64,000 bases of DNA, taken from Anaerotignum propionicum DSM 1682. Lineage in GTDB: Bacteria; Bacillota; Clostridia; Lachnospirales; Anaerotignaceae. Of this stretch, positions 1-64,000 are shown piece by piece. Under the pieces are notes generated by a model that had not been told where the DNA came from, did no database searches, and saw only the letters and a program-made list of their open reading frames with translations. Within the stretch, counting starts at the first letter, position 1; the number at the start of each line of letters is the position of its first letter. The stretch spans positions 1,860,001 to 1,924,000 of the forward strand of contig NZ_CP014223.1 in assembly GCF_001561955.1 (NCBI RefSeq), read 5' to 3'. The translations under genes and the position numbers were made by a program.

Positions 1-618
1 CTTTACAATAGGTGCTGTTACAGGGTCGATTATTAAATGGTTTTTCTGATCCGTATTTTTCATATAACCATAGGGAGCAAAGGCACCGATATATTCCCCC
101 TTTTGCTGTTTTTGATGAAGAACAGTAGCCGACTTATGAGATATATCCTTTGCCACCAAGCTATTGACGATATTTTTAAGGGAAGCAACCATATCATCAC
201 TGCTACTATTTTTCAGAGTATCATAATGATCGGTGATGGCAACAAAACGTACATTTAAAAACGGAAAAATCTTTTCAAGATAATAACCGGTTTCAATGTA
301 GTTTCTACCAAAACGGGATAAGTCCTTCACTACGATACAATCTATCTTTCGATCTCTCACATCGTCCATCATCTGCTCAAAAGCAGGTCTTTGAAAGTTT
401 GTACCTGTGAAACCGTTATCTTTGTAGACGGAATACAGTTTCATATCCTGTTGAGCATTAACAAACTGCTCCACCATATATTGTTGTGTTTCAATGGTTT
501 CACTCCTGTTTGTGCCACTATCCTCTATAGAAAGACGGATATAAATTGCTGTGTTATAAACGTGTTCTATTGGTTCTAGAATCGCCTGAGCCTTGTTTTT
601 TCTGCTTACTCTTGCCAT
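1..618 (-). CDS. Large serine recombinase, C-terminus beyond window edge
   Basis: The reading frame starts at ATG 618 and stays open to the window edge, so only the first 206 residues are visible. They form the N-terminal resolvase domain of a large serine recombinase. The catalytic motif YIRLS lies near residue 27 and the DLSRFGRN motif near residue 98. The family cuts and rejoins DNA through a serine-DNA link and moves integrative elements. The gene starts two bases after the stop of the second recombinase at 621-2282, so the two are translationally coupled. Tandem serine recombinases of this kind typically sit at one end of clostridial integrative elements. The family is sure; the element is not identified. 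Confidence 0.9.
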   Translation of the reverse strand, partial: MARVSRKNKAQAILEPIEHVYNTAIYIRLSIEDSGTNRSETIETQQYMVEQFVNAQQDMKLYSVYKDNGFTGTNFQRPAFEQMMDDVRDRKIDCIVVKDLSRFGRNYIETGYYLEKIFPFLNVRFVAITDHYDTLKNSSSDDMVASLKNIVNSLVAKDISHKSATVLHQKQQKGEYIGAFAPYGYMKNTDQKNHLIIDPVTAPIVK

Positions 619-620
619 TA

Positions 621-2282
621 TTATACCGCCTCCTTCACTTTGTTTCGGGGCGATATTTCTTTTTCCATACTTTGAATCAAAGAAAGAGCAAGGTCAAAGT
701 TGTACTGATATTTAAAGCTGATCTCAAGCCTTTTATCGTCATAAACCGTTATTTTATCAATGAGGTTGACCGCTATTTTTCGGTCAATGGTGTCAATATT
801 TTGGTAGAGCTTGAATTTCTCTATCCATAAGGTTTCCTGGGTACGATTTAGCACCAGCTTATCAATTTCTTGCTTTAAATTTGTAATTGCCAATTCTGCG
901 GATTGTTGCTTTTCATCATAAACAAACTTCAAACGAAGATACTCATTTTTATCCAGGATACTGTCAGAAAGATTTTCAAAAAGTGCTGTTTTTAAATGCT
1001 CATATCGTTTTACCTCATCTTCCTTGCTAATAATTTGAACATTCAGTTTCTTTACATTAGTACTCTTATATGGGAGCGTATCAATGTATTTCAGTATACG
1101 TTCCATCTCCACAATGTTTGCTATGTGTTGTCTTAACGCAACTACCACACCTTCCGTAATAGCTCCATCACTGATACGATGGCTTGTGCATTTCTTGGTA
1201 GTCCTATTTTTGCCACACATATAGTAAAAATAGGTTTTCCCATTCTTGCACACACTACTGCGAACAAGCTGATTGCCACAATCTGCACAGTAGAGAAGTC
1301 CCGAAAAGGTATAAACCTCTGTTTTATTCGGAGCAACCCTTGTATCACTGATTAAGAGTTCATTCACAATGACAAAATTTTCTTTTGTGATAATAGCTTC
1401 GTGATTATTTTCAATCCTTATCCATTCATCACTTGGTTTTGTTACCGTCTTTTTCACCTTGTGATTCGGGGTAGTGCGTTTCCCTTGTACCAATGTCCCT
1501 ACATAAAATTCGTTTTTCAATATACGCCCAATAGCCACAGCCGACCATTTTGCTTTTGCATTGGTTTGGAAACTTGTTTGATACTCCATCCCACAAAATT
1601 TTTTATATTCCATAGGGGACAGAATATCCAGTTCGTTCAGCTTGTCGGCTATTCTCTGCTGACTTTGTCCCTCCATTTTCCATTTGAAAATATCACGGAC
1701 AATATCAGCGGCATAATCATCTATTACAAGTTTATGTCTATCTTCAGGGTGCTTTAAATACCCATAAACAGCAAAAGAGCCAATGAAATCGCCCTTTTTG
1801 CGTTTGATTTCCAACTGGCTCCGAACCTTTATCGAAATATCACGCAAGTAAGCATCATTTATCAAACTGAGAAAAGGCAGTAAAATATTATCACTTTGGC
1901 TTCGGCCGTTGATACTATCAAAGTTTTCATTGATAGATATTACTCTGATACCCAAAGCAGGAAACACTTGATCTATGTATTTTCCCACTTCCACAAAGTT
2001 ACGACCAAAGCGTGATAAATCCTTTACCACAATGCAGTTGATAACACCATTCTCTGCATCAGCAATCATTTTCTTAACAGCCGGTCTGTCAAAGTTGACA
2101 CCACTATAACCGTCATCAACGCGTTCTGAAACAACCTCGATGTCCGGCTTGTCCTTTAGAAAATGATGAATCAAATCTCTTTGATTGCCGATACTGTCGC
2201 TTTCTGATTTATCCCCATCTTCTTTCGAAAGACGAAGATAGATACTTGCACGATATTTTGTATCTGTATTTAATTCTTCCAT
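621..2282 (-). CDS. Large serine recombinase (integrative element)
   Basis: 553 residues. The open frame continues upstream, but the ATG at 2282 has a GGAGG site just before it and gives the usual N-terminus (MEELNTDTKYRASIYLRLS), so this start is chosen. Order of parts: resolvase catalytic domain (serine in YLRLS, then DLSRFGRN), recombinase domain at about 180-290, zinc-ribbon motif CADCGNQL...CGKN at about 330-355, and a C-terminal coiled coil. The length is normal for the large serine recombinase family. It is a paralogue of its downstream neighbour. Both are probably needed for excision and integration of the element whose edge is seen here. Confidence 0.95.
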   Translation of the reverse strand: MEELNTDTKYRASIYLRLSKEDGDKSESDSIGNQRDLIHHFLKDKPDIEVVSERVDDGYSGVNFDRPAVKKMIADAENGVINCIVVKDLSRFGRNFVEVGKYIDQVFPALGIRVISINENFDSINGRSQSDNILLPFLSLINDAYLRDISIKVRSQLEIKRKKGDFIGSFAVYGYLKHPEDRHKLVIDDYAADIVRDIFKWKMEGQSQQRIADKLNELDILSPMEYKKFCGMEYQTSFQTNAKAKWSAVAIGRILKNEFYVGTLVQGKRTTPNHKVKKTVTKPSDEWIRIENNHEAIITKENFVIVNELLISDTRVAPNKTEVYTFSGLLYCADCGNQLVRSSVCKNGKTYFYYMCGKNRTTKKCTSHRISDGAITEGVVVALRQHIANIVEMERILKYIDTLPYKSTNVKKLNVQIISKEDEVKRYEHLKTALFENLSDSILDKNEYLRLKFVYDEKQQSAELAITNLKQEIDKLVLNRTQETLWIEKFKLYQNIDTIDRKIAVNLIDKITVYDDKRLEISFKYQYNFDLALSLIQSMEKEISPRNKVKEAV

Positions 2283-2479
2283 TTTGAAACCTCCATTATG
2301 TACCCGAAAAGATCGGAACGATTGCATCGCAATCGACATTTTCAAAAAGAAAATGTACTGAGTAAATGTAATTCCCCAAAAACATTCACAATGGATTTTC
2401 AAAGGTCTGCTTATTTGCTTTTAAAGATATCACTTTAAAGCGCTAAAGTCAATATCTTTCCATTGTGCTCAAAAATAAT

Positions 2480-2731
2480 TTACATCGTTGCAAGATAATG
2501 CTCCAATCTATCCTCTAAAGTTGCCGATGTATTTTCGGCAAAGGATACCTTTACTACCAAATCACCGCATTTGTAGCAATACGGGTTACCTATCTGCTCA
2601 ATAAAGCTGCGCAGTCGTTCTTCTTTGGGAAGTGATGTATCCACAACAACATCGTTAATATCTTTGAGTGTGGAACGGTCAACAGTTCTCACATTTACTT
2701 TTTTCATTGCTTCAAAATCAATACCATTCAT
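2480..2731 (-). CDS. Small DUF6870-like protein of integrative elements
   Basis: 83 residues from ATG 2731, which follows GGAGG with good spacing; an upstream TTG is less likely. The sequence (MNGIDFEAMKKVNVRTVDRS at the start, and a central YCYKCGD motif) resembles small proteins that recur beside serine recombinases in Clostridia and are grouped, as I recall, under DUF6870. The pair of cysteines suggests metal binding, but this is inference. It precedes the recombinases on the same strand with a 197-base gap. Function unknown. Confidence 0.65.
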   Translation of the reverse strand: MNGIDFEAMKKVNVRTVDRSTLKDINDVVVDTSLPKEERLRSFIEQIGNPYCYKCGDLVVKVSFAENTSATLEDRLEHYLATM

Positions 2732-2746
2732 ATTTATAACCTCCAA

Positions 2747-3420
2747 ATCTTTTTCTTTTCTTAATCAAATACAACACCATGCCCCACAAGAAGTTATTAC
2801 CCTGTGGGGACAAGTCTTGCATCTCATTTGATATACAAAGGCATAAAATTTGTGTTTATTCTAAAATAACATCATCTGCCTTTAGTAGTACGTTTTTTAT
2901 TAATCTGTATCGTATTTTCGGATAATGGGTATCTGAAAGAAGTCAGACCACAGAAGGTGGCTTTTGCAAAGCAAAAGTACTGAAGGATTATCCTACTGCT
3001 CGCCCCCAATACGGGAGTATAGAAGTTAGCTTACAGGTTTATTCACCACAAATGATGATGCAGGCTGCATTATTCCGCCGATAGGTGTTATGACAGGTGA
3101 CTAAGCTGTCCACCATATTCGCAGAATATCCCTTTTACCGTTGGACACGGATTGATGTCTTACTTTACTTGAGATCTTGGCATATTACACAGAACCACTG
3201 TTTTTTGAAGTCCATAGACTGATCGCTCATACCCTTTGATGTTATCTTGTTTACAAAGCCAAACGCCTTGCAGGGAGTCTTGACGGTCTTACTTCGGTGC
3301 TCACACAAGTAAAGCAAAAACTTCTATACCGATATTCAATTTTCAAGCTGCAACGAGAGAACAAACCTTAGTAAATTTACCCCTCTACTATATAGGACAG
3401 AAGTAAGGCAAAAACGTAGG
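2747..3420. other. 674-base stretch without a convincing gene
   Basis: No supported reading frame in either strand. The composition is less AT-rich than the flanks. It contains a perfect 7-bp hairpin (CTTTTGC AAA GCAAAAG at 2961-2977) and several GC-rich patches, unlike decayed DNA. Its place between the sigma-like gene and the DUF6870-like gene suggests a long leader or a structured RNA of the mobile element. This is inference only. Confidence 0.4.
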
Positions 3421-3825
3421 CTATTTTTTAATTATTTTTAATTTTTTTAAAACTTTATTTATCGAAAGACGAACAGCGCCCTCGGAACAACGCTCTTTTC
3501 TTGCAATTTCAGTAAAGGAATATCCTAAAATACGATTGAGATAAAATCTTCTTTGCTGAACAGGTGTGCAGCTTTTAATCACATCAACAGCGGATTTCAA
3601 TTCTTGCCTTTGCATAGCTCTTTCTTCCAAGGATGTTGTGCGAAGGCTATGTAAATATCCAGCAATATCACTTTCCACATCTTCATCAGATGAATGTCTT
3701 TCTTTCTCTTTGCGTAAACGCGCAATCTCTTTTCGTTCTTCTTCAAAAAGTTCAAATATTTCAACTGAAACCTTAACCCTGATTTCTTTCCCCTGAGAGT
3801 TTGTTATCGTTACATAAAATGACAT
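3421..3825 (-). CDS. Sigma-70 region-4-like HTH protein of integrative element
   Basis: 134 residues from ATG 3825, preceded by GGAGG; the longer open frame upstream has no ribosome site and an untypical composition. The first 70 residues start with MSFYVTITNSQGKEIRV and include a charged helical stretch. The C-terminal 60 residues form a region-4-like helix-turn-helix (QRRFYLNRILGYSFTEIA then CSEGAVRLSINKVLKKLK). Such small sigma-like proteins are frequent in clostridial conjugative elements and probably control element genes. No region 2 is present, so it may act as a DNA-binding regulator rather than a complete sigma factor. Confidence 0.8.
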   Translation of the reverse strand: MSFYVTITNSQGKEIRVKVSVEIFELFEEERKEIARLRKEKERHSSDEDVESDIAGYLHSLRTTSLEERAMQRQELKSAVDVIKSCTPVQQRRFYLNRILGYSFTEIARKERCSEGAVRLSINKVLKKLKIIKK

Positions 3826-4575
3826 ATCTTTTCCTCCATTATTTGAATTTATTAGGGACAAATTCAAAAATGGAGGGGAACGACAACGAGGGACTATTCT
3901 TTTAAATCTGAAAACAGAAAAAAATGCTATATCTTTATGATAAAAAGATATAACACTGTTTAATTTTAAATTATCTATTTTTATTAATACATCATTTGAT
4001 AAAGTGTAGCTGAATGGCATAAAAATATCTCCGTAAGAGGAGCTATTCTTGCCCTTGGCTGTCATCTTAAGATGGCTGTCATAATTCCTCAATTGCAGCC
4101 TATAATGGCATAGAAAAAGGCAGTGTCAGGAGCTTCGTTCAAGCGCCAGCACTACCTCTTTCTTTTTATAATTTTCTTACAGAAAATATCCTTTGCCAGC
4201 CTCAGTTTTTAAATCTTTTACAATAATACAAAACAAACCCAACTCAAACAATATCAGTACACTGTCGATCATGAATAGAATATATTATATCATTTCAGAT
4301 AATCCCTTACTATTCAGTAGCCTAAAACACCCATTTTGCTACTATATATTCGGATCCAAACATAACACTCCGGGTTTCCTTCCATCTCTTGTCAAAGCTA
4401 CAATAAGGTATTGAGTCTGACGACACCTCTTTTGGACTGATTACGTCTATAATAGAAACCGTCAGCCATCCTTCTTGTTGCAGCGTTCATTTCAGCGAGC
4501 TGAACCACTGATATTTCAGGGCGTTCGTGTCACCAAGCAAATTGAATCGGCAATGAGCAATTGGAGCCATTGCCT
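3826..4575. other. Decayed intergenic DNA after the integrative element
   Basis: No gene is supported. The stretch holds a 9-base direct repeat GGCTGTCAT at 4057-4065 and 4074-4082. The palindrome CATCTTAAGATG lies between and overlapping the copies. The part from about 4400 to 4575 lies directly before an IS110 coding scrap and may be what is left of that element's non-coding end. Confidence 0.4.
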
Positions 4576-4650
4576 ATGGATAAAAATGCAATTAGAATTG
4601 ATATCTCAAAAGGAAAAAGCACGATTGCAATCATGCGTTTCTTCTTCTAG
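4576..4650 (+). pseudogene. IS110-family transposase N-terminal scrap
   Basis: 25 codons from ATG 4576 to a TAG at 4648-4650. The peptide MDKNAIRIDISKGKSTIAIM matches the start of the DEDD/RuvC-like transposase domain of the IS110 family (typical form: G-I-D-(V/I)-S-K-G-K-S-T). The rest of the gene is missing. About 175 bases of preceding DNA could be the element's left end, which in this family encodes the guide (bridge) RNA. The peptide match is clear; the end assignment is inference. Confidence 0.5.
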
Positions 4651-4911
4651 ATCAAATCATATGATTTTTACTTTAAGACCAAGCTCATAACAATTGTTTG
4701 ACATGTATAACATCCTATTGATATAAATTCATCATACTAAGCCAAAAAATTACTATGATATGCCATATTGAAATCCTTCTTGTTCTATTGAATCATATTT
4801 CCTTTACTGTATTTTATTTATTCTATTTGGTTATAGTACCAACATCTAGTAAAAAATTATTAAAACTGTTCATTTTAAAAAATTGTCTCTCCATTGAATT
4901 TTACACTGCTT

Positions 4912-5460
4912 TTATACCTCACTTTCTACATAATTAAAAATTTTTTCTTTATCAATATTATCTGTAGTAATATCCAAGGCTTTTGCAATAATTAAAATTC
5001 CAATCACACTCAAAATTAATCGTAAAATAGAAAATTTCCACCCCATACTACTCGTTTCGAATAAAAACATTGGGACTTTTGTGGTCGACCAAGCTCCAAT
5101 AAAAACAAATACATTAAAAAAGGATGCTCTCTTTTTAAGTAACGTAACCGCAATAGGAAAAGATACATACAAAGGCCCTGCCGCACAAGAACCTAGCATA
5201 AAAGCAAGAACAATACCTTTCACTCGGGAATTCTTACCCATATATTTCATCATTGTTTCTTTTGGAACCCATACATCGAGCAACCCTAATAGAATAAAAA
5301 CGGGTGGTATGACATATACCATTTCCAAAAGATTTTTCTTGGTTATTACCATAGCTGCATACCCTTCTGAAGGTTGAATGATACACATCAAGGCAATGAT
5401 AATAATAAGAATAAGCACATATTCGTAGCTTTTTAAAAGATTAGTAGTACTTTTTTTCAT
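4912..5460 (-). CDS. Split permease, second half (DUF318/ArsP-like)
   Basis: 182 residues with about five hydrophobic segments. It resembles the C-terminal half of the permease family PF03773 (YraQ/ArsP-like). The motif GSCAAGPLYVSFPIAVTLLK near residue 90 is typical of the family. Its stop lies at 4912 and its start directly abuts the end of the first-half gene at 5460, so the two halves are coupled and probably form one transporter. It is the last gene of the operon that begins at 13031. A second, diverged pair lies at 16421-17613. The substrate is unknown; ArsP members export organoarsenicals, but this cannot be carried over. Confidence 0.8.
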   Translation of the reverse strand: MKKSTTNLLKSYEYVLILIIIIALMCIIQPSEGYAAMVITKKNLLEMVYVIPPVFILLGLLDVWVPKETMMKYMGKNSRVKGIVLAFMLGSCAAGPLYVSFPIAVTLLKKRASFFNVFVFIGAWSTTKVPMFLFETSSMGWKFSILRLILSVIGILIIAKALDITTDNIDKEKIFNYVESEV

Positions 5461-5939
5461 TAAAGTATTCCTCCTACTATAAGCGCAGCAATGATGGAAA
5501 AAACAAATGCAAAAATATTTCTTTTAATAGCTGTTTTTTTACCAAAGCATGTAATTTCGAGGGGTAGCGTTGCCACCCCTACCATCATTAAAGTTGATAT
5601 AAACATTGCAATTTGACCATAACCCGCTCCGTTTTCCAAAAGCGAAGCTGCAAGAGGAAACGCTGCAAAGCCAGGAATCAAAGTTATGGACCCTATAATT
5701 GCAGCAATACACAACCCTATTCCTCCTGAAGATGCACCTAAAAACTCTGCAATTACTTCTTTATCTAAAATTGCAAGTATAATACCAATCAACAATAAAA
5801 TTGCTAAAAGCTGAGGAAGCATATTCTGAAGTGACTTCCATGCTTTTTTTAATGCCATTTTTGTTTTCTTCTTGTCTTTACTTGCAGAAATTAACAACAA
5901 GGTTCCTGCAATGCCGTAAAACACCATCGTTAACAACAA
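5460..5939 (-). CDS. Split permease, first half (DUF318/ArsP-like)
   Basis: 159 residues with four to five membrane segments. It resembles the N-terminal half of the PF03773 permeases and has the motif SITLIPGFAAFPLAASLL near residue 86. No ATG is well placed. A TTG at 5939 or 5936 directly follows GAGGTGAT and gives the same length as the paralogue at 17131-17613, so a TTG start is favoured. It begins 6 bases after the stop of the 1300-aa ATPase gene. The split family arrangement occurs twice in this window, each time near cupin genes. Confidence 0.78.
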   Translation of the reverse strand: MLLTMVFYGIAGTLLLISASKDKKKTKMALKKAWKSLQNMLPQLLAILLLIGIILAILDKEVIAEFLGASSGGIGLCIAAIIGSITLIPGFAAFPLAASLLENGAGYGQIAMFISTLMMVGVATLPLEITCFGKKTAIKRNIFAFVFSIIAALIVGGIL

Positions 5940-5945
5940 ATCACC

Positions 5946-8900
5946 TCATTGTTTGTTCATATAATATAGGAAAGACTGAAGCCGCTCTTTTGCCCTAATA
6001 TCATTGCTACCCTCAAAACTTAAAGAAAGAATTGGTACTTCACATTTTCCTTGCATCAAATTTATAATCGTTTGGGCATTTTCATACAAAGAAGAAATAT
6101 CAACCACCGCTTGACAATTTTTTGTACACGCATGCTTACTAAATCGATAAGAAGCATTTGCTCCTGTCAGTTTCGGAAACTTTTTTTCAGCTTCACAAAA
6201 TAACATATCCAAGCTTTCAGAAAAAGAACTATTCTCACAAAGTAGTTTAGAAACCATGCTCATTTGTTCTTCACAGCTTTTCACAATTTCTTTTTGAGAC
6301 TTTGTCTCAGCACGTTTTTTCCATAAATAGCATAAATATTCACTTAACGGCATCCATTGTATTCTTTCTCCCTCCTCCTCCATAACTTCTAATAATTTTT
6401 CATTCAAAAAAGAATTATACAAAATATACGGCTCCCCTATTACAGAAATTTTCTTTTGTTTACATAGTAAAATATTTTTCGCCAACGCAGCCAGATGTTC
6501 AATGGTAAGTTTGTCGTAAGAAAGTACCTGTTCCATTAATTCTTTTCGCTGCGAAATTGGGGCGGACAAAATTGCATCACCTGCTAAAATTGCCATAAAA
6601 AATTCTTCAAAAAACTCACTTTCAAAAGGAAGAGTTTCCAAGGTTGCTGTCACCAATTTTATTTTATCATTTTTCGGAAGAAAATCGTAAATAACCCTTG
6701 TATAAATTCCGTCCGACTCGCTACCCTCTGTTTGTGGAATAAAAATTTGTATTAGCTCCTTCATTTGCTGTACTGCTGTCAATACATCTCCCACTAAAGC
6801 AGTAAAGGATAAGTATTCTTTTGAGCGTGTCTTGCTTCTTCCCAATGCAAGGCTCTGTGCATTGGTCTGCGGCAAAACTTCTGTACTATATCCATTTTTG
6901 TTTAATCTGTTGGAAATAATCTGACTATATGGGTACAAATATGGTAAGTATAGTTTTTGATCTTTTTGCGCCTTATGTAATATTTCCACCTTTTTTTGGG
7001 GTAAATCAGAGAAAAACTCTTTTCTATGATTTACATAAACTTTTGGCTGTGCATTTAAACTGTTTAAAAAAGCCTCTATCCTTGTTATAACACCAACTTT
7101 AGAAAAATGTTCATCCACTTCAATATTTAAATAAGGCTTTTCTCCCATTTCTTTATGGAATAAATGGGAAAGCATAGTATCTGGTCCGCAGCCATGATTG
7201 GTAAGATATACCCCATACAAGTTCGGATGATTTGCAATGAGTTTTGCACCCGAAAGAATATGTTGACCAAAAGGCCAATACAAATTTCCATACTCTTTGG
7301 AAATATCCATGCTATGTGCCGGAAGATGAGAAAGGGTAATGACTTTATATCCTCTTTTCAACAATTCCTCAGGTATACCCATATTTAACACAGGGTCATC
7401 TATTCCATAGGTTCGTGTCACAATGACAAGAACCTTTTCATCAGGATTTAAACTATCCAATAATTCTTCGCCCAATTTTTCCACTTGCTCTGTATGCTTT
7501 CTGACAGCCATCGCACCTCGCATCAGTGCGGCTGCACAAATAGGCTTTACTTTTCCTAAAGAAACTCCCACATCAACCATTGCATCCGCCATTGCTTTCT
7601 TGCCAAAATCAAGGGAAAACATTGGATTTAATAATACTATTCCCTGTTTACCTAGCTCCATATTTTCGAAAATCAGCTTTGGCGCAGATTGCATATACAT
7701 ACAACCATAATTATGATACACTTTGGAGCATTCATGTTTCATGGTTATTATGCTTGGCAAGAAAATATAATCTACCTTCCTTTCTGCCAACCAGGCCATA
7801 TGTCCATAGATCAATTTCACTGGGTAACAGGTTTCTGCTTGCGCATATTTTTGCGATAATGCGATAATCTGTTCATCGGTTTCTGGTGATAGTAAAACGT
7901 TGTATCCCAACGCCTCAAAAAAAGCCCGAACCATTGGAAATAATTTGTGTACAACCAATACATAAGGAATCCCAATTGTTATTTTATTTGAAAAAAGCTC
8001 TCTTTTATATCCTTCCAATAAGTATTCCTTTGCTTTATCATAAAAATTTGTATTCAATTTTATATTAATATTTTCAGAAAAATCTTCATTCTCAGCAAAA
8101 TGTGATAAATCAAAGCCTTTGAATATCGTTTGTTTTTCTCCAATTTCTTCTGCTGCAAGCACTGCCACACCATAAGCACCGCTCACTGAAAAATATGGCG
8201 AAACCATTACTTTTGCACCATAGGCACCTTGGAACGCAGCAACAATCGCAGGGTTATAACACACACCACCTTGCAAAACAATGTGATTTCCAACAGGCTT
8301 ATTTCCAACCACCTTAAACAAATAATTATGAATTACAGAGTGACACAAGCCTGCTAAAATATCTGCTTTTCCTATACCATTAGAAAGACATGCGGCAATA
8401 TTACTATCAATAAAAACCGTACACCGTTCTCCCAAATCTACAGGGTGTTTTGCAGACAAAGCTATTTCCCCATAATCATCCAGCCTTACTTCTAATCGAT
8501 TCGCTTGCTCCTCAATAAAAGAGCCTGTGCCAGCGGCACAAATCTTGTTCATCTGAAAATCCTTAATATAACCATTTTCGAGCTGAATATATTTGGAATC
8601 CTGACCGCCAATTTCAAAAACTGTATCTACCTCTGGACAAACGCAGACAGCAGCTTTTCCTTGCGCAGTAATTTCATCTTTAATAAAGTCCGCGCCTATC
8701 ATTTTCCCAACAAGATACCTGCCCGAACCAGTCACGCCAACGCTCTTAATAATAAGAATATTACCAAATCTTTCTTTTATAGATTGAAACCCCTCTTTAA
8801 CAGCGCCTTGGGGATCTCCCTTTGTTCTTAAATATTGAAAATCCACTATTTCTCCGTCTTGATTTATCAAAACAATATTGGTACTGGTAGAACCCACGTC

Positions 8901-9848
8901 AATTCCCATACTGCAACAAACGCTTTCTTTCACAGGAACGCACACAGGTTCTTGAATAACAGTATCCTTCGAAAGGACTAAAGATGGCAATCGCAAAATA
9001 TTACTATCTGAAACTTGTGTTTGCAAATAATGATCTATTCTTTCGTCACAATCTTGCAAAGTAAAGGAACCAATCTTCTCTTTTGCCATGCTTGCTGCAC
9101 CTATGGCCTGAATGTACTCACACTCCTCCAATACAATTAATTCTTCCTCTGTTAATTCAAAAATTTCTTTCACCGCTTTTATTACGCCGCTATTGTGAAT
9201 AATTCCACCACATAAAGCAACAGGTTTTTCCACAGGAAGATTTTTTATAATCGTTGATTTCAAATTTCTAATGGTAGCATAACAAAGCCCAAGCAAAATA
9301 TCTGGAGTAGAAACCCCTTCCTGTTGTCTGTGGATAATATCCGTCTTTGCAAAAACAGAACATCTGCCAGATAATCTAGGAACAGCAACAGCCTTTGCTG
9401 CTATTTTAGAATAATCCTCTGTTTTTAAGCCTAACCGATACATCTGATCCTCAAAAAATGAGCCTGTGCCTCCGGCACAATTTTCATTGACAGAAAACAT
9501 AGGCGGCGTATCCTCTCCCAATCGTGTTAAAAATCTTGCATTTTGTGAACCAATTTCAATGGCTGATTTTGCACTTGGGCATAGCGCCGATAAGCCTTTT
9601 TCAATCGAGGGAATATCTCGGGCAATCCAAGTTTCATCTACAATAAGCTTAGCATTTGCTCCAGTCAGTAAAATTTGAACCCTTTTATTTTTATATTCCA
9701 AAGCAATTTCCGAAATAATTTTCTTGGCAGCTTCGCAAGGCTTGCCAAAATGTAAAAATTTATTTTTATATAAAATTTCTTTCTTTTCATTTAATATAAC
9801 TGCCTTTATTGATGCGCTACCCATATCAAGACCCATAAAATAATTCAT
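5946..9848 (-). CDS. Giant BadF/BadG-type activase-related protein (1300 aa)
   Basis: Member of the acyl-CoA dehydratase activase-related proteins. It has two ASKHA ATPase modules in tandem. The first has GLDMGSASIKAV at residue 6 and cluster cysteines 124 and 163. The second has GIDVGSTSTNIV at residue 315 and cysteines 437 and 476. A DUF2229-like domain follows from about 630 (ETCYPVKLIYGH, HNYGC), then a long C-terminal part. Relatives use ATP to push an electron from a [4Fe-4S] cluster into 2-hydroxyacyl-CoA dehydratases or related enzymes. No dehydratase subunits are seen here; the neighbours are cupins, an ABC importer and a split permease. The partner may therefore be unlinked, or the C-terminal part may itself be the target. 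Good family call, unknown substrate. Confidence 0.88.
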   Translation of the reverse strand: MNYFMGLDMGSASIKAVILNEKKEILYKNKFLHFGKPCEAAKKIISEIALEYKNKRVQILLTGANAKLIVDETWIARDIPSIEKGLSALCPSAKSAIEIGSQNARFLTRLGEDTPPMFSVNENCAGGTGSFFEDQMYRLGLKTEDYSKIAAKAVAVPRLSGRCSVFAKTDIIHRQQEGVSTPDILLGLCYATIRNLKSTIIKNLPVEKPVALCGGIIHNSGVIKAVKEIFELTEEELIVLEECEYIQAIGAASMAKEKIGSFTLQDCDERIDHYLQTQVSDSNILRLPSLVLSKDTVIQEPVCVPVKESVCCSMGIDVGSTSTNIVLINQDGEIVDFQYLRTKGDPQGAVKEGFQSIKERFGNILIIKSVGVTGSGRYLVGKMIGADFIKDEITAQGKAAVCVCPEVDTVFEIGGQDSKYIQLENGYIKDFQMNKICAAGTGSFIEEQANRLEVRLDDYGEIALSAKHPVDLGERCTVFIDSNIAACLSNGIGKADILAGLCHSVIHNYLFKVVGNKPVGNHIVLQGGVCYNPAIVAAFQGAYGAKVMVSPYFSVSGAYGVAVLAAEEIGEKQTIFKGFDLSHFAENEDFSENINIKLNTNFYDKAKEYLLEGYKRELFSNKITIGIPYVLVVHKLFPMVRAFFEALGYNVLLSPETDEQIIALSQKYAQAETCYPVKLIYGHMAWLAERKVDYIFLPSIITMKHECSKVYHNYGCMYMQSAPKLIFENMELGKQGIVLLNPMFSLDFGKKAMADAMVDVGVSLGKVKPICAAALMRGAMAVRKHTEQVEKLGEELLDSLNPDEKVLVIVTRTYGIDDPVLNMGIPEELLKRGYKVITLSHLPAHSMDISKEYGNLYWPFGQHILSGAKLIANHPNLYGVYLTNHGCGPDTMLSHLFHKEMGEKPYLNIEVDEHFSKVGVITRIEAFLNSLNAQPKVYVNHRKEFFSDLPQKKVEILHKAQKDQKLYLPYLYPYSQIISNRLNKNGYSTEVLPQTNAQSLALGRSKTRSKEYLSFTALVGDVLTAVQQMKELIQIFIPQTEGSESDGIYTRVIYDFLPKNDKIKLVTATLETLPFESEFFEEFFMAILAGDAILSAPISQRKELMEQVLSYDKLTIEHLAALAKNILLCKQKKISVIGEPYILYNSFLNEKLLEVMEEEGERIQWMPLSEYLCYLWKKRAETKSQKEIVKSCEEQMSMVSKLLCENSSFSESLDMLFCEAEKKFPKLTGANASYRFSKHACTKNCQAVVDISSLYENAQTIINLMQGKCEVPILSLSFEGSNDIRAKERLQSFLYYMNKQ

Positions 9849-9861
9849 CTCATCACCTCAT

Positions 9862-9890
9862 AAAAAAAGCAGAAGCCACGCCCTCCGCTC
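9862..9890 (-). terminator. Weak hairpin with T7 between cupin and activase genes
   Basis: On the minus strand an imperfect stem (AGCGGAG with CTTCTGCT) is followed by seven T. It lies within the operon, 14 bases before the activase start at 9848, so it could lower the level of the three downstream genes (attenuation) rather than end the transcript. Confidence 0.45.
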
Positions 9891-9909
9891 TTTTTCGCTT
9901 ATAATATTC

Positions 9910-10242
9910 TTATTTCACAACCGTTAAAAGCATTTTAAAGCGTGTAATTGATTTTACAGCATGGGGGATGCCTGCTGACATAACAATCCCCTCCCCGGCC
10001 TTTGCAGTAAATGCCTTTCCGTCAATGATTATTTCTGCTTCTCCATCTAAAATAACAGCCATTGCATCTCCCGGCGCCGCATGAGTATTCACCCCCTCGC
10101 CCTCATCAAAGGCAAACAGCGTAATACCAACTCCAGGTTTTTGCGCAAATGTAAGGCTGGCCACTTTTCCTTTTTCATATTCAATTAAATTTACAAGCTC
10201 AAACGGCGTAGAATGTGCTACATTTTTAATTAACTCTGACAT
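9910..10242 (-). CDS. Cupin-domain protein
   Basis: 110 residues, a single small cupin barrel. The first cupin motif region is GEGVNTHAAPGDAMAVILDGEAEII and the second is AGEGIVMSAGIPHAV with a histidine. The metal-binding set is partial (His in NTHAAP and IPHAV). It is closely related to the cupin at 25023-25364, which shares the GDAM(A/V) and P-(H)A pattern. Cupins of this size bind metal or small ligands and often act as sensors or quercetinase-like enzymes. It lies 12 bases downstream of another cupin gene and upstream of the activase. Function in the island unknown. Confidence 0.85.
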   Translation of the reverse strand: MSELIKNVAHSTPFELVNLIEYEKGKVASLTFAQKPGVGITLFAFDEGEGVNTHAAPGDAMAVILDGEAEIIIDGKAFTAKAGEGIVMSAGIPHAVKSITRFKMLLTVVK

Positions 10243-10254
10243 AATTTCTCTCCT

Positions 10255-10587
10255 TTATTCGTTAACAGTAATTTGCAATACTTTAAATGATCCTTTTCCA
10301 CCAATCGCATGAAGGGTATGTGCAGGTACCGAAAAAACATCGCCTGTTTTTAAATGACTCATTTTTTCTCCCTGCTTAATTAATGTTTCTCCCTCTAACA
10401 CATAGTACAAAGTATCCCCAAAATATTCTTCCTCGCTGACCGTTTCTTTGTCTGCAAACGTGAATAACGTAACATAAATATGTTCACTGGAAGATAAAAG
10501 CATACTAACAACTTGATTTTTTTTTGGTGTTATCATTTCAGAGAAGCATTCCGGGTTGTCAGTCGGTAAATTTCTTAGCGTTGCCAT
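10255..10587 (-). CDS. Cupin-domain protein
   Basis: 110 residues with a cupin fold: central EEEYFGDTLYYVLEGETLI and the second motif TGDVFSVPAHTLHAI, with histidines near the C-terminal end. It differs clearly from the cupin immediately downstream, so the pair is an old duplication or two separate recruitments. A good ribosome site (GGAG) precedes the ATG at 10587. It sits between the ABC ATPase gene and the second cupin gene in the same operon. Confidence 0.85.
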   Translation of the reverse strand: MATLRNLPTDNPECFSEMITPKKNQVVSMLLSSSEHIYVTLFTFADKETVSEEEYFGDTLYYVLEGETLIKQGEKMSHLKTGDVFSVPAHTLHAIGGKGSFKVLQITVNE

Positions 10588-10598
10588 AACATTCTCCT

Positions 10599-11285
10599 TT
10601 ACTCCATTATAATTGATATAATTTCTTGCCGTATTTCATTTAGTTGATTGCTTTTTGCATTTCTTTCTCCTTGCGGCGGTAAAATAAATTGCTTTACAAG
10701 CTTACTTGGTCTTCCTGATAACACAAGAATGCGATTTGCCACAATGATAGCCTCATCAATTTCGTGCGTTATAAACAACACTGCCTGTTTACGGGCATTC
10801 CATACGCGTAAGAGCATATTGAGCATCTCGTGTCGTAAACAATAATCCAAACCCTGAAATGGTTCGTCCATCAAAAGAATTTCACTTTTATAGTAAAATG
10901 CCCTTGCAATTCCACACCTCTTTTTCATTCCTCCAGAAAGCTGGCACGGCTTGTATTGTTCAAAATTTTCCAGCCCAACATCATGAATCAGGTTTCTTAT
11001 TTCTTCTTTGTTTTCCTGATCATTTACCAGACTGATATTTTGCCAGACCGTTCTCCATGGCAAAAGTCTATCATCCTGAAATACAAATGAAATTGCATGG
11101 TCCGCTCCCGCAACGAAACCAGCCTTCGGTTTTTGAAGTCCGGCAATAATATTGAGCAAGGTGGATTTCCCACATCCTGATGGTCCTAGCACTGCAACGA
11201 TTTCATTATCCTCCACTTGAAAGCTAATGTTTTTTAATACAGGCAGCTCCCCAAAATTTTGGCTTATATCCTTTACTATTAGCAT
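10599..11285 (-). CDS. ABC transporter ATPase, SsuB/TauB/NrtD-like
   Basis: 228 residues. Walker A is GPSGCGKST near residue 34. The signature is LSGGMKKR, Walker B is EILLMDEPFQGLD and the switch histidine is in ITHE. It belongs to the nitrate/sulfonate/taurine importer ATPases and energises the permease encoded just upstream (coding ends overlap by 7 bases). The importer could take up a sulfonate, an aromatic acid, a pyrimidine precursor or an anion; the sequence does not decide. It shares an operon with the binding protein at 12015-13031. Confidence 0.9.
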   Translation of the reverse strand: MLIVKDISQNFGELPVLKNISFQVEDNEIVAVLGPSGCGKSTLLNIIAGLQKPKAGFVAGADHAISFVFQDDRLLPWRTVWQNISLVNDQENKEEIRNLIHDVGLENFEQYKPCQLSGGMKKRCGIARAFYYKSEILLMDEPFQGLDYCLRHEMLNMLLRVWNARKQAVLFITHEIDEAIIVANRILVLSGRPSKLVKQFILPPQGERNAKSNQLNEIRQEIISIIME

Positions 11286-12046
11286 TCTAAATTCCCCTTA
11301 TTCAAAAATAATTTCCTACAAAAAAAATCCGAAAGATAAAATAACATAACAATAACAATGGACCAGGCAATAATATTTTCCGGCTCAATATTAAGTCTTG
11401 CTAATTTAATCATTCCCCCTATGCCATCACTTGTTGTTAACACCTCTCCCATAACAGCAATCTTCCATCCGCTTCCCAATGCCACCTGAAATGCCGAATG
11501 AAAATATGGCATAATAGAAGGCAAAACCACATGCATGAAACGTTTTTTCTGAGAAAAGCGATAAAGCTGTGCCATTTGTAATAAATTTTTTTCAATATTG
11601 GAGATGCCTTCACAAATATTAATTGCAATAATCGGAAAGGTCGACGTTATCACAATAAAAATTGCAGGCCTTCCGTTAAAACCAAACCAAACAAGTGCCA
11701 ATACCACCCAAGAAACAGGTGGTATTGTTTGAAAAAGCCCTATGATTGGTGATAAAATCCCTTTCATATGAGAATTATATCCCATTATAATTCCTAATAT
11801 TAATCCTACTCCTATGCCTGCAGTAAGCCCTATTGTCAGCCTGATTACCGTAATTCCAATCATTTGGTAAAACTCTAACCCAGAAAAAATATGTAACAGG
11901 CTAGTAAAAACACTACTGATTGTTGGTACAACAAAAGGGGGGAAGAATAATGTAAACACCTTCCAAACTGCAAAGACAATGAAAAATGACAGCATCTTAT
12001 GAATTCTCTTTGAATTATTTTTCATCCACATAATATAATCTCGCAT
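11279..12046 (-). CDS. ABC transporter permease, SsuC/TauC-like
   Basis: Up to 255 residues with about six membrane segments. The EAA-type loop (ICEGISNIEKNLLQMAQLY and nearby residues) contacts the ATPase. The annotated ATG at 12046 overlaps the binding-protein gene by 32 bases. ATGs at 12031 and 12025 are alternatives, and no ribosome site clearly decides between them. It is the membrane subunit of the importer with its neighbours on both sides. Confidence 0.88.
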   Translation of the reverse strand: MRDYIMWMKNNSKRIHKMLSFFIVFAVWKVFTLFFPPFVVPTISSVFTSLLHIFSGLEFYQMIGITVIRLTIGLTAGIGVGLILGIIMGYNSHMKGILSPIIGLFQTIPPVSWVVLALVWFGFNGRPAIFIVITSTFPIIAINICEGISNIEKNLLQMAQLYRFSQKKRFMHVVLPSIMPYFHSAFQVALGSGWKIAVMGEVLTTSDGIGGMIKLARLNIEPENIIAWSIVIVMLFYLSDFFCRKLFLNKGNLEC

Positions 12047-13031
12047 CTGCTATTTTTCCGCCAATCATACTTGGATTAAAATCATACAACAGCTGATACA
12101 ACATTTCCAGCTCCGTCTGCGCATCCTGTGCCGACTTAAATTCCAAGCCCATATTTGGTAAGGATTTTTGTATCACAGCTGCTTTCAAGCCTAAATACTT
12201 TTCAGCTAACGCAGCAATTTCTTCTGGATGCTCGTTTGCCCAAGTAACAGATTCTTCATATGCGTTTTGGAAATCAGCAACTAACTCTGGATTTTCGTCG
12301 ATAAATTTTTGCGTTGTTCCAAATCCTGCATTAGGTATTTTTGTGTCTGTTCCAGTAACCCTTTGCCATTCATCTTCAAAGCTAAAAGCAATTCGCAAAT
12401 TTTCATTTCCCATTAAGGCCTTTGTTACCTGCGGCTCAATCAATGTTCCATAAACAGCCTCACCAGATGCAAGCAAGGTAGCTACTTCAGGCGTTGTTGC
12501 ATAAATTATTTCAACATCTTTTCCAACTTCCAAGCCTGCTTCTGCCAGAAAATATTGTGTTAACGCATCTGGAGGAGAAGACTGAAGAGGAATATATACG
12601 GTTTTTCCTTTTAAATCATCCCATGAATCAAAATCCGGATCGGATGTCATAAAATAAGTAACGCCCCAAGTATTTACATTCATCAAACGCACATCGAGCC
12701 CTTTGTTGTATAGCTTGGAAACAACAGTAAGAGGAAACGCAAACATATCATGCTCGCCATCTTGCACCATACCAATTAGAGTTTCTGGCTCATCCCAAAC
12801 ATCTAGCTTAATTTCAACATTCTCCCCCAATGCCTTTGTTTCTATCATATGCAAAATAGGTAAGGCTGGTGGTGCAGTGGGCACGCCAACTGTAATTGTT
12901 ACTGGTTCAGTCGCAGAAGTACTAGCAGTAGACTGAGTATCTGGATTTTCTGAATTTACATCTGCTTTTTGGCAACCAGCCAACCCAATGCACATACAGC
13001 CCGCAAGTAATAAAGATATTAGTTTTTTCAT
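12015..13031 (-). CDS. ABC transporter substrate-binding lipoprotein (NMT1/SsuA-like)
   Basis: 338 residues. The signal peptide ends in the lipobox LAGC near residue 20, so the protein is a membrane-anchored lipoprotein. The mature part has the two-lobe fold of NMT1/THI5/SsuA binding proteins: VGVPTAPPALPILHM binding-site start, DLKGKTVYIPLQSSPP hinge region and an ASGEAVYGTLIEPQV segment. It is the first gene of an eight-gene minus operon (importer, cupins, activase, split permease). It is transcribed away from the Crp/Fnr gene at 13179, with paired palindromes between. Ligand unknown. Confidence 0.9.
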   Translation of the reverse strand: MKKLISLLLAGCMCIGLAGCQKADVNSENPDTQSTASTSATEPVTITVGVPTAPPALPILHMIETKALGENVEIKLDVWDEPETLIGMVQDGEHDMFAFPLTVVSKLYNKGLDVRLMNVNTWGVTYFMTSDPDFDSWDDLKGKTVYIPLQSSPPDALTQYFLAEAGLEVGKDVEIIYATTPEVATLLASGEAVYGTLIEPQVTKALMGNENLRIAFSFEDEWQRVTGTDTKIPNAGFGTTQKFIDENPELVADFQNAYEESVTWANEHPEEIAALAEKYLGLKAAVIQKSLPNMGLEFKSAQDAQTELEMLYQLLYDFNPSMIGGKIADARLYYVDEK

Positions 13032-13063
13032 TGATTTTTTGTCCTTTCCATAATATAATATTT

Positions 13064-13081
13064 TTAGTTAGAATCAACTAA
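13064..13081. promoter_or_regulatory. Palindrome TTAGTT-N6-AACTAA (operator 1)
   Basis: Perfect 6+6 inverted repeat between the divergent SBP operon and crp-like gene. It lies about 15 bases from a likely minus-strand -10 (TATTAT at 13055-13060), so a bound protein would cover that promoter. It matches the second copy at 13099-13116. Confidence 0.6.
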
Positions 13082-13098
13082 CACTTCCCAAAATCAAG

Positions 13099-13116
13099 TT
13101 AGTTTTAATTAACTCA
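13099..13116. promoter_or_regulatory. Palindrome TTAGTT-N6-AACTCA (operator 2)
   Basis: Near-perfect copy of the palindrome at 13064, centre 35 bases away. It lies about 16 bases from a plausible plus-strand -10 (TATATT at 13121-13126) of the crp-like gene. The mirror-symmetric placement suggests joint control of both divergent promoters. Confidence 0.55.
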
Positions 13117-13149
13117 AGAATATATTAGCATTTTTATTCTGAAAATTCG

Positions 13150-13163
13150 GTTGCTATAGCAAC
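13150..13163. promoter_or_regulatory. GTTGC-N4-GCAAC palindrome (island motif)
   Basis: Perfect 14-base palindrome GTTGCTATAGCAAC, just before the ribosome site of the regulator gene at 13179. The half-sites and 4-base gap equal those at 18673, 20257 and (with T/A change) 25645. Its position downstream of the likely promoter suggests autorepression. Confidence 0.65.
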
Positions 13164-13178
13164 AAAAAGGAGGAAAAT

Positions 13179-13829
13179 ATGAAACAATATTTATCCATTC
13201 TAAAACAAATGCCTTTATTCGCATCCTCAGATGAAGATGCTATTGTAAATATTATTCAATGCCTTGACGGGCATACAAAAAAATTTGATAAAAATCAAAT
13301 TATCTATGACTATTTTGATAAAATAAATTTTGCAGGAATTTTACTAGATGGAGAGATTCGTGTCCTCATGCAAAATTCCTGTGGGAATGAATATAGTGTG
13401 CGAAAAATTATAAAAGGCAGTCTTTTTGGAGAAGCATATGCTTGCGTATCATCCGAATGTTCAGCCATTCAAGTTGTAGCACAAAAGGAAAGTACGATTT
13501 TATTTCTAAAGTTTTCAAACCTTTTTCTTCCTCGTGCAGTTTGTTGCCCACATGCTTCTAGAGTTACAGCAAATCTTCTCCAAGAAACTGCAAAAAATAA
13601 TATTTTTCAAAACCAAAAACTTCGTATATTAACACAAAAACATATCCGAGATAAAATAATTGTTTATCTTTATAGTTTGAATTCATCCAAAAACACCATT
13701 ACTTTGGCCTTTAATCGACAAGAGCTAGCAAACTATTTAGGCGTAGAACGAAGTGCTTTATCCCGAGAATTATGCAGAAAAAATGAAGGATTAATTGATT
13801 TTCACAAGAATAATTTAACAATTTTATAA
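13179..13829 (+). CDS. Crp/Fnr-family regulator
   Basis: 216 residues. The N-terminal cyclic-nucleotide-binding-type barrel (residues about 10-120) carries cysteines in EAYACV and AVCCPH. The C-terminal winged HTH has the recognition segment NRQELANYLGVERSALSREL. A good GGAGG site precedes the ATG. It is divergent from the importer/activase operon, and the intervening DNA holds three palindromes. The recognition helix is nearly that of the regulators at 18735 and 20372, consistent with a shared binding motif. The likely signal is redox, NO or a ligand sensed through cysteine and histidine; this is inference. Confidence 0.88.
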   Translation: MKQYLSILKQMPLFASSDEDAIVNIIQCLDGHTKKFDKNQIIYDYFDKINFAGILLDGEIRVLMQNSCGNEYSVRKIIKGSLFGEAYACVSSECSAIQVVAQKESTILFLKFSNLFLPRAVCCPHASRVTANLLQETAKNNIFQNQKLRILTQKHIRDKIIVYLYSLNSSKNTITLAFNRQELANYLGVERSALSRELCRKNEGLIDFHKNNLTIL

Positions 13830-14051
13830 GAAGTCTTGTTTAAGTAAATTTATCATAATTTATAATCCAATTCTCATTACTTCCAAAGAATATGTTGGGC
13901 ACCCAAATAATTTTACAAAAGGTCAATTGTAACAAGCCGTCTACGATGCATTATAGCTACTCATTGATCTATCAATTTTTTGAATATTTCCATTTTTGTG
14001 TCGTCTAAAACGTTCTTGGATATGGCTAGTGAAAAATTATAATGCAAATAT

Positions 14052-14088
14052 AAAAAGCAAAGATTCCAATGTTAATCAGAATCTTTGC
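14052..14088 (-). terminator. Terminator of hcp
   Basis: Perfect 10-bp stem GCAAAGATTC with GAATCTTTGC around a 12-base loop, followed on the minus strand by TTTTTATA. It ends the cupin-rubredoxin-hcp transcript 25 bases after the hcp stop. The remaining DNA back to 13830 shows nothing further. Confidence 0.85.
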
Positions 14089-14113
14089 CTTTAATTTAAA
14101 ACTTCATTACAAA

Positions 14114-15745
14114 TTATTCGCCCATAAACAACTTAATATCATCTTCAACTTGTCCAATACCTGCGATGCCAAACTTCTCAACAAGAACCTTTGCAACGTT
14201 AGGAGATAAAAATCCCGGCAACGAAGGACCAAGGTGAATATTTTTAACACCTAAATAAAGCAATGCAAGTAATACAATTACGGCTTTTTGCTCATACCAA
14301 GCAATATTATATGCAATCGGCAGGTCGTTAACATCCTCAAGTTCAAATATTTCTTTTAGCTTCAGTGCGATTACTACAAGAGAATAAGAGTCATTACATT
14401 GCCCAGCATCAAGAACTCTTGGAATACCACCAATATCTCCTAGCTCAAGTTTATTATAACGGAACTTTGCACATCCCGCAGTGAGAATAACTGTATCCTT
14501 AGGGAGTTTTTTCGCAAACTCAGTGTAATACTCACGGGATTTCATTCTGCCATCACAGCCTGCCATAACAAAGAACTTTTTAATTGCTCCGGATTTTACT
14601 GCATCCACCACTTTGTCTGCAAGAGCAAAAACTTGATTATGTGCAAAGCCGCCAACAATACTACCTGATTCAATTTCTACAGGAGGCTTACACTGCTTTG
14701 CCATAGCAATGATTTCAGAAAAATCCTTTTTACCATTTTCATCAGCTGTGATGTGAGGACATTCAGGATAACCCGATGCACCAGAAGTAAAGATTCTTTT
14801 TCTGATTTCCTCACTTCTTGGAGGTACAATACAGTTTGTTGTAAACAGAATCGGTCCATTAAAGGGTTCAAATTCGGTAACTTGCTGCCACCAGGAACCG
14901 CCGTAATTTCCAGCGAAATTGTCATACTTTTTGAAGAAAGGATAGTAATGTGCTGGAAGCATTTCACCATGAGTATAAACATCAACGCCCGTGTCTTTTG
15001 TTTGTTCCATAAGTTGCTCTAAATCAGTAAGGTCATGACCTGAAATTAGTATGCCAGGGTTATTTCTAACACCAATATTAACACTGGTGATTTCAGGATT
15101 TCCATATTTAGAAGTATTTGCTTCATCTAACAGTGCCATGACCTTAACACCAAACTCGCCTGTCTTTAATGTTAAAGCCACAAGATCATCTGCCGACAGC
15201 GAATCATTGAGGGTAGCGTCAAGTGCTTCATAAATAAATGCATTGATATCAATATCTTCTTTGCCAATATTAAGAGCGTGATGGGCATATGCTGCCATAC
15301 CTTTTAAACCGTAAATAATCATTTCTCTAAGAGAACGAACATCTTCATTTTCAGTTGAAAGTACACCTACTTTTGATGCCTTTTCCAACATAGATGCTCT
15401 GTCACTCACTTCAAATGCCGCCGCATCACTGAAGGTAACACCATGTACCTGTTTTTTCAACTCATTTCTAAGTCCAATCATCTTATTAATTTGAACTTCG
15501 ATTGCATCACCATCAAAATTAGCATTTGTAATGGTAATAAAAAGACTTTTTAAAACTTCATGATTTACTTCACTTATAGATTTGACATCCAGCTTGCCCT
15601 TCACAACTACCTCAGAAATTCCTTTTGTAACATAAATCAATAAGTCTTGCAATTTTGCAACTTCCTCATTTTTGCCACATACACCTCTTATCTCACAACC
15701 CGTACCTTTTGCAGTTTCTTGACATTGGTAACAAAACATACTCAT
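14114..15745 (-). CDS. hcp: Hybrid cluster protein (hydroxylamine reductase / NO-stress protein)
   Basis: 543 residues. The N-terminal cluster cysteines C5, C8, C17 and C23 (C-x2-C-x8-C-x5-C) are intact. Hybrid-cluster ligand regions are visible later in the chain: [50 protein letters not shown] and [10 protein letters not shown]. Hcp reduces hydroxylamine in vitro and protects against NO, either as NO reductase or as protein S-nitrosylase. It is the last gene of a cupin-rubredoxin-hcp operon; the rubredoxin gene 19 bases upstream probably encodes an electron donor. A second, longer Hcp is encoded at 23116-24960. Confidence 0.96.
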
Positions 15746-15764
15746 AATTGTTCCCTCCTTTGTA

Positions 15765-15929
15765 CTATTTTTTTACTGGTTCAAACTCATCTTTACCCAC
15801 AAAACAAATTGGACAAACCCAATCATTAGGAATATTTTCAAAAGCAGTCCCTGGAGCTATACCACTATCAGGATCGCCTATTTGTGGGTCATAGATATAT
15901 CCGCATGGGACACATATATATTTTAGCAT
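15765..15929 (-). CDS. Rubredoxin
   Basis: 54 residues. Both iron-binding knuckles are present, [10 protein letters not shown] near residue 6 and [12 protein letters not shown] near residue 39, with the usual family length and the aromatic core (Y, W). It carries one electron at a Fe(Cys)4 centre in the cytoplasm. It has a ribosome site (GGAGG) before ATG 15929. It lies between the cupin and hcp genes, so it is a good candidate electron donor to Hcp or to the di-iron protein at 19476. Confidence 0.95.
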
Positions 15930-15963
15930 TTCGTTCCTCCTTTCAATGTTTGTGGTTTTTTAA

Positions 15964-16278
15964 CTATTTCAAGGGTGCCGGTGCTTTTACAACAATTAGC
16001 TCCAATACTTTTTCAGATAAATTTTTTACAATCATCTTTGTGCTAACAGGAATCTTTAAAAGAGTTCCTTTATCATACTGATGAACATCTTGATCATTTA
16101 GTCCAATAGATAAAGTCCCCCTTACCACAGTCATATAAACGTTCGAATTAGAAAAATGTTCAGGGAGCCCTTGATCTTTATGAAAGACCATATGAATATA
16201 ATGAATATTTTCATCCTGAATTACTTTTTCAACCGCTTTTTCATCTCCAGTTGACATTTCATAAATTTGCTCGATCAT
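15964..16278 (-). CDS. Cupin-domain protein
   Basis: 104 residues with a single cupin barrel. It has HMVFHKDQGLPEHFSNSNVY (first motif, with histidines) and DKGTLLKIPVSTKMIV for the second motif, where the usual His is missing. First gene of the cupin-rubredoxin-hcp operon. This is the third of four cupins in the island and always adjacent to redox genes; a metal-binding or ligand-sensing role is possible. Confidence 0.82.
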   Translation of the reverse strand: MIEQIYEMSTGDEKAVEKVIQDENIHYIHMVFHKDQGLPEHFSNSNVYMTVVRGTLSIGLNDQDVHQYDKGTLLKIPVSTKMIVKNLSEKVLELIVVKAPAPLK

Positions 16279-16420
16279 TTTTATACCTCTTGTTCATTAT
16301 TTATAGTTTTAAATTGTAATTATATAGATGCTTATTCATTAGTTCCATAATGTTTAAGTATCTAATGGTTAAATTATACAACAAATTTTGACAAATGTAT
16401 ATCATTTTCCAACAATTTCT

Positions 16421-17134
16421 TTATTCGTTATAATGAATGGCTTGAACGGGACAAGCCATTATTGTTTGGCTAAGCCTCTCTCTGTCTATTTCAAAGTCAA
16501 AAGATTTTACATATGCTTTTTTACCTTGCATACCAAAAATCTCTGGGTAATTTCTGCTGCACATTGTACATCCCATGCAAAATTCCTTGTTTAATGTAAG
16601 TCCATTTGTTTTTTCTTCTTTCTGTACGATATCTTCGTCCTTCACAATTTTTGCAGTAACCCACGAAAATACCACTATCGCAATTACGGTTAATACCCAA
16701 CGAATTGCCATAAACTTCATACCCAAAAATTTCACTTCGTTTAAAAGCATTGGAACCTTTATTACTGCCCACGAGCTTAAAATTATAACCAAATTTCGTA
16801 CAGAAGCCCCCTTTTTGTGAAGCATGACACACATAGGAAATGCTGCATATATGGGTCCCGCAGATATGCTGCCTAAAACAAACGACAATATAATACCATT
16901 AACTTTGGATTCTTTTCCTAAGTATTTTGTGATTTTTTCCTTTGCAATCCATGTATCCAAAAGTGCAGTTAGAACAAAAATCACCGGCATTATCATAAGC
17001 ATTTCTTTAATATAATAAGCACTGTTTTTCATTGATGTAACACCCATCGTTGGTTTAATTAAAAACATCAGGATATAGGCAGCTGCAACCACGATCAAGA
17101 AAATATTATCTTTCGCTTTTTTTAAGATTTTCAT
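16421..17134 (-). CDS. Split permease, second half, fused to a ferredoxin domain
   Basis: 237 residues. The first 175 match the second permease half at 4912-5460 (shared GSISAGPIYAAFPMCVML motif). The last 60 form a ferredoxin-type domain with CMGCTMCSRNYPEIF and a final MACPVQAIHYN, enough cysteines for one [4Fe-4S] cluster. The start ATG at 17134 overlaps the stop of the first-half gene. A cytoplasmic iron-sulfur domain on a permease suggests that transport is coupled to, or gated by, redox state. This fusion is absent from the paralogue at 4912. Confidence 0.82.
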   Translation of the reverse strand: MKILKKAKDNIFLIVVAAAYILMFLIKPTMGVTSMKNSAYYIKEMLMIMPVIFVLTALLDTWIAKEKITKYLGKESKVNGIILSFVLGSISAGPIYAAFPMCVMLHKKGASVRNLVIILSSWAVIKVPMLLNEVKFLGMKFMAIRWVLTVIAIVVFSWVTAKIVKDEDIVQKEEKTNGLTLNKEFCMGCTMCSRNYPEIFGMQGKKAYVKSFDFEIDRERLSQTIMACPVQAIHYNE

Positions 17135-17613
17135 ACAATCACCCCCATTACCATAGCGATAATTATGGCAAATATAAAACTTAATCCATTTCTGGTTGCA
17201 GTAAATTTAAGCCCAAATTCACGCCTTTCAAGTGGAAATGTTACAACCCCTACCATAGTAAGTGTAGTTAGAAATGCTACGGAAGGAACAATACTAACCC
17301 CGGCGTCAACCAGTGTACCGACAAGCGGAAAAGCAATAAAGGCAGGGATCAGTGTAATTGTTCCAAATGCCGCTGATCCCACTGTTGCTATAAACAAGGA
17401 TTGACTTCCTACAAATTTGGCAATGTTTTCTGGCGGTAATATTGTTAAAATCAAACCGATTAAAAAAATAATCGATAATATGCTTCCCAACATCCCCTTT
17501 CCCATACCAAATGCCATTTTAAGCGCTTTTAGTGTCTTAGCTTTATCCTTTTTTAAGGAAATCAAAAGGAATATCATCGTTCCTATCCACATTGCTGCTG
17601 TAAATATATCCAT
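17131..17613 (-). CDS. Split permease, first half (DUF318/ArsP-like)
   Basis: 160 residues from ATG 17613, which follows GGGGGA; the open frame continues 14 codons upstream without a ribosome site. Four or five membrane segments; motif GTITLIPAFIAFPLVGTL near residue 93, matching the paralogue at 5460. Its last four bases overlap the start of the second half. It is divergent from the Crp/Fnr gene at 17725. Confidence 0.82.
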   Translation of the reverse strand: MDIFTAAMWIGTMIFLLISLKKDKAKTLKALKMAFGMGKGMLGSILSIIFLIGLILTILPPENIAKFVGSQSLFIATVGSAAFGTITLIPAFIAFPLVGTLVDAGVSIVPSVAFLTTLTMVGVVTFPLERREFGLKFTATRNGLSFIFAIIIAMVMGVIV

Positions 17614-17670
17614 ACAAATCCCCCATTCTTTTTTGATAACACAATTATAAAACAATTTATAATCCTCAAA

Positions 17671-17699
17671 TAGACACCGATGTTTCTTTTTGATATAAT
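17671..17699 (+). promoter_or_regulatory. Sigma-A-type promoter of the crp-like gene
   Basis: TAGACA at 17671-17676, a 17-base spacer, then TATAAT at 17694-17699. This is one mismatch from consensus with ideal spacing, 26 bases before the start codon at 17725. Confidence 0.8.
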
Positions 17700-17724
17700 G
17701 TTTTTAAATGGAGGATTAATACAC

Positions 17725-18372
17725 ATGAATATTGACATTTTACGAAACATTCCATTATTTTCAGCTATAAAAGAATCTGATTTAGAAAAACAAACGGAAG
17801 GCAATCATATTTATCAAAAACACTATATGAAAGGTGTAACCGTTCATAATGAAAATGAAACTTGCCGTATATTAGATATTGTATTGTCAGGAAGTTTAGT
17901 TGCCTATTCTTTATCAACGAATGGTTCATCAACTACGATATTTGAATTTAGTAAGGGAAGTGTAATCGGAGCTAATTTATTATTTGGTGAAAACCACAGT
18001 TATCCTCTTAATATCTATTGTCTTACAGATTGTCAAATAATCCACGTTGACATAAATGCTGTTTTAGAATTTTTGCACGACTACAATTTTACATTGCATT
18101 ATATAAGGTCAATTTCACAAAATTCACAAGGAATTAATCAAAAAATAGCAATGTTTACGCAAAGAACGCTTCGAGAAAATATTATGGATTATTTTAAACA
18201 GCAAGCTATCCTACAGAAATCTTCGGTAATTTTAATTCCAATGAGTAAAAGACAACTGGCAGACTATTTGGGGGTACAAAGACCATCCCTGTTTCGAGAG
18301 CTTAAAAAATTAAAAGATGAGGGTTTTATCGAAATTAATAACCATACAATCACAATAAAAAAAGAATACTGA
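17725..18372 (+). CDS. Crp/Fnr-family regulator
   Basis: 215 residues from ATG 17725 behind GGAGG; an upstream start is less likely. The N-terminal sensor barrel is followed by a winged HTH with SKRQLADYLGVQRPSLFREL. It lacks the C-x3-C-x-H-H signature of the regulators at 18735 and 20372, so it may sense something else. It is divergent from the permease/ferredoxin pair and lies beside the hcp operon, which suggests local control of those genes. No GTTGC-type palindrome is present in its upstream DNA. Confidence 0.87.
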   Translation: MNIDILRNIPLFSAIKESDLEKQTEGNHIYQKHYMKGVTVHNENETCRILDIVLSGSLVAYSLSTNGSSTTIFEFSKGSVIGANLLFGENHSYPLNIYCLTDCQIIHVDINAVLEFLHDYNFTLHYIRSISQNSQGINQKIAMFTQRTLRENIMDYFKQQAILQKSSVILIPMSKRQLADYLGVQRPSLFRELKKLKDEGFIEINNHTITIKKEY

Positions 18373-18420
18373 AAAAAGGAATCATACAGCAAGGTAAAAC
18401 CGCTGATTGATTCCTTTTTT
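18372..18420 (+). terminator. Intrinsic terminator
   Basis: Stem AAAAAAGGAATCA with TGATTCCTTTTTT around a 23-base loop, directly after the regulator stop codon. Works well on the plus strand because of the final T6. Confidence 0.85.
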
Positions 18421-18483
18421 AAATAGTAAAGTTAATTAAATCTAGCATCATAATCTATTGTCAACTTACTATAAAAACCAGCT

Positions 18484-18645
18484 TACGACAATTCACTTTC
18501 AACAACCATTTCTATTTTAGAAACATTAATAATATCTATATCAGGACAGTAAAAACGTATGGCTCCTTCATTGCACAATAGTGTTTTCCATCCATATCAT
18601 AAAATGTCTACATACAGGAACCTCTGCGACAGCACTTTTGGGCAC
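18484..18645 (-). pseudogene. Possible gene scrap in the 314-base gap
   Basis: On the minus strand a peptide ending NEGAIRFYCPDIDIINVSKI runs to a TAA near 18486, with a stop and frame shift upstream. It could be the tail of a lost gene. No family is recognised. The rest of the gap up to 18672 shows nothing else. Confidence 0.25.
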
Positions 18646-18672
18646 TATTTCTCATCTCACTAAATAAACACC

Positions 18673-18696
18673 TATATGTTGCCCTTGCAACATATA
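18673..18696. promoter_or_regulatory. TATATGTTGC-N4-GCAACATATA palindrome (island motif)
   Basis: Perfect 10-bp arms with a 4-base gap, 38 bases before the regulator start codon. A TATACT -10 candidate at 18708-18713 places the site over the -35 region, which suggests autorepression. Contains the common GTTGC-N4-GCAAC core. Confidence 0.75.
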
Positions 18697-18734
18697 AAAA
18701 TTTGATTTATACTCCTTTCAAGGAGGTGGTCTAA

Positions 18735-19400
18735 GTGCATGACGTTTATCTCAAACAACTTCAGAAAATGCCATTATTCGAGGGAATCAAGGAGACCGAA
18801 ATTAATTCTGTGCTTACTTGTCTGGGAAGCTATTTACGATCCTATAAAAAGGGAGAACTTATTTTTCTTGCAGGTGAATCAATAAAATCTGTTGGCGTCA
18901 TTTTAAGTGGAGCTGTTAATATGATTAAAGAGGACATTTGGGGCACCCAAACCCTTATCGTTTCCATGAAAACAGGAGAAATATTCGGAGAAACTTTTGC
19001 ATGTGGAAACCTTTCCGACTCTAAAGTTACTTTTGCTGTAGGCGCAGACTGTTTGATTTTATTTCTTCCTTATAGCAAGGTCTTACATTCTTGCAGCATG
19101 TCCTGCACCTTTCATCATCGGTTAATCGAAAATATGGTAGGTCTTATTAGCAGTAAGAATGTCCAACTGATAGAAAAAATCGAAGTAACCTCTAAAAAAA
19201 CTTTGCGTGAAAAAATTTTGACCTATCTTTCCATTCAGTCACAACAGCAGGGATGTTCCTATTTTGATGTTCCTTTGGGACGTCTTGAGATGGCAGCTTA
19301 TCTATGTGCAGACCGCAGCGCATTAACCCGTGAATTATCACAAATGCGTTCCGAGGGCCTGTTAGACTTTGAAAAGAATACATTTCATCTTTTAAAATAA
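18735..19400 (+). CDS. Crp/Fnr-family regulator with Cys/His sensor motif
   Basis: 221 residues. The start is GTG 18735 with AGGAGGTGG directly before. Sensor barrel at residues about 10-120 with cysteine in ETFACG and the cluster CSMSCTFHHRLIENM near 116. The winged HTH holds GRLEMAAYLCADRSALTREL. The C-x3-C-x-H-H group recurs in the regulator at 20372 and could bind iron, heme or an iron-sulfur cluster; this is inference. A perfect palindrome lies just upstream. HcpR-type regulators of this family control hcp in other anaerobes. Confidence 0.88.
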   Translation: MHDVYLKQLQKMPLFEGIKETEINSVLTCLGSYLRSYKKGELIFLAGESIKSVGVILSGAVNMIKEDIWGTQTLIVSMKTGEIFGETFACGNLSDSKVTFAVGADCLILFLPYSKVLHSCSMSCTFHHRLIENMVGLISSKNVQLIEKIEVTSKKTLREKILTYLSIQSQQQGCSYFDVPLGRLEMAAYLCADRSALTRELSQMRSEGLLDFEKNTFHLLK

Positions 19401-19475
19401 AATAATAATTAGCCCCAAATTTTAGTTTTAACTCTTTTACAACGGTTATACCTATTACACTTGTGATATGACCAA

Positions 19476-20180
19476 TTAAACCACTGTGCATTCTATTTTA
19501 TAAAGAGCAAAAACATCATCCAATTTTCCTGTCAAAATTACGCCATGCCCAGGGGCGATAGATTTCAAATTCAAGTCTGCCAAGCCCAAGACAGCGCGTT
19601 TTTCATTGGGAGTTGCCTGTGCAAATACTTTGTCGAAATATGTTTTCGCTCCTTGTAAAACGCTATCATTGGTATAGTCTTTATCCAAGGGGGGTTCGCA
19701 TCCCAAATATTGCCCAAACAAATCATTAGAAAACAAAATTTGCTCATTTTCAAAATAAGTGACCATATTATCATCCCAATGTAATCCTGGCGTATGGGTA
19801 AAGCGGAACTCAAATGTTCCAATTTTCAAAGTAGATAAATTAGTAACTTCTATAAAATTTGCATTTGGATAACGAGAAACCAAGCGATGTTTGCAAGCTG
19901 CTGTGCAGTAAATTGGAATATCTGCCCTGTCAGACAGCAATAGTCCAAGAGCTCCACTATGATCCTCCTCGGAATGATTAAGGATGATGGCATCCAACTG
20001 GCTAAGAGGAACTAATTGTTTTAATTCAGCCATGAACACCTCTCCAGCTTTTTCAGGAACAGTATCAATAAGCACATTTTTTTCTCCCCTCAGGAGATAC
20101 GCCAAAAATGAAAAACTACGATCCGGCTTTTGGATAACCTTTCCGAGAACTGTACACATTTCTGAAATTGAATAATGCAT
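19476..20180 (-). CDS. Stand-alone oxygen-binding di-iron (flavodiiron-type) protein
   Basis: 234 residues. It is the metallo-beta-lactamase-fold half of FprA/NorV flavodiiron proteins, with iron ligands visible in HSEEDHSG (near 69), HTPGLHWDDN, FSNDLFGQY and APGHGVIL. The flavodoxin (FMN) half, normally some 150 further residues, is absent, and the stop is not followed by flavodoxin sequence. Family members reduce O2 to water or NO to N2O. Without FMN it needs an outside donor, perhaps the rubredoxin at 15765 or ferredoxin at 25377. A perfect GTTGC-type palindrome lies upstream. Confidence 0.88.
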   Translation of the reverse strand: MHYSISEMCTVLGKVIQKPDRSFSFLAYLLRGEKNVLIDTVPEKAGEVFMAELKQLVPLSQLDAIILNHSEEDHSGALGLLLSDRADIPIYCTAACKHRLVSRYPNANFIEVTNLSTLKIGTFEFRFTHTPGLHWDDNMVTYFENEQILFSNDLFGQYLGCEPPLDKDYTNDSVLQGAKTYFDKVFAQATPNEKRAVLGLADLNLKSIAPGHGVILTGKLDDVFALYKIECTVV

Positions 20181-20256
20181 AAATCTTCCTCCTTTTATTC
20201 ATGATTGATTTAGTTATGTTAGTGATAGTTATAGTTTAACATAAGCTTCTCTTTAT

Positions 20257-20276
20257 AATGTTGCGTGCGCAACATT
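20257..20276. promoter_or_regulatory. AATGTTGCG-TG-CGCAACATT palindrome (island motif)
   Basis: Perfect 9-bp arms, 77 bases before the di-iron protein start. A TAAACT -10 candidate at 20233-20238 is 31 bases from its centre, near the spacing expected when a Crp/Fnr protein activates from about -41.5. The -10 match is weak. Confidence 0.72.
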
Positions 20277-20281
20277 AAATT

Positions 20282-20315
20282 AAAAAAGGTGGAAACATTA
20301 TTGTTTGCTCCCACC
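20282..20315 (-). terminator. Terminator of the crp-like gene at 20372
   Basis: On the minus strand GGTGG...AAACA-ATAA-TGTTT CCACC forms an interrupted stem followed by TTTTTT. It separates the regulator gene from the di-iron gene downstream. Confidence 0.75.
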
Positions 20316-20371
20316 ACTTCATTTTTTTCAAGCGTAACTGGCTTTTCCTTGTATGTCCAACATAATAAATT

Positions 20372-21037
20372 TCACTCCAAGTCGGATTTAATACAAAAGT
20401 GGTTTCTATGAACCGTTATCAGCCCTTCCCGTTGCATTTTGCTTAATTCATTCGAAAGCGCACTGCGGTCTACGCTTAAGTAATCGGCCAACTGCTGCCG
20501 ATTAAAAGGGATGTCAAATTCACGTCTACCCTCACGAGTGGCCTGGAAAGAAAGATAAGAAAGTAACCGCCCGCGAATAGACTTTGCTGAAGTATGAAAA
20601 ATACGACGGGATAAAGTTAAATTCTTCTGAGCCGAAATTGTCAACAGGTTACGAATTAACTTTCCATGGTGTCCGCAGGCGGATGAACACGGTTGTAATG
20701 TTTTGGCTACATTCAGAAATAAAACCACTGTGCTTTCAGCAGCCACAGCACTAACCATCAAGGGTTCTCCCGGCGCACAGGCATAGGTTTCCGCAAATAC
20801 TTGGCCATGTCCGATTTTATCTAAAACACTTTTATTTCCCCAGAGATCATCGTGCTCAATAGAAACACTACCGGTTATTACTATCCCAATTTTAGGGACA
20901 GTATCACCTGCACGGTAAATCACTTCATCTTTTTGGTAGCATTTTTCTTCCGCCAACAGGCAGCCCAACATAGAAGTCACTTCTTCTGGTGTAATTCCAC
21001 GAAACAAACTTGTATTTGATAAAAAAAGAGCATCCAT
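20372..21037 (-). CDS. Crp/Fnr-family regulator with Cys/His sensor motif
   Basis: 221 residues, paralogue of the product of 18735-19400. Shared features are the sensor barrel with AETYACA, the cluster CSSACGHHGKLIRN near 112, and a winged HTH with NRQQLADYLSVDRSALSNEL. It lies between the di-iron gene and the hcp2 operon, all on the minus strand. Its own upstream DNA has no GTTGC-type palindrome, so it may be expressed constantly and act on the neighbours. Binding to the shared palindrome is likely but untested. Confidence 0.88.
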   Translation of the reverse strand: MDALFLSNTSLFRGITPEEVTSMLGCLLAEEKCYQKDEVIYRAGDTVPKIGIVITGSVSIEHDDLWGNKSVLDKIGHGQVFAETYACAPGEPLMVSAVAAESTVVLFLNVAKTLQPCSSACGHHGKLIRNLLTISAQKNLTLSRRIFHTSAKSIRGRLLSYLSFQATREGRREFDIPFNRQQLADYLSVDRSALSNELSKMQREGLITVHRNHFCIKSDLE

Positions 21038-21171
21038 CTTTATCCCACCATTTCATATTACACATTTTTCATTTGCTAAGGCTATGATACTATGAGCAGA
21101 GGAGCAAGTCGATCAATAGCGTTGATTTTCAGCTATATTTCTAGAATATTTTTTAGTGAAAAAAATGGGCG

Positions 21172-21858
21172 TTACTGTACCTTAACCTCGGGATTCTTTT
21201 CCCCAAACTTCTCCATCAATTCCTGTTCAATTTCCCTGCACTGCTTTCCTGATTTCTCACGAGTCTTGATTAGCTTATATGCTTGAAATAGCTGTGACGG
21301 TCCGATTTCCGAACTAAAATAACCAATTCCCTGATTCCACGCCAGAAGTTCAAAGACATCATCCAACGCAGCAGAATCAAGCCCATGGATATACGCCTTT
21401 ACCAATTCTCTCGTTGCCTGACGCATTCGCCCCGCACCCACAGCATTGGTCAAAGAAAGCAACAGCCGCATCTCGTAAGGTAACGTTCGCTTTTGGTCAT
21501 TCCATGTAAGATCCCAAAAGTCCACAGCTATTTGGCCCAGCCTTTCATCAATCATGGGATAGTTCAGCAAAGCCAAGGGGCGGAAGGGAGCCATTTCAGC
21601 CGTCTCCGTCTCCTGCACGCGGTAGAAATAAATATGAAACTCATCCGCTCCCACTTGTTTTGCAAAATGTTCAAATCCCAGAGCTTCCATGGGTGCATAA
21701 AGGGGTAGTGGCTCAAAGGTTTGAATAATTGTTAACCCAGAACCTTTGCTCAAACCACCAGCACGTTTTTGCAATCCGGGAAAAAAATTTCCTTGTAGGT
21801 GGCGAACATCAATGCATTCAAAATTTGAAATTTGATCCTTCCATTGTTCAAAGCCCAT
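21172..21858 (-). CDS. DUF2249 domain protein with CMD-like C-terminus
   Basis: 228 residues. Residues about 15-75 match the DUF2249 pattern (IDVRHLQGNFFPGL, then GSGLTIIQTFEPLPLYAPME). The C-terminal 110 residues are helical and resemble a carboxymuconolactone-decarboxylase/AhpD-like fold (SLTNAVGAGRMRQATRELVK) without the CxxC pair, so no peroxidase activity is expected. DUF2249 proteins often occur with hemerythrins and Hcp in NO-response loci. Last gene of the hcp2 operon, 24 bases after the hemerythrin gene. Confidence 0.75.
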   Translation of the reverse strand: MGFEQWKDQISNFECIDVRHLQGNFFPGLQKRAGGLSKGSGLTIIQTFEPLPLYAPMEALGFEHFAKQVGADEFHIYFYRVQETETAEMAPFRPLALLNYPMIDERLGQIAVDFWDLTWNDQKRTLPYEMRLLLSLTNAVGAGRMRQATRELVKAYIHGLDSAALDDVFELLAWNQGIGYFSSEIGPSQLFQAYKLIKTREKSGKQCREIEQELMEKFGEKNPEVKVQ

Positions 21859-21882
21859 AATATTGTCCCTTCTTTCTTTAAA

Positions 21883-22440
21883 TTAGCAATATTTTTCTAT
21901 AAGCTGCTTTAGCAAGTTCAAAGCGGTTTCCTGAATCCCCTTCTCTTTTGCTTGACTTTCAAAAAGCTCCACTTCACTGTTTATACTTTGCAAAACATCA
22001 TCCGTAAGGCTGCGGCCTGCAAAGGTATAGACTACGTTATCCTCTTTGTCTATATGACGTTGTAACAGGTTCACCCATGCACCTGCATTCACCAGAATTT
22101 CCAGCTTGTCCAGAGTATTCGGCGTGGACTCATAACGCCCTAATGCGCTTTCAAGCTCCCCTAAATGAAACCTTCCCATATCATGCTCAACCAACATGCC
22201 GTTTTGAATCAGCTTCACGGCAGCGGTACCCAGTCTACCCATCATCTCTCGGAACAAAATCTGCTCCTCTTTTCCATGATGATGTTGATCCGCATAGGTT
22301 CGTGCAAATGTAATCATATCCCGAAAATCATTTACTTCCACAGGATCACCCTCTAATATACGACAACACGCATTACGGATTACCGCTACAAGGGAAAGAA
22401 TATTTTTATGCTCCTGCACCATTAAATCAATAGAATTCAT
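21883..22440 (-). CDS. Hemerythrin-like di-iron protein
   Basis: 185 residues, four-helix HHE-type hemerythrin. Candidate iron ligands are QEHKN near residue 10, DQHHHGKEEQILF near 55, VEHDMGRFH near 85 and RHIDKEDNVVY near 130. Such proteins bind O2 or NO at a di-iron centre or help repair iron-sulfur clusters (RIC/YtfE group). The partner domain of RIC (ScdA N-terminal, DUF1858-like) is not fused here but is present at the end of the Hcp encoded upstream in the same operon. The start at 22440 is 3 bases after the preceding gene's stop. Confidence 0.88.
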   Translation of the reverse strand: MNSIDLMVQEHKNILSLVAVIRNACCRILEGDPVEVNDFRDMITFARTYADQHHHGKEEQILFREMMGRLGTAAVKLIQNGMLVEHDMGRFHLGELESALGRYESTPNTLDKLEILVNAGAWVNLLQRHIDKEDNVVYTFAGRSLTDDVLQSINSEVELFESQAKEKGIQETALNLLKQLIEKYC

Positions 22441-22443
22441 TTT

Positions 22444-23049
22444 TTACACCTCCTGAATGAGAAACTGCTTGTCTATTTGCTGAAAAGAAAAACCACTGCC
22501 TGAAAGACTTCCTAAAATAAAGGCACCTCGCAATAAATAATAGTTTTCAATCTTTCCGCCTACTGCATCCCAAAAAGGCAAATGCAAATCCACCGTCTGG
22601 TGCCAAAGAACATGTTCTGCGCTCTGTTCCAAAATTTCATTGACATGGTCACAGGGCATACCCTCCAACAGTACATCATTCAATGCGCGGTAAACTGCTT
22701 GGGCATCACTAGAAGCAGGCAACGGATTTTGCAACCCCAGTTGAAATGCTGCCTGTTTGAGCTTTTCAATTTGTGTAGTATCGTTATGCAAAATTTCTGT
22801 CACTGCGGCGGCAAAGCGTTTCTCCGCAATGCCGATTTGGCTTTGCAACCAACCATGGATATTTCCGTTATCTATCACTTGTTCCAATGGGCGTCGTTCA
22901 ACAATTCCATAAACGGTATTCAGCTTATTTTCCAAGGCGGTACGATCGTCCTCAGACGAAATGGAAGACAGCATTGCTTCCGTCAAGCTCTCCTGTAACT
23001 GAATTTTGCGGTAAAGCCAGTAATGAATTGGCCCTAAAAACGCACTCAT
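22444..23049 (-). CDS. Unrecognised protein of the hcp2 operon
   Basis: 201 residues from ATG 23049, which has GGGATGA before it; the 10-codon longer frame has none. No known family is recognised. It is predicted mostly helical and soluble, with a conserved-looking N-terminus (MSAFLGPIHYWLYRKIQLQE) and a CDHVNEILEQSAEHVLWHQT stretch rich in Cys and His that could bind metal or heme. It is tightly packed between hcp2 and the hemerythrin gene, so a role in NO or hydroxylamine handling is likely by context only. Confidence 0.8.
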   Translation of the reverse strand: MSAFLGPIHYWLYRKIQLQESLTEAMLSSISSEDDRTALENKLNTVYGIVERRPLEQVIDNGNIHGWLQSQIGIAEKRFAAAVTEILHNDTTQIEKLKQAAFQLGLQNPLPASSDAQAVYRALNDVLLEGMPCDHVNEILEQSAEHVLWHQTVDLHLPFWDAVGGKIENYYLLRGAFILGSLSGSGFSFQQIDKQFLIQEV

Positions 23050-23115
23050 ACGCTCATCCCTTTCTAAAAATGTGGTCATGGAACAACAAAGTATCCCATG
23101 ACCTTAATCTTAAAC

Positions 23116-24960
23116 TTATCCGTTTACCTTATCATTAACAGCTTTTAGCACATCATTCACATTTAAGCCATGAACCATACATGCATCTGACAAAGTCTCC
23201 ATCTGGGAGGAAGGACAACCCAGACAATGCATTCCACACTCCATCAGTGCAGGAGCGGTTTCAGGGTATTTGCGCAAAATATCGCCCATAATCATATCAC
23301 CACTAACAGCGTCGGTTGTGGCAGCTTCATCAAAAAACAGCTTTAAATCGTCCTCTACTGTTCCAATCCCTGCAATGCCGAAATTCTCCACCAATACCTT
23401 TGCTACATTCGGGCTAAGGAAGGCAGGAAGTGTTGGCCCTAAATGAATATTTTTTACACCCAGATGCAATAAAGCCAGAAGTACAATCACTGCCTTTTGT
23501 TCATACCAAGCAATGTTATAAACAATTGGCAAATCGTTAATGTCCTCCAATCCAAAAACCTCTTTCAGCTTTAGGGCAATCACAACCAAGGAGTAGGAGT
23601 CATTGCACTGTCCCGCATCCAATACGCGGGGAATCCCGCCGATGTCACCTAAATCAAGCTTGTTATACTTATACTTGGCACAACCTGCGGTGAGGATAAC
23701 CGCATCCTTGGGCAGAGCCTTAGCAAAGTCAGTATAATAATTACGGCTTTTGGAACGACCATCACAACCTGCCATAACCACAAACTTTTTGATTGCACCG
23801 GATTTCACAGCCCCAACCACTTGATCAGCCAGAGCCAGAACTTGGTTGTGTGCAAAGCCGCCGATGATTTCTCCAGTTTCAATTTCTGTTGGAGCTACAC
23901 AACGTTTTGCTTGTTCAATGATTTCAGAGAAATCCTTTTCCTCTCCGACTGCACCAGAAATATGCTTGCAACCAGGGAAGCCTGCCGCACCAGTGGTATA
24001 CAGACGATTTTTATAGCTATCCTTAGGAGGAACGATACAGTTGGTAGTCATGAGAATCGGGCCATTAAAGGACTCAAATTCTTCTTTCTGTTTCCACCAA
24101 GCATTCCCGTAGTTACCCACAAAATTGGAATACTTCTTAAATGCAGGATAGTAGTGAGCAGGAAGCATCTCCGAGTGAGTATATACGTCCACACCGGTTC
24201 CTTGGGTCTGCTGAAGCAGCATTTCCAAATCTCTCAGGTCATGCCCGGAAATCAAAATACCTGGGCGAGAACCCACGCCAATGCTTACCTTGGTAATCTC
24301 GGGATTGCCATAGGCTTGTGTATTGGCCTTGTCCAGCAGAGCCATACCGGAAACACCATACTTTCCAGTTTCCAGTGTCAGCGCCACCAAATCGTCTGCG
24401 GAAAGCTTATCATCCAGAGTGGCAGACAAAGCACGCTGGAGAAAGGCATCAACTTCAGTATCTTCTTCCAGCAAAACGTTGGCATGCTTGGAGTAGGCAG
24501 AAAGTCCTTTTAAACCATAAGTAATCAGTTCACGCAAAGAGCGAATATCTTCATTTTCTGTAGAAAGCACACCTACCATAGCCGCCTTTGCCTCAAATGT
24601 AGCTTCATCTCCATCCCAATGTGCCGCCTCAGGCAACATTTGGCCGTTTCTTACTTGGGCAAGCAGTTCACGCTTTGCATCCAGTGTTGCACGGATACGG
24701 GCTGTGATAGCTTCTTTATCAAAGTTGGCGTTGGTAATCGTTATGAAAAGATTTAATGAAATCAAATGATTTATTGCGGAGGAAACCTCCCCACCCTGGA
24801 CGCGAAGGGCCGTAGTAACAGCTGACAGACCCTTAGTTACATATATTAATAGATCCTGCATTGCAGCAACATCGGGCTTTTTGCCACAAACACCCATCTG
24901 AGTGCATCCAGTACATCCTGCAGTTTCCTCACATTGATAACAAAACATTTTATTTTCCAT
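23116..24960 (-). CDS. hcp: Hybrid cluster protein with C-terminal DUF1858 domain
   Basis: 614 residues. The first 545 are an Hcp closely related to the one at 14114, with cluster cysteines C7, C10, C19 and C25 and all later hybrid-cluster motifs ([28 protein letters not shown]). The last 60 are a DUF1858 / prismane-associated redox-disulfide domain with [18 protein letters not shown], usually a separate small protein. The fusion suggests direct disulfide-linked electron delivery to, or regulation of, the hybrid cluster. Third gene of the operon ferredoxin-cupin-hcp-unknown-hemerythrin-DUF2249. GGAG precedes ATG 24960. Confidence 0.95.
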
Positions 24961-25022
24961 GGTTATTACTCCTTTATCTTCATATGATTTTAATTTTTAT
25001 CGTTTTTATCATTTGTTTTCTA

Positions 25023-25364
25023 TCAGCTCACTGGTGGAAAAACAACGGTAAGCATCATTTTGAAGGCTTCTTTGGCAAATACCGCATGAGGTTTCTTTGC
25101 AGGCATAATCAAGGTCTCCCCTGCACTCAAAACGTATTCAGAGCCATCCACAGTGAACTGACCTGTTCCTTCCAATACCAAAACCATTGCATCACCGCTA
25201 GAATCATGAGAGCTGATTTCCTCACCTTTCGAGAATGCAAAAAGAGTAATGCTGATATGGTGATTTTGTGTCAGCGTTTTACTTACAATTTGCCCAGCTT
25301 GAACAGAAACTTCGTCTTTTAAAAACAAGGCTGCTTCATGTTCTATGTTTTTGATATAATTCAC
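25023..25364 (-). CDS. Cupin-domain protein
   Basis: 113 residues. Cupin motifs: GEEISSHDSSGDAMVLVLEG and AGETLIMPAKKPHAV. Closest relative in the window is the cupin at 9910-10242, which means the two redox operons each carry a homologous cupin. It lies between ferredoxin and hcp2 genes. Ligand unknown. Confidence 0.85.
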   Translation of the reverse strand: MNYIKNIEHEAALFLKDEVSVQAGQIVSKTLTQNHHISITLFAFSKGEEISSHDSSGDAMVLVLEGTGQFTVDGSEYVLSAGETLIMPAKKPHAVFAKEAFKMMLTVVFPPVS

Positions 25365-25376
25365 TCAAGAACCTCC

Positions 25377-25565
25377 TCAGTCATCGTTTTCGATGGCATT
25401 CACAGGACAGCCACTTTGGGCCTGTGCGGCTGCATCCAGCACATCTGTGGGAACTTCTTTTTTGGAAGCAATTGCAATCCCTGCATCCGTCATTTCAAAA
25501 ACCTCTGGACAAGCCATTGCGCATAACCCACACCCGATACAACTGTCGTTCACAAAATACTTCAT
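25377..25565 (-). CDS. Ferredoxin, single [4Fe-4S]
   Basis: 62 residues. The motif CIGCGLCAMACPEVF at residues 9-23 and a later GCPVNAI supply the four ligands of one cluster, with one cysteine spare. A soluble low-potential electron carrier and first gene of the hcp2 operon, so a likely electron donor to Hcp. GGAG lies before the ATG, and a palindromic operator and -10 lie about 60-105 bases upstream. Confidence 0.93.
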   Translation of the reverse strand: MKYFVNDSCIGCGLCAMACPEVFEMTDAGIAIASKKEVPTDVLDAAAQAQSGCPVNAIENDD

Positions 25566-25622
25566 AAGAACATCTCCTTTTCAGAATCACTCGTTAAAAT
25601 GTTATTTTTATTTGTTGACACA

Positions 25623-25670
25623 ATAATATCATGTAATTCACAACATTTATGTTGTTAAAACAACATAAAT
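25623..25670 (-). promoter_or_regulatory. hcp2 operon promoter with class II Crp/Fnr operator
   Basis: ATTTATGTTGTT-AA-AACAACATAAAT at 25645-25670 is a perfect palindrome with the core GTTGT-N4-ACAAC. A minus-strand TATTAT at 25623-25628 sets +1 near 25616, which puts the palindrome centre at about -41.5, the classic position for activation by Crp/Fnr. A second, overlapping palindrome CAACAT-TT-ATGTTG spans 25641-25654. Confidence 0.75.
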
Positions 25671-26209
25671 AAAATTTTTTCAATATGTTATTGCTTATAA
25701 TTTTAGTAATTTTCCCAGTTCTATCTCACTATGCCCCGTTATGTTTCAAGATTAATCTACATTATTTATTTTAGTTTCTCTAAAAATCAACTTTTACAAA
25801 AGAACTACTTTTTTTGCTAACATAGTATCCTTTTGCTTATCTTTATTTTCACTTTTTGAGTAAATATATAAATCCTAATTTTTACATAATTGTTAACTTG
25901 CCTATTTTCAACAATGCTGTCTCATCAACCTATCAAAAGCTAATCTGTCCACTCAACCCTACGGCTTACATTTACAAATTGTCTTTTCCCTTCTCTCAAA
26001 AACAAAAAAACAGAGAGTCAGGAAAATACTCCCAACTCTCGGAAACCCTATATTTTAAGCCTTTTTAGACCCCTTACTTGTCCGCCCTTGTAATCAACGC
26101 TATCGTCTCAACGTGGATTGAGAGGACAGGATTGATGTTTTATATCTTTGGCCGTTGAAGGGAACTGGTCCACTACAACTTAAATCTATTGAAGTTGTTC
26201 AATCAAAAC
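25671..26209. repeat. Gene-free stretch with one copy of a decayed repeat
   Basis: No gene is supported. At 25934-25960 (CAAAAGCTAATCTGTCCACT and on) and at 26041-26047 (GGAAACC) the sequence matches 37427-37453 and 37534-37540. Both pairs are exactly 107 bases apart, so this is one copy of a diverged dispersed repeat about 160 bases long. On the minus strand it reads ...GLSGQISF then stop, so it may be the tail of a lost coding sequence. Confidence 0.5.
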
Positions 26210-26237
26210 GGAGTGCCCTTATTTTAAAAAGCACTCC
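26210..26237 (-). terminator. Terminator after the S-layer pseudogene
   Basis: Perfect 7-bp stem GGAGTGC with GCACTCC around a 14-base AT-rich loop, followed by GTTTTGATT on the minus strand; 15 bases after the stop at 26252. Confidence 0.65.
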
Positions 26238-26251
26238 ATTTCATCTTGTTA

Positions 26252-27215
26252 TTACCTGTTAATTAATTTTGATTCAACTAATAAGTTCCTAATTGCCTGA
26301 GCAGCTTCTGCGTAAGTCAGATTCGCTTTCGGTGATATGGTTACCGCTGTAGTTCCATTGAATACATGGGCGGATAATACATTCTTTACATTTGTTTTTG
26401 CCCAATCACCTACTTGAGCAAAATCTGTATAGTTTTGGTAACGATTTTCATCATTTCCTACAAGATTTGTAATCTTCATGGCTCTTTGGTACATAGCCAT
26501 TGCTTCTTCTCTTGTAATCTGGTTATCTCCTCTAAATGTTCCATCAGCATATCCCCCGAAACAATGCCATACTCATTTGCTATCAGTATCCCTAATATTC
26601 TTGCGTCTGTAGCAGTTACATCTTTGAAATTATTTTCATGCTTTGAGCCCTCTCTATATAACCCCAACGCTCTAACGATATACTCTGCAAAATCTGCTCT
26701 AGTTATAGCTTTATCTGGCTCAAAACTCTCTGCATTAAAAACAACCAATCTTGACGCCATATCGTTTACTGCATCTTTTGCCCAATGATGTTCAACGGAC
26801 TTTACGGTTACTGGATTCCAAATAACCGAGTAGTCCGAATTAGTCATGGAATTCAGCCTTGCATACCATTTACCATTCTTTTGATATACCTCTGTAGGGA
26901 CATGGCTATAAGTCCCATCTGCATTAAATACAACACCTGTTGTAATCTTGCTAGGGTCAACGCCAGATGGAATTTCCATAACTCTTTCTACATAGTTGCT
27001 AAACTTATTGATACTCTGTTCTTTTGTTGTTCCGTCCGTGTTTGTTGTCTTTGCTACAATTTCAAATTGCACAGGAGGGAATACCAATTCTGCACTGTTT
27101 GCCTTGGCAACTTCGTTATACTTTTCAACCACCTTTTCATCCAGCTTAGTGATTTTCACTTCCACTTTAATATCAGCTTTTTCACCAATCCATAACTCCT
27201 TAATTTACACGAATA
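26252..27215 (-). pseudogene. S-layer homology (SLH) protein, broken
   Basis: Two frames join into one product. The front part runs ...KVEVKITKLDEKVVEKYNEV and later shows an SLH repeat (DKAITRADFAEYIVRALGLY); the second frame holds the next SLH repeats up to LLVESKLINR. A frameshift lies near 26557 in a run of five C (expected GYADGTFRGDNQITREEA across the join). The N-terminus is also missing, with an in-frame stop near 27210. SLH proteins bind cell-wall polymers at the surface. A sequencing error in the C run is possible, but the missing start supports decay. Confidence 0.75.
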
Positions 27216-27257
27216 AACATAATCGGCAGTTCAAATACACAGGTGTAATTGTTAGAA

Positions 27258-28049
27258 CTACCAGGTAAGTCTTTCTCCTAGTTTTTTTATATTATCAACC
27301 AATCTATCAAATGTCACAATCTTAGTATTTATTTTTTCATACATACTTTGACTTCGAACATCTAAGGCCGTTAGATTCATAAAATCTCTTCTACTTACAA
27401 CTAGATAATAATATATTCTGTATACAGGAACATCTATCCCTTGTTGTAAAAGTTCTATATTTTTCAAGAAGTAATCCCTATTACTATCTATCCACCTTTT
27501 CCAATCTTGTATTTGGGTTAAGCCCTTTCTTACACTTTCACTTTCTGTATTAGCTGAAGTAATAAGATAGTGTGTGTTTGCCTTTTCAAATTCAATAAGG
27601 ACAATACTATATCCATCAGAATTCTTTCCCACTAGCATATAATCAGCAGCATACTCATTTCCCAGTTGCTGTTCTGGGAATAGATATGCATCATGATGAC
27701 CAAAATTATAATCCAAGAATATTGATCCAGGTATAAACCATTTCTTATTCTGCTTAATATATTGCTGAATTTTCAACTCATTTTCTGCAGTATATATTAT
27801 ATTTTGTAATTTACTAGCTTCTAGTTCAAAATCCATGTCCTTGTATTCTCCCAAGTACAGAAAATTGTTGGGGAAGAGAGACCTTTTATGCCATATGAAT
27901 TTTCTTATTTCTTTATCTGGATGGGAAAAACGTGGAAAGTTGCGAGTATTCTTTGGTCCTTTTTTTGATTCATATGCAAGTTCTGCTTCATATGCCTCCT
28001 GCTCTTTTTCAGTTAATATCAATTCATAATTTCTATCCTGTAACTTCAT
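27258..28049 (-). CDS. Shedu-like (DUF4263) defence nuclease
   Basis: 263 residues. The C-terminal two thirds match the Shedu SduA / DUF4263 pattern: ENELKIQQYIKQNKKWFIP near residue 90, a PD-(D/E)xK-like core ADYMLVG...YSIVLIEFEKA near 135-158, then GLTQIQDWKRWI. SduA is a single-gene anti-phage nuclease. The N-terminal 85 residues probably carry a recognition part. It lies next to an IS3-family element and a truncated dynamin-like gene, in line with a damaged defence island. Start ATG 28049 follows GGAGGAAAAG. Confidence 0.75.
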   Translation of the reverse strand: MKLQDRNYELILTEKEQEAYEAELAYESKKGPKNTRNFPRFSHPDKEIRKFIWHKRSLFPNNFLYLGEYKDMDFELEASKLQNIIYTAENELKIQQYIKQNKKWFIPGSIFLDYNFGHHDAYLFPEQQLGNEYAADYMLVGKNSDGYSIVLIEFEKANTHYLITSANTESESVRKGLTQIQDWKRWIDSNRDYFLKNIELLQQGIDVPVYRIYYYLVVSRRDFMNLTALDVRSQSMYEKINTKIVTFDRLVDNIKKLGERLTW

Positions 28050-28244
28050 TCTTTTCCTCCAAGTAATCTATTTTCTTATTTTAAAAATTATCAATTATTC
28101 AACAAACGCAAGAACCTACACAAAACGGTATAGTGGTTCCTTTGTCAAGGCAGCCTAAAGTAAATTCTTAATGAACCATTTTTTACCAGTGATTGTTTGT
28201 CAGAAGGAATATACATATTTGTAGGTATGACAAATAATCCTCCA

Positions 28245-29090
28245 TTAAGATGCTACTTTTACCCCATGATAAATTTCATATGGTGTTTTGTAACCATGTG
28301 TTGAATGAGGATGTTCTTCATTATAGGATTTCATAAACTTATTAATACCAGCCCGTAGCTCTCTAGGGGTTTGGTAATGATAAATATAAATATCATCATA
28401 TTTAAGTGTTCTAAAGAATCTTTCAACAATGATATTATCTGCCCATCGCCCTTTACCATCCATACTGATTTTGATGCTGTGATGCTTTAAGAGATTAGTA
28501 TATTCAAGGCTAGTAAACTGACTGCCCTGATCACTATTAATAATTTCAGGTACTCCATATATGGCAATAGCCTTTTTAACACAAGCTATTACCGATTCAA
28601 CTTGTAATGTGTCCGAAAGCTCATAACCTACTATGTAACGAGAATGCCAGTCAATAATAGCAGTAAGATACATAAAGCTTCTGCCAAGGGGAATGTATGT
28701 GATATCAATAGACCATACTTGATTAGGCCTATCAATAGTAAGATTACGCAGTAGATAAGGGTAAACCTTATGCTGCTTATTAGGCATTGAAAGGTTTGGT
28801 TTTGGATAGATGGCATAGATTCTCATTTCTTGCATGTAACGTCTCACAAGCTTTCTTCCTACGAAATAGCCTTGCTCTATAAGATGTGCAGATATTCTCC
28901 TAGTTCCCCATGCTGGATGATCCATATGAATACGATCAATAAGATGCTTAATTTTTATTTCACATACAGTAGGGGCTTGTTCTTGGTAGTAAATACTACT
29001 ACGATTAAGCTCAAGGAGTTTACACTGTCTACTGATAGACAGTTTAGGATCGTCCTTTGTAACCAGTTCTTTCTTCCCAGCCATGTCCAA
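28245..29090 (-). CDS. IS3-family transposase OrfB
   Basis: DDE integrase-type transposase half. Motifs: DITYIPLGRSFMYL (first D), NSDQGSQFTS (second D) and VERFFRTLKYDD (E), with HTH_21-type ...HPAWGTRRISAHLIEQGY upstream. It is made as an OrfAB fusion by -1 slippage on the A9 run near 29101-29113, where orfA overlaps. Intact. Confidence 0.92.
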   Translation of the reverse strand: MDMAGKKELVTKDDPKLSISRQCKLLELNRSSIYYQEQAPTVCEIKIKHLIDRIHMDHPAWGTRRISAHLIEQGYFVGRKLVRRYMQEMRIYAIYPKPNLSMPNKQHKVYPYLLRNLTIDRPNQVWSIDITYIPLGRSFMYLTAIIDWHSRYIVGYELSDTLQVESVIACVKKAIAIYGVPEIINSDQGSQFTSLEYTNLLKHHSIKISMDGKGRWADNIIVERFFRTLKYDDIYIYHYQTPRELRAGINKFMKSYNEEHPHSTHGYKTPYEIYHGVKVAS

Positions 29091-29385
29091 GAGCTTGATC
29101 AGATTTTTTTTTGAGCCAGTTCACATCTACCGTAAGCTGGCCAATTGTATTATAAAGTTGATCGATTTTCTTTTCGTAGTCAATACGTTCTTGTTCAAAA
29201 GAAGCTTCTTTTTTATTATCAAAGGCACTTGATGCATTAGCTAAAAATTCTTTCTTCCAGTTACGAAGAACATTTGGAGCAATCTCATGCTCAGCAGCTA
29301 TTTGATTCAGCTCCTTTTCTTCACGAAGAAGCTCTAGTACAACTTGTATTTTGAATTCTGGTGTAAAACTACGTCTTTTTTTCAT
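29044..29385 (-). CDS. IS3-family OrfA (DNA-binding)
   Basis: 113 residues: HTH (FTPEFKIQVVLELLREEKEL, AAEHEIAPNVLRNWKKEF) and a leucine-zipper-like tail ending at the A9 slippery run. Regulates and joins OrfB to bind the element ends. Confidence 0.9.
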   Translation of the reverse strand: MKKRRSFTPEFKIQVVLELLREEKELNQIAAEHEIAPNVLRNWKKEFLANASSAFDNKKEASFEQERIDYEKKIDQLYNTIGQLTVDVNWLKKKSDQALGHGWEERTGYKGRS

Positions 29386-29453
29386 GTGAATACCGTCCTT
29401 TTTTAGATGTATTTATTATAACAGAATTCACTAAGAAATTTGAAGTAACCTGT

Positions 29454-30668
29454 CTAGATTACAGGTACCATTATACTCGCTGTTGGTTCCAATTCATAAA
29501 AAATATCATCATCACTTAAATTATCATATCCTATAATTAAATTATATAGATATGCCGCAACACTAAGTAACTTGCTTTGTGCTAAACTATTGCTACCAAA
29601 ACAGCCTTTTTTACTTAAGTGTTTCATCCACTCTTGTTTTTGCTCCTTCCAATTTTCGTTTGGTCTATTTAATGTATCAAGCTGAGTTCCTACCACATAA
29701 ATTTTTTCAGGATTGTATCTACTATTTGCAAACACACTATATATAGTAGCAAGTTCTCCGCCTGTTAAAGCATCAGATTTAACACAAACAAGAACTGCAT
29801 TGGCTCTATCTATGTATGTTCTTGTTATATCTGAACGATATCTAACTGGATCATCTAATCCTGGAGTATCGACATATACTACCCCTTTTGGAATATTTGA
29901 GTTTATAATCCCAACTTCGACCTCTTTTACAAAATAATGCGTTGCCTCTTTAGATGAAGTCCATTTTTTAATCTCTTCTTTTAATTCTTCAATGTTATCA
30001 AAAAATTTTGTTACTGGCTCTTTGTTTAACCAATTATTTTTTTCTGCTTCTGCATTAAGTTCCCCATACTCTTGCATAAATACTTCTGCCTTAGACTCCC
30101 TTACGCTATTCCAAAGAATATTCCATTCCTCCTGAGAGTAGAAAGTTAGATTAACATAATTTTGTTTTTCTGCAGCCTTAAATTTTGTTAAAGCAGCTGT
30201 TTCAGGTGTCACTGCTGTAGAAGCTAAATCTTGACCTAATAATGCATTGATTAATGTAGATTTTCCCGCTTTAATAGCTCCAACAAAAGCTATATGAAAT
30301 TCAGGATTTTGGCACATATCTAAAAACCTGCTTAAATTATGAATTACATTACTACTTATATTTTCTCGTATGTGATTATTATTAAGAGCATTTTTCAGGA
30401 TGAATGTTTTTTTATAATACTTATTTACTGTAGAATCCCAAATAATATCTACACAACCTTCGCTTGCAATTTCTTTTTGGAAGTCATCTACAGTTTTTTG
30501 TATTTTTCTCTTTGCCTCTTCAAAGGTAGAGACTTTTGTTATTTTTTTATTTTTGTGTCTACTTTTGACAATAGTCCAACTGGCTCTACCCGTCAGATTG
30601 AATAATCCAATATTAATTAATAAATGAGTAATGATTGATGCAATAGAAATCATAGCGGAAGTCAACAC
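29454..30668 (-). pseudogene. Dynamin-like GTPase, truncated by IS3-family element
   Basis: The frame runs into the IS, so the native part ends at 29479, and the last residues (VPVI) come from the element. Visible: an N-terminal hydrophobic segment, P-loop GAIKAGKSTLINALLG near 128, switch region TPETAALT, DTPGLDDPV near 265 and the GTQLDTLN motif. The C-terminal middle and effector domains of the dynamin family are lost. Bacterial dynamins reshape membranes; some (LeoA/Eleos-type) act in phage defence. The start is uncertain, as no ribosome site precedes 30668 or the ATG at 30653. The 315 bases upstream hold only a hairpin. Confidence 0.8.
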
Positions 30669-30747
30669 AGGCGACAGGCAAAGAATTAAAGACTAGCTAG
30701 GAGAATGAGTTCAATAGAATACAGTCCCAATCTCTTGGTGCATAAAA

Positions 30748-30779
30748 GAAGCGTAGCAGTCAATACACTGCTACGCTTC
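30748..30779 (-). terminator. Hairpin, probable terminator
   Basis: Perfect 13-bp stem GAAGCGTAGCAGT / ACTGCTACGCTTC with a 6-base loop; TTTTATG follows on the minus strand. It is about 205 bases after the pepD stop. It could end that transcript, though the T run is short. The rest of 30669-30983 shows nothing else. Confidence 0.6.
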
Positions 30780-30983
30780 AATATCTAACTTACTTGGGTA
30801 ACATTACTCTTTTCAAGCTCAGGCATAACCTCTTTTCTAGATTTATTTTTAGGCTATCATTTATGCCCTTTTTCATTTACTATTTTATCCTTTTTTGAAT
30901 TACAAAATTAATTAAAATTACTGAGACCTGTAAAATACTGTATTAAATCCGTATTATAAACGACATCCTATTTTGTCTATTTA

Positions 30984-32441
30984 TTACAATAGTTTAAATA
31001 CCTCTTTAAAAAACTTATAAAATCTTTGCACAGAAGAAATGAGAACATATTCACCTGGTGTATGTAAATCACGAATATCAGGTCCAACAGCTATCATATC
31101 CACATATTCAGGAATTTTCTTTGCGAATATACCGCATTCAAGACCAGCATGCAAAACAGTCACCTTAGGCTTTTTATCAAATATTTCCTCATATGTTTTT
31201 TCAAATAGTTGTTTCACTTCAGATTTAGGATTGAACTCCCATTCGGGACAATTGTTCAGAATTTGTATTTTACCTTTTACCTCTTGGGCTAATTTTACAA
31301 TCTTATAATACATTTCCATATACATACTTTTCATAGAGCTTCTTGTCATTGTCATCACAATAAGCTTGTCAGCTTCAGTACGCACAACTCCAACACTTAC
31401 AGAGCTTTCCACCACTCCGTCAAGCTGGAGATTCATCCTCGTAATTCCACATTCCGAAAATGTAATAAAATTCATAAAACCCTTCTGAGATTCTTTGGAT
31501 AAAACCCTTCTGGAAACGGCGACTACTTTTTCCACACTAATTTTCATATCATCTTCAATCAAATAATATTCGTTTTTAAATATAGCTGTCATTTCGTTCA
31601 CAATTTTCAATACTTCTTCTAAATTTTTGTTAGGTACAAATATTGTAGCTTCCGCTTCTCGTGGAATAGCATTATACTGAAGGCCACCACTAACTTCAGA
31701 GATATAATAATGCATAGCACTTTCAATTCTTCTTAATATTCTATTGAGTAGTATATTCGAATTTCCTCTACCCCGATGAATATCCTCGCCAGAATGACCT
31801 CCTTTTAAACCTGCAATTTTAATTTGTACAGGAATAAACTCATCTGTAACATTTTCCCATACAACAGGGATTTCTGTTCTTATCACTGGCCCCCCTGCAC
31901 AGCCAACTACAAACACTCCTTCATCATCAGCATCAAGGTTGATTAGCGTCCTTCCCTTTAACACAGAGGCATCAAAGAATTCAACACCAGACATTCCTCT
32001 TTCTTCATCACTTGTACAAACAATTTCCAAAGCTGGATGAGCAGCTTCGGGATCAGTTGCTAACGCCATTGCTAACGCAATACCCATACCATCATCTGCA
32101 CCTAAAGTTGTTTCTTTAGCAATGACTTTGTCACCCTCTATTTCTATTTTGATTGGATCCTTTGTAAAATCATGTATTGTTTCTTCATTTTTTTCACAAA
32201 CCATGTCGGTATGTGCTTGAAGAATAATAACTGGGTGATTTTCATAACCTGGGGTTGCAGGAACATTGATTAACACATTTTTCATGTCATCTTTATAATA
32301 TGTAAATTCATGATCCTTTGCAAACTTTATAAGATATTCACACACCATATCTTCGTTGCCCGAACCTCTTGGTATTCTTGTAAGATCTTCAAAGTAACGA
32401 AATACATAGCAAGGTTCAATATTTTCTAAAATTCTTTTCAT
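30984..32441 (-). CDS. pepD: Aminoacyl-histidine dipeptidase (M20), PepD
   Basis: 485 residues, peptidase family M20C. Zinc ligands and catalytic residues: QAHTDMVCE near 77, GADDGMGIA near 117, DEERGMSGVEF near 145, LINLDADDEG near 172 and GHSGEDIHRGR near 214, then a final ECGIFAKK / VGPDIRDLHTPGE segment. It cleaves Xaa-His and other dipeptides in the cytoplasm. It follows the YfcC-type transporter gene by 13 bases, so peptide or amino-acid uptake and hydrolysis are co-expressed under the sigma-54 promoter at 33945. Confidence 0.95.
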   Translation of the reverse strand: MKRILENIEPCYVFRYFEDLTRIPRGSGNEDMVCEYLIKFAKDHEFTYYKDDMKNVLINVPATPGYENHPVIILQAHTDMVCEKNEETIHDFTKDPIKIEIEGDKVIAKETTLGADDGMGIALAMALATDPEAAHPALEIVCTSDEERGMSGVEFFDASVLKGRTLINLDADDEGVFVVGCAGGPVIRTEIPVVWENVTDEFIPVQIKIAGLKGGHSGEDIHRGRGNSNILLNRILRRIESAMHYYISEVSGGLQYNAIPREAEATIFVPNKNLEEVLKIVNEMTAIFKNEYYLIEDDMKISVEKVVAVSRRVLSKESQKGFMNFITFSECGITRMNLQLDGVVESSVSVGVVRTEADKLIVMTMTRSSMKSMYMEMYYKIVKLAQEVKGKIQILNNCPEWEFNPKSEVKQLFEKTYEEIFDKKPKVTVLHAGLECGIFAKKIPEYVDMIAVGPDIRDLHTPGEYVLISSVQRFYKFFKEVFKLL

Positions 32442-32454
32442 AACATAACTCCTC

Positions 32455-33885
32455 CTATGCCATAATGAGAGTAGCAGCTACAAGTACACCTATAGTTGCT
32501 AAAGCGATAACAAATAGAAATTTTCCTACAAACTTCATCCATATACTATAAGATGTTTTTGTCATTGTAAGTACGCCCATCAAAAGACCACTTGTTGGTG
32601 CAACTAGAGCAATCATCGAGTTTGCAGCTGCGTATGCGATAACTACAATTTCTCTACCTACATTTGCGAAATCCGCAAGCGGTGCTACGATACCCATTGA
32701 TAATGTTGCAAGACCGGAACTTGAGGGAACAAAGAATGAAAGCACCAAATAAATAACGTATGTAGCTACTGAGAAAACCACAGAAGAAGCATTCATTAAA
32801 AGTAGTTCCCCGGCATGAAGGATAGTATCTGTAATCATAGCATCGTTCATAATAACAGCTACTCCACGTGCTACGCCAATAATTATGGCAACACTAAGCA
32901 GATCTTTTGCACCATTAATAAATGTATCAATGAAATCATCCTCATTCATTTGGTTAATTATTGCAACAACAATAGCAGCGGCGATGAATATTCCTGAAAG
33001 TTCACCAAACCACCAGTACATCGTAGGAATAAATGCAATACCAAGGTCTTCCCAAGGAAGTACACCCCAAAGCATAATAAGAAATGAAATTAAAAATACA
33101 ACAAGTGTAAGTTTTCGTTTTCCAGTAAGTTCCGGAAGATTGTCATAATCTGCATCTTTTAGAAAAAATTTTTTATTTTCTTCTGCTTGAGCATACACAA
33201 GAGACTTTGTTGGGTCCTTGCGCACTTTTTCAGCATAATTCATCGTAAATATGATGCCGGCCGGTATATAAATTGCAAGAAGAACAATTCTTACTAAAAT
33301 ACCATCGCCAATGGAAATACCGGCAAAGCGGCTTGCAATAGCCACTGCAAAAGGATTTGCAATTGATCCCATAACACCGAGCGCTGCCCCCATTTTAATT
33401 ACACTTAAACCGACTAAGGTATCATACCCCGCTGCCAAAAGAACTGGTATGAGTACAGGGAAAAATGGAAGAGTTTCTTCTTCAATTCCAAAAGCTGCCC
33501 CAGCAAAGGAGAAGATGCACATTAAAATAGGAATCAAAAGTTTTTCACGACCTTTGAGCTTTCTAATCGTATGCCCTATTCCTGCATCAATTGCACCGGT
33601 TTTCATAACAACTGCTAAGAAACCACCTATAACAAGTGTATAAAGAATAATATCTACCGAATCCATAAAGCCGTTAACAGGTGCCAATATAATTGCTCCC
33701 AGTCCCTGTGGATTTGATTGGGTAATATGGAATGTTCCTGCAATAGGCTGAAGCTTTGAAGCTGTCGGATCTACATAATCATATGCACCCCCCGGTAATA
33801 TCCATGATAGTATTGCAACTAGAATTATAATACCTATAATAATTGCAAATGATGACGGCATTTTGATTTTTTTCTTTTCTTTCAT
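32455..33885 (-). CDS. YfcC-family membrane transporter
   Basis: 476 residues from ATG 33885 (GGAG 9 bases before; the GTG at 33891 is too close). About 12 membrane segments. It matches YfcC / DcuC-like carriers (KMPSSFAIIIGIIILVAILS near the start, GFLAVVMKTGAIDAGI, FVPSSSGLATLSMGI near 390). Relatives are placed with basic amino acid and dicarboxylate carriers; here the neighbours suggest a peptide or amino acid substrate. Confidence 0.87.
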   Translation of the reverse strand: MKEKKKIKMPSSFAIIIGIIILVAILSWILPGGAYDYVDPTASKLQPIAGTFHITQSNPQGLGAIILAPVNGFMDSVDIILYTLVIGGFLAVVMKTGAIDAGIGHTIRKLKGREKLLIPILMCIFSFAGAAFGIEEETLPFFPVLIPVLLAAGYDTLVGLSVIKMGAALGVMGSIANPFAVAIASRFAGISIGDGILVRIVLLAIYIPAGIIFTMNYAEKVRKDPTKSLVYAQAEENKKFFLKDADYDNLPELTGKRKLTLVVFLISFLIMLWGVLPWEDLGIAFIPTMYWWFGELSGIFIAAAIVVAIINQMNEDDFIDTFINGAKDLLSVAIIIGVARGVAVIMNDAMITDTILHAGELLLMNASSVVFSVATYVIYLVLSFFVPSSSGLATLSMGIVAPLADFANVGREIVVIAYAAANSMIALVAPTSGLLMGVLTMTKTSYSIWMKFVGKFLFVIALATIGVLVAATLIMA

Positions 33886-33944
33886 AATCACACGCTCCTT
33901 TAGTAAATAAATAGTATAATACAGATGTCTACATATCTTTTATA

Positions 33945-33960
33945 AGCAAAATTGATGCCA
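33945..33960 (-). promoter_or_regulatory. Sigma-54 (-24/-12) promoter of yfcC-pepD
   Basis: Minus strand TGGCAT-N5-TTGCT, matching the consensus TGGCAC-N5-TTGCW but for one base, 60 bases before the start at 33885. The identical form precedes the MFS gene at 50231. An enhancer-binding regulator is encoded at 35587. Confidence 0.82.
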
Positions 33961-34091
33961 AAGAAAAATCAAATCCTTTAAAACACTTAAAAACCCACAA
34001 AAAATTTTTTTATTTAAGTAGTTTTTTCAACTTTATTTTCAACCGAGACATTCATAAGATAGAATTTAAGTTAAAATCGACTTGTTATGCC

Positions 34092-34157
34092 AAAAAAATA
34101 AGTCGAAAACAACTCGCTAATTATTTTCGCAATAATTAATAAGTTGTTTTCGACTTA
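34092..34157 (-). terminator. Long-stem terminator of the Sapep gene
   Basis: Outer stem AAGTCGAAAACAACT / AGTTGTTTTCGACTT (perfect 15 bp, 17 with flanking TA pair), inner AT hairpin, followed by ATTTTTTT on the minus strand. It lies about 135-200 bases before the sigma-54 promoter, so the repeats could also serve as enhancer sites. Confidence 0.7.
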
Positions 34158-34160
34158 GTA

Positions 34161-35549
34161 CTAGAGTGATACTAATTCATAAATAGCATGCGCATATATT
34201 TCAGTCATTTTTATTAGACTGTCAATTTCAATATATTCATTTACTCTATGCCATGCCTGGTTTCCTCCTGGGAAGATTGCTCCAAAAGCAGCAACATTAG
34301 GAATTACCTTTGAATAACTTCCACTTCCACTAACTATAGGTTCAGATTTATCTTTGGTTACCTGTCTGTATGCTTTTAAAAGGGCTTCGATTAAAAAATG
34401 TTCTTTTGGGAAATAAACAGGATCCCAGTAAGAACGTTCGTATTCCTTAAATCCATTTGAATCAAAAATATGCTTAAGCCTCTCTAGAGTTTCTACAAAA
34501 TCGCATGTAACCGGATACCGAATATCTAGTCTAATCACTGCATTTTCACCGTCAAACTCTATAATGCCAAAGTTTATCGTCAGTTTCCCTGAGAAACTAT
34601 CACTGTAGTCTACACCTAGCTTTTCGCCGTAGATATCATGGCCTAGATAATCATTTAGGAACGTAATAAGTCCTCTTACCTGTCCTTTTCCAAAACCGAT
34701 TCTATACAAAAAGCTGATCATCGGACATATGGAATTTATACCCATTTCCAGGGCCATACTGTGTGTTTCCATACCATATGATTCTATCACGACTCCATTT
34801 TCTACAATTCTTGCAGACATATTGTGTCTGTTTTCTATTGCAAATTTAGAAAGGTTCGTTACGATTTCTTCCGGACGGTTCGTGCTTAAAAACGCTTCAC
34901 AGTATCCTGGGACAGTGTTTTCAACAGTGCCCCCTTTTAAATAAACGATTCGTTCATCATCGTTTTGTGGAAAATCACCACGGTATTCAAGCATAGCAAG
35001 ACCTTTTTCTGCATATACAACAGGAAAATGACCATCTAGTGTAAAGCCTGCAATGGGAGGCTTTTCAATTTGCAAGTAATGAGCCATATCTTTAAAATAA
35101 CGCTCTTCATCGGTGCCAATGATAAGTCTAACTTTTTTATTCAATTTTCTTCCTGATTCCTTAACTGCTTTAAGAGCATATAATGCAGCAATAAGCGGCC
35201 CTTTGTTATCCATAGTACCTCTACCATATATTTTGTTATCTATAATACGACCTTCAAACGGCGGCACCGCCCACATATCTCCTGCGCTACAAATATCTAC
35301 ATGACTAAAAACGCCTATATATAAATCTTCTTCTCCGTATTCCACATATCCACAATACCCATCTAACATTTTAACATGAAATCCCATGTTCTCCGCTAAA
35401 TCTAATACATAAACAAGAGCATCGTTCATTTCTTTGCCAAATGGCATTCCTTCAGAGCCTTCTTGTTGTATACTTATAATCTTTACTAAATCCTGTAAGG
35501 AGGAAATAATTTTCTCCCTCTCATCGTTTATTTCTTTTTTAAAATTCAT
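34161..35549 (-). CDS. Sapep-family Mn-dependent dipeptidase (M20)
   Basis: 462 residues from ATG 35549 (AGGTGA before; the upstream ATG has none). Metal-site motifs: GVFSHVDICSAGD near 80, GRGTMDNKGPL near 108, GTDEERYF near 143, LDGHFPVVY near 170, GSGSYSK near 405 and NQAWHRVNEY near 430. Related to PepV and Sapep, which cleave dipeptides and beta-Ala- or D-type peptides. It lies 37 bases downstream of the sigma-54 activator gene and ends in a strong terminator. Confidence 0.92.
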   Translation of the reverse strand: MNFKKEINDEREKIISSLQDLVKIISIQQEGSEGMPFGKEMNDALVYVLDLAENMGFHVKMLDGYCGYVEYGEEDLYIGVFSHVDICSAGDMWAVPPFEGRIIDNKIYGRGTMDNKGPLIAALYALKAVKESGRKLNKKVRLIIGTDEERYFKDMAHYLQIEKPPIAGFTLDGHFPVVYAEKGLAMLEYRGDFPQNDDERIVYLKGGTVENTVPGYCEAFLSTNRPEEIVTNLSKFAIENRHNMSARIVENGVVIESYGMETHSMALEMGINSICPMISFLYRIGFGKGQVRGLITFLNDYLGHDIYGEKLGVDYSDSFSGKLTINFGIIEFDGENAVIRLDIRYPVTCDFVETLERLKHIFDSNGFKEYERSYWDPVYFPKEHFLIEALLKAYRQVTKDKSEPIVSGSGSYSKVIPNVAAFGAIFPGGNQAWHRVNEYIEIDSLIKMTEIYAHAIYELVSL

Positions 35550-35586
35550 GTCGTCACCTGCCATTTGTAAATTTAGAATGTTCCTA

Positions 35587-36900
35587 TTATTGAATATTAT
35601 ATTTTCGGAGAAGCCTAGATGCTTTTGTCTGACTTATGCCAATGGCAGTTGCCAATTTATAGGTACTTTTGTATATTGAATAATATCTAAAAAGCAACTC
35701 TTTTTCAAAGGCTTCTACTTCATCTTCAAATTTAATGTTTTTTATTTCATTATTTTCTGCGACAGTATCTGTCTCATGGAAGCTTGGAATATCCCCAACA
35801 GTAATCTGATCGTCACGCGAAGTCACAACTAGTCTTTCCATAACGTACTGTAACTCCCGTATGTTTCCACTCCATCCCCCAGAACAAAGCAACTTCCTTG
35901 TTTCAAAGGTAATACTTTTGTTTATGTGGTATGTTTTGTTATATAACTGCAAAAAGTAATCTATAAGAGGATTAATGGCATCAACACGTTCTCGTAAGGG
36001 GGGCATATGAAATTCAATTACCCTTAAACGATAGAATAAATCTTCACGAAACTTATGCTCCATTACTTGTTTTTTTAGATTAAGATTAGTTGCAGAAATA
36101 ATCCTTACATCTACCGTTTTAGACTTTAAAGCACCAATGGGGGTGTAAGTTTTTTCCTGAATAAGCTGTAAAAACTTCGATTGAAGCTGCAGCGGCAATA
36201 ACCCTATTTCATCTAGAAAAAGGGTTCCTGTGTCTGCTGCTTCAACAAGTCCTTTTTTCCCCTTTTGACTTGCACCTGTAAAAGCACCTGCGACATAACC
36301 AAAAAGTTCTGATTCTATCAAATTTTCAGGGATAGCCGCACAGTTTATAGTAATAAATGGTTTATTTGCCCGTTTGCTCTTTGAATGAATATATTTTGCC
36401 AACATACTTTTCCCTGTCCCTGATTCACCTGTTATAAGAATTGTAGAATCAAAATTAGATATTCTGCTTATTGTTTCGAGGATAGACTGCATTTTAATAT
36501 CACCTAAAAACATATCTTGCGCAGGAGCTTCGGGTACATGTTCTTTAACTGGAAGGATGGGTGCTTTAAACGGTGTTGCAATTGTTTCAATAATATAATT
36601 AATTTCACCATTATGTAATATGGGAGCAGTATTAATATAAAACAACCCTAAATTTTCAATCTTTTTTTGATAAGACTGCCCCTCACTTGTTTCAATGACG
36701 GCTTTAATTCCAGTAACCCCTTGATACTCAACATTTTCAATAGAAGAAAAATGTTTACCTACAAATGCTTCTGAACCATGGAGATAAGCATTTTTAAAGG
36801 CCAAATTATAATATCTTATGATACCTTCTTTATCATACATACAAATATAAAAACCTATCGTATTTACAATATCATTAAAGTTGATTTTATTAAATTTCAA
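35587..36900 (-). CDS. Sigma-54-dependent transcriptional activator (PAS-AAA-HTH)
   Basis: 437 residues. TTG 36900 is the likely start (GGAGG 7 bases before; a GTG is too close). An N-terminal PAS-type sensor (about 10-120) is followed by the AAA+ domain with Walker A GESGTGKS, the sigma-54 contact loop GAFTGA, Walker B DTGTLFLDEIG and arginine fingers in LFYRLRVIEFHMPPLRERV. A short Fis/TyrR-like HTH (TYKLATAIGISQTKASRLLRK) ends it. It activates sigma-54 promoters; the nearest is at 33945, so it probably controls the peptide-use genes beside it. Confidence 0.93.
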   Translation of the reverse strand: MKFNKINFNDIVNTIGFYICMYDKEGIIRYYNLAFKNAYLHGSEAFVGKHFSSIENVEYQGVTGIKAVIETSEGQSYQKKIENLGLFYINTAPILHNGEINYIIETIATPFKAPILPVKEHVPEAPAQDMFLGDIKMQSILETISRISNFDSTILITGESGTGKSMLAKYIHSKSKRANKPFITINCAAIPENLIESELFGYVAGAFTGASQKGKKGLVEAADTGTLFLDEIGLLPLQLQSKFLQLIQEKTYTPIGALKSKTVDVRIISATNLNLKKQVMEHKFREDLFYRLRVIEFHMPPLRERVDAINPLIDYFLQLYNKTYHINKSITFETRKLLCSGGWSGNIRELQYVMERLVVTSRDDQITVGDIPSFHETDTVAENNEIKNIKFEDEVEAFEKELLFRYYSIYKSTYKLATAIGISQTKASRLLRKYNIQ

Positions 36901-37082
36901 AATCACACCTCCGTTTTTGCACAACCTCTTAATAATATTGTAGCTGAACACATTATCTAATGCAATATATGTTACTAAATAATATTTCTTTCAAACTGGA
37001 TTCGTGTTTACATCGAAGAAAACAAAACAAAAATTGCCACCAAATTCGTCACAAATATATCTGGTATTTACATTTTGATGTG

Positions 37083-37262
37083 CTAAACTTTCATGCCAGA
37101 CATGACACCTTTTCTATCAGGCATCTGACTCAGATGTGGCGCAATTACAGAAAAAAATGTCAATGTAGTCAACCGTTGATTCCCATCAATCACATCATAA
37201 TAAGGGATCTTTTCTTCTTTTTTCAACTATACTTCCAAGAAAATAATTATCATTCTTCTAGT
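37083..37262 (-). pseudogene. GmrSD/DUF262-type protein remnant
   Basis: On the minus strand two frames give pieces of the DUF262 consensus: DNYFLGSIVEKR in one and YYDVIDGNQRLTTLTF in the other, then a stop at 37083. The VIDGNQRLTTL motif is the ParB/Srx-like NTPase motif of GmrS-type type IV restriction enzymes. Only this scrap is left. Confidence 0.65.
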
Positions 37263-37420
37263 CTTATTAAAATCCAAAAGGTAATCAAACAATATTTTAA
37301 TTTGTTACTTTTTTCATTATGCAGTATATCTTCAGCCTATCCTTTACAACTGTAAAATGCACCCATCAGTAAAATCTAATGGGTGCATCAAACCAATTCC
37401 TATTTTATATAATACTCCTC

Positions 37421-37585
37421 AACCACCAAAAGCTAATCAGTCCACTCAATCCTAAGGATTGCCAGTTCCCAACAAGTGATTTTACAAGGAAATTCAAGAA
37501 TTCATATCACAGAGAAATTTCATTCAAAAATTCGGAAACCGTATTTTCCAAGCTTTTTGCTCCTCTTACTCGCTCTACTAATTCC
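37421..37585. repeat. Second copy of the decayed dispersed repeat
   Basis: CAAAAGCTAATCAGTCCACT at 37427 and GGAAACC at 37534 match the copy at 25934 and 26041 with the same 107-base distance. On the minus strand it reads GLSGLISFW, again suggesting a former coding tail. The rest of 37263-37803 shows no supported gene. Confidence 0.5.
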
Positions 37586-37803
37586 CTCTTGGTAGGTAAG
37601 AAATTCCTCAATTTTTTCAAGCCAAGCCATGTTTATGTTAAGTTAACAAAAATTTTGTCATAAGTATCGCTTTTTTATGTTTCCTCAAGATTTACAGAAC
37701 ATAATGTCTTTTTATTCCTATTTTCCGGGTAAATTAAAAACATTATAAAATATGCTTTTAAGTTGTTTAAACTAAAACAGGCAATTCACAATCAAAGTAA
37801 TTT

Positions 37804-38688
37804 CTATTTAACAGTCTTATTTCGTCCAGTATTTTTTGCCTCATAAAGCTTCTTATCAGCAAGCAAAATCATATCGTTTGCCTTCCAATCCATGTCATCA
37901 TTAGGCATAGTACATATTCCAAAGCTAGCTGTGATCTTTATTTCTTGCCCTTCGTAAGTAAATATATTATTTTCAATACTTCTCCTGATTTTTTCCGCTA
38001 TTTCATAAGCAATACTATTATCGGCATAGTTTAATACAATAATAAACTCCTCTCCTCCATATCTCGCTACCCAATCAATTCCTTCTCGTATCGATTTTGA
38101 TAATATGTATGCAAAGTCAACTAAAATTTTATCTCCAGCTAAATGTCCATAATTATCATTAACAAATTTAAAATGGTCTATATCCGTCATCAAAATTGAA
38201 AATGAATTTTTTTCATTGCTGTTTTTTATTATATCAATAGGTAATCTCTCATTAATGTATCTTTTATTATATATGCCAGTTAACTCATCCTTAATAATTT
38301 TATTATTCATCTCTTCTATAATTTTTTGAACCTCGTCGACTGTTTTATTGACATAATTTTCAATAATCGAACAATCTGTTATATCTTTTAATAGCTCCAA
38401 AATATATTTATTAGTGCCAATGTTAAAAGGTGAAGCAATTACCATGTAAATTTTCTCTTTATTATACTCTATTTTAACAAAGGTGTTTTCTTCATTATAT
38501 GCCCTCATCGATATACAGTTAGAACAATAGCTCTTGGATTTCCAAAGGTCAAAGCAATTACCAACTGTAGGAATGTAACCTTTATTATCAATAATTACTC
38601 TTTTATTTATAGGATCAACTATTCTTACCATTTCATATAAATTTTTGAAAACAGACAGATGTTCTAGAAGTACATTTACATTATCCAT
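37804..38688 (-). CDS. Diguanylate cyclase with Cys-rich PAS-like sensor
   Basis: 294 residues. Residues 1-115 form a PAS-like domain with the cysteine group NCFDLWKSKSYCSNC, which could bind metal or sense redox. The C-terminal GGDEF domain has the catalytic motif ARYGGEEF near 210 and MTDIDHFKFVNDNYGH. It makes c-di-GMP from GTP. No inhibitory RxxD site was noted. It lies 231 bases downstream of a second c-di-GMP protein; that gap holds no gene. Confidence 0.9.
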   Translation of the reverse strand: MDNVNVLLEHLSVFKNLYEMVRIVDPINKRVIIDNKGYIPTVGNCFDLWKSKSYCSNCISMRAYNEENTFVKIEYNKEKIYMVIASPFNIGTNKYILELLKDITDCSIIENYVNKTVDEVQKIIEEMNNKIIKDELTGIYNKRYINERLPIDIIKNSNEKNSFSILMTDIDHFKFVNDNYGHLAGDKILVDFAYILSKSIREGIDWVARYGGEEFIIVLNYADNSIAYEIAEKIRRSIENNIFTYEGQEIKITASFGICTMPNDDMDWKANDMILLADKKLYEAKNTGRNKTVK

Positions 38689-38919
38689 TATTTCATCTCC
38701 TAAACCTTAAGTATATATAAGAAATAAGCTTACAGATACTCTTCTCATTTTTAATAATGAAATTTCCATCATCTCCTATTCCTCCTAGCTTAGCTATTAT
38801 TGTCTAGGTCAATCAAAATTGCACCACTACAGTATAAAATTTGCTTATAAAGCACATCGTGCAGCATAAGGCATCATGCCTCTCATATAAGGAGCTTTAT
38901 ACCTGCTAAAACAATGCAA

Positions 38920-41238
38920 TTAGAATTCGCCTTTCCTCGTCCAACAATATTTTTGACACGCATGAACGATTTCAGGATCAAACTGAGTTCCTGAACATCT
39001 TTTTAGTTCTTCAATCGCTTGTTCATGAGAAAACGCACCCTTATATGTCCTAATTGCAGTCATAGCCTCATAAGCATCTGCAACGGTTATAATTCTTGAA
39101 ACTAAAGGTATATCTTCACCTGACAGACCTCTTGGATACCCCTTACCATCCCAGCGCTCATGGTGCGAAAGCACATATTCAGCTAGTCTTGTATACACGT
39201 CTGCCGATTTCAGAATATGATAACTGATTTCAGGATGCTTTTTAACTTCTTCATATTCGGCTTCTGTAAGTTTTCCTGGCTTATTTAAAATATCGTTATT
39301 AATTGCAATCTTACCAATATCGTGCATTAAGCCTGCTAATTCTAGTTCCTTTATGACCTCATTATCTAACTTCATTGCTTCACCGATTTTGCGACACAAC
39401 TTACTAACTCTTTCTGAATGTATCTTTTCTCGGGCATTCGCCTCATGAAGGGTATGCATGATAACTTTAATGGTTTGATTTCGCATGCTCTGACTCTCTG
39501 TTATTTTCTTGCGGTACATAAAGTCTTCAGCCTTAGCAAACACTTCCCTAATATCATCATGACTACTTTCTTTTGTTTCCCAACCAATGGAAGCAGAAAT
39601 TACAACATTATCTACCTTCTGAAGTTCCATAGCCTTGTATATCCTTTTGATGATTAACTCTGCCTCGACTGAACTCGTTCGTGGAAGCAATATGACAAAT
39701 TCATCGCCACCAATTCTTGAAACAATATCCTCTGCTCTACATTCGCTTTTCAAAACCTTTGCTACACTTTGCAAAAGCAAATCTCCAACTTCGTGACCAA
39801 AGGCATCATTTGTAAGCTTAAGGCCGTTGACATCTACCATTGCAATAGTAAAGGGTAAATTTCTATCTACATCTAATCGTTTTATTTCTTCTGCAAAAAA
39901 ATGCCTATTAAATAGTCCTGTCAACTGATCATGATAACTTAGGTATTCTATTTTTTTCTGTTTTTCTTTTTGGTCAGTAACATCTCTAAATACCAAAACT
40001 GCACCAATGATATTTCCATTCATATCTGTAATGGGAGAAGCACTGTCTTCAATAGGAATCCCATCCCCGTTTTTCGTGATAAGAACAGCATGATTTTCAA
40101 GAGAAACAACTTTTTTAAGTTGCAAAGCTTTTGTCACTGGATTCACACATTTTTCTCGTGTGTATTCATTAATTATCTTGAATACTTCCTCAAAAGGTTT
40201 ACCAGATGCCTCTTCCTGTTTCCAGCCAGTTAATTCTTCGGAAACAGTATTCATTAATACTATATTTTCGTTTTGGTCTGTAGAAATCACTGCATCGCCA
40301 ATTGACTTAAGAGTCGTCCCAAAGAGCTCTTTTTCCAGTTCAAGCATTTTTGCATTTTCTGTTAATGCATCAATTAACTGTTTAATTGAATTTCTCATCT
40401 TTTCAATTGAAGTAGCGAGTTGACCAATCTCATCCTTTCTCTTTTTAATGTTATTATCGATGTGCTCGTCCAAAACCCCATTAGAAATCAAATTTGCCAA
40501 ATGAGTAGTCTTTTGTAATGGTATTGTAATACTCTTTGCGAAAAAAGAAACTAAAGAAATGGTGCCTATAATAAGTAGCAAAAACAAAACGGAAATTGCA
40601 AAAATTTGATTTTGAAAGGCAGTGTCAATGTCCTTTCTTTTATCTTCAATTGATTTATTAATGTCATCAATATAATTTCCGGTTCCCACAACCCAATTAA
40701 AAGGTACAAACAGTTTTACATAACCCCTTTTCATGACAGGTTGAGTTTGGTTTGCTTTAGGAAACCAATAATCTATATATCCGCTTTCGGATTCCAAAGC
40801 AATTTTTATACATTTCTTTACAACGGGAACTCCGTTAGAATCGAAGAAATTATAGCGGTTAGTTCCTTCTGTATCGGAACCAAGCAGTACCACATTGACT
40901 CCATCTATTGTGTCAATCCAAAAATAGCCTTCCCCATCATATCTAAGATCACGTACTAAATCAGCACCTAAGGTCTGTGCCTCTGCAAAAGTAAGCTCGC
41001 CAGAATCATATTTTTCATAAATGCCATCCAGCAAGGTGATTACATTATCTACTTGGTCTTTTATATTTCTGTCATAATTGTTCCGAATGGTTTGATCAAT
41101 AAACTCAAGATCATCTTGTTTTCCAAGGTACGCATTGTATAGCAAAATAGCGGATACTAATATTATTAAAGAAAAAATCAACGCTACAAAAACATTTAGT
41201 TTTGCTTTAAATTTAATATTATTAATAAATTTAAACAA
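38920..41238 (-). CDS. Membrane c-di-GMP protein: Cache-HAMP-PAS-GGDEF-HD-GYP
   Basis: 772 residues from TTG 41238, which follows GGAGG; the open frame runs on for 69 codons without a better start. Order: membrane segment (about 10-33), single Cache domain outside (GEGYFWIDTIDG, GTNRYNFFD, GWVVGTGNYID-like), second membrane segment near 220, HAMP, PAS (about 295-410), GGDEF with SRIGGDEFVILLPR, and HD-GYP with HDIGK and HHERWDGKGYPRGL. It has both synthase and phosphodiesterase motifs, so it may do either in response to a small outside ligand. Confidence 0.92.
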   Translation of the reverse strand: MFKFINNIKFKAKLNVFVALIFSLIILVSAILLYNAYLGKQDDLEFIDQTIRNNYDRNIKDQVDNVITLLDGIYEKYDSGELTFAEAQTLGADLVRDLRYDGEGYFWIDTIDGVNVVLLGSDTEGTNRYNFFDSNGVPVVKKCIKIALESESGYIDYWFPKANQTQPVMKRGYVKLFVPFNWVVGTGNYIDDINKSIEDKRKDIDTAFQNQIFAISVLFLLLIIGTISLVSFFAKSITIPLQKTTHLANLISNGVLDEHIDNNIKKRKDEIGQLATSIEKMRNSIKQLIDALTENAKMLELEKELFGTTLKSIGDAVISTDQNENIVLMNTVSEELTGWKQEEASGKPFEEVFKIINEYTREKCVNPVTKALQLKKVVSLENHAVLITKNGDGIPIEDSASPITDMNGNIIGAVLVFRDVTDQKEKQKKIEYLSYHDQLTGLFNRHFFAEEIKRLDVDRNLPFTIAMVDVNGLKLTNDAFGHEVGDLLLQSVAKVLKSECRAEDIVSRIGGDEFVILLPRTSSVEAELIIKRIYKAMELQKVDNVVISASIGWETKESSHDDIREVFAKAEDFMYRKKITESQSMRNQTIKVIMHTLHEANAREKIHSERVSKLCRKIGEAMKLDNEVIKELELAGLMHDIGKIAINNDILNKPGKLTEAEYEEVKKHPEISYHILKSADVYTRLAEYVLSHHERWDGKGYPRGLSGEDIPLVSRIITVADAYEAMTAIRTYKGAFSHEQAIEELKRCSGTQFDPEIVHACQKYCWTRKGEF

Positions 41239-41648
41239 TTTTAAATTCCTCCTTTCCAATAGTGGTATGCTGTGATAACAAATCATGTTGCTAATTTTTT
41301 GTACAAAAAGTGTAGCCATACCACTAATAGGTCCTTTACTTCGTACAGCGAAAAATCCAAAACCCCCACTTTCCCAATAAGAATAAGGTGCACTTTTCCA
41401 TAAAACCTTATTAAATCGGATTTCAACATCTACGCTACTATACATTTTTTTTCAATTTAATTTTAGCATATTTATAAAATTTATACAATATAATACAAAA
41501 ATCGTCGGAAAATTTCCTGTTTCCTACACTATCATAATTACATCGGTGAATTATAATTTAGTATGTTAATCCTTGCAAAATCCACAATTATCCTCACCGC
41601 GAACTTCTCATCATAGACTGTAACCTTCCCAACCAATCATATAGCTAG

Positions 41649-42119
41649 CTGGTTTGGGTAAGTGATATTAATTACATTAAAGTAAGGGGAAAATGGCAAT
41701 AACTTTGTATTGTCATGGATCTCTTTTCCCGTAAAGTAATTGCATGGCATATTTCTGGCAGACCAAATGTTGACCTGGTAATCACTGTTTTCAAAAAAGC
41801 GTATGAAAATAGAAAGGCTCCTTACGGGCTTATGTTCCATTCTGATCGAGGATCTCAATATACTGCCTTTTCTTTTCGGGAGCTGTTAGATTCTCTTGAT
41901 GTTGTGCAATCATTTTCTAAAAAGGGCTATCCTTTTGAAAATGCATGTTGCAAAGTTTCTTCAAATATCTAAAAAAAGAAGAAATTAATCGACAAAATTA
42001 TCACTCTTTTCATGAACTTCAAATAAGTCTTTGAGTACATTGAGGTATACTACAATTCCAAAAGGCCTCACGGTTCACTTGGTATGTTAACCTTTAACGA
42101 AATTGAAAATTTATACTGA
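41649..42119 (+). pseudogene. IS3-family transposase OrfB, degenerate
   Basis: Pieces of the DDE domain in order: WVSDINYIKVRGKWQ with a stop, MDLFSRKVIAWHISGRPN, MFHSDRGSQYTA, then after a frame change LKKEEINRQNYHS and YYNSKRPHGSLG to a TGA at 42119. Stops and shifts make it dead. A different IS3 subgroup from the two intact copies. Confidence 0.88.
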
Positions 42120-42152
42120 GAGCACCACTAATTAAATGCTCTCAGACAATTT
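42116..42152 (+). terminator. Terminator after the transposase remnant
   Basis: Perfect 9-bp stem CTGAGAGCA / TGCTCTCAG followed by ACAATTTTTATT on the plus strand. Confidence 0.7.
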
Positions 42153-42278
42153 TTATTAAAAAACGTGTCCATTTTCTTCACTATATTACAATGCCCCTCA
42201 GTCCACATATCCAATGATTTCCAATGATTCTTGCTTAGAGTAAACACATATATGGTAAAAATTTGATGATTTTTAGAC

Positions 42279-42311
42279 AAAAAAACACCAGATACGGGAT
42301 TGTATCTGATG
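42279..42311 (-). terminator. Terminator of the peroxiredoxin gene
   Basis: On the minus strand CATCAGATAC / GTATCTGGTG with a 6-base loop and TTTTTTTG after it; 30 bases after the stop codon. Confidence 0.85.
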
Positions 42312-42340
42312 CTTTGATACTTCTATCTTTTTCCAATAAA

Positions 42341-42988
42341 TTACTCTTGCTCGTCTAAATTCTTATACACAAACCAGTCGGATAAACTATAGATCCCTCT
42401 TTCCTTGTCTAATACCGGAACATCATTTTCTCCTCTATGAAATAAAACCTTGTCTCCAATAATTTCATTATGAGGCCAATTTGCCGGAGAAAAAACTTTC
42501 TTAATAGACGCCAGTTTTAATGCTTTCACCGCTCTCAATATTTCATCAATATTTCTTCCTATCTCTTTCGGATATTCCAACATAGTTCTTACTTTTCCAT
42601 TATGATCTACAATAATTACTGCTCTAACTGCCGCTGTATCATCTTCGTTTGGATGAATTAAGCCAAGGGTTTCAGAAATATTTCTCTTCTCATCATCAAT
42701 AATAGGAAATTCTATTTGAACATAAATATTTTCTTTTATCCATTGAATCCATTTCTCATGAGACTCTAAACTATCCACACTTAATCCAATTAATTCAACG
42801 CCTAAATCATCAAACTGTTTCTTTTTCTTTTGGAAAGAAACAAATTCAGTAGTACATACTGGAGTAAAATCTGCCGGGTGACTAAACAACACAAACCATT
42901 TTCCTTGATAATCATCTGGCAAATGAATCCTTCCCTTTGTTGTTTCTACTGTTATTTCAGGAAATTTGTCTCTCAGTGATATTTTCAT
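42341..42988 (-). CDS. Peroxiredoxin, Prx6 (1-Cys-like) group
   Basis: 215 residues of the AhpC/TSA family. The peroxidatic cysteine is in PADFTPVCTTEF near residue 45, with the supporting Thr and a conserved Arg in DTAAVRAVIIVD. The length and the C-terminal dimer part (WPHNEIIGDKVLFHRG) fit the Prx6 group. It reduces hydrogen peroxide and organic peroxides; the electron donor is unknown. A strong GGAGG site lies before the ATG. The 400 bases before it, up to 43389, hold no supported gene. Confidence 0.95.
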   Translation of the reverse strand: MKISLRDKFPEITVETTKGRIHLPDDYQGKWFVLFSHPADFTPVCTTEFVSFQKKKKQFDDLGVELIGLSVDSLESHEKWIQWIKENIYVQIEFPIIDDEKRNISETLGLIHPNEDDTAAVRAVIIVDHNGKVRTMLEYPKEIGRNIDEILRAVKALKLASIKKVFSPANWPHNEIIGDKVLFHRGENDVPVLDKERGIYSLSDWFVYKNLDEQE

Positions 42989-43389
42989 AAAATCCCTCCT
43001 TGATAATAATTTTTATTTTATAATAATTATATACTATATTCTTTAAAATGCAAATCAAAAGTTATTTTTATTTTTATAAATCTATCCCAATTTCTTTACT
43101 ATGTCTTATTTAATGTCTGCCATGTAATTTCCCCCTCGACCGTATACTTTCAAATTAAATTGTGTCTTTCACACCAAACTTTTTCTAAAATCTTCATAAG
43201 AATTGACCCAATCAAATTTAACCAAGTCTGATAATGCCTGAAAATGCAATTTCGCACATTTTATAATTTTGTTTGTTCAACTTCGGTTAAGTCCTACCTA
43301 TTCTTATCAGCCTTTGTTTCAATCCAACCTATAACCGTCGCACTATTCCCAAGCCACTCTGTATCTAAATAAAATTAATGTTTTACTTG

Positions 43390-44130
43390 CTATATTAATA
43401 ACTGGAGAATAATCATGGTTAGTATTGGTTTTGATATTTCCAAAGTAAAAAGTAAAGTTTGCTTTTTAAATCCATGATTTTTATGCATTGCTCTAAGGCG
43501 TACGCAATTCCCATCAGAACCAAAGATTCTACGTTTTTTTGTTTGCTTTTTTGGGCGCTTGAGCCCTTCTCGTTGCCAGATACGAGCGACTTTTTTATAA
43601 CTGATTTTATATCCTCGATTTCGTAGTATATCTGTTACCATACGATAACCTTTGCGTCCAAAATTTGTGGCTAGTTCAATGATTTCTTTTACTAGTTCTT
43701 CTTCGTCATCCCTTACGACAGGTTGGTATCTTATTGAATTGCGGTGTACATTTAACGTCCGACAAGCCTGTCTTTGTGTTATTTGAAATCTTTTCATAAC
43801 ATAATAAACAGCCGCTTTACGCTTATACGGGCTTAGAAGTTTTTTGAGTTTACATCTTTTAAAATTGCATCTTGAAGGCTTAAATCAGCCAGAAGATTTT
43901 TCAATCTAGCATTTTCTTTTTCTAGATTTTTCATTTTTGTAGCGTCACTCGTATTCATGCCCCGTATTCTTTTCGTCAACGATAATATGTTTGTTCAGAA
44001 ATTTCATTTTGTCTACAAGCTTCTGCAATGCTTTTTCCTTGAGAGCAAAGCACTTTTACTTTCTTGAGAATCAAAACAATTTGCTCGGTTGTATATTTTT
44101 TTCTAGCCGTAATTTTACCATCCTTTGTTA
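43390..44130 (-). pseudogene. IS3-family element remnant (orfA and orfB fragments)
   Basis: The open part, 43797 down to 43390, gives the front of OrfB: QRQACRTLNVHRNSIRY, NFGRKGYRMVTDILRNRGYK, IWQREGLKRPKKQTKKRR and DGNCVRLRAMHKNH, then a wrong-frame tail. Upstream on the minus strand, a shattered orfA gives short pieces in changing frames. The DDE core is lost. A third IS3 subgroup in the window. Confidence 0.82.
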
Positions 44131-44232
44131 GTTAGATTTCTCGATTTACTAACATTATATGTAGTTCAATAAATGGGGGCAAGACCAATAAAGCAGTAGC
44201 AGAATCTACATATAACATAATTAAAACGGAAT

Positions 44233-44727
44233 TTGTTCGAAGGGATGTCCGCTGTAATGTACTCAATCATGGTTATTTTTAATAAGAAATGTAAACACAT
44301 AATAGGATTGGAAAACTCCGTACTACAGCTTATTATAAGTTTCCTTACCGTTACCGTGTTTATTCTAATTAAAAGCGGCTTCGCCCTACAAATTAGCAGC
44401 AACGATTGGGTTTGGATATTGACACTTGATCTTTTTAATACAGGTATTGGTTGCTATTTTTATTTTTCTTCTATTAACAATTTGCCAGTGCAGACGGTTG
44501 CAATTTGCGGGTATCTGGAGCCCCTTTCTGCGGTTATATTTTCGGTGATATTCCTTACCGAAAATATCTCACACACTCAAATGCTCGGTGCAATCATGAT
44601 TATAGGCGGTGCAATTTTAGGAGAGTTCTTCCCTTTAAAAACATATATTTCAAAAATAAAGGTAACTCGAAAGCTTATAAAAAAATATGTATTAAAAACA
44701 GTATCTAAACTCAAAATTTTAGTATAA
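44233..44727 (+). pseudogene. EamA/DMT-family transporter, C-terminal half only
   Basis: 164 residues with five membrane segments matching the second EamA repeat (ISSNDWVWILTLDLFNTGIG, GYLEPLSAVIFSVIFLTE). Full proteins have about 300 residues and ten segments. The missing front half borders the IS3 remnant at 43390-44130, which suggests insertion or deletion damage. Export of a metabolite is the family role; this copy is probably not functional. Confidence 0.8.
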
Positions 44728-44851
44728 TTAAAAAAGTTTTTCCAATTAGAAGCTTGCATAATATTTTACAATAATTATAATTAAATATGTGAAATAAAGT
44801 TAATTCCAATGTTCCGCAAATTACTATTTTCCACACTTTTAGGAGGTTCAA

Positions 44852-46282
44852 ATGGACAAAATTTCTGAATTAAAACTTCTAAATTATGTAATAGATAACT
44901 CACCTACAGGAATTATGATAACAGACCAAAAAGGGACTGTAATTAAGGCAAACAAAAGACATGCAGAAATAACAAATTATGCAATTGAAGACTTAATAGG
45001 CAAAAACATGCAAGATTTAGCTATTTCAGGTATAGTGCATAGATCATCAAGCTTAAGTGCACTAAAAACTGGTATACCATTGGTCGTTCAGCAAACAATA
45101 CAAAAGGGTACACCCTTTGAAAAGGGGATCATGGCTAAAAGCATACCCGTTAAAGATGAAACAAATACTACTACACATGTAATAAATTATGTTTTTGACA
45201 TAAGCGAAAAAGCCAATTTAATTAATAGGCTTAAAGAAGAAAAAGCAAATAACTTAAAGTTTAAGTTGGAGCTAGAGAAATACCGGGACATAGGTAAAGA
45301 AGGTAAAATTCCAAAATTTATCTATAAAAGTAAAGAAATAAGTGATTTATTAGAAAAAGCAAAAAAAATTGCACCTACGGATTTATCCGTTCTTATTACT
45401 GGAGAATCTGGCACAGGAAAGAGTTTAATTTCAAAGTATATTCATGCACATAGCAACAGAAGTTCAAATGGATTTGTCGCAATTAACTGTGGAGCAATTC
45501 CCCCAACGCTTATTGAATCAGAGTTATTTGGATATGAGAAAGGGGCTTTTACAGGAGCAAATAATTCTGGCAAAAAAGGACTGCTTGATTATGCCGATGG
45601 AAAAACACTTTTCTTGGATGAAATCGGTGAGCTGCCATTCGAATCTCAAGTTAAACTCCTTACCGTATTACAGGATGGCGAGTTCTATAGAATTGGTGGT
45701 AATGAACCAATTAAAGTTGATGTTAGAGTTATCTCAGCAACAAATTCAAATTTAATAGAAAAAATAAATAATAAACAATTTAGATTAGACTTGTTTTATC
45801 GTTTAAATATGATTTCTTTAAATATTCCTCCGTTAAGAGAAAGAACTGAGGACATTCCTCCATTAGTTGAGAACATTTGCAATAGCTTAAATTTAAAGTA
45901 CGGTATGGAAAAAAGTTTTTCACCTTCAGCAGTTCAACTGTTACAAAATTGTAGGTTAAATGGGAATGTGCGTGAATTAATAAATATAATTCAAAGTAAC
46001 ATGGTTCTTAGTTCAAACGACATTATTGATAACTTAGAAATTACGAATGAATTCGTTACATATTTTCCAGCTAATTATAATCCAGCAAGTTCTATTTTAA
46101 ATAATACTTCTTCCTCAAAAACAAAAGAGGTTAAAGAAAAGAATGAGTTGCTAGATGCTATTAAATTTTGTAACACAACAACGGAACTAGCCGAACATCT
46201 CAATGTAAGTCAATCAACTATTTCTAGAAGATTGAAAAAATATAATCTCAACTTGAAAAAAATAAAAAAAATGGAAAGATAG
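44852..46282 (+). CDS. Sigma-54-dependent transcriptional activator (PAS-AAA-HTH)
   Basis: 476 residues with AGGAGG before ATG. PAS domain at about 8-125 (VIDNSPTGIMITDQKGTVIK), short linker helix, then the AAA+ domain with GESGTGKS, GAFTGA, TLFLDEIGELP and FYRLNMISLNIPPLRERTED. A short HTH (TTELAEHLNVSQSTISRRLK) closes it. Similar in plan to the activator at 35587. It probably drives the sigma-54 promoter at 50231 before the MFS and amidohydrolase genes. Confidence 0.93.
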   Translation: MDKISELKLLNYVIDNSPTGIMITDQKGTVIKANKRHAEITNYAIEDLIGKNMQDLAISGIVHRSSSLSALKTGIPLVVQQTIQKGTPFEKGIMAKSIPVKDETNTTTHVINYVFDISEKANLINRLKEEKANNLKFKLELEKYRDIGKEGKIPKFIYKSKEISDLLEKAKKIAPTDLSVLITGESGTGKSLISKYIHAHSNRSSNGFVAINCGAIPPTLIESELFGYEKGAFTGANNSGKKGLLDYADGKTLFLDEIGELPFESQVKLLTVLQDGEFYRIGGNEPIKVDVRVISATNSNLIEKINNKQFRLDLFYRLNMISLNIPPLRERTEDIPPLVENICNSLNLKYGMEKSFSPSAVQLLQNCRLNGNVRELINIIQSNMVLSSNDIIDNLEITNEFVTYFPANYNPASSILNNTSSSKTKEVKEKNELLDAIKFCNTTTELAEHLNVSQSTISRRLKKYNLNLKKIKKMER

Positions 46283-46358
46283 AAAATTTATTTTAAAGAC
46301 TAAATGACTATGAAGTATTAGATTTACTCGCTGATTGGAACTTGGATAAGTTAAAAGC

Positions 46359-47178
46359 GAGTCTGTGAAAGTTTTTCTGTAAATATGGTTTTTTAGGGTC
46401 TTCTATGATACGATATTAAATCATAGGAGCCCTTTTATTATGGCAAGAGAAAAGAAACCAGTTCACAAGGTACAAATGACAGACGGAAAACGCAACATCA
46501 TTCAGCAGCTTCTGCAGGAGTATGATATTCAGTCGGCAGAAGGATCTGCTTGGGGGCACCATCAAAGAAATGATGGACGCTGAAATGGATGACCATCTTG
46601 GCTATGAAAAATCAGAACGCTCTGACAGCGATGATTACCGCAATGGTTACAAGTCAAAGCGTATCAATAGTAGCTACGGAAGCATGAATATCCAGGTTCC
46701 ACAGGATCGTAAGTCGACCTTCAAACCACAAGTAGTCAAAAAAACGCCAGAAAGATATATCGGATATTGACCATTAAATTTTCAATAGAGGTGCGTAAAG
46801 TAATTTATACCACAAATGCTATTGAAAGCCTGAATGCAACTTACCGCAAGCTGAACCGCCAAAGAAGCGTATTACCTAGTGATACAGCCCTTCTAAAAGC
46901 CCTGTATTTATCTACGTTTGAGGCAACAAAAAAATGGAATCTGCCACTTAGATACTGGGGACAGGTTTATGGCGAACTCAGTATCATGTATGAGGGACGG
47001 CTACCTCAATAAGTCACTAATTTATGCTGATTTTTTACAGGCGGTATTTTCGCCTGCTATTGACATACATCAATATTTGCTGTTATATATAAAACAAGGT
47101 CTGAAGGCTTATTCCTAAGCTCTCAGACCAGTTCTTATCATAGAAGATTAGTATTTACAGACTTTTCTTCACACACGC
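46359..47178 (+). mobile_element. IS256-family element, internally deleted
   Basis: 820 bases with matching inverted ends (GAGTCTGTGAAAG and, inverted, GCGTGTGTGAAGA; both then reach CTGTAAAT) and an 8-base target duplication TTAAAAGC at 46351-46358 and 47179-47186. Inside are the transposase start (MAREKKPVHKVQM at 46440), a shifted piece LGGTIKEMMDAEMDDHLGYE at 46522-46770, and the C-terminal part EVRKVIYTTNAIESLNATYR at 46767-47012. The catalytic middle, roughly 220 residues, is gone. It cannot move by itself but could be moved in trans. Confidence 0.88.
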
Positions 47179-47182
47179 TTAA

Positions 47183-47224
47183 AAGCTTTCTATGACAATA
47201 AAATTTGTCACAGAAAGCTTTTTT
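47183..47224. terminator. Strong, possibly bidirectional terminator
   Basis: Stem AAGCTTTCTATGACAA / TTGTCACAGAAAGCTT (16 pairs with one mismatch), followed by TTTTATTTG on the plus strand. It lies between the convergent activator and amidohydrolase genes; the IS256-type element was inserted at its edge. Confidence 0.85.
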
Positions 47225-47266
47225 ATTTGTTGTTTCATAAATTCAATTTTAAAATTTCTTCAATAG

Positions 47267-48886
47267 TTACTTATGATAAACTACTTCCCCATCTACCATA
47301 GTAAGTAAGCAGTCTATTTTTTCAAGCTCAGAAGCAGTTGATTCTAATATGTCTCCATTAAAAACAGCAAGGTCTGCCAGTTTACCAACTTCAATACTTC
47401 CCTTTATATCTTCCTCGAAAGTGGCATATGCACCATTATATGTATACATACGAATTGCTTCAAGAATAGTAATATTCTGTTCCGGACCAATAGGATTACC
47501 CACACTTGTTCTTCTATCAATAGCTGAAGACAACCCGAGCAAAGGATTGCTGCTAACAATTGGACCATCGGTACCAATTGCAGCCTTTACCCCAGCATCT
47601 ACCCAACTTTTACAAGGAAATAGGCTATTTGCTCTTTCGCCAAAGAACTTAAAGTACCTTTCACCATTAAGGTATAAAAATCTTGTATTTGGCGTTGGTA
47701 TCATACCTAAATCTTTAATTCTCTTAATTTGATCAGAATTAGCCATTCCACAATGCTCAATACGGTGCCTAGAGTCTTCTCTTGGGAATGCCTTTTGCGC
47801 CTTTTCAATTGCAGTAATCCAGATTTCAGCAGCTCTATCGCCTATGCAGTGTGCTGCCGCCTGCAGTCCTGCTTTATGAATCACTAATGCCACTTCTTCA
47901 ACTTCTTCTGGCAACATAGATAAAATTCCTGTTCCATTATCATGGCAGTACGGAATGCTTACAGCACAACTAGGTGAACTGCTTGAACCGTCAATCATAA
48001 TTTTCATAATGCCATATTTAAGCCTTTCGTTTCCTAGACAGCCTATGCCAACATCAATATATCTTTTTATGTCTCTTATTACATTCTCTTTTCCAAGCAA
48101 ATTAAAAAACATCGGTGCAACTCTTAATTTATAAGATTTATTCTTAATGGCTTGATTATAGGCATAATAGGTTGTAGCCCCATAGGAACCTGCATCATGA
48201 GTAGTAGTGACGCCGTATTTCAAAATTTCGCCACTTTCAATCCCTAATGCACGAATTAATTTGTCTACATCAATATCTGCAAAATTCCACATGTGATAAT
48301 ATGCAGTTTCATAAAGCTGACCTGTTAACTGACCATCATTAATTGCAACCTGACCTTCAACAAAGTCCTTTGCAGTATTAATATTAATATTACCTATTTC
48401 CAATGCTTTTGAATTAAAGCTCCCCACATGCCCGCAGAACCTACCTATTAACAATGGATTATCGGGTGCAATTTCATCTAGCTCTTTAGACGTTGGTGCT
48501 TCACCTTCTTCCATCCTCATTTCATCATAACCCCAGAATAAAATCCATTTCCCTGGTGGAGTTTCTTTGACAGCCCTTTTTATAATTTCGAACATTTTTT
48601 CTTTGTTTGGTGCAAAGGATGGGTCTAAATTATAAAACATATTTTTCCATGCAGCAGTATGAGCCGTGTGTTGATGAGAATCAATGAAACCAGGAGTTAA
48701 TGTTTTGTTTTTCAAATCATAAACCTTGGTATTTTCTCCAATATATTCTTCCGCCTCAACATCATTTCCAACATAAATTATTTTGTTATCTAAAATTGCA
48801 ACAGCACTTACTACATCATCGTTACTGTTTACTGTAATAACTTTACCATTTTTAAATACATAGTCTGCCTTTAAAAGTTTACCCAT
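47267..48886 (-). CDS. Amidohydrolase family 3 (YtcJ-like)
   Basis: 539 residues. Metal-dependent hydrolase: GFIDSHQHTAHTAAW near 68 (HxH site), HDAGSYGATTYY near 240, IMIDGSSSSPSCAV near 290, AAHCIGDRAAE near 345, RHRIEHCGMA near 375 and GTDGPIVSSNPL near 440. YtcJ-like enzymes hydrolyse amides or N-formyl groups; the substrate is not known. It is downstream of the MFS gene by 52 bases and shares its sigma-54 promoter. Together they look like uptake and cleavage of one compound. Confidence 0.92.
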   Translation of the reverse strand: MGKLLKADYVFKNGKVITVNSNDDVVSAVAILDNKIIYVGNDVEAEEYIGENTKVYDLKNKTLTPGFIDSHQHTAHTAAWKNMFYNLDPSFAPNKEKMFEIIKRAVKETPPGKWILFWGYDEMRMEEGEAPTSKELDEIAPDNPLLIGRFCGHVGSFNSKALEIGNININTAKDFVEGQVAINDGQLTGQLYETAYYHMWNFADIDVDKLIRALGIESGEILKYGVTTTHDAGSYGATTYYAYNQAIKNKSYKLRVAPMFFNLLGKENVIRDIKRYIDVGIGCLGNERLKYGIMKIMIDGSSSSPSCAVSIPYCHDNGTGILSMLPEEVEEVALVIHKAGLQAAAHCIGDRAAEIWITAIEKAQKAFPREDSRHRIEHCGMANSDQIKRIKDLGMIPTPNTRFLYLNGERYFKFFGERANSLFPCKSWVDAGVKAAIGTDGPIVSSNPLLGLSSAIDRRTSVGNPIGPEQNITILEAIRMYTYNGAYATFEEDIKGSIEVGKLADLAVFNGDILESTASELEKIDCLLTMVDGEVVYHK

Positions 48887-48938
48887 TTAAATCGCTCTCC
48901 TTCTAATATAAAACTAATACAACATCCAACTTTTGAAA

Positions 48939-50194
48939 TTAATAATGATATTTTTTTCTTATTTTAAAGCTTATTAAGCATAAAATAACTGATAAGGCAA
49001 TACAAACCCCTGATACCAACCAGAAAGACCCATAACTCCCAGTCATATCGAAAATTTTAGCCGCAACAGTTCCACCAAAAGCACCACCGATATTCGTTGC
49101 CATAGTGAAAATACCTATGATTGCTCCGTAGTCTTTTTCACCAAAAAGGTAAGAAGTTAACAACGGAGGGCATATAGTTACTGCCGCACAACCAAAAGCA
49201 TAGAATAGGATAACTAAAACAACTAACATTTTATACTGAGTCATTAGGAATAAAGAAAAAAACATAATGAAAATGTTGAAAAGCTTAAAATGCTACCTTT
49301 TTGTACACCAAATTTATCACATACCATACCAACTAAAGGTTTTCCAAGCGTTAAAGAACCAAGCATCAATCCTGCTACAGAAGCTGCTGTTGTAGCTGAG
49401 AAGTTACACTCTACAAAGAAAGCAACTGAGTTTGCCAAAATACCACTAGAGCCTACTACCGCAATAAATATTGCCAAAGAAGTCAACCACAGCATAGGAC
49501 TTTTCTTAGCATCGTTTATGTACATACCTTTTGCTTCTGTAGTATTAGATTCGGATGCTGTTTCACCCACTCTTGTTTGACCCTTCTCTGCAGGAGTCTT
49601 AACAACTAACAATAGGATAATTGGTGCTAAAAAGAAAACAAAGATCGCTGCAAGAGTAAGATAACCCACTCTCCATCCAAATGTAGTATTAACATAGTTT
49701 AAGGCAGGGGTTAACACCATTCCGCCAACACCGCTACCCAAAAAAGCCAAACCCATTGCCGTACCTTTAATCTTTCCTCCAAACCAATTATTCAATAAGA
49801 TTGAAATAGGCATAGTTGTTAAACATGTGAAAGGGATACCCAAGATTGCCGCAAAAACATATATTTGCCACAACGAGTTTGATCTCGAGAAGCCAAAATA
49901 GCCAACACCGGCAATAAGTGCATTTACTAACATGATTAATTTTATATTGCCTTTTGCCATCCTTTTGCCCATAAATGCAGCCGCCACTACACTTACAAGG
50001 CACAAGATTGTGGAGTACAACATAAACTCAGAACGTTCACAAGCGAATTCTGCAGTAACTGGTAATACAAAAACGCTTGTAACTGAAATGAAGCCTACGT
50101 AAGCAAATGACATCAATAGAAAACCAACCAGAACCTGCCACCAGCCGTAATAAATCTTTCCATCTTGCTTGAACGTGATTTTTCTCATTTTCAT
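48939..50194 (-). pseudogene. MFS transporter (OFA-like) with frameshift
   Basis: Two frames make one carrier of about 420 residues with 12 membrane segments. The first runs from MKMRKITFKQDGKIYYGWWQ (50194) to a stop at 49244; the second picks up at FFSLFLMTQYKMLVVLVILF near 49262 and ends at 48939. The break lies in a run of seven T on the minus strand. The start resembles oxalate/formate-antiporter-like MFS proteins (YYGWWQVLVGFLLM). Either a recent inactivating slip, a sequencing error, or a slippage-corrected gene. All other residues are well preserved. Confidence 0.85.
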
Positions 50195-50230
50195 TTCTCC
50201 TTTATAATAAATTTAGACAGTATTATTAAT

Positions 50231-50246
50231 AGCAATTTCTATGCCA
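50231..50246 (-). promoter_or_regulatory. Sigma-54 (-24/-12) promoter of the MFS-amidohydrolase operon
   Basis: Minus strand TGGCAT-N5-TTGCT, the same hexamer and pentamer as at 33945, 37 bases before the MFS start codon. The only other sigma-54 activator gene in the window is at 44852, just past the amidohydrolase. Confidence 0.82.
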
Positions 50247-50493
50247 TAAAGGCGAGAACGAGAAAATCATTTAATTGTTGTGCATATATTATAATTCGAC
50301 AAGCAATATACATTAAAATACTTGATGTTTATTGTATAAAATGATAAGGCTAATATTTTTCATAGATTTAAAATGTTCAATGTTATCTGCATATTTTATA
50401 TAGTTAATTTTTAGAATTAGTCAAAACATCAGCCTTTTTACAAGCTTTATGCACCTTTTATGCATATGCATAATAATTGGACAGGGAAAAAAA

Positions 50494-50533
50494 TAGGCTA
50501 AGCTGTAGGTCTTATTTGACCTAAAGCTTAGCC
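50494..50533. terminator. Large hairpin (terminator-like)
   Basis: Stem AGGCTAAGCT-GT-AGGTC / GACCT-AA-AGCTTAGCCT, followed on the minus strand by ATTTTTTTCCC. Directly upstream on the plus strand is ATGCATATGCATAATA. A similar hairpin with a similar upstream palindrome lies at 53004-53052. No minus-strand gene upstream explains it. The remainder of 50247-50802 shows no gene. Confidence 0.6.
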
Positions 50534-50802
50534 TGTTTATAATCATTATCTTATATATTAAGTTTTTTCCACTCTCTAATATTTTACTTTCAGGAAATAT
50601 ATCAATTATTCTATTTTTTTGTAGTATATCTGTGAGATATAACCTCAAATGTTACTGTAAAATTTAAATTCGAAATGTAATCTTTTTCCTTGTCATCATT
50701 AGGGGTCGGTACAATAGGCTGAATGATAATTAGGCTATTATTGAAAAAACGACTTGATAATTCGAGCACTTATCAATTATGTTGAAATAGAGGGGAAAGG
50801 AT

Positions 50803-51056
50803 ATGAAGAAAAAAATCACAGGCTTTCTAATTGTTTTAGTTTTGGTGCTAATTTCTGTATTTATATATGCAGTACAAATTGTAGTTTTTCATTCCCCGCG
50901 GGATACGTTTTTTTATATTTTCCAAGATATTGCCTTTCTTCCTCTTCAGATAGCTATTGTTACGATTGTATTGGTAGTTATCTTAAAAGGCGTGAAAAAA
51001 TTGAAAGACTTAAAAAGATTAATATTGTAAAGTTAGACCTGAAATCTAACTTTTAG
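50803..51056 (+). pseudogene. Small membrane protein, 3' truncated and frameshifted
   Basis: 75 residues in frame (MKKKITGFLIVLVLVLISVF; HSPRDTFFYIFQDIAFLPLQ), with two membrane segments and GGGGAAAGG before ATG. Longer relatives are, as I recall, about 350 residues and continue after the second segment with ...EKIERLKKIN; that continuation is found here in the next frame up to 51056. A frameshift in an A run plus insertion of the following IS cut the gene short. Confidence 0.6.
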
Positions 51057-51070
51057 GGGTCGGTTTTTTT

Positions 51071-51236
51071 ATGGCAAAATATAGTTTTTTATTTAAGAAA
51101 ACTGTCGTACAAGATTATTTATCTCGAAAAGGAGGTTCTAGTTATTTAGCAAAGAAATACAACATTGGTAATTGTGATAATAAACAAGTGTTAAAGTGGG
51201 TTAATGCATACAAAGAGTTTGGTGATGCAGGGTATA
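51071..51236 (+). pseudogene. IS150-like OrfA fragment interrupted by IS3-family copy 2
   Basis: 55 codons from ATG 51071: MAKYSFLFKKTVVQDYLSRK then LAKKYNIGNCDNKQVLKWVN. This is the N-terminal HTH of an IS150-type OrfA. The frame runs straight into the next IS at about 51231, so the first element was hit by the second. Confidence 0.82.
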
Positions 51237-51348
51237 GTGGTTCCTTTGTCAAGGCAGCCTAAAGTAAATTCTTAATGAACCATTTTTTACCAGTGATTGT
51301 TTGTCAGAAGGAATATACATATTTGTAGGTATGACAAATAATCCTCCA

Positions 51349-52194
51349 TTAAGATGCTACTTTTACCCCATGATAAATTTCATATGGTGTTTTGTAACCA
51401 TGTGTTGAATGAGGATGTTCTTCATTATAGGATTTCATAAACTTATTAATACCAGCCCGTAGCTCTCTAGGGGTTTGGTAATGATAAATATAAATATCAT
51501 CATATTTAAGTGTTCTAAAGAATCTTTCAACAATGATATTATCTGCCCATCGCCCTTTACCATCCATACTGATTTTGATGCTGTGATGCTTTAAGAGATT
51601 AGTATATTCAAGGCTAGTAAACTGACTGCCCTGATCACTATTAATAATTTCAGGTACTCCATATATGGCAATAGCCTTTTTAACACAAGCTATTACCGAT
51701 TCAACTTGTAATGTGTCCGAAAGCTCATAACCTACTATGTAACGAGAATGCCAGTCAATAATAGCAGTAAGATACATAAAGCTTCTGCCAAGGGGAATGT
51801 ATGTGATATCAATAGACCATACTTGATTAGGCCTATCAATAGTAAGATTACGCAGTAGATAAGGGTAAACCTTATGCTGCTTATTAGGCATTGAAAGGTT
51901 TGGTTTTGGATAGATGGCATAGATTCTCATTTCTTGCATGTAACGTCTCACAAGCTTTCTTCCTACGAAATAGCCTTGCTCTATAAGATGTGCAGATATT
52001 CTCCTAGTTCCCCATGCTGGATGATCCATATGAATACGATCAATAAGATGCTTAATTTTTATTTCACATACAGTAGGGGCTTGTTCTTGGTAGTAAATAC
52101 TACTACGATTAAGCTCAAGGAGTTTACACTGTCTACTGATAGACAGTTTAGGATCGTCCTTTGTAACCAGTTCTTTCTTCCCAGCCATGTCCAA
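51349..52194 (-). CDS. IS3-family transposase OrfB (copy 2)
   Basis: Same predicted protein as at 28245-29090: intact DDE triad (DITYIP, NSDQGSQF, VERFFRTLK) and the same A9 slippage site near 52205-52217. Confidence 0.92.
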   Translation of the reverse strand: MDMAGKKELVTKDDPKLSISRQCKLLELNRSSIYYQEQAPTVCEIKIKHLIDRIHMDHPAWGTRRISAHLIEQGYFVGRKLVRRYMQEMRIYAIYPKPNLSMPNKQHKVYPYLLRNLTIDRPNQVWSIDITYIPLGRSFMYLTAIIDWHSRYIVGYELSDTLQVESVIACVKKAIAIYGVPEIINSDQGSQFTSLEYTNLLKHHSIKISMDGKGRWADNIIVERFFRTLKYDDIYIYHYQTPRELRAGINKFMKSYNEEHPHSTHGYKTPYEIYHGVKVAS

Positions 52195-52489
52195 GAGCTT
52201 GATCAGATTTTTTTTTGAGCCAGTTCACATCTACCGTAAGCTGGCCAATTGTATTATAAAGTTGATCGATTTTCTTTTCGTAGTCAATACGTTCTTGTTC
52301 AAAAGAAGCTTCTTTTTTATTATCAAAGGCACTTGATGCATTAGCTAAAAATTCTTTCTTCCAGTTACGAAGAACATTTGGAGCAATCTCATGCTCAGCA
52401 GCTATTTGATTCAGCTCCTTTTCTTCACGAAGAAGCTCTAGTACAACTTGTATTTTGAATTCTGGTGTAAAACTACGTCTTTTTTTCAT
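52148..52489 (-). CDS. IS3-family OrfA (copy 2)
   Basis: Same predicted protein as at 29044-29385; HTH and zipper intact, ends in the slippery A run. Confidence 0.9.
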   Translation of the reverse strand: MKKRRSFTPEFKIQVVLELLREEKELNQIAAEHEIAPNVLRNWKKEFLANASSAFDNKKEASFEQERIDYEKKIDQLYNTIGQLTVDVNWLKKKSDQALGHGWEERTGYKGRS

Positions 52490-52582
52490 GTGAATACCGT
52501 CCTTTTTTAGATGTATTTATTATAACAGAATTCACTAAGAAATTTGAAGTAACCTGTCTAGATTACAGGTACCATTATACTC

Positions 52583-52630
52583 TTTGCGACCGCAGTTATT
52601 GCAACACACACCACATCTTGATTCAAACAT
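52583..52630 (-). pseudogene. DUF3795-type gene start, cut by IS3-family copy 2
   Basis: GGGAGG, then ATG 52630 and MFESRCGVCCNNCGRKE, the typical cysteine-rich start of DUF3795 proteins. The frame then enters the IS. No continuation was found at the other end of either IS copy, so the rest was lost or moved. Confidence 0.65.
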
Positions 52631-53169
52631 TATTATATCCTCCCAAATTAAGCTCTCAATAATTTAAAACATCTATCATAAATATGTTAGAAATCCGGTA
52701 GTTAAACAGACTTCCTGTCATACTCATAATTCCTATACAACAGGTTATTATTTGATAAAGAATATAACTATAGCTACATTAAAGAGAAACAGACTTGCAA
52801 TAAGGCTAATTAGCGAACTTCCCAGTATTGCTAAAACTGGAATCTTAATTATCAATAAATCAAAAACACTTTGCAAATCCAGACTGCTTAAGTTAAACTT
52901 ATATCAGCAATATGGGTTTTAAAAGTGCAAAAAATTGAATCCATCGTTCCTTATACCTTTTTACTTTATTATACATGCATCTGCATAATATTTCCATATA
53001 TATTAAAAAAGGTTAAGCCGAAGTGTCATTTGATGTGACCCAGACTTAACCTCTTATATCCCTCTATTTTGTAAAAACACCCTATGTCATCTATATTTTC
53101 ATCATTTTTCAAGGCTCAAAAGCGGCACTTTTTTGCCCATTTTTAAGCCCCAAAATCGCTCCAAAACCA
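52631..53169. other. Gene-free stretch with terminator-like hairpin
   Basis: No gene is supported. At 53004-53052 AAAAAAGGTTAAG...CTTAACCT forms a hairpin with TTTTTTAA on the minus strand side. ATGCATCTGCATAATA lies upstream on the plus strand, as in the hairpin at 50494. The stretch lies between the IS and the intron 3' end. Confidence 0.5.
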
Positions 53170-55073
53170 GTCGAGGTAGACGCGCCCATTACTAGACGCA
53201 CCCCTCACAGAACCGTACGTGCGGCTTTTCCGCATACGGCTCTTTACAAGTCTAATTGTTCAACAGTTATCCATAGACATTGACATAGACCTTGCCATAG
53301 GCTATCGGGAACACTTTGAGCATCTCTTCAAGTCCTTTCCACGTATAGCTTTCCCTATGACTTCTTCGATTAAGCCAATAGAACAACATATCTATCACTT
53401 TGAATCTAAATCTGTCAAGGCTTGGTCCGTTATCAGTAATCCCGTAGTAATGGTAATAACCAACAAGTATTTGGTTCAGCTTCTTTATGATTTCCTTCAC
53501 TGGTAGAAATCTAAGTTCTCCCTTTAGAAGTTGGTTTATCTCTTTGCATTTCTTTCTGAATTTCTTCCTGCTGGTTCTCCTCTTCACTCTGAACTTTCCG
53601 TTCCTACCTTTGGAACAGTAGTGTGTGAAACCGAGAAAGGTAAAAGTTTCTGGCTTTGTTCCTTCTCGCTTGCAATCTGCTTCGGCGAAACGCCCAAATT
53701 TAATCAGCCTGCTCTTACTTTCCTCAAGCTCCAGTCCAAAGTGCCCCATCCTGTGTTTTAGTCTCGTGTAGAACTCTTCTGCTTCGTGCTTGTATTGAAA
53801 ACAGACTACAAAGTCGTCTGCATACACCACTAATCCGCAGAAACCCTTCATGTTCGGCTGTATCCTCTCCTTGAACCACCATACAAGTACATAGTGCATG
53901 TAGATGTTTGCGAGTATAGGTGAACAAATAGAACCCTGTCCACTACCCTCTTCGGACTCCTCATACTGAAAATCCTTCATGATTCCTGCCTTCAGCATTC
54001 TTCTAACCAGCCTAATGATGTTAGGGTCTTTGACTCTTGATTCTACGAACTTAACTATCCATTCATGGTCTAAATGGTCAAAGAACCCTTTAATATCTGC
54101 ATCAAGGATATAATTCGTGTAACACATCTCAATCATCACATTTAATTTCTTAATTGCCATGTGACATCTACGTTTTGGGCGAAAGCCCATCATTTCATCG
54201 TAGAAGTGAGGTTCGAAAACAGCCTCGAGTACTCTTTTCAACGCCTCCTGCACTAACTTATCCCTGTAGCAGTAGATACTGAGTGGTCTCGTCTTGCCGT
54301 TGTCCTTTGGTATTTCCACCCGCCTTGCAGGCTGTGGCTTATAGGATTTCCGTCTCAGACTTTCCACAAGTTTATCCAGGTTTTCTTCAAGATTCGCTCC
54401 GTACATCTCCTTTGTAACTCCGTCGATGCCAACAGCTTTCTTTCCATCCATGTCCGTATGGCACTGCCTAAGCAGTTCCTTGTCTATCAGATGTCCTATA
54501 GACGTGAACACCATATCCGGATTTTCTCTTGATAACTGTGATATTCTCTCCAATTTCGTTTCCATCAGTTTCCTACCTCAGTGTGTAGCTAATGTTTCCT
54601 CTTTGATATGAACTTGTATGGCAAGGTTGCGAGGAACAACCTACTCTCCGCTTCCCTCCAGTGGCATTACCCACCTTCATTGGTACTATCAGGCCATCCG
54701 ACTGCCTGTCATGCTTCTGCAGCCATCTCTGTCTGCATACCACTCATACACACATAGTGTGGACACGGCAGGCTCTCCCCAGTTGATGTGACATCATTGT
54801 ATAGCATGGCTGACTTCTAACTCCGCAGAGCCTCAGATATCTAACCCTTTGACGAATATCTGCGTGTTGCCTTCCGCTATGTTGACGGCGTCGGCACTCT
54901 GAACCATCCACAAATTTCGAAGCTAAACTGCCTTTTGACCCTGCTACCTAACTCCCTTTGCTTTGCATGCCCTGTTACCAGAAACATACTCTAGGCTTGC
55001 TACCGATGGTGGGGCTTCACCTTATCGGACGGGGTTTCCACCCGTTAAATATCACACCCTTGGCTGGGCGCAC
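53170..55073 (-). mobile_element. Group II intron with maturase
   Basis: About 1.9 kb. The 5' end reads GTGCGCCCAGCC at 55073 (GUGYG rule). Domain V is at 53210-53242 (GAGCCGTATGCGG-AAAA-type hairpin, ending GTACGGTTC) and domain VI with the branch A follows to about 53170. The RT gene lies in domain IV. It sits downstream of the stop codon of a short reading frame (55088), not inside a recognised gene. The exact 3' end is uncertain by a few bases. Confidence 0.85.
53267..54565 (-). CDS. ltrA: Group II intron reverse transcriptase/maturase
   Basis: 432 residues. RT blocks: VGIDGVTKEMYGANLEEN, RPLSIYCYRDKLVQEAL, GFRPKRRCHMAI, LDADIKGFFDHLDHEWI, GSGQGSICSPILANIYMHY and the catalytic YADD in VVYADDFVVCF. 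A group II intron maturase-type C-terminal domain (thumb/X) follows. No zinc-finger endonuclease domain is seen at the end, as in bacterial classes that lack it. Probably active: no stops and a full set of motifs. Confidence 0.95.
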   Translation of the reverse strand: METKLERISQLSRENPDMVFTSIGHLIDKELLRQCHTDMDGKKAVGIDGVTKEMYGANLEENLDKLVESLRRKSYKPQPARRVEIPKDNGKTRPLSIYCYRDKLVQEALKRVLEAVFEPHFYDEMMGFRPKRRCHMAIKKLNVMIEMCYTNYILDADIKGFFDHLDHEWIVKFVESRVKDPNIIRLVRRMLKAGIMKDFQYEESEEGSGQGSICSPILANIYMHYVLVWWFKERIQPNMKGFCGLVVYADDFVVCFQYKHEAEEFYTRLKHRMGHFGLELEESKSRLIKFGRFAEADCKREGTKPETFTFLGFTHYCSKGRNGKFRVKRRTSRKKFRKKCKEINQLLKGELRFLPVKEIIKKLNQILVGYYHYYGITDNGPSLDRFRFKVIDMLFYWLNRRSHRESYTWKGLEEMLKVFPIAYGKVYVNVYG

Positions 55074-55087
55074 CAACATCTTGTGGT

Positions 55088-55183
55088 TTAAACCTCATTT
55101 TTAGCCTTATCACCACAATACGTCATCATTATTATCGCTTCAACGTGTGTAGATGCTGCGAATCGGATTCCTGAAAGACGCAT
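55088..55183 (-). other. Short reading frame before the intron
   Basis: ATG 55183 behind AAGGAAAA, 31 residues (MRLSGIRFAASTHVEAIIMM and on) ending 14 bases before the intron 5' end. The HVE group recalls the tail of uracil methyltransferases such as RlmD, but the match is too short to trust. Probably the end of a truncated gene. The frame is open for about 20 more codons upstream. Confidence 0.3.
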
Positions 55184-55260
55184 TTTTTCCTTGGCGTAGG
55201 CGATAGAATAATTAATGCTTACATAAAAAAATACAACCTTCGCGTATGAAAATGTTTAAA

Positions 55261-56568
55261 TTAAATCCTCTGTATAAGTACCGCCAATGTCTCCATGAAA
55301 ATGCTTCGGAATGGCACATCAAGTGATGCGCATACAAGATCAGCCCACACCGTAGGTACGAGATTGCTGCCCCTGGTGCACCATATCTTGTAATGCATAT
55401 TTCCGTATACGCCGATGGAAACACCGGTCAACTTTTCTGCATCGCGATATTTAGCTTCAAAGATTTCTCTGCCGTACTGGTTTATAGAAAAGTCTATATG
55501 TTCAAATGTCTCACTCGCTGGATAGTATGTTCCGTGAATATAATTAGTCATGATTACGTGCTCAGCGTCTGCAAATATATCAGGATTCCAGAGTTGTTCG
55601 ACATTCACATGGTAGAACTCTGCCCCAGTTTCATCAGCTCCGCGCTTGATGTAAACAAAGATTTTATGTAACGTTTGAGGATCAAAATGTACTATGGTTT
55701 CTTTGCCGCTCTTCATCTGTTCAGTAATATTATCGAAGTTGAGTGTAATGCCACGCCATTTTTGAAAATCCACTGTAGCCGTGCTGACCATTCGTGAATA
55801 GGGTACCGCGAGATTTTCATCGCATCGTGTAAGTATCTGTACAGGTGGCCTTATTCCCTGAATTATCTCAATGGTTTTCGGCACATCGGATATAGGACTC
55901 CCTATCGACGTATCAAGGAAAATATTGTAGAGATAGTATTTATCATTCAACCTAAACCCTTGCCGCTCAAATTCCGCATCTGTCACATCACTCAGGCCAT
56001 ATTTATCAATAGGCAATATCAGTTTTTCATAATTGACGATTTCGTCTATATCATGAATCCTGTGAGCAAAGCTTTCCATAAGGGTGAAAATAAAGAGAAA
56101 AACAAGGCTTTCTTCATCAATATGGAAGTTGTCCAAATAGCCTATTTTTCCTTCGATGGCGTTAGAAGCAGCGTCCATATGCTCCATCTCGTTGCGTCCG
56201 ACGTAAGTGATTATCTTACCGCAAGTTGCAATATACATCCGACTTCCATTATGAGGGTTCCCTAGATCATCCGGGTCAATGCTTAGGCAATACCGCAATA
56301 ATTCTTCAGCATCAACATCTGCAGAATTAATCATCGCACGAAATTTATCAGCTGTATCCAACACAGGAGCCGGGATTTCGGCATTAGGCGTAAAAAACAG
56401 ATATGTGGGTACGGAGTAATATTTTAAAAATGTGTTTGGGTATCCAATCTGAAAGACACCGCCGTGTGGTGCTTTTTTCATTGATCGTAAGTAATAATTG
56501 ATTTTCCAGAACTCTGGCGTTGTAGCAATACTCTGTATGAGACTCTTCAGTTTTTCTGACAATACCAT
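55261..56568 (-). CDS. Unrecognised 435-aa protein in the defence-type cluster
   Basis: No family recognised. 435 residues, soluble, without obvious nucleotide-binding or membrane motifs. It starts MVLSEKLKSLIQSIATTPEF, has a central acidic part (SADVDAEELLRYCLSIDPDD) and ends LCASLDVPFRSIFMETLAVL. GGAGG-like AGGAGGGATG lies before the ATG. It is 109 bases after the SEC-C gene on the same strand and less AT-rich than its IS-bearing neighbours. By place it may belong to the Gabija-like locus. Confidence 0.8.
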   Translation of the reverse strand: MVLSEKLKSLIQSIATTPEFWKINYYLRSMKKAPHGGVFQIGYPNTFLKYYSVPTYLFFTPNAEIPAPVLDTADKFRAMINSADVDAEELLRYCLSIDPDDLGNPHNGSRMYIATCGKIITYVGRNEMEHMDAASNAIEGKIGYLDNFHIDEESLVFLFIFTLMESFAHRIHDIDEIVNYEKLILPIDKYGLSDVTDAEFERQGFRLNDKYYLYNIFLDTSIGSPISDVPKTIEIIQGIRPPVQILTRCDENLAVPYSRMVSTATVDFQKWRGITLNFDNITEQMKSGKETIVHFDPQTLHKIFVYIKRGADETGAEFYHVNVEQLWNPDIFADAEHVIMTNYIHGTYYPASETFEHIDFSINQYGREIFEAKYRDAEKLTGVSIGVYGNMHYKIWCTRGSNLVPTVWADLVCASLDVPFRSIFMETLAVLIQRI

Positions 56569-56676
56569 TTTTCATCCCTCCTTTCTGGAGTAGTTCTTAT
56601 TCTAAATCAATATTAAGCACTATATTATATGCATATTTATAATACATAACTGTTGACCATGTGAACAATCACTTCT

Positions 56677-57258
56677 TTATGCCATATATTGACTACAGCA
56701 TTTTTTATACTTAATTCCAGATTGGCATGGACATGGATCATTACGACCAACCTTCTGATTCAATAACTCCTCTATTTCATACATCCTTTTAAGCATAGTT
56801 GTTGTTAATGTATATGTATTACCGTTGGCCTCTGCTGCTATTTGGTCACGTTCATTAAAGAGAGAAATAAATTCTGCCACTAACGGGGATGAAGTCAATT
56901 CTTTTCGGATACTAGGTATTATATTACCTCTATATACCATCTGGGGTTCAATTAAAAATAAGATCGACTTTTCTTCATTGATGTGAGGAGTAATGTCTAT
57001 TAAATCACCGTTTGGAGACTTCCACACAGCATGTGCTTCTGCTTCGATTAAAACGTTTGCTCTTTGCCAAATGCATCTACCGAATACACTTTGACCACCA
57101 TATTCTTCAACATATTCAGCGACGTTCGGAAAGCACTCATTAAAACGACTTTTTGAACTTGCTTTTACTGGAACATATATAGGTTGATATTCAGATATAG
57201 ATTGACACAGCTCCATAATCTGCTCTGTAATAATTTGTGGTGTAGCTATTTTACCCAT
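56677..57258 (-). CDS. SEC-C motif protein
   Basis: 193 residues from ATG 57258 (AGGAG 8 bases before; the longer frame has none). The last 25 residues are a SEC-C zinc-binding motif (VGRNDPCPCQSGIKYKKCC). The first 165 are unrecognised, with FPNVAEYVEEYGGQSVFGRC and LIDITPHINEEKSILFLIE. SEC-C tails often mediate protein or nucleic-acid contacts and are frequent in defence proteins. It starts 40 bases after the stop of the double-HEPN-like gene. Confidence 0.85.
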   Translation of the reverse strand: MGKIATPQIITEQIMELCQSISEYQPIYVPVKASSKSRFNECFPNVAEYVEEYGGQSVFGRCIWQRANVLIEAEAHAVWKSPNGDLIDITPHINEEKSILFLIEPQMVYRGNIIPSIRKELTSSPLVAEFISLFNERDQIAAEANGNTYTLTTTMLKRMYEIEELLNQKVGRNDPCPCQSGIKYKKCCSQYMA

Positions 57259-57298
57259 TCGATAATCTCCTATCAATATTTTAACCGACAAAATGTTT

Positions 57299-58498
57299 TT
57301 AATAATAGCTACTGTAATAAGAATTCATTTCTGATTCATAATCCGCTATAGCATCTAACATTGAATCGCAGCCTTCAAAAAAATTCAACAATGCCCGCAT
57401 AAATTCATATATATTCTTCAAGTCAAACCGTCTATTATTAATTCTATATTCCAAGCTATAGGATGTTGGGTACCTGAAGTTATCTCCATTTTTATCAATT
57501 CTATTAATTACATCCAACTGCTTTTCTACAATATTTATTAAATCCGTATCTTGTCCCTGTTCACTAGCATAATATAAAATAACCGGTTTTACATTCTTCC
57601 AGAGATCTTTTTTTATTAGGTGACTCTTTCTTTTTGAAAAAAAAGCATGCTTTGATACGCCTTTTTCAACTCTGCTGTAAAAAAGTCTCTTCAAACACAG
57701 TTCTAATGCATTTCTTAACGTAAACATTAATGGATATAGTTTCTCTTCATTATGTAGCTCTTTATTTTTAAAAATGAAATCTGCAACCGCTATATAACCT
57801 GTTATCTTCACATGAAATCCTTCATCGGTCAAACTCTGCCACAAATAGCAATTGCCGATTCCATGTGATGCCATAATAAAGAACTCTGGCTTAAGATTAT
57901 TATCAAAACTATCATCCGAACTTACTATACCACATTCTATACACTTTTTAATGAGAGCAGATGCCTGGAGTAAATTATTTGCTACATCTACATTATCAAT
58001 AAACTTATTCCTGTATTTAGAAAGAAAATCGTCCTCAAATGGAAAACGAAACATATCTGATTGTGCATCTACTAATTCTAGAGAAATGAAGTATTCTTCC
58101 AACCATTGCTTTTCTTCTTGTGTTAAATAATTCTCTTTATCATCAGAATAATACTCCGCCCAAAGTGCAGATAAATTATGGCAACATTTTTCAAAAACAG
58201 ATTGTATTTCAGATTTCTTTGTACATATTCTGCATAATAGCGCCTTTAGTCCCAACTCCATACTTTGCCGGATCATAAAAATTCCAGTTAGAAACCACAT
58301 ATCCGACTTAACATTATCGTGACCACTTTCAATAACGTTATTAAAGACCTGAAAGCCGCAATTATAGAATTGATACGATAGATTTTTATAATCCCAAAAT
58401 GGTTTCTTACTCCATTTTACTTCAACTTGGTACTCAGCATTATCTACTTTTTCAAAATCCATATTTTCTGAAGGCCATAACCACTTCTCTGAATCCAT
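57299..58498 (-). CDS. Protein with two HEPN-like modules
   Basis: 399 residues. Two parts show the same order of features. The first has IFMIRQSMELGLKALLCRI near 72, HNLSALWAEYY near 107 and DMFRFPFEDD near 150. The second has MFTLRNALELCLKRLFYS near 255, SHLIKKDLWKNVKPVI near 287 and DNFRYPTSYS near 340. The R-x(4)-E-L-x-L-K helix and the H-x-L and fRYP parts are typical of HEPN-type proteins, which include RNases of toxin and defence systems. The usual R-x4-6-H catalytic motif is not clearly present, so it may be a binding protein. Placed between the helicase and SEC-C genes. Confidence 0.7.
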   Translation of the reverse strand: MDSEKWLWPSENMDFEKVDNAEYQVEVKWSKKPFWDYKNLSYQFYNCGFQVFNNVIESGHDNVKSDMWFLTGIFMIRQSMELGLKALLCRICTKKSEIQSVFEKCCHNLSALWAEYYSDDKENYLTQEEKQWLEEYFISLELVDAQSDMFRFPFEDDFLSKYRNKFIDNVDVANNLLQASALIKKCIECGIVSSDDSFDNNLKPEFFIMASHGIGNCYLWQSLTDEGFHVKITGYIAVADFIFKNKELHNEEKLYPLMFTLRNALELCLKRLFYSRVEKGVSKHAFFSKRKSHLIKKDLWKNVKPVILYYASEQGQDTDLINIVEKQLDVINRIDKNGDNFRYPTSYSLEYRINNRRFDLKNIYEFMRALLNFFEGCDSMLDAIADYESEMNSYYSSYY

Positions 58499-58590
58499 AT
58501 TTTCACCTCACCAACAGCCCGATACGCCATTACTTTCATATTCGCTTGAATTGTTCTAATAAAACCCTCAAGAGCTTTATTTTTACAGCT

Positions 58591-60519
58591 TTAGTCTACA
58601 ACTTTTATCGTCCAACCTGTATCTTGCAATGATTTTTGTGCCTTATCATCAACAAACTCTATTGGCATTGCAAGACATAATAAAGCTTTCGCACGCGTCA
58701 TAGCTACATACTGGCACTTTAAGCGACTATGATTCGACCCTACAGATTTGGGTGGCTTATTGCATAGATATTTAAGTATAGCTTTCATGTTGTGAGCTTT
58801 TGAATAGGTTTCTAATACCAAAGTAGCCAAATGTGTTCTTCCTTTTACTGAATGAATACTGCCGAACTCCAAATCAACGCAACGTTCACTTATTTTATCC
58901 TCAAAAACATAATGATTTGGCATCACTTGTGGTATTGCTTCTTGGGCATTACAACTGAAATAGTTTTCATTTGTCCATGCTATAAATTCCTTGACTTTTT
59001 CATTTATTGTCAAATCAAGTCCTTTTAAAATATCTTTCAAAATGCTAACTACGCTTTGCCACTCTTCCTCTTTCGAAATATCAGCAGAAGACAATACATA
59101 AAAATCCTTTCGTATCTCCAACTGTTTTTCTTCAGGAAATTGTTTGATAATTGATAAAAAAGGATTATTGGTTGCGGCTATTAAATTTTGACCTTTTGCC
59201 TTGTTGATGAGTCTCCGGATACCTTTTGCAATCCATTCTATTTGTGCGCATAATTCATTGTTTTTTTCAAATTCAAAGCGTCCCATTCTAAAATATTCTA
59301 TAAGGCTATTAGGATTTATACTTTTGCTTGTTCTTCTAGCTTCATAATTCGGCCAATAGTCATATATGCCTTTGGGAAATTGTTTTTCTGTAGTTTCGTC
59401 TTTCTTCACATGAACCATTCCAATAACATGGCATCCACGTTTCTTATTTTTCAACAATTCTTCATCAGAAAAAGTATCTAACAAAAGTTGTGCAAACTCC
59501 TCAATGACTTGTCCAACCTTATCTTTTGAAAATAAATAAAGTGTATGGCTACTTTGTTTTCCAGAAAAATCATTTTCTGTACCTTTCATTTGTTCCGCAG
59601 AAATAGCTACAGTATTTGCTAAATGTGCTATTCTATTATCAAATCTTTTACTCTCACTCAACAACAGTGGTGATGGACGTGGGAACGCAGGTCGTTCAAC
59701 GATCTCATTAACATAATTATAAATTGCTTGGTTGCTATCACCAAATCCCTGTCGAATCGTCATGCCGCTTGCTTCCGGAAATGCCTTATGAATTAGCTCC
59801 CATTGAAATGAATTAGTATCTTGTGCTTCGTCAATAAAAATTATTGGAAATCGCTGCTGCAGTCCAACAGGTAGAGAATCACATTCATCAAACGCTTGCT
59901 TTGCATATAGCAACATCTCATCAAATGTAAAGTTTCCATCACTTTGAGACTTCTGTATTGCTTCTAAAATTTTCTGACGTGTTTCACCCTGTTTGTCCCA
60001 GTCTATACGTCCTATATTCCCATTGTAGCTACAAATTTGTGCGTCTCTATAGTTCTTCTCTAAATACACTCTTGTGCCACGAGGGAGCATATACCAGCGA
60101 GATTTTCTTACAACATCTGAGTCAATCATATTCATGCAAAAGCCTTTTGATCGAATCCAAGGCAATGCAACAAATGTATCAAAAAAGGAATGAAGCGTCC
60201 CAATAAAGTGCGGGTACGCCAAAAGCTTTCTTCCAATATCTGTATTTCCTAATCGCTCTTCAATTTCTTCACGCGCAACATTTGTATGTGACAGAACACA
60301 TATACCTGAATTATTGTATGGCCATTTTCTTGCTAAAATTGCTAATTTTGCAATGAGTGTGGTCGTTTTTCCGCTTCCCGGAAACGCCTGGACATCTATT
60401 GATTCTAAGTTTTTAATTATGTTGACTCTATCATTATTAAAGCGAAATCCCATAATGGACTCAACCCAAGTAATATCGTCATCAGTAATTTTGATTTGCT
60501 CCAACCTTTCAATTCCCAT
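58591..60519 (-). CDS. UvrD/Rep-like helicase, Gabija GajB-like
   Basis: 642 residues, superfamily 1. Walker A FPGSGKTTTLIAK near 50, motif Ia VLSHTNVAREEIEERL, motif II PIIFIDEAQDTNSFQWELI near 225, motif III GDSNQAIYNY, motif V SVKGRTHLATLVLET near 553 and motif VI YVAMTRAKALLCLAMP near 607. It starts 3 bases after the stop of the OLD-family gene, so the two are coupled. OLD nuclease plus UvrD helicase in this order is the Gabija arrangement (GajA, GajB). GajB senses DNA ends and helps GajA degrade nucleotides or cut DNA. Confidence 0.85.
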   Translation of the reverse strand: MGIERLEQIKITDDDITWVESIMGFRFNNDRVNIIKNLESIDVQAFPGSGKTTTLIAKLAILARKWPYNNSGICVLSHTNVAREEIEERLGNTDIGRKLLAYPHFIGTLHSFFDTFVALPWIRSKGFCMNMIDSDVVRKSRWYMLPRGTRVYLEKNYRDAQICSYNGNIGRIDWDKQGETRQKILEAIQKSQSDGNFTFDEMLLYAKQAFDECDSLPVGLQQRFPIIFIDEAQDTNSFQWELIHKAFPEASGMTIRQGFGDSNQAIYNYVNEIVERPAFPRPSPLLLSESKRFDNRIAHLANTVAISAEQMKGTENDFSGKQSSHTLYLFSKDKVGQVIEEFAQLLLDTFSDEELLKNKKRGCHVIGMVHVKKDETTEKQFPKGIYDYWPNYEARRTSKSINPNSLIEYFRMGRFEFEKNNELCAQIEWIAKGIRRLINKAKGQNLIAATNNPFLSIIKQFPEEKQLEIRKDFYVLSSADISKEEEWQSVVSILKDILKGLDLTINEKVKEFIAWTNENYFSCNAQEAIPQVMPNHYVFEDKISERCVDLEFGSIHSVKGRTHLATLVLETYSKAHNMKAILKYLCNKPPKSVGSNHSRLKCQYVAMTRAKALLCLAMPIEFVDDKAQKSLQDTGWTIKVVD

Positions 60520-60522
60520 GAT

Positions 60523-62436
60523 TTATTCCCCTGCAACGTATTCTATTGCATCCACTAGATAACTTGGCAACATAGATTTTAACTCACTTACATTTCCTGT
60601 GAAAGCATCTTCAAGTTCAAATGCAAACTGTTGTGCAAAATCCGCTTTAGATGCGGTCTTCTTCGCAAAATATTTATAGAAATAAGAGGATCTATCCTCT
60701 AACGTAGGTAATGCTTTGATTGCTGTCTTAATATCATCTGTTTTTTTATCCCAATTTTGCTTAGCGTAGCTTACTTTAACTAATGCCCTAATTAAAGCCT
60801 CTTGCATTTTACTATGACTTAAGCCTGCAAAAGCCAAGTCATACTCCAAAGTCCAGTGATCTGCGATGTATGTTACAACCTGTTGTCCATCTGCTTTTTG
60901 CTTTATATTCTTAAGATGAGAGGTCGCTTCTTCCAACGTAAAATCCGCTTCTGCTCTCCAATTACGGTCTTCCTTTTTCGGCCATGTTGACGGATCTAGC
61001 GTATACTTTTCGTCAATACAAATACCAGGAGCACAGTTCGGCATAACATCTCTATCAGTAACACAGGCAACTTTAATGCCCCAAGTATCATCAATATTGG
61101 AACGTTGGAATATTCTTGCATAGCGACGCAGACCTGTACTTCTAACATCAACTAATGAAGTTCCGAAATCCGTAAAGCTACATCCTAATAATTTGGCTAT
61201 GGTAGGAAGTAACAGAGCTTCTCCAGGCCCTTCTACAATAATTACACTTCGTGCAAAAAACAAGTTGGCTTTTGTAGCATCCAAATACTTTTCCAAATAC
61301 CTGTAATCATCATCATCCAACATTGTATGACCTTTTGCCAATGGAAGCACTTGCCCTTCTTTTACCATTACAATATTATCTATTTTTACCACAGAAGCTA
61401 ACAATGGTGAATGTGTTGTAATAATTATCTGTTGTTGCTTGCTTTCTGCTTCATTTTCAAGAGACTGAATTAACTTTAGTTGCCGCTGGGCATGCACATG
61501 AGCTTCCGGCTCCTCAATAAGTAGGAACGATGATTTCTTTTCCGTTTCAGCTTCTTTATGTAAAAGTAGTTCACATGCCATACTCATAATATTACTCGTG
61601 CCCAATCCAACTTTACCTTGCATAGCACTTGCATTTTTATCGACCGCCAAGTCAAGTTTTTCTAAAAGAGCCAATGTCTTTTGAAGATCATTGCTATTGG
61701 AACCTGCCACCTCAAATCTTGTTTTGATGATATCTTTTTTTAGGAGCATTTGCTTACCTAATATTTCTGTCATATCATCATTTATTGACTTAAGAGAGGG
61801 ATGAGCTGCCAACAAATTGTTTGATAAGTTTGTAATACCTACCAATGACAATTCATGTATATCCATTCCGTCTTGAAACTCACTTTTTCCTTGATTTAAA
61901 CCCGGTATGTTTTGGACAATCTGAGATAAACGTGAATGCCTTCCGGCTTGCATATCACTATAAGCATCACGCAGGGCTCTTAAATATGTAATACGTAGCA
62001 GCTCACGAGCTTCCGAGGATGGGGCAGGGCCATTACCATCCTTACCTGTAGAAAATGAAGAAACTGGCCTGGGTGGTTTAAATGATAATAAATATTTACA
62101 TTTCCAGTGTAAATACAAACAAGGCGTATTTACTGCTCCTTTCTTTTCATATGTCAAGCATTCCAAGAAGTAGGCTTGCTCATCTGGGGTCAAACTAGTG
62201 AATTTACAACTAATACTAATTTCTCGAGAGATGTCCTCATTAAAAAAGTCATTTGTTTCTATACGAATCCAGCCGAAATCTGTTGTTCCAAGTACAATTC
62301 TGATAGCGTCCATTATAGCCGATTTACCTGAGTCATTTTCTCCTACCAAAACAGTTAAACCTGGATTAAAATTAATGATGTGCCCATCATCATTAAAACA
62401 CCGAAAATTTTTTATTTGTAATGAAGACAAATACAT
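60523..62436 (-). CDS. OLD-family ATPase/TOPRIM nuclease, Gabija GajA-like
   Basis: 637 residues from ATG 62436 (GGGAGGTG before; the 32-codon longer frame has none). An N-terminal SMC-like ATPase has LVGENDSGKSAIMDAI near 30, LGTSNIMSMACELLLH, LLIEEPEAHVHAQRQ near 310 and THSPLLASVV. A C-terminal TOPRIM domain has VIIVEGPGEALLLPTIAKLL near 400, ACVTDRDV near 453 and a DP-rich part. This is the class 2 OLD layout. Partner of the helicase encoded next. Confidence 0.87.
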   Translation of the reverse strand: MYLSSLQIKNFRCFNDDGHIINFNPGLTVLVGENDSGKSAIMDAIRIVLGTTDFGWIRIETNDFFNEDISREISISCKFTSLTPDEQAYFLECLTYEKKGAVNTPCLYLHWKCKYLLSFKPPRPVSSFSTGKDGNGPAPSSEARELLRITYLRALRDAYSDMQAGRHSRLSQIVQNIPGLNQGKSEFQDGMDIHELSLVGITNLSNNLLAAHPSLKSINDDMTEILGKQMLLKKDIIKTRFEVAGSNSNDLQKTLALLEKLDLAVDKNASAMQGKVGLGTSNIMSMACELLLHKEAETEKKSSFLLIEEPEAHVHAQRQLKLIQSLENEAESKQQQIIITTHSPLLASVVKIDNIVMVKEGQVLPLAKGHTMLDDDDYRYLEKYLDATKANLFFARSVIIVEGPGEALLLPTIAKLLGCSFTDFGTSLVDVRSTGLRRYARIFQRSNIDDTWGIKVACVTDRDVMPNCAPGICIDEKYTLDPSTWPKKEDRNWRAEADFTLEEATSHLKNIKQKADGQQVVTYIADHWTLEYDLAFAGLSHSKMQEALIRALVKVSYAKQNWDKKTDDIKTAIKALPTLEDRSSYFYKYFAKKTASKADFAQQFAFELEDAFTGNVSELKSMLPSYLVDAIEYVAGE

Positions 62437-62509
62437 AGTTGCACCTCCCAGTTTTCTATATTCTGCATATACAAGCCATAATATAATCAAATAATTAAGG
62501 ATCAATTCA

Positions 62510-63652
62510 TCAAAAAGTGGCCCTAAAGTCATCTAACATTTTTTTCAAAATAAGTGCATTTAAATAATCTTTTTTAAAAGCACTCATTACATATCCCTCT
62601 ATATTGGGGAAATGTGGAAGCATACCTTCAAAATCATCAGCATTATAGTTAGCATAATTTTCTTTCACAAATTTATCAAATCTTACCTTCTCAATCTCTG
62701 ATTCAAAGATAAGTATGCACTCTAAGAAACGTCTCCTTGATGTTTGTTCCTCATCCATGTCATCAGTAATATAAAATTTATGAACGATATACTCTATTGA
62801 CTCTTTAATGAGATACTTGTAACTAATATCCCAATCCATTCTATTTCCGTCTAAAGATAGCCCTTCTATTTTAGGAGTAGCCGTGAAATATCGGCCTCCA
62901 TCTAATGCTGCTCCTCCCAAAGAATCTAATAATGTTTGATGATAATAGAGATTGATATCATACCAGTGAGGACGACTATCATATTGCCCAAACAGATAGA
63001 ACTCATAACCGTCCCTGTCATCTGCAGCCGAGATCTGTTCTATTACAAATTCCGGTGCGTACTTATAATACCTTCTGGATTCATCAGCCGAGTCAACCCA
63101 ATCTGATGGACTTTGCAAATACAGAATGACACGTTCAAGTGCTGTCGCATCTATTCCAAAACGCTTCTTCCAAAGAGTTTCAATAATATTAATGTCAGCC
63201 GAAGAGTTTTTCGGCGTATTGGTATCCATAATGCGAACATATATGTTATTTGCATAAACTCCCTGATATTGTTCCGTCAAATAATACGGAGTATTGCGAT
63301 CACTATGTATGACTATTACATCAATAGATTTTTCAGATAAAAGAATTGATTGGACTGTAACAGTGGGTCTGATTCCACCGGCAAATCTCTTGTCACGCAA
63401 AAAAGATACTAAATCTTGTGTTTTCTTCTGGTTAGAATCATCTACCATTTCTTGTATCTCATAATCTCTTTCTTCATCAATACCGATAATAATCAAGCCG
63501 TCTTGGCTTGATAAATTATTTGCCATACAAATAATATCATGCAGAAGATCCGCCTTGTTGATATACCATTCCCGTTTAAAATCCCAATGGTCTCCTTCTT
63601 GTTTTAAGGAAATCAAATTGGCAACCTGCTCGGTTAAATCTTGTATATTCAT
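62510..63652 (-). CDS. AlbA_2 (Schlafen-like) domain protein
   Basis: 380 residues. The first 165 are an AlbA_2 domain (DHWDFKREWYINKADLLHDI, then MANNLSSQDGLIIIGIDEE) as in Schlafen-like putative nucleic-acid or ATP-binding regulators. The C-terminal 200 residues are unrecognised, with repeated aromatic stretches (YEFYLFGQYDSRPHWYDINL). It is the gene before the OLD ATPase, 73 bases away, same strand, and probably part of the same transcript. Confidence 0.85.
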   Translation of the reverse strand: MNIQDLTEQVANLISLKQEGDHWDFKREWYINKADLLHDIICMANNLSSQDGLIIIGIDEERDYEIQEMVDDSNQKKTQDLVSFLRDKRFAGGIRPTVTVQSILLSEKSIDVIVIHSDRNTPYYLTEQYQGVYANNIYVRIMDTNTPKNSSADINIIETLWKKRFGIDATALERVILYLQSPSDWVDSADESRRYYKYAPEFVIEQISAADDRDGYEFYLFGQYDSRPHWYDINLYYHQTLLDSLGGAALDGGRYFTATPKIEGLSLDGNRMDWDISYKYLIKESIEYIVHKFYITDDMDEEQTSRRRFLECILIFESEIEKVRFDKFVKENYANYNADDFEGMLPHFPNIEGYVMSAFKKDYLNALILKKMLDDFRATF

Positions 63653-63663
63653 AGACCATCTCC

Positions 63664-63960
63664 TTAAGTTTGCTTCCTCACTGCTCCGCGTGTCTTAACC
63701 TGAAATTCATCATATGTACTGTAATTTTTGATCCCCTGTGATTTCTGTTTCTTTCCCAATATGGTATTATCAATCTTTCTCTGTAAAAATTCACACAGAT
63801 CTTCAAAACGTTCATTAGGAGTTTCATCCCACTTAAAACCGATTTCTCTCTTTATCGCATTGTAAAGCAATGCATAATTCATTGGACTCCTGTCCATGTT
63901 TTCAGTGGCCTTCTTGAATTCATGATATCTATCAATTAAATGTTTCACATAATTTTTCAT
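63664..63960 (-). CDS. Small helical protein of the defence-type cluster
   Basis: 98 residues. Predicted helical: MKNYVKHLIDRYHEFKKATE, KREIGFKWDETPNERFEDLC, then a basic tail KKQKSQGIKNYSTYDEFQVK. It resembles short C-terminal or accessory segments found with AlbA_2 and restriction-type loci, but no family is recognised. It is 11 bases before the AlbA_2 gene. The last 40 bases of the window show no further gene. Confidence 0.65.
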   Translation of the reverse strand: MKNYVKHLIDRYHEFKKATENMDRSPMNYALLYNAIKREIGFKWDETPNERFEDLCEFLQRKIDNTILGKKQKSQGIKNYSTYDEFQVKTRGAVRKQT

Positions 63961-64000
63961 GTATGTATTACTGCCAATAGTGTCCTGAATCGGAGTTTTC

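Follow-up and report, generated by a model that had tools for sequence, protein, structure and literature searches.

GTTGY palindromes beside Crp/Fnr genes of Anaerotignum propionicum as probable operators of HcpR-type activators, with two box classes that follow residue 185

Genes and palindromes of the locus

The window is a stretch of 64,000 nucleotides from Anaerotignum propionicum DSM 1682 (contig NZ_CP014223.1, positions 1,860,001 to 1,924,000), and it harbors four Crp/Fnr regulator genes, here C1 to C4, together with the following features.

9910..13031, minus: ABC-transporter operon (NMT1-like binding protein, permease, ATPase and two small cupins), predicted target of the 13150 box; putatively co-transcribed, judging by spacing
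13122..13127, minus: -10-like TAATAT, facing the ABC operon, whose distance to the 13150 box is exactly that of class II
13150..13163: box GTTGCTATAGCAAC, GTTGC class, 15 bp 5' of the C1 start
13179..13829, plus: regulator C1, helix ERSALSREL (R180, S181, R185)
17680..18372, plus: regulator C2, helix QRPSLFREL (P181), with the later ATG at 17725 as its likely start
18678..18691: box GTTGCCCTTGCAAC, centred at -35.5 and overlapping the -35 element of C3
18685..18713, plus: promoter-like TTGCAA-17-TATACT of C3 (consensus match), its -35 within the box
18735..19400, plus: regulator C3, helix DRSALTREL (R185), full Cys3-His set
19476..20180, minus: ODP-family gene (flavodiiron-type beta-lactamase domain), predicted target of the 20260 box
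20260..20273: box GTTGCGTGCGCAAC, at -40.5 of the ODP gene via TAAACT (20238-20233, minus)
20288..20315, minus: terminator-like hairpin after C4, from a consensus scan only
20372..21037, minus: regulator C4, helix DRSALSNEL (N185), final gene of the hcp2 operon
21172..25565, minus: the six genes of the hcp2 operon before C4, putatively co-transcribed
21172-21858, minus: DUF2249-like gene, below the Pfam cut-off
21883-22440, minus: hemerythrin
22444-23079, minus: gene of unknown product
23116-24960, minus: hcp2
25023-25364, minus: cupin
25377-25565, minus: ferredoxin
25623..25628, minus: -10-like TATTAT whose distance to the 25651 box is exactly that of class II
25651..25664: box GTTGTTAAAACAAC, GTTGT class, at -41.5 of the hcp2 operon

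The hcp2 operon, described in a first-pass annotation as having six genes, comprises seven up to the hairpin once C4 (20372-21037) is included, and as this hairpin follows C4, the ODP gene is probably a transcription unit of its own. The recognition helix that the same annotation saw in three of the four regulators is indeed common to C1, C3 and C4 (RSALSREL, RSALTREL and RSALSNEL).

The four exact copies of GTTGYN4RCAAC in the window (13150-13163, 18678-18691, 20260-20273 and 25651-25664) are real and far above chance, as had been claimed: 0.26 copies are expected, no shuffle gave more than two, and none of 100 shuffles reached four. It also holds that each copy stands before a likely target and that no further exact match lies elsewhere in the window. 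The start given earlier for the first copy was exact, and those for the other three (18673, 20257 and 25645) were too low by 3-6 bases, since palindrome letters on the flank had been included. The statement that all four have the same core is correct for the pattern GTTGY, but base 5 is C in three copies (GTTGC/GCAAC) and T in the fourth (GTTGT/ACAAC, at 25651).

Across the genome the pattern occurs 38 times, and it is here that the view of the palindromes as chance or codon-driven, functionless sequences finds its arguments, since 30 of the 38 copies lie inside reading frames and a reversed control pattern still gives 16 matches. The eight intergenic copies, however, all adjoin crp/fnr, hcp, ferredoxin, desulfoferrodoxin or flavodiiron-type genes, and their position and spacing are kept across the order, which, together with the window shuffles, leaves that view with almost no probability. 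Random scatter of the motif over the genome, named beforehand as evidence against a regulon, is seen in part for the bare 14-mer, and is seen neither for the intergenic copies nor for the box joined to a -10 element at the exact spacing. The intergenic copies are grouped at five places, and relatives throughout the order have a like arrangement, so that the regulon is not local, as had been supposed. An extended 18-mer, ATGTTGN6CAACAT, was rejected as a sharper motif, as it has too many loose matches (at least 220 with up to two mismatches, vs 137 for the control).

Promoter geometry and direction of control

In the class II arrangement, as with E. coli FNR, a protein of the same fold family, the box has its centre at -41.5 of the target promoter. 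With predicted -10 elements, TAnnnT occupies the exact class II spot in five of the eight own-genome sites and lies within one base of it in two more. The 25651 copy is spaced from TATTAT as the first-pass annotation had described, at -41.5 and fit for activation, and the centre of the 13150 copy falls at -41.5 for the divergent ABC-transporter operon. The TAAACT element at 20260 is weak and its spacing is off by one base; at 26506 the spacing is also off by one base, in the opposite direction.

In relatives across the order and in some Coriobacteriia, the box lies directly 5' of the regulator gene. Among 76 box-bearing regulators of less than 75% identity, 68 have TAnnnT at the exact class II spot pointing away from the regulator, and 8 have it on the regulator side. 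In a first set of 29 relatives TAnnnT was found at offset 0 in 26, and also at offsets -3 (19/29), -5 (18/29) and -8 (15/29), because TATA-like runs repeat. The most likely role of the 13150 copy is to activate the divergent ABC-transporter operon, and repression there is doubtful, since the -10 at the conserved distance points away from the regulator. Both 13150 and 18673 had been placed as repressing sites, which is probable for the second (18678) and incomplete for the first, where TAATAT lies at the class II distance of the ABC operon. The box at 18678 would probably mediate autorepression of C3, and it is the only copy in the window for which repression appears to be the simplest reading.

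It could be argued that the boxes in general are mainly autorepressor sites, 15-43 bp 5' of the regulator starts, that shut the regulator off. One box lies 15 bp before C1, another covers the -35 of C3, and most boxes of the 76 relatives stand close 5' of a regulator start, all of which this explanation would account for. It is nevertheless improbable, given the direction of the -10 elements in the relatives and given that the first gene downstream of the boxes at 20260, 25651, 1258330 and 1460431 is not a regulator.

A genome-wide search for GTTGN6CAAC with a -10 at the exact spacing returned seven matches, five of them in the known set; the other two, at 905039 before an XRE-type repressor gene and at 570370 in a reading frame, were not counted as members. 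Once a mismatch is allowed, box plus -10 is found no more often than the reversed control (28 and 32 vs 40 and 29), so that this composite cannot single out members alone; one such match, at 599552, lies inside a reading frame. A third half-site, again GTTG, stands six bases from the box on its promoter side in 9 of the 76 relatives, compared with 0-1 at the nine other offsets (2 to 11), and is also present at 25651 and 1258330.

Targets in this genome and in relatives

In this genome the two box classes may be partly divided by target, GTTGC boxes going with desulfoferrodoxin, the ODP gene and the ABC transporter, and GTTGT boxes with hcp and ferredoxin. The 72 divergent genes called in relatives, beside regulators with the box upstream, comprise 29 FrdX-type ferredoxins, 17 Hcp, 5 desulfoferrodoxins, 2 cupins, 2 rubredoxins and 17 others; 46 of the 72 are thus FrdX-type ferredoxin or Hcp, the context known for HcpR2. 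Among Arg185 targets in relatives, 5 of 21 are Hcp.

Two box classes and residue 185 of the regulator

Box counts cover regulators with Arg at position 180 and locatable DNA; among the further matches, a subset of 60 stretches was taken in. Not included are two regulators of other Crp families in this genome (C8 and C9), a fragment of 92 residues (L088) and repeat loci of proteins that the set already contains (e.g. L131-L133, L135, L138, L142, L148, L149, L152 and L156). With 70% clustering, clusters with Arg185 comprise 25 with GTTGC, none with another box and 9 without a box, and those with neither Arg nor Lys at 185 comprise 1 with GTTGC, 38 with another box (26 of them GTTGT) and 6 without. 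When all 5-mer palindromes with a 4-base gap are counted, GTTGC is the commonest for Ser181 with Arg185 (29/42), and GTTGT for Ser181 without Arg or Lys185 (37/66). The single A181 and the single T181 box next to Arg185 are both GTTGC. Of the protein columns scanned, residue 185 correlates best with base 5 (z 19.9, against 13.4 for the runner-up), and residue 181 correlates best with the presence of a box (z 11.6, against 10.4). Exceptions exist: L140 has Ile185 and L110 has Lys185, both with GTTGC; the class without Arg185 also holds GTTGA, GTTGG and asymmetric boxes; and no box is found within 260 bp for 12 of 44 Arg185 regulators (95% clustering).

The box accompanies those Crp/Fnr regulators whose helix is of the RSAx type. 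Judged by the association with residue 185, the supposed shared motif is two boxes, base 5 being C or T according to that residue, and the idea of one shared box is not supported. The copies at 13150, 18678 and 20260 would therefore fit C1 and C3 (13179 and 18735), and the copy at 25651 the Asn185 regulator, C4, of its own hcp operon. C2, with Pro181, is probably no reader of the GTTGY box: P181 clusters have a box in 0 of 11 (70% clustering), and among P181 regulators with DNA a GTAAC-like box occurs in 1 of 15 (L240). The HcpR2 box GTAACnnnnGTTAC was rejected as a partner of C2, being absent from its promoter.

The paralogues with Ser181 might instead all read GTTGY alike, the C/T difference being inherited lineage noise. 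Base 5 does correlate with columns other than 185, and mixed boxes occur at L143, L144, L145, L147 and 1460431 (hcp3), where one half is GTTGT and the other GTTGC. The independent-pair test is also non-significant: of seven pairs on the best tree the two on well-supported branches were scored, and in these the box never changes in the opposite direction (p 0.5). Against this, the division of 25:0 vs 1:38 is sharp, the tree, built without the helix, has seven changes of each trait (residue 185 and base 5), and the single best column is a DNA-contacting position in CRP, according to the text of PMC1274295. A common reading of both boxes is thus unlikely, and the independence of the residue–base link from ancestry appears only partly shown.

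Relation to known HcpR regulators

In anaerobes, Crp/Fnr regulators of the HcpR and HcpR2 kind are encoded next to hcp and frdX (Rodionov et al. 2005, PMC1274295). The regulators described here resemble HcpR2 as presented in the text of that paper in that R180 goes with G3, residue 181 follows the box and hcp or frdX are neighbours; they are also two-domain Crp/Fnr proteins without the FNR cysteine motif, and the permease and ferredoxin next to the C. tetani HcpR2 paralogue resemble the neighbours of C2 (PMC1274295). The box differs, being GTTGYnnnnRCAAC here and GTAACnnnnGTTAC for HcpR2 in general (PMC1274295). The latter is enriched neither in the window (22 matches with up to two mismatches vs 19.4 expected) nor in the genome (74 with up to one mismatch, fewer than the 308 of the control). 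A box other than GTAACnnnnGTTAC is expected for Ser181 members, as Ser181 is accompanied by another motif in C. thermocellum and C. difficile (PMC1274295). That text names residues 180 and 181, and not 185, as box-correlated, and the GTTGY box may already be among the Ser181 motifs of its Figure 3; the box would then be known, and the residue 185 rule and the Cys3-His set would remain new. Neither a GTTG-type HcpR box nor a rule linking residue 185 to a base is mentioned in the passages covered of PMC1274295, PMC12915319, PMC12750200 and PMC5045206.

In C. difficile, HcpR controls frdX-hcp, and an hcpR mutant is eightfold more sensitive to NO (PMC12915319). The text of that study reports one predicted site among the regulated genes, and gives no motif letters for it, whereas the present genome encodes six paralogues with S181 and has two classes of box. 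In P. gingivalis, HcpR is an NO-activated regulator of hcp with Met68 as its proposed haem ligand (PMC12750200; PDB 9day). Chain 9day_A has the best TM-score, 0.78, among the 50 fold matches listed, and profile matches begin with Lmo0753, followed by 1o5l (4.9e-19) and 9day (4.9e-18). Met68 aligns with C4 residue 62, if a 14-residue tag is assumed, and the aligned position is Met in 1 of 172 proteins.

Proposed mechanism

The boxes, their spacing, their conservation and the residue–base association are read directly from the sequence, and from them we infer binding, activation or repression, an NO signal and the pairing of paralogue with box within one cell. The most fitting view of the regulon is as a variant of the HcpR regulon already known, and the palindromes are probably operators of HcpR-type Crp/Fnr activators of class II, with address classes that would follow residue 185. 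These activators would serve nitric oxide and oxygen defence: a dimer on GTTGY-N4-RCAAC centred at -41.5 would activate the divergent or downstream target (hcp, ferredoxin, flavodiiron, desulfoferrodoxin or ABC-transporter genes), and a box in the leader of a regulator, or over its -35, could damp that regulator. The GTTG core would correspond to Ser181, and base 5 to residue 185, where Arg would mean GTTGC and other residues mainly GTTGT. The window would thereby hold two address classes, one of three boxes for the Arg185 proteins C1 and C3, and the other of the single box for C4. A testable reading rule follows for many anaerobe regulators, from helix to box and from box to NO and oxygen-defence genes.

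A Cys3-His set and the insulation of paralogues

Most of these regulators have a Cys3-His set unlike that of FNR, namely C26, C117, C121 and H124 in C4, with none of which Cys 20, 23, 29 and 122, the FNR ligands of the [4Fe-4S] cluster, align. The four columns tend to be retained or lost as a set: all four are present in 79 of 114 clusters and none in 18 of 114, vs 40.4 and 0.3 if the columns were independent, counts in which relatedness is reduced by 70% clustering only. The AlphaFold model has a mean pLDDT of 89.7. It is tentatively proposed, at somewhat less than even chances, that the six Ser181 sisters are insulated by a code of one residue and one base, in which Arg185 goes with GTTGC and either Asn185 or Leu185 with GTTGT, with a partial division by target, and that five of the six sense via an undescribed Cys3-His metal site, not via haem or an FNR cluster. 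Paralogues with a common box core may then stay insulated through one contact, and the Crp/Fnr fold may possess a new metal site for gas sensing. C1, which sits on a long branch of the tree, deviates from the set and has C26, C87, Cys120 and Cys121.

Probable operators in the window and in the genome

The palindrome GTTGYN4RCAAC (the box) occurs four times in the window, where 0.26 copies are expected and none of 100 shuffles reaches four, in agreement with the four palindromes of the first-pass annotation. The single core that it gave them does not hold, as three boxes carry C at base 5 (GTTGC; 13150, 18678 and 20260) and one carries T (GTTGT; 25651). Quite probably, these palindromes are operators of HcpR-type class II activators, which would bind centred at -41.5, and would form two address classes according to residue 185 of the recognition helix (CRP numbering). 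Besides two hcp genes and one ODP gene, the neighbourhood harbors an operon for an ABC transporter, which includes two cupins, and the minus-strand hcp2 operon served by the 25651 box. Its regulators and one boundary are:

13179, Crp/Fnr gene C1
17680, Crp/Fnr gene C2
18735, Crp/Fnr gene C3
20372-21037, Crp/Fnr gene C4, its product matching proteins of A. neopropionicum and Anaerotignum sp. MB30-C6 at 100% identity
20315-20288, terminator-like hairpin (consensus scan) at the boundary of C4 and the ODP gene

Since this hairpin parts C4 from the ODP gene, the latter is probably transcribed from a separate promoter, with a GTTGC address. Another terminator-like hairpin (23074-23103, minus strand) lies between hcp2 and the next operon gene, where partial termination is possible.

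The genome (3.12 Mb) contains 38 copies of the 14-mer, and 16 of the reversed control pattern. When each place was read against the predicted frames, the genome-wide search gave a divided answer: 30 copies fall inside reading frames, and the 8 intergenic ones all lie at crp, hcp, ferredoxin, desulfoferrodoxin or ODP-type loci. Four of these eight are outside the window, so that the set of boxes is genome-wide, and the regulon is not the local one that had been proposed. The further sites (genome positions), with Crp/Fnr regulators C5-C7, are:

26506, C5 on one side, desulfoferrodoxin and an 842-residue flavodiiron-oxidoreductase fusion on the other
720894, between C6 and an FrdX-type ferredoxin
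1258330, second hcp operon (ferredoxin, cupin, hcp, unknown, hemerythrin, C7, ODP), repeating the window's genes
1460431, third hcp

The second hcp operon (1258330-1263824) duplicates the hcp2 operon almost completely and has a Crp (C7) and an ODP gene of its own; no DUF2249-like gene is among those called there. The gene at 22444-23079 (minus strand), conserved in both operons, matches no Pfam or NCBIfam family at E 0.001. At genome position 905039, the palindrome GTGTTGATTTGTCAACAC precedes genes for an XRE-type repressor and a recombinase-like protein, and is probably the operator of that element.

Residue 185 and the two box classes

In an alignment of 172 regulators of the group, the helix contacts 180, 181 and 185 (CRP numbers as in PMC1274295) are C4 residues 191, 192 and 196, aligned to FNR 208, 209 and 213. 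Every 5-mer palindrome with a 4-base gap was counted upstream, with no motif preselected. The most frequent was GTTGC for regulators with S181 and R185 (29/42), and GTTGT for those with S181 and neither R nor K at 185 (37/66). After clustering at 70% identity, the R185 clusters comprise 25 with GTTGC, none with another box and 9 boxless; those without R/K185 comprise 1 with GTTGC, 38 with other boxes (26 GTTGT; the rest GTTGA, GTTGG or asymmetric) and 6 boxless; and those with Lys185 comprise 1 GTTGC, 2 GTTGT, 3 asymmetric and 7 boxless. The box is absent in all 11 P181 clusters and, at 95% clustering, within 260 bases of 12 of the 44 Arg185 regulators.

A Fisher test of residue 185 against box class, which takes no account of relatedness, gives 6e-17. 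When all protein columns no more than 30% gapped were compared, 185 came out top for base 5 (z 19.9; runner-up 13.4) and 181 for box presence (z 11.6; the runner-up, at 10.4, is the neighbouring column). Less probably, the pattern is inherited with the paralogue lineages. When the helix columns are left out of the tree, residue 185 and base 5 each change seven times; two of the seven independent pairs, the only ones scored, lie on well-supported branches, and in these the box shifts the same way, with none opposite (mean 1.8 over random pairings), a number at which a sign test cannot reach significance. The association thus appears strong, and its independence from ancestry weakly shown. The boxes 13150, 18678 and 20260 fit C1 and C3 (Arg185), and 25651 fits C4 (Asn185), whose gene is part of the operon under this box; we infer this pairing of paralogues and boxes inside the cell from the sequences.

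The P181 regulator C2 (region 16421-18372) adjoins two genes for ArsP-type permeases, one of them carrying a ferredoxin domain at its C-terminus, resembling the C. tetani CTC0896-0898 case in PMC1274295; a GTAAC box was not found at this locus.

Predicted promoter geometry

The -10 elements are predicted as consensus matches, with +1 set seven bases past them:

13150, TAATAT, minus strand, towards the ABC operon, centre -41.5
25651, TATTAT, centre -41.5
720894, 1258330 and 1460431 (genome), TATACT, centre -41.5
20260, TAAACT, centre -40.5
26506 (genome), TATCAT, one base farther than -41.5
18678, centre -35.5, the -35 TTGCAA of C3 inside the box

The placement earlier given for the hcp2-operon box, -41.5 from TATTAT, is upheld on the predicted -10. 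In relatives, the box stands immediately ahead of the regulator gene and the -10 is oriented oppositely. TAnnnT, on either strand, occurred at the class II offset in 26 of 29 sites of a first set, and was also common at offsets -3, -5 and -8 (19, 18 and 15 of 29) because of TATA-like runs. Among 76 box-bearing regulators, all pairs below 75% identity, it lies at this offset on the divergent side in 68 and on the regulator side in 8, and its three fixed letters (1.48, 1.76 and 1.72 bits) are the highest of 40 positions compared. The 72 divergent genes called, classed by scripted sequence patterns, comprise 29 FrdX-type ferredoxins, 17 Hcp, 5 desulfoferrodoxins, 2 cupins, 2 rubredoxins and 17 others; two of the last (L211, L226) resemble, by eye, lipoprotein starts of binding proteins. 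Geometry and targets match what would be expected for an HcpR-type class II activator. The 13150 copy had been read as a repression site, which is not favoured, since its class II -10 faces, as in relatives, away from the regulator, here towards the divergent ABC operon; activation of that operon appears the more likely role.

An extra GTTGT half-site lies six bases promoter-ward of the box at 25640-25664 and at genome position 1258330; a third half-site at exactly that offset occurs in 9 of the 76 relatives, and in 0-1 at nine other offsets tested.

Putative sensor residues and relation to HcpR

The full set of C26, C117, C121 and H124 (C4 numbering) is found in 118 of the 172 proteins, and 35 have none of the four; after clustering (n=114) the counts are 79 and 18, against 40.4 and 0.3 expected if the columns varied independently. 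In the alignment these residues do not coincide with FNR's cysteines. The simplest reading is that this Cys3-His set would be a metal site, perhaps Fe-S. C1 deviates from the set and has a long branch in the tree. That the 185-base 5 lettering separates six sister regulators, five of them sensing via the Cys3-His site, is a tentative proposal, held with some doubt. All four residues are absent from the Butyrivibrio regulators (L066-L081), whose helix is mostly T181 K185 and whose boxes are mostly GTTGT/ACCAC hybrids; these hybrids, with the GTGGT-N4-ACCAC boxes of Lys185 regulators at L082, L192 and L218, look like a further step in helix-box covariation.

For Clostridia, Rodionov et al. (2005) predicted HcpR2 control of hcp and frdX through the box GTAACnnnnGTTAC; for Ser181 in C. 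thermocellum and C. difficile they describe a different motif, its letters given in a figure only (PMC1274295). The C. difficile regulator was confirmed through a mutant and RNA-seq (PMC12915319), and P. gingivalis HcpR is among the nearest solved relatives in the matches listed by profile and fold searches. On these grounds the regulon, HcpR-like by its targets, is called HcpR-type, of a variant kind. It differs from haem-type HcpR in the haem ligand, as the proposed ligand Met68 of P. gingivalis HcpR is not conserved in the aligned regulators.

The same regulator and a GTTGT box occur in Coriobacteriia at L064, L065, L073 and L084, and a fifth record (L085) has the regulator without the box. 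The divergent gene is hcp at three of the four loci, none being called at L065, so that the regulator-box-hcp unit may have moved between phyla.
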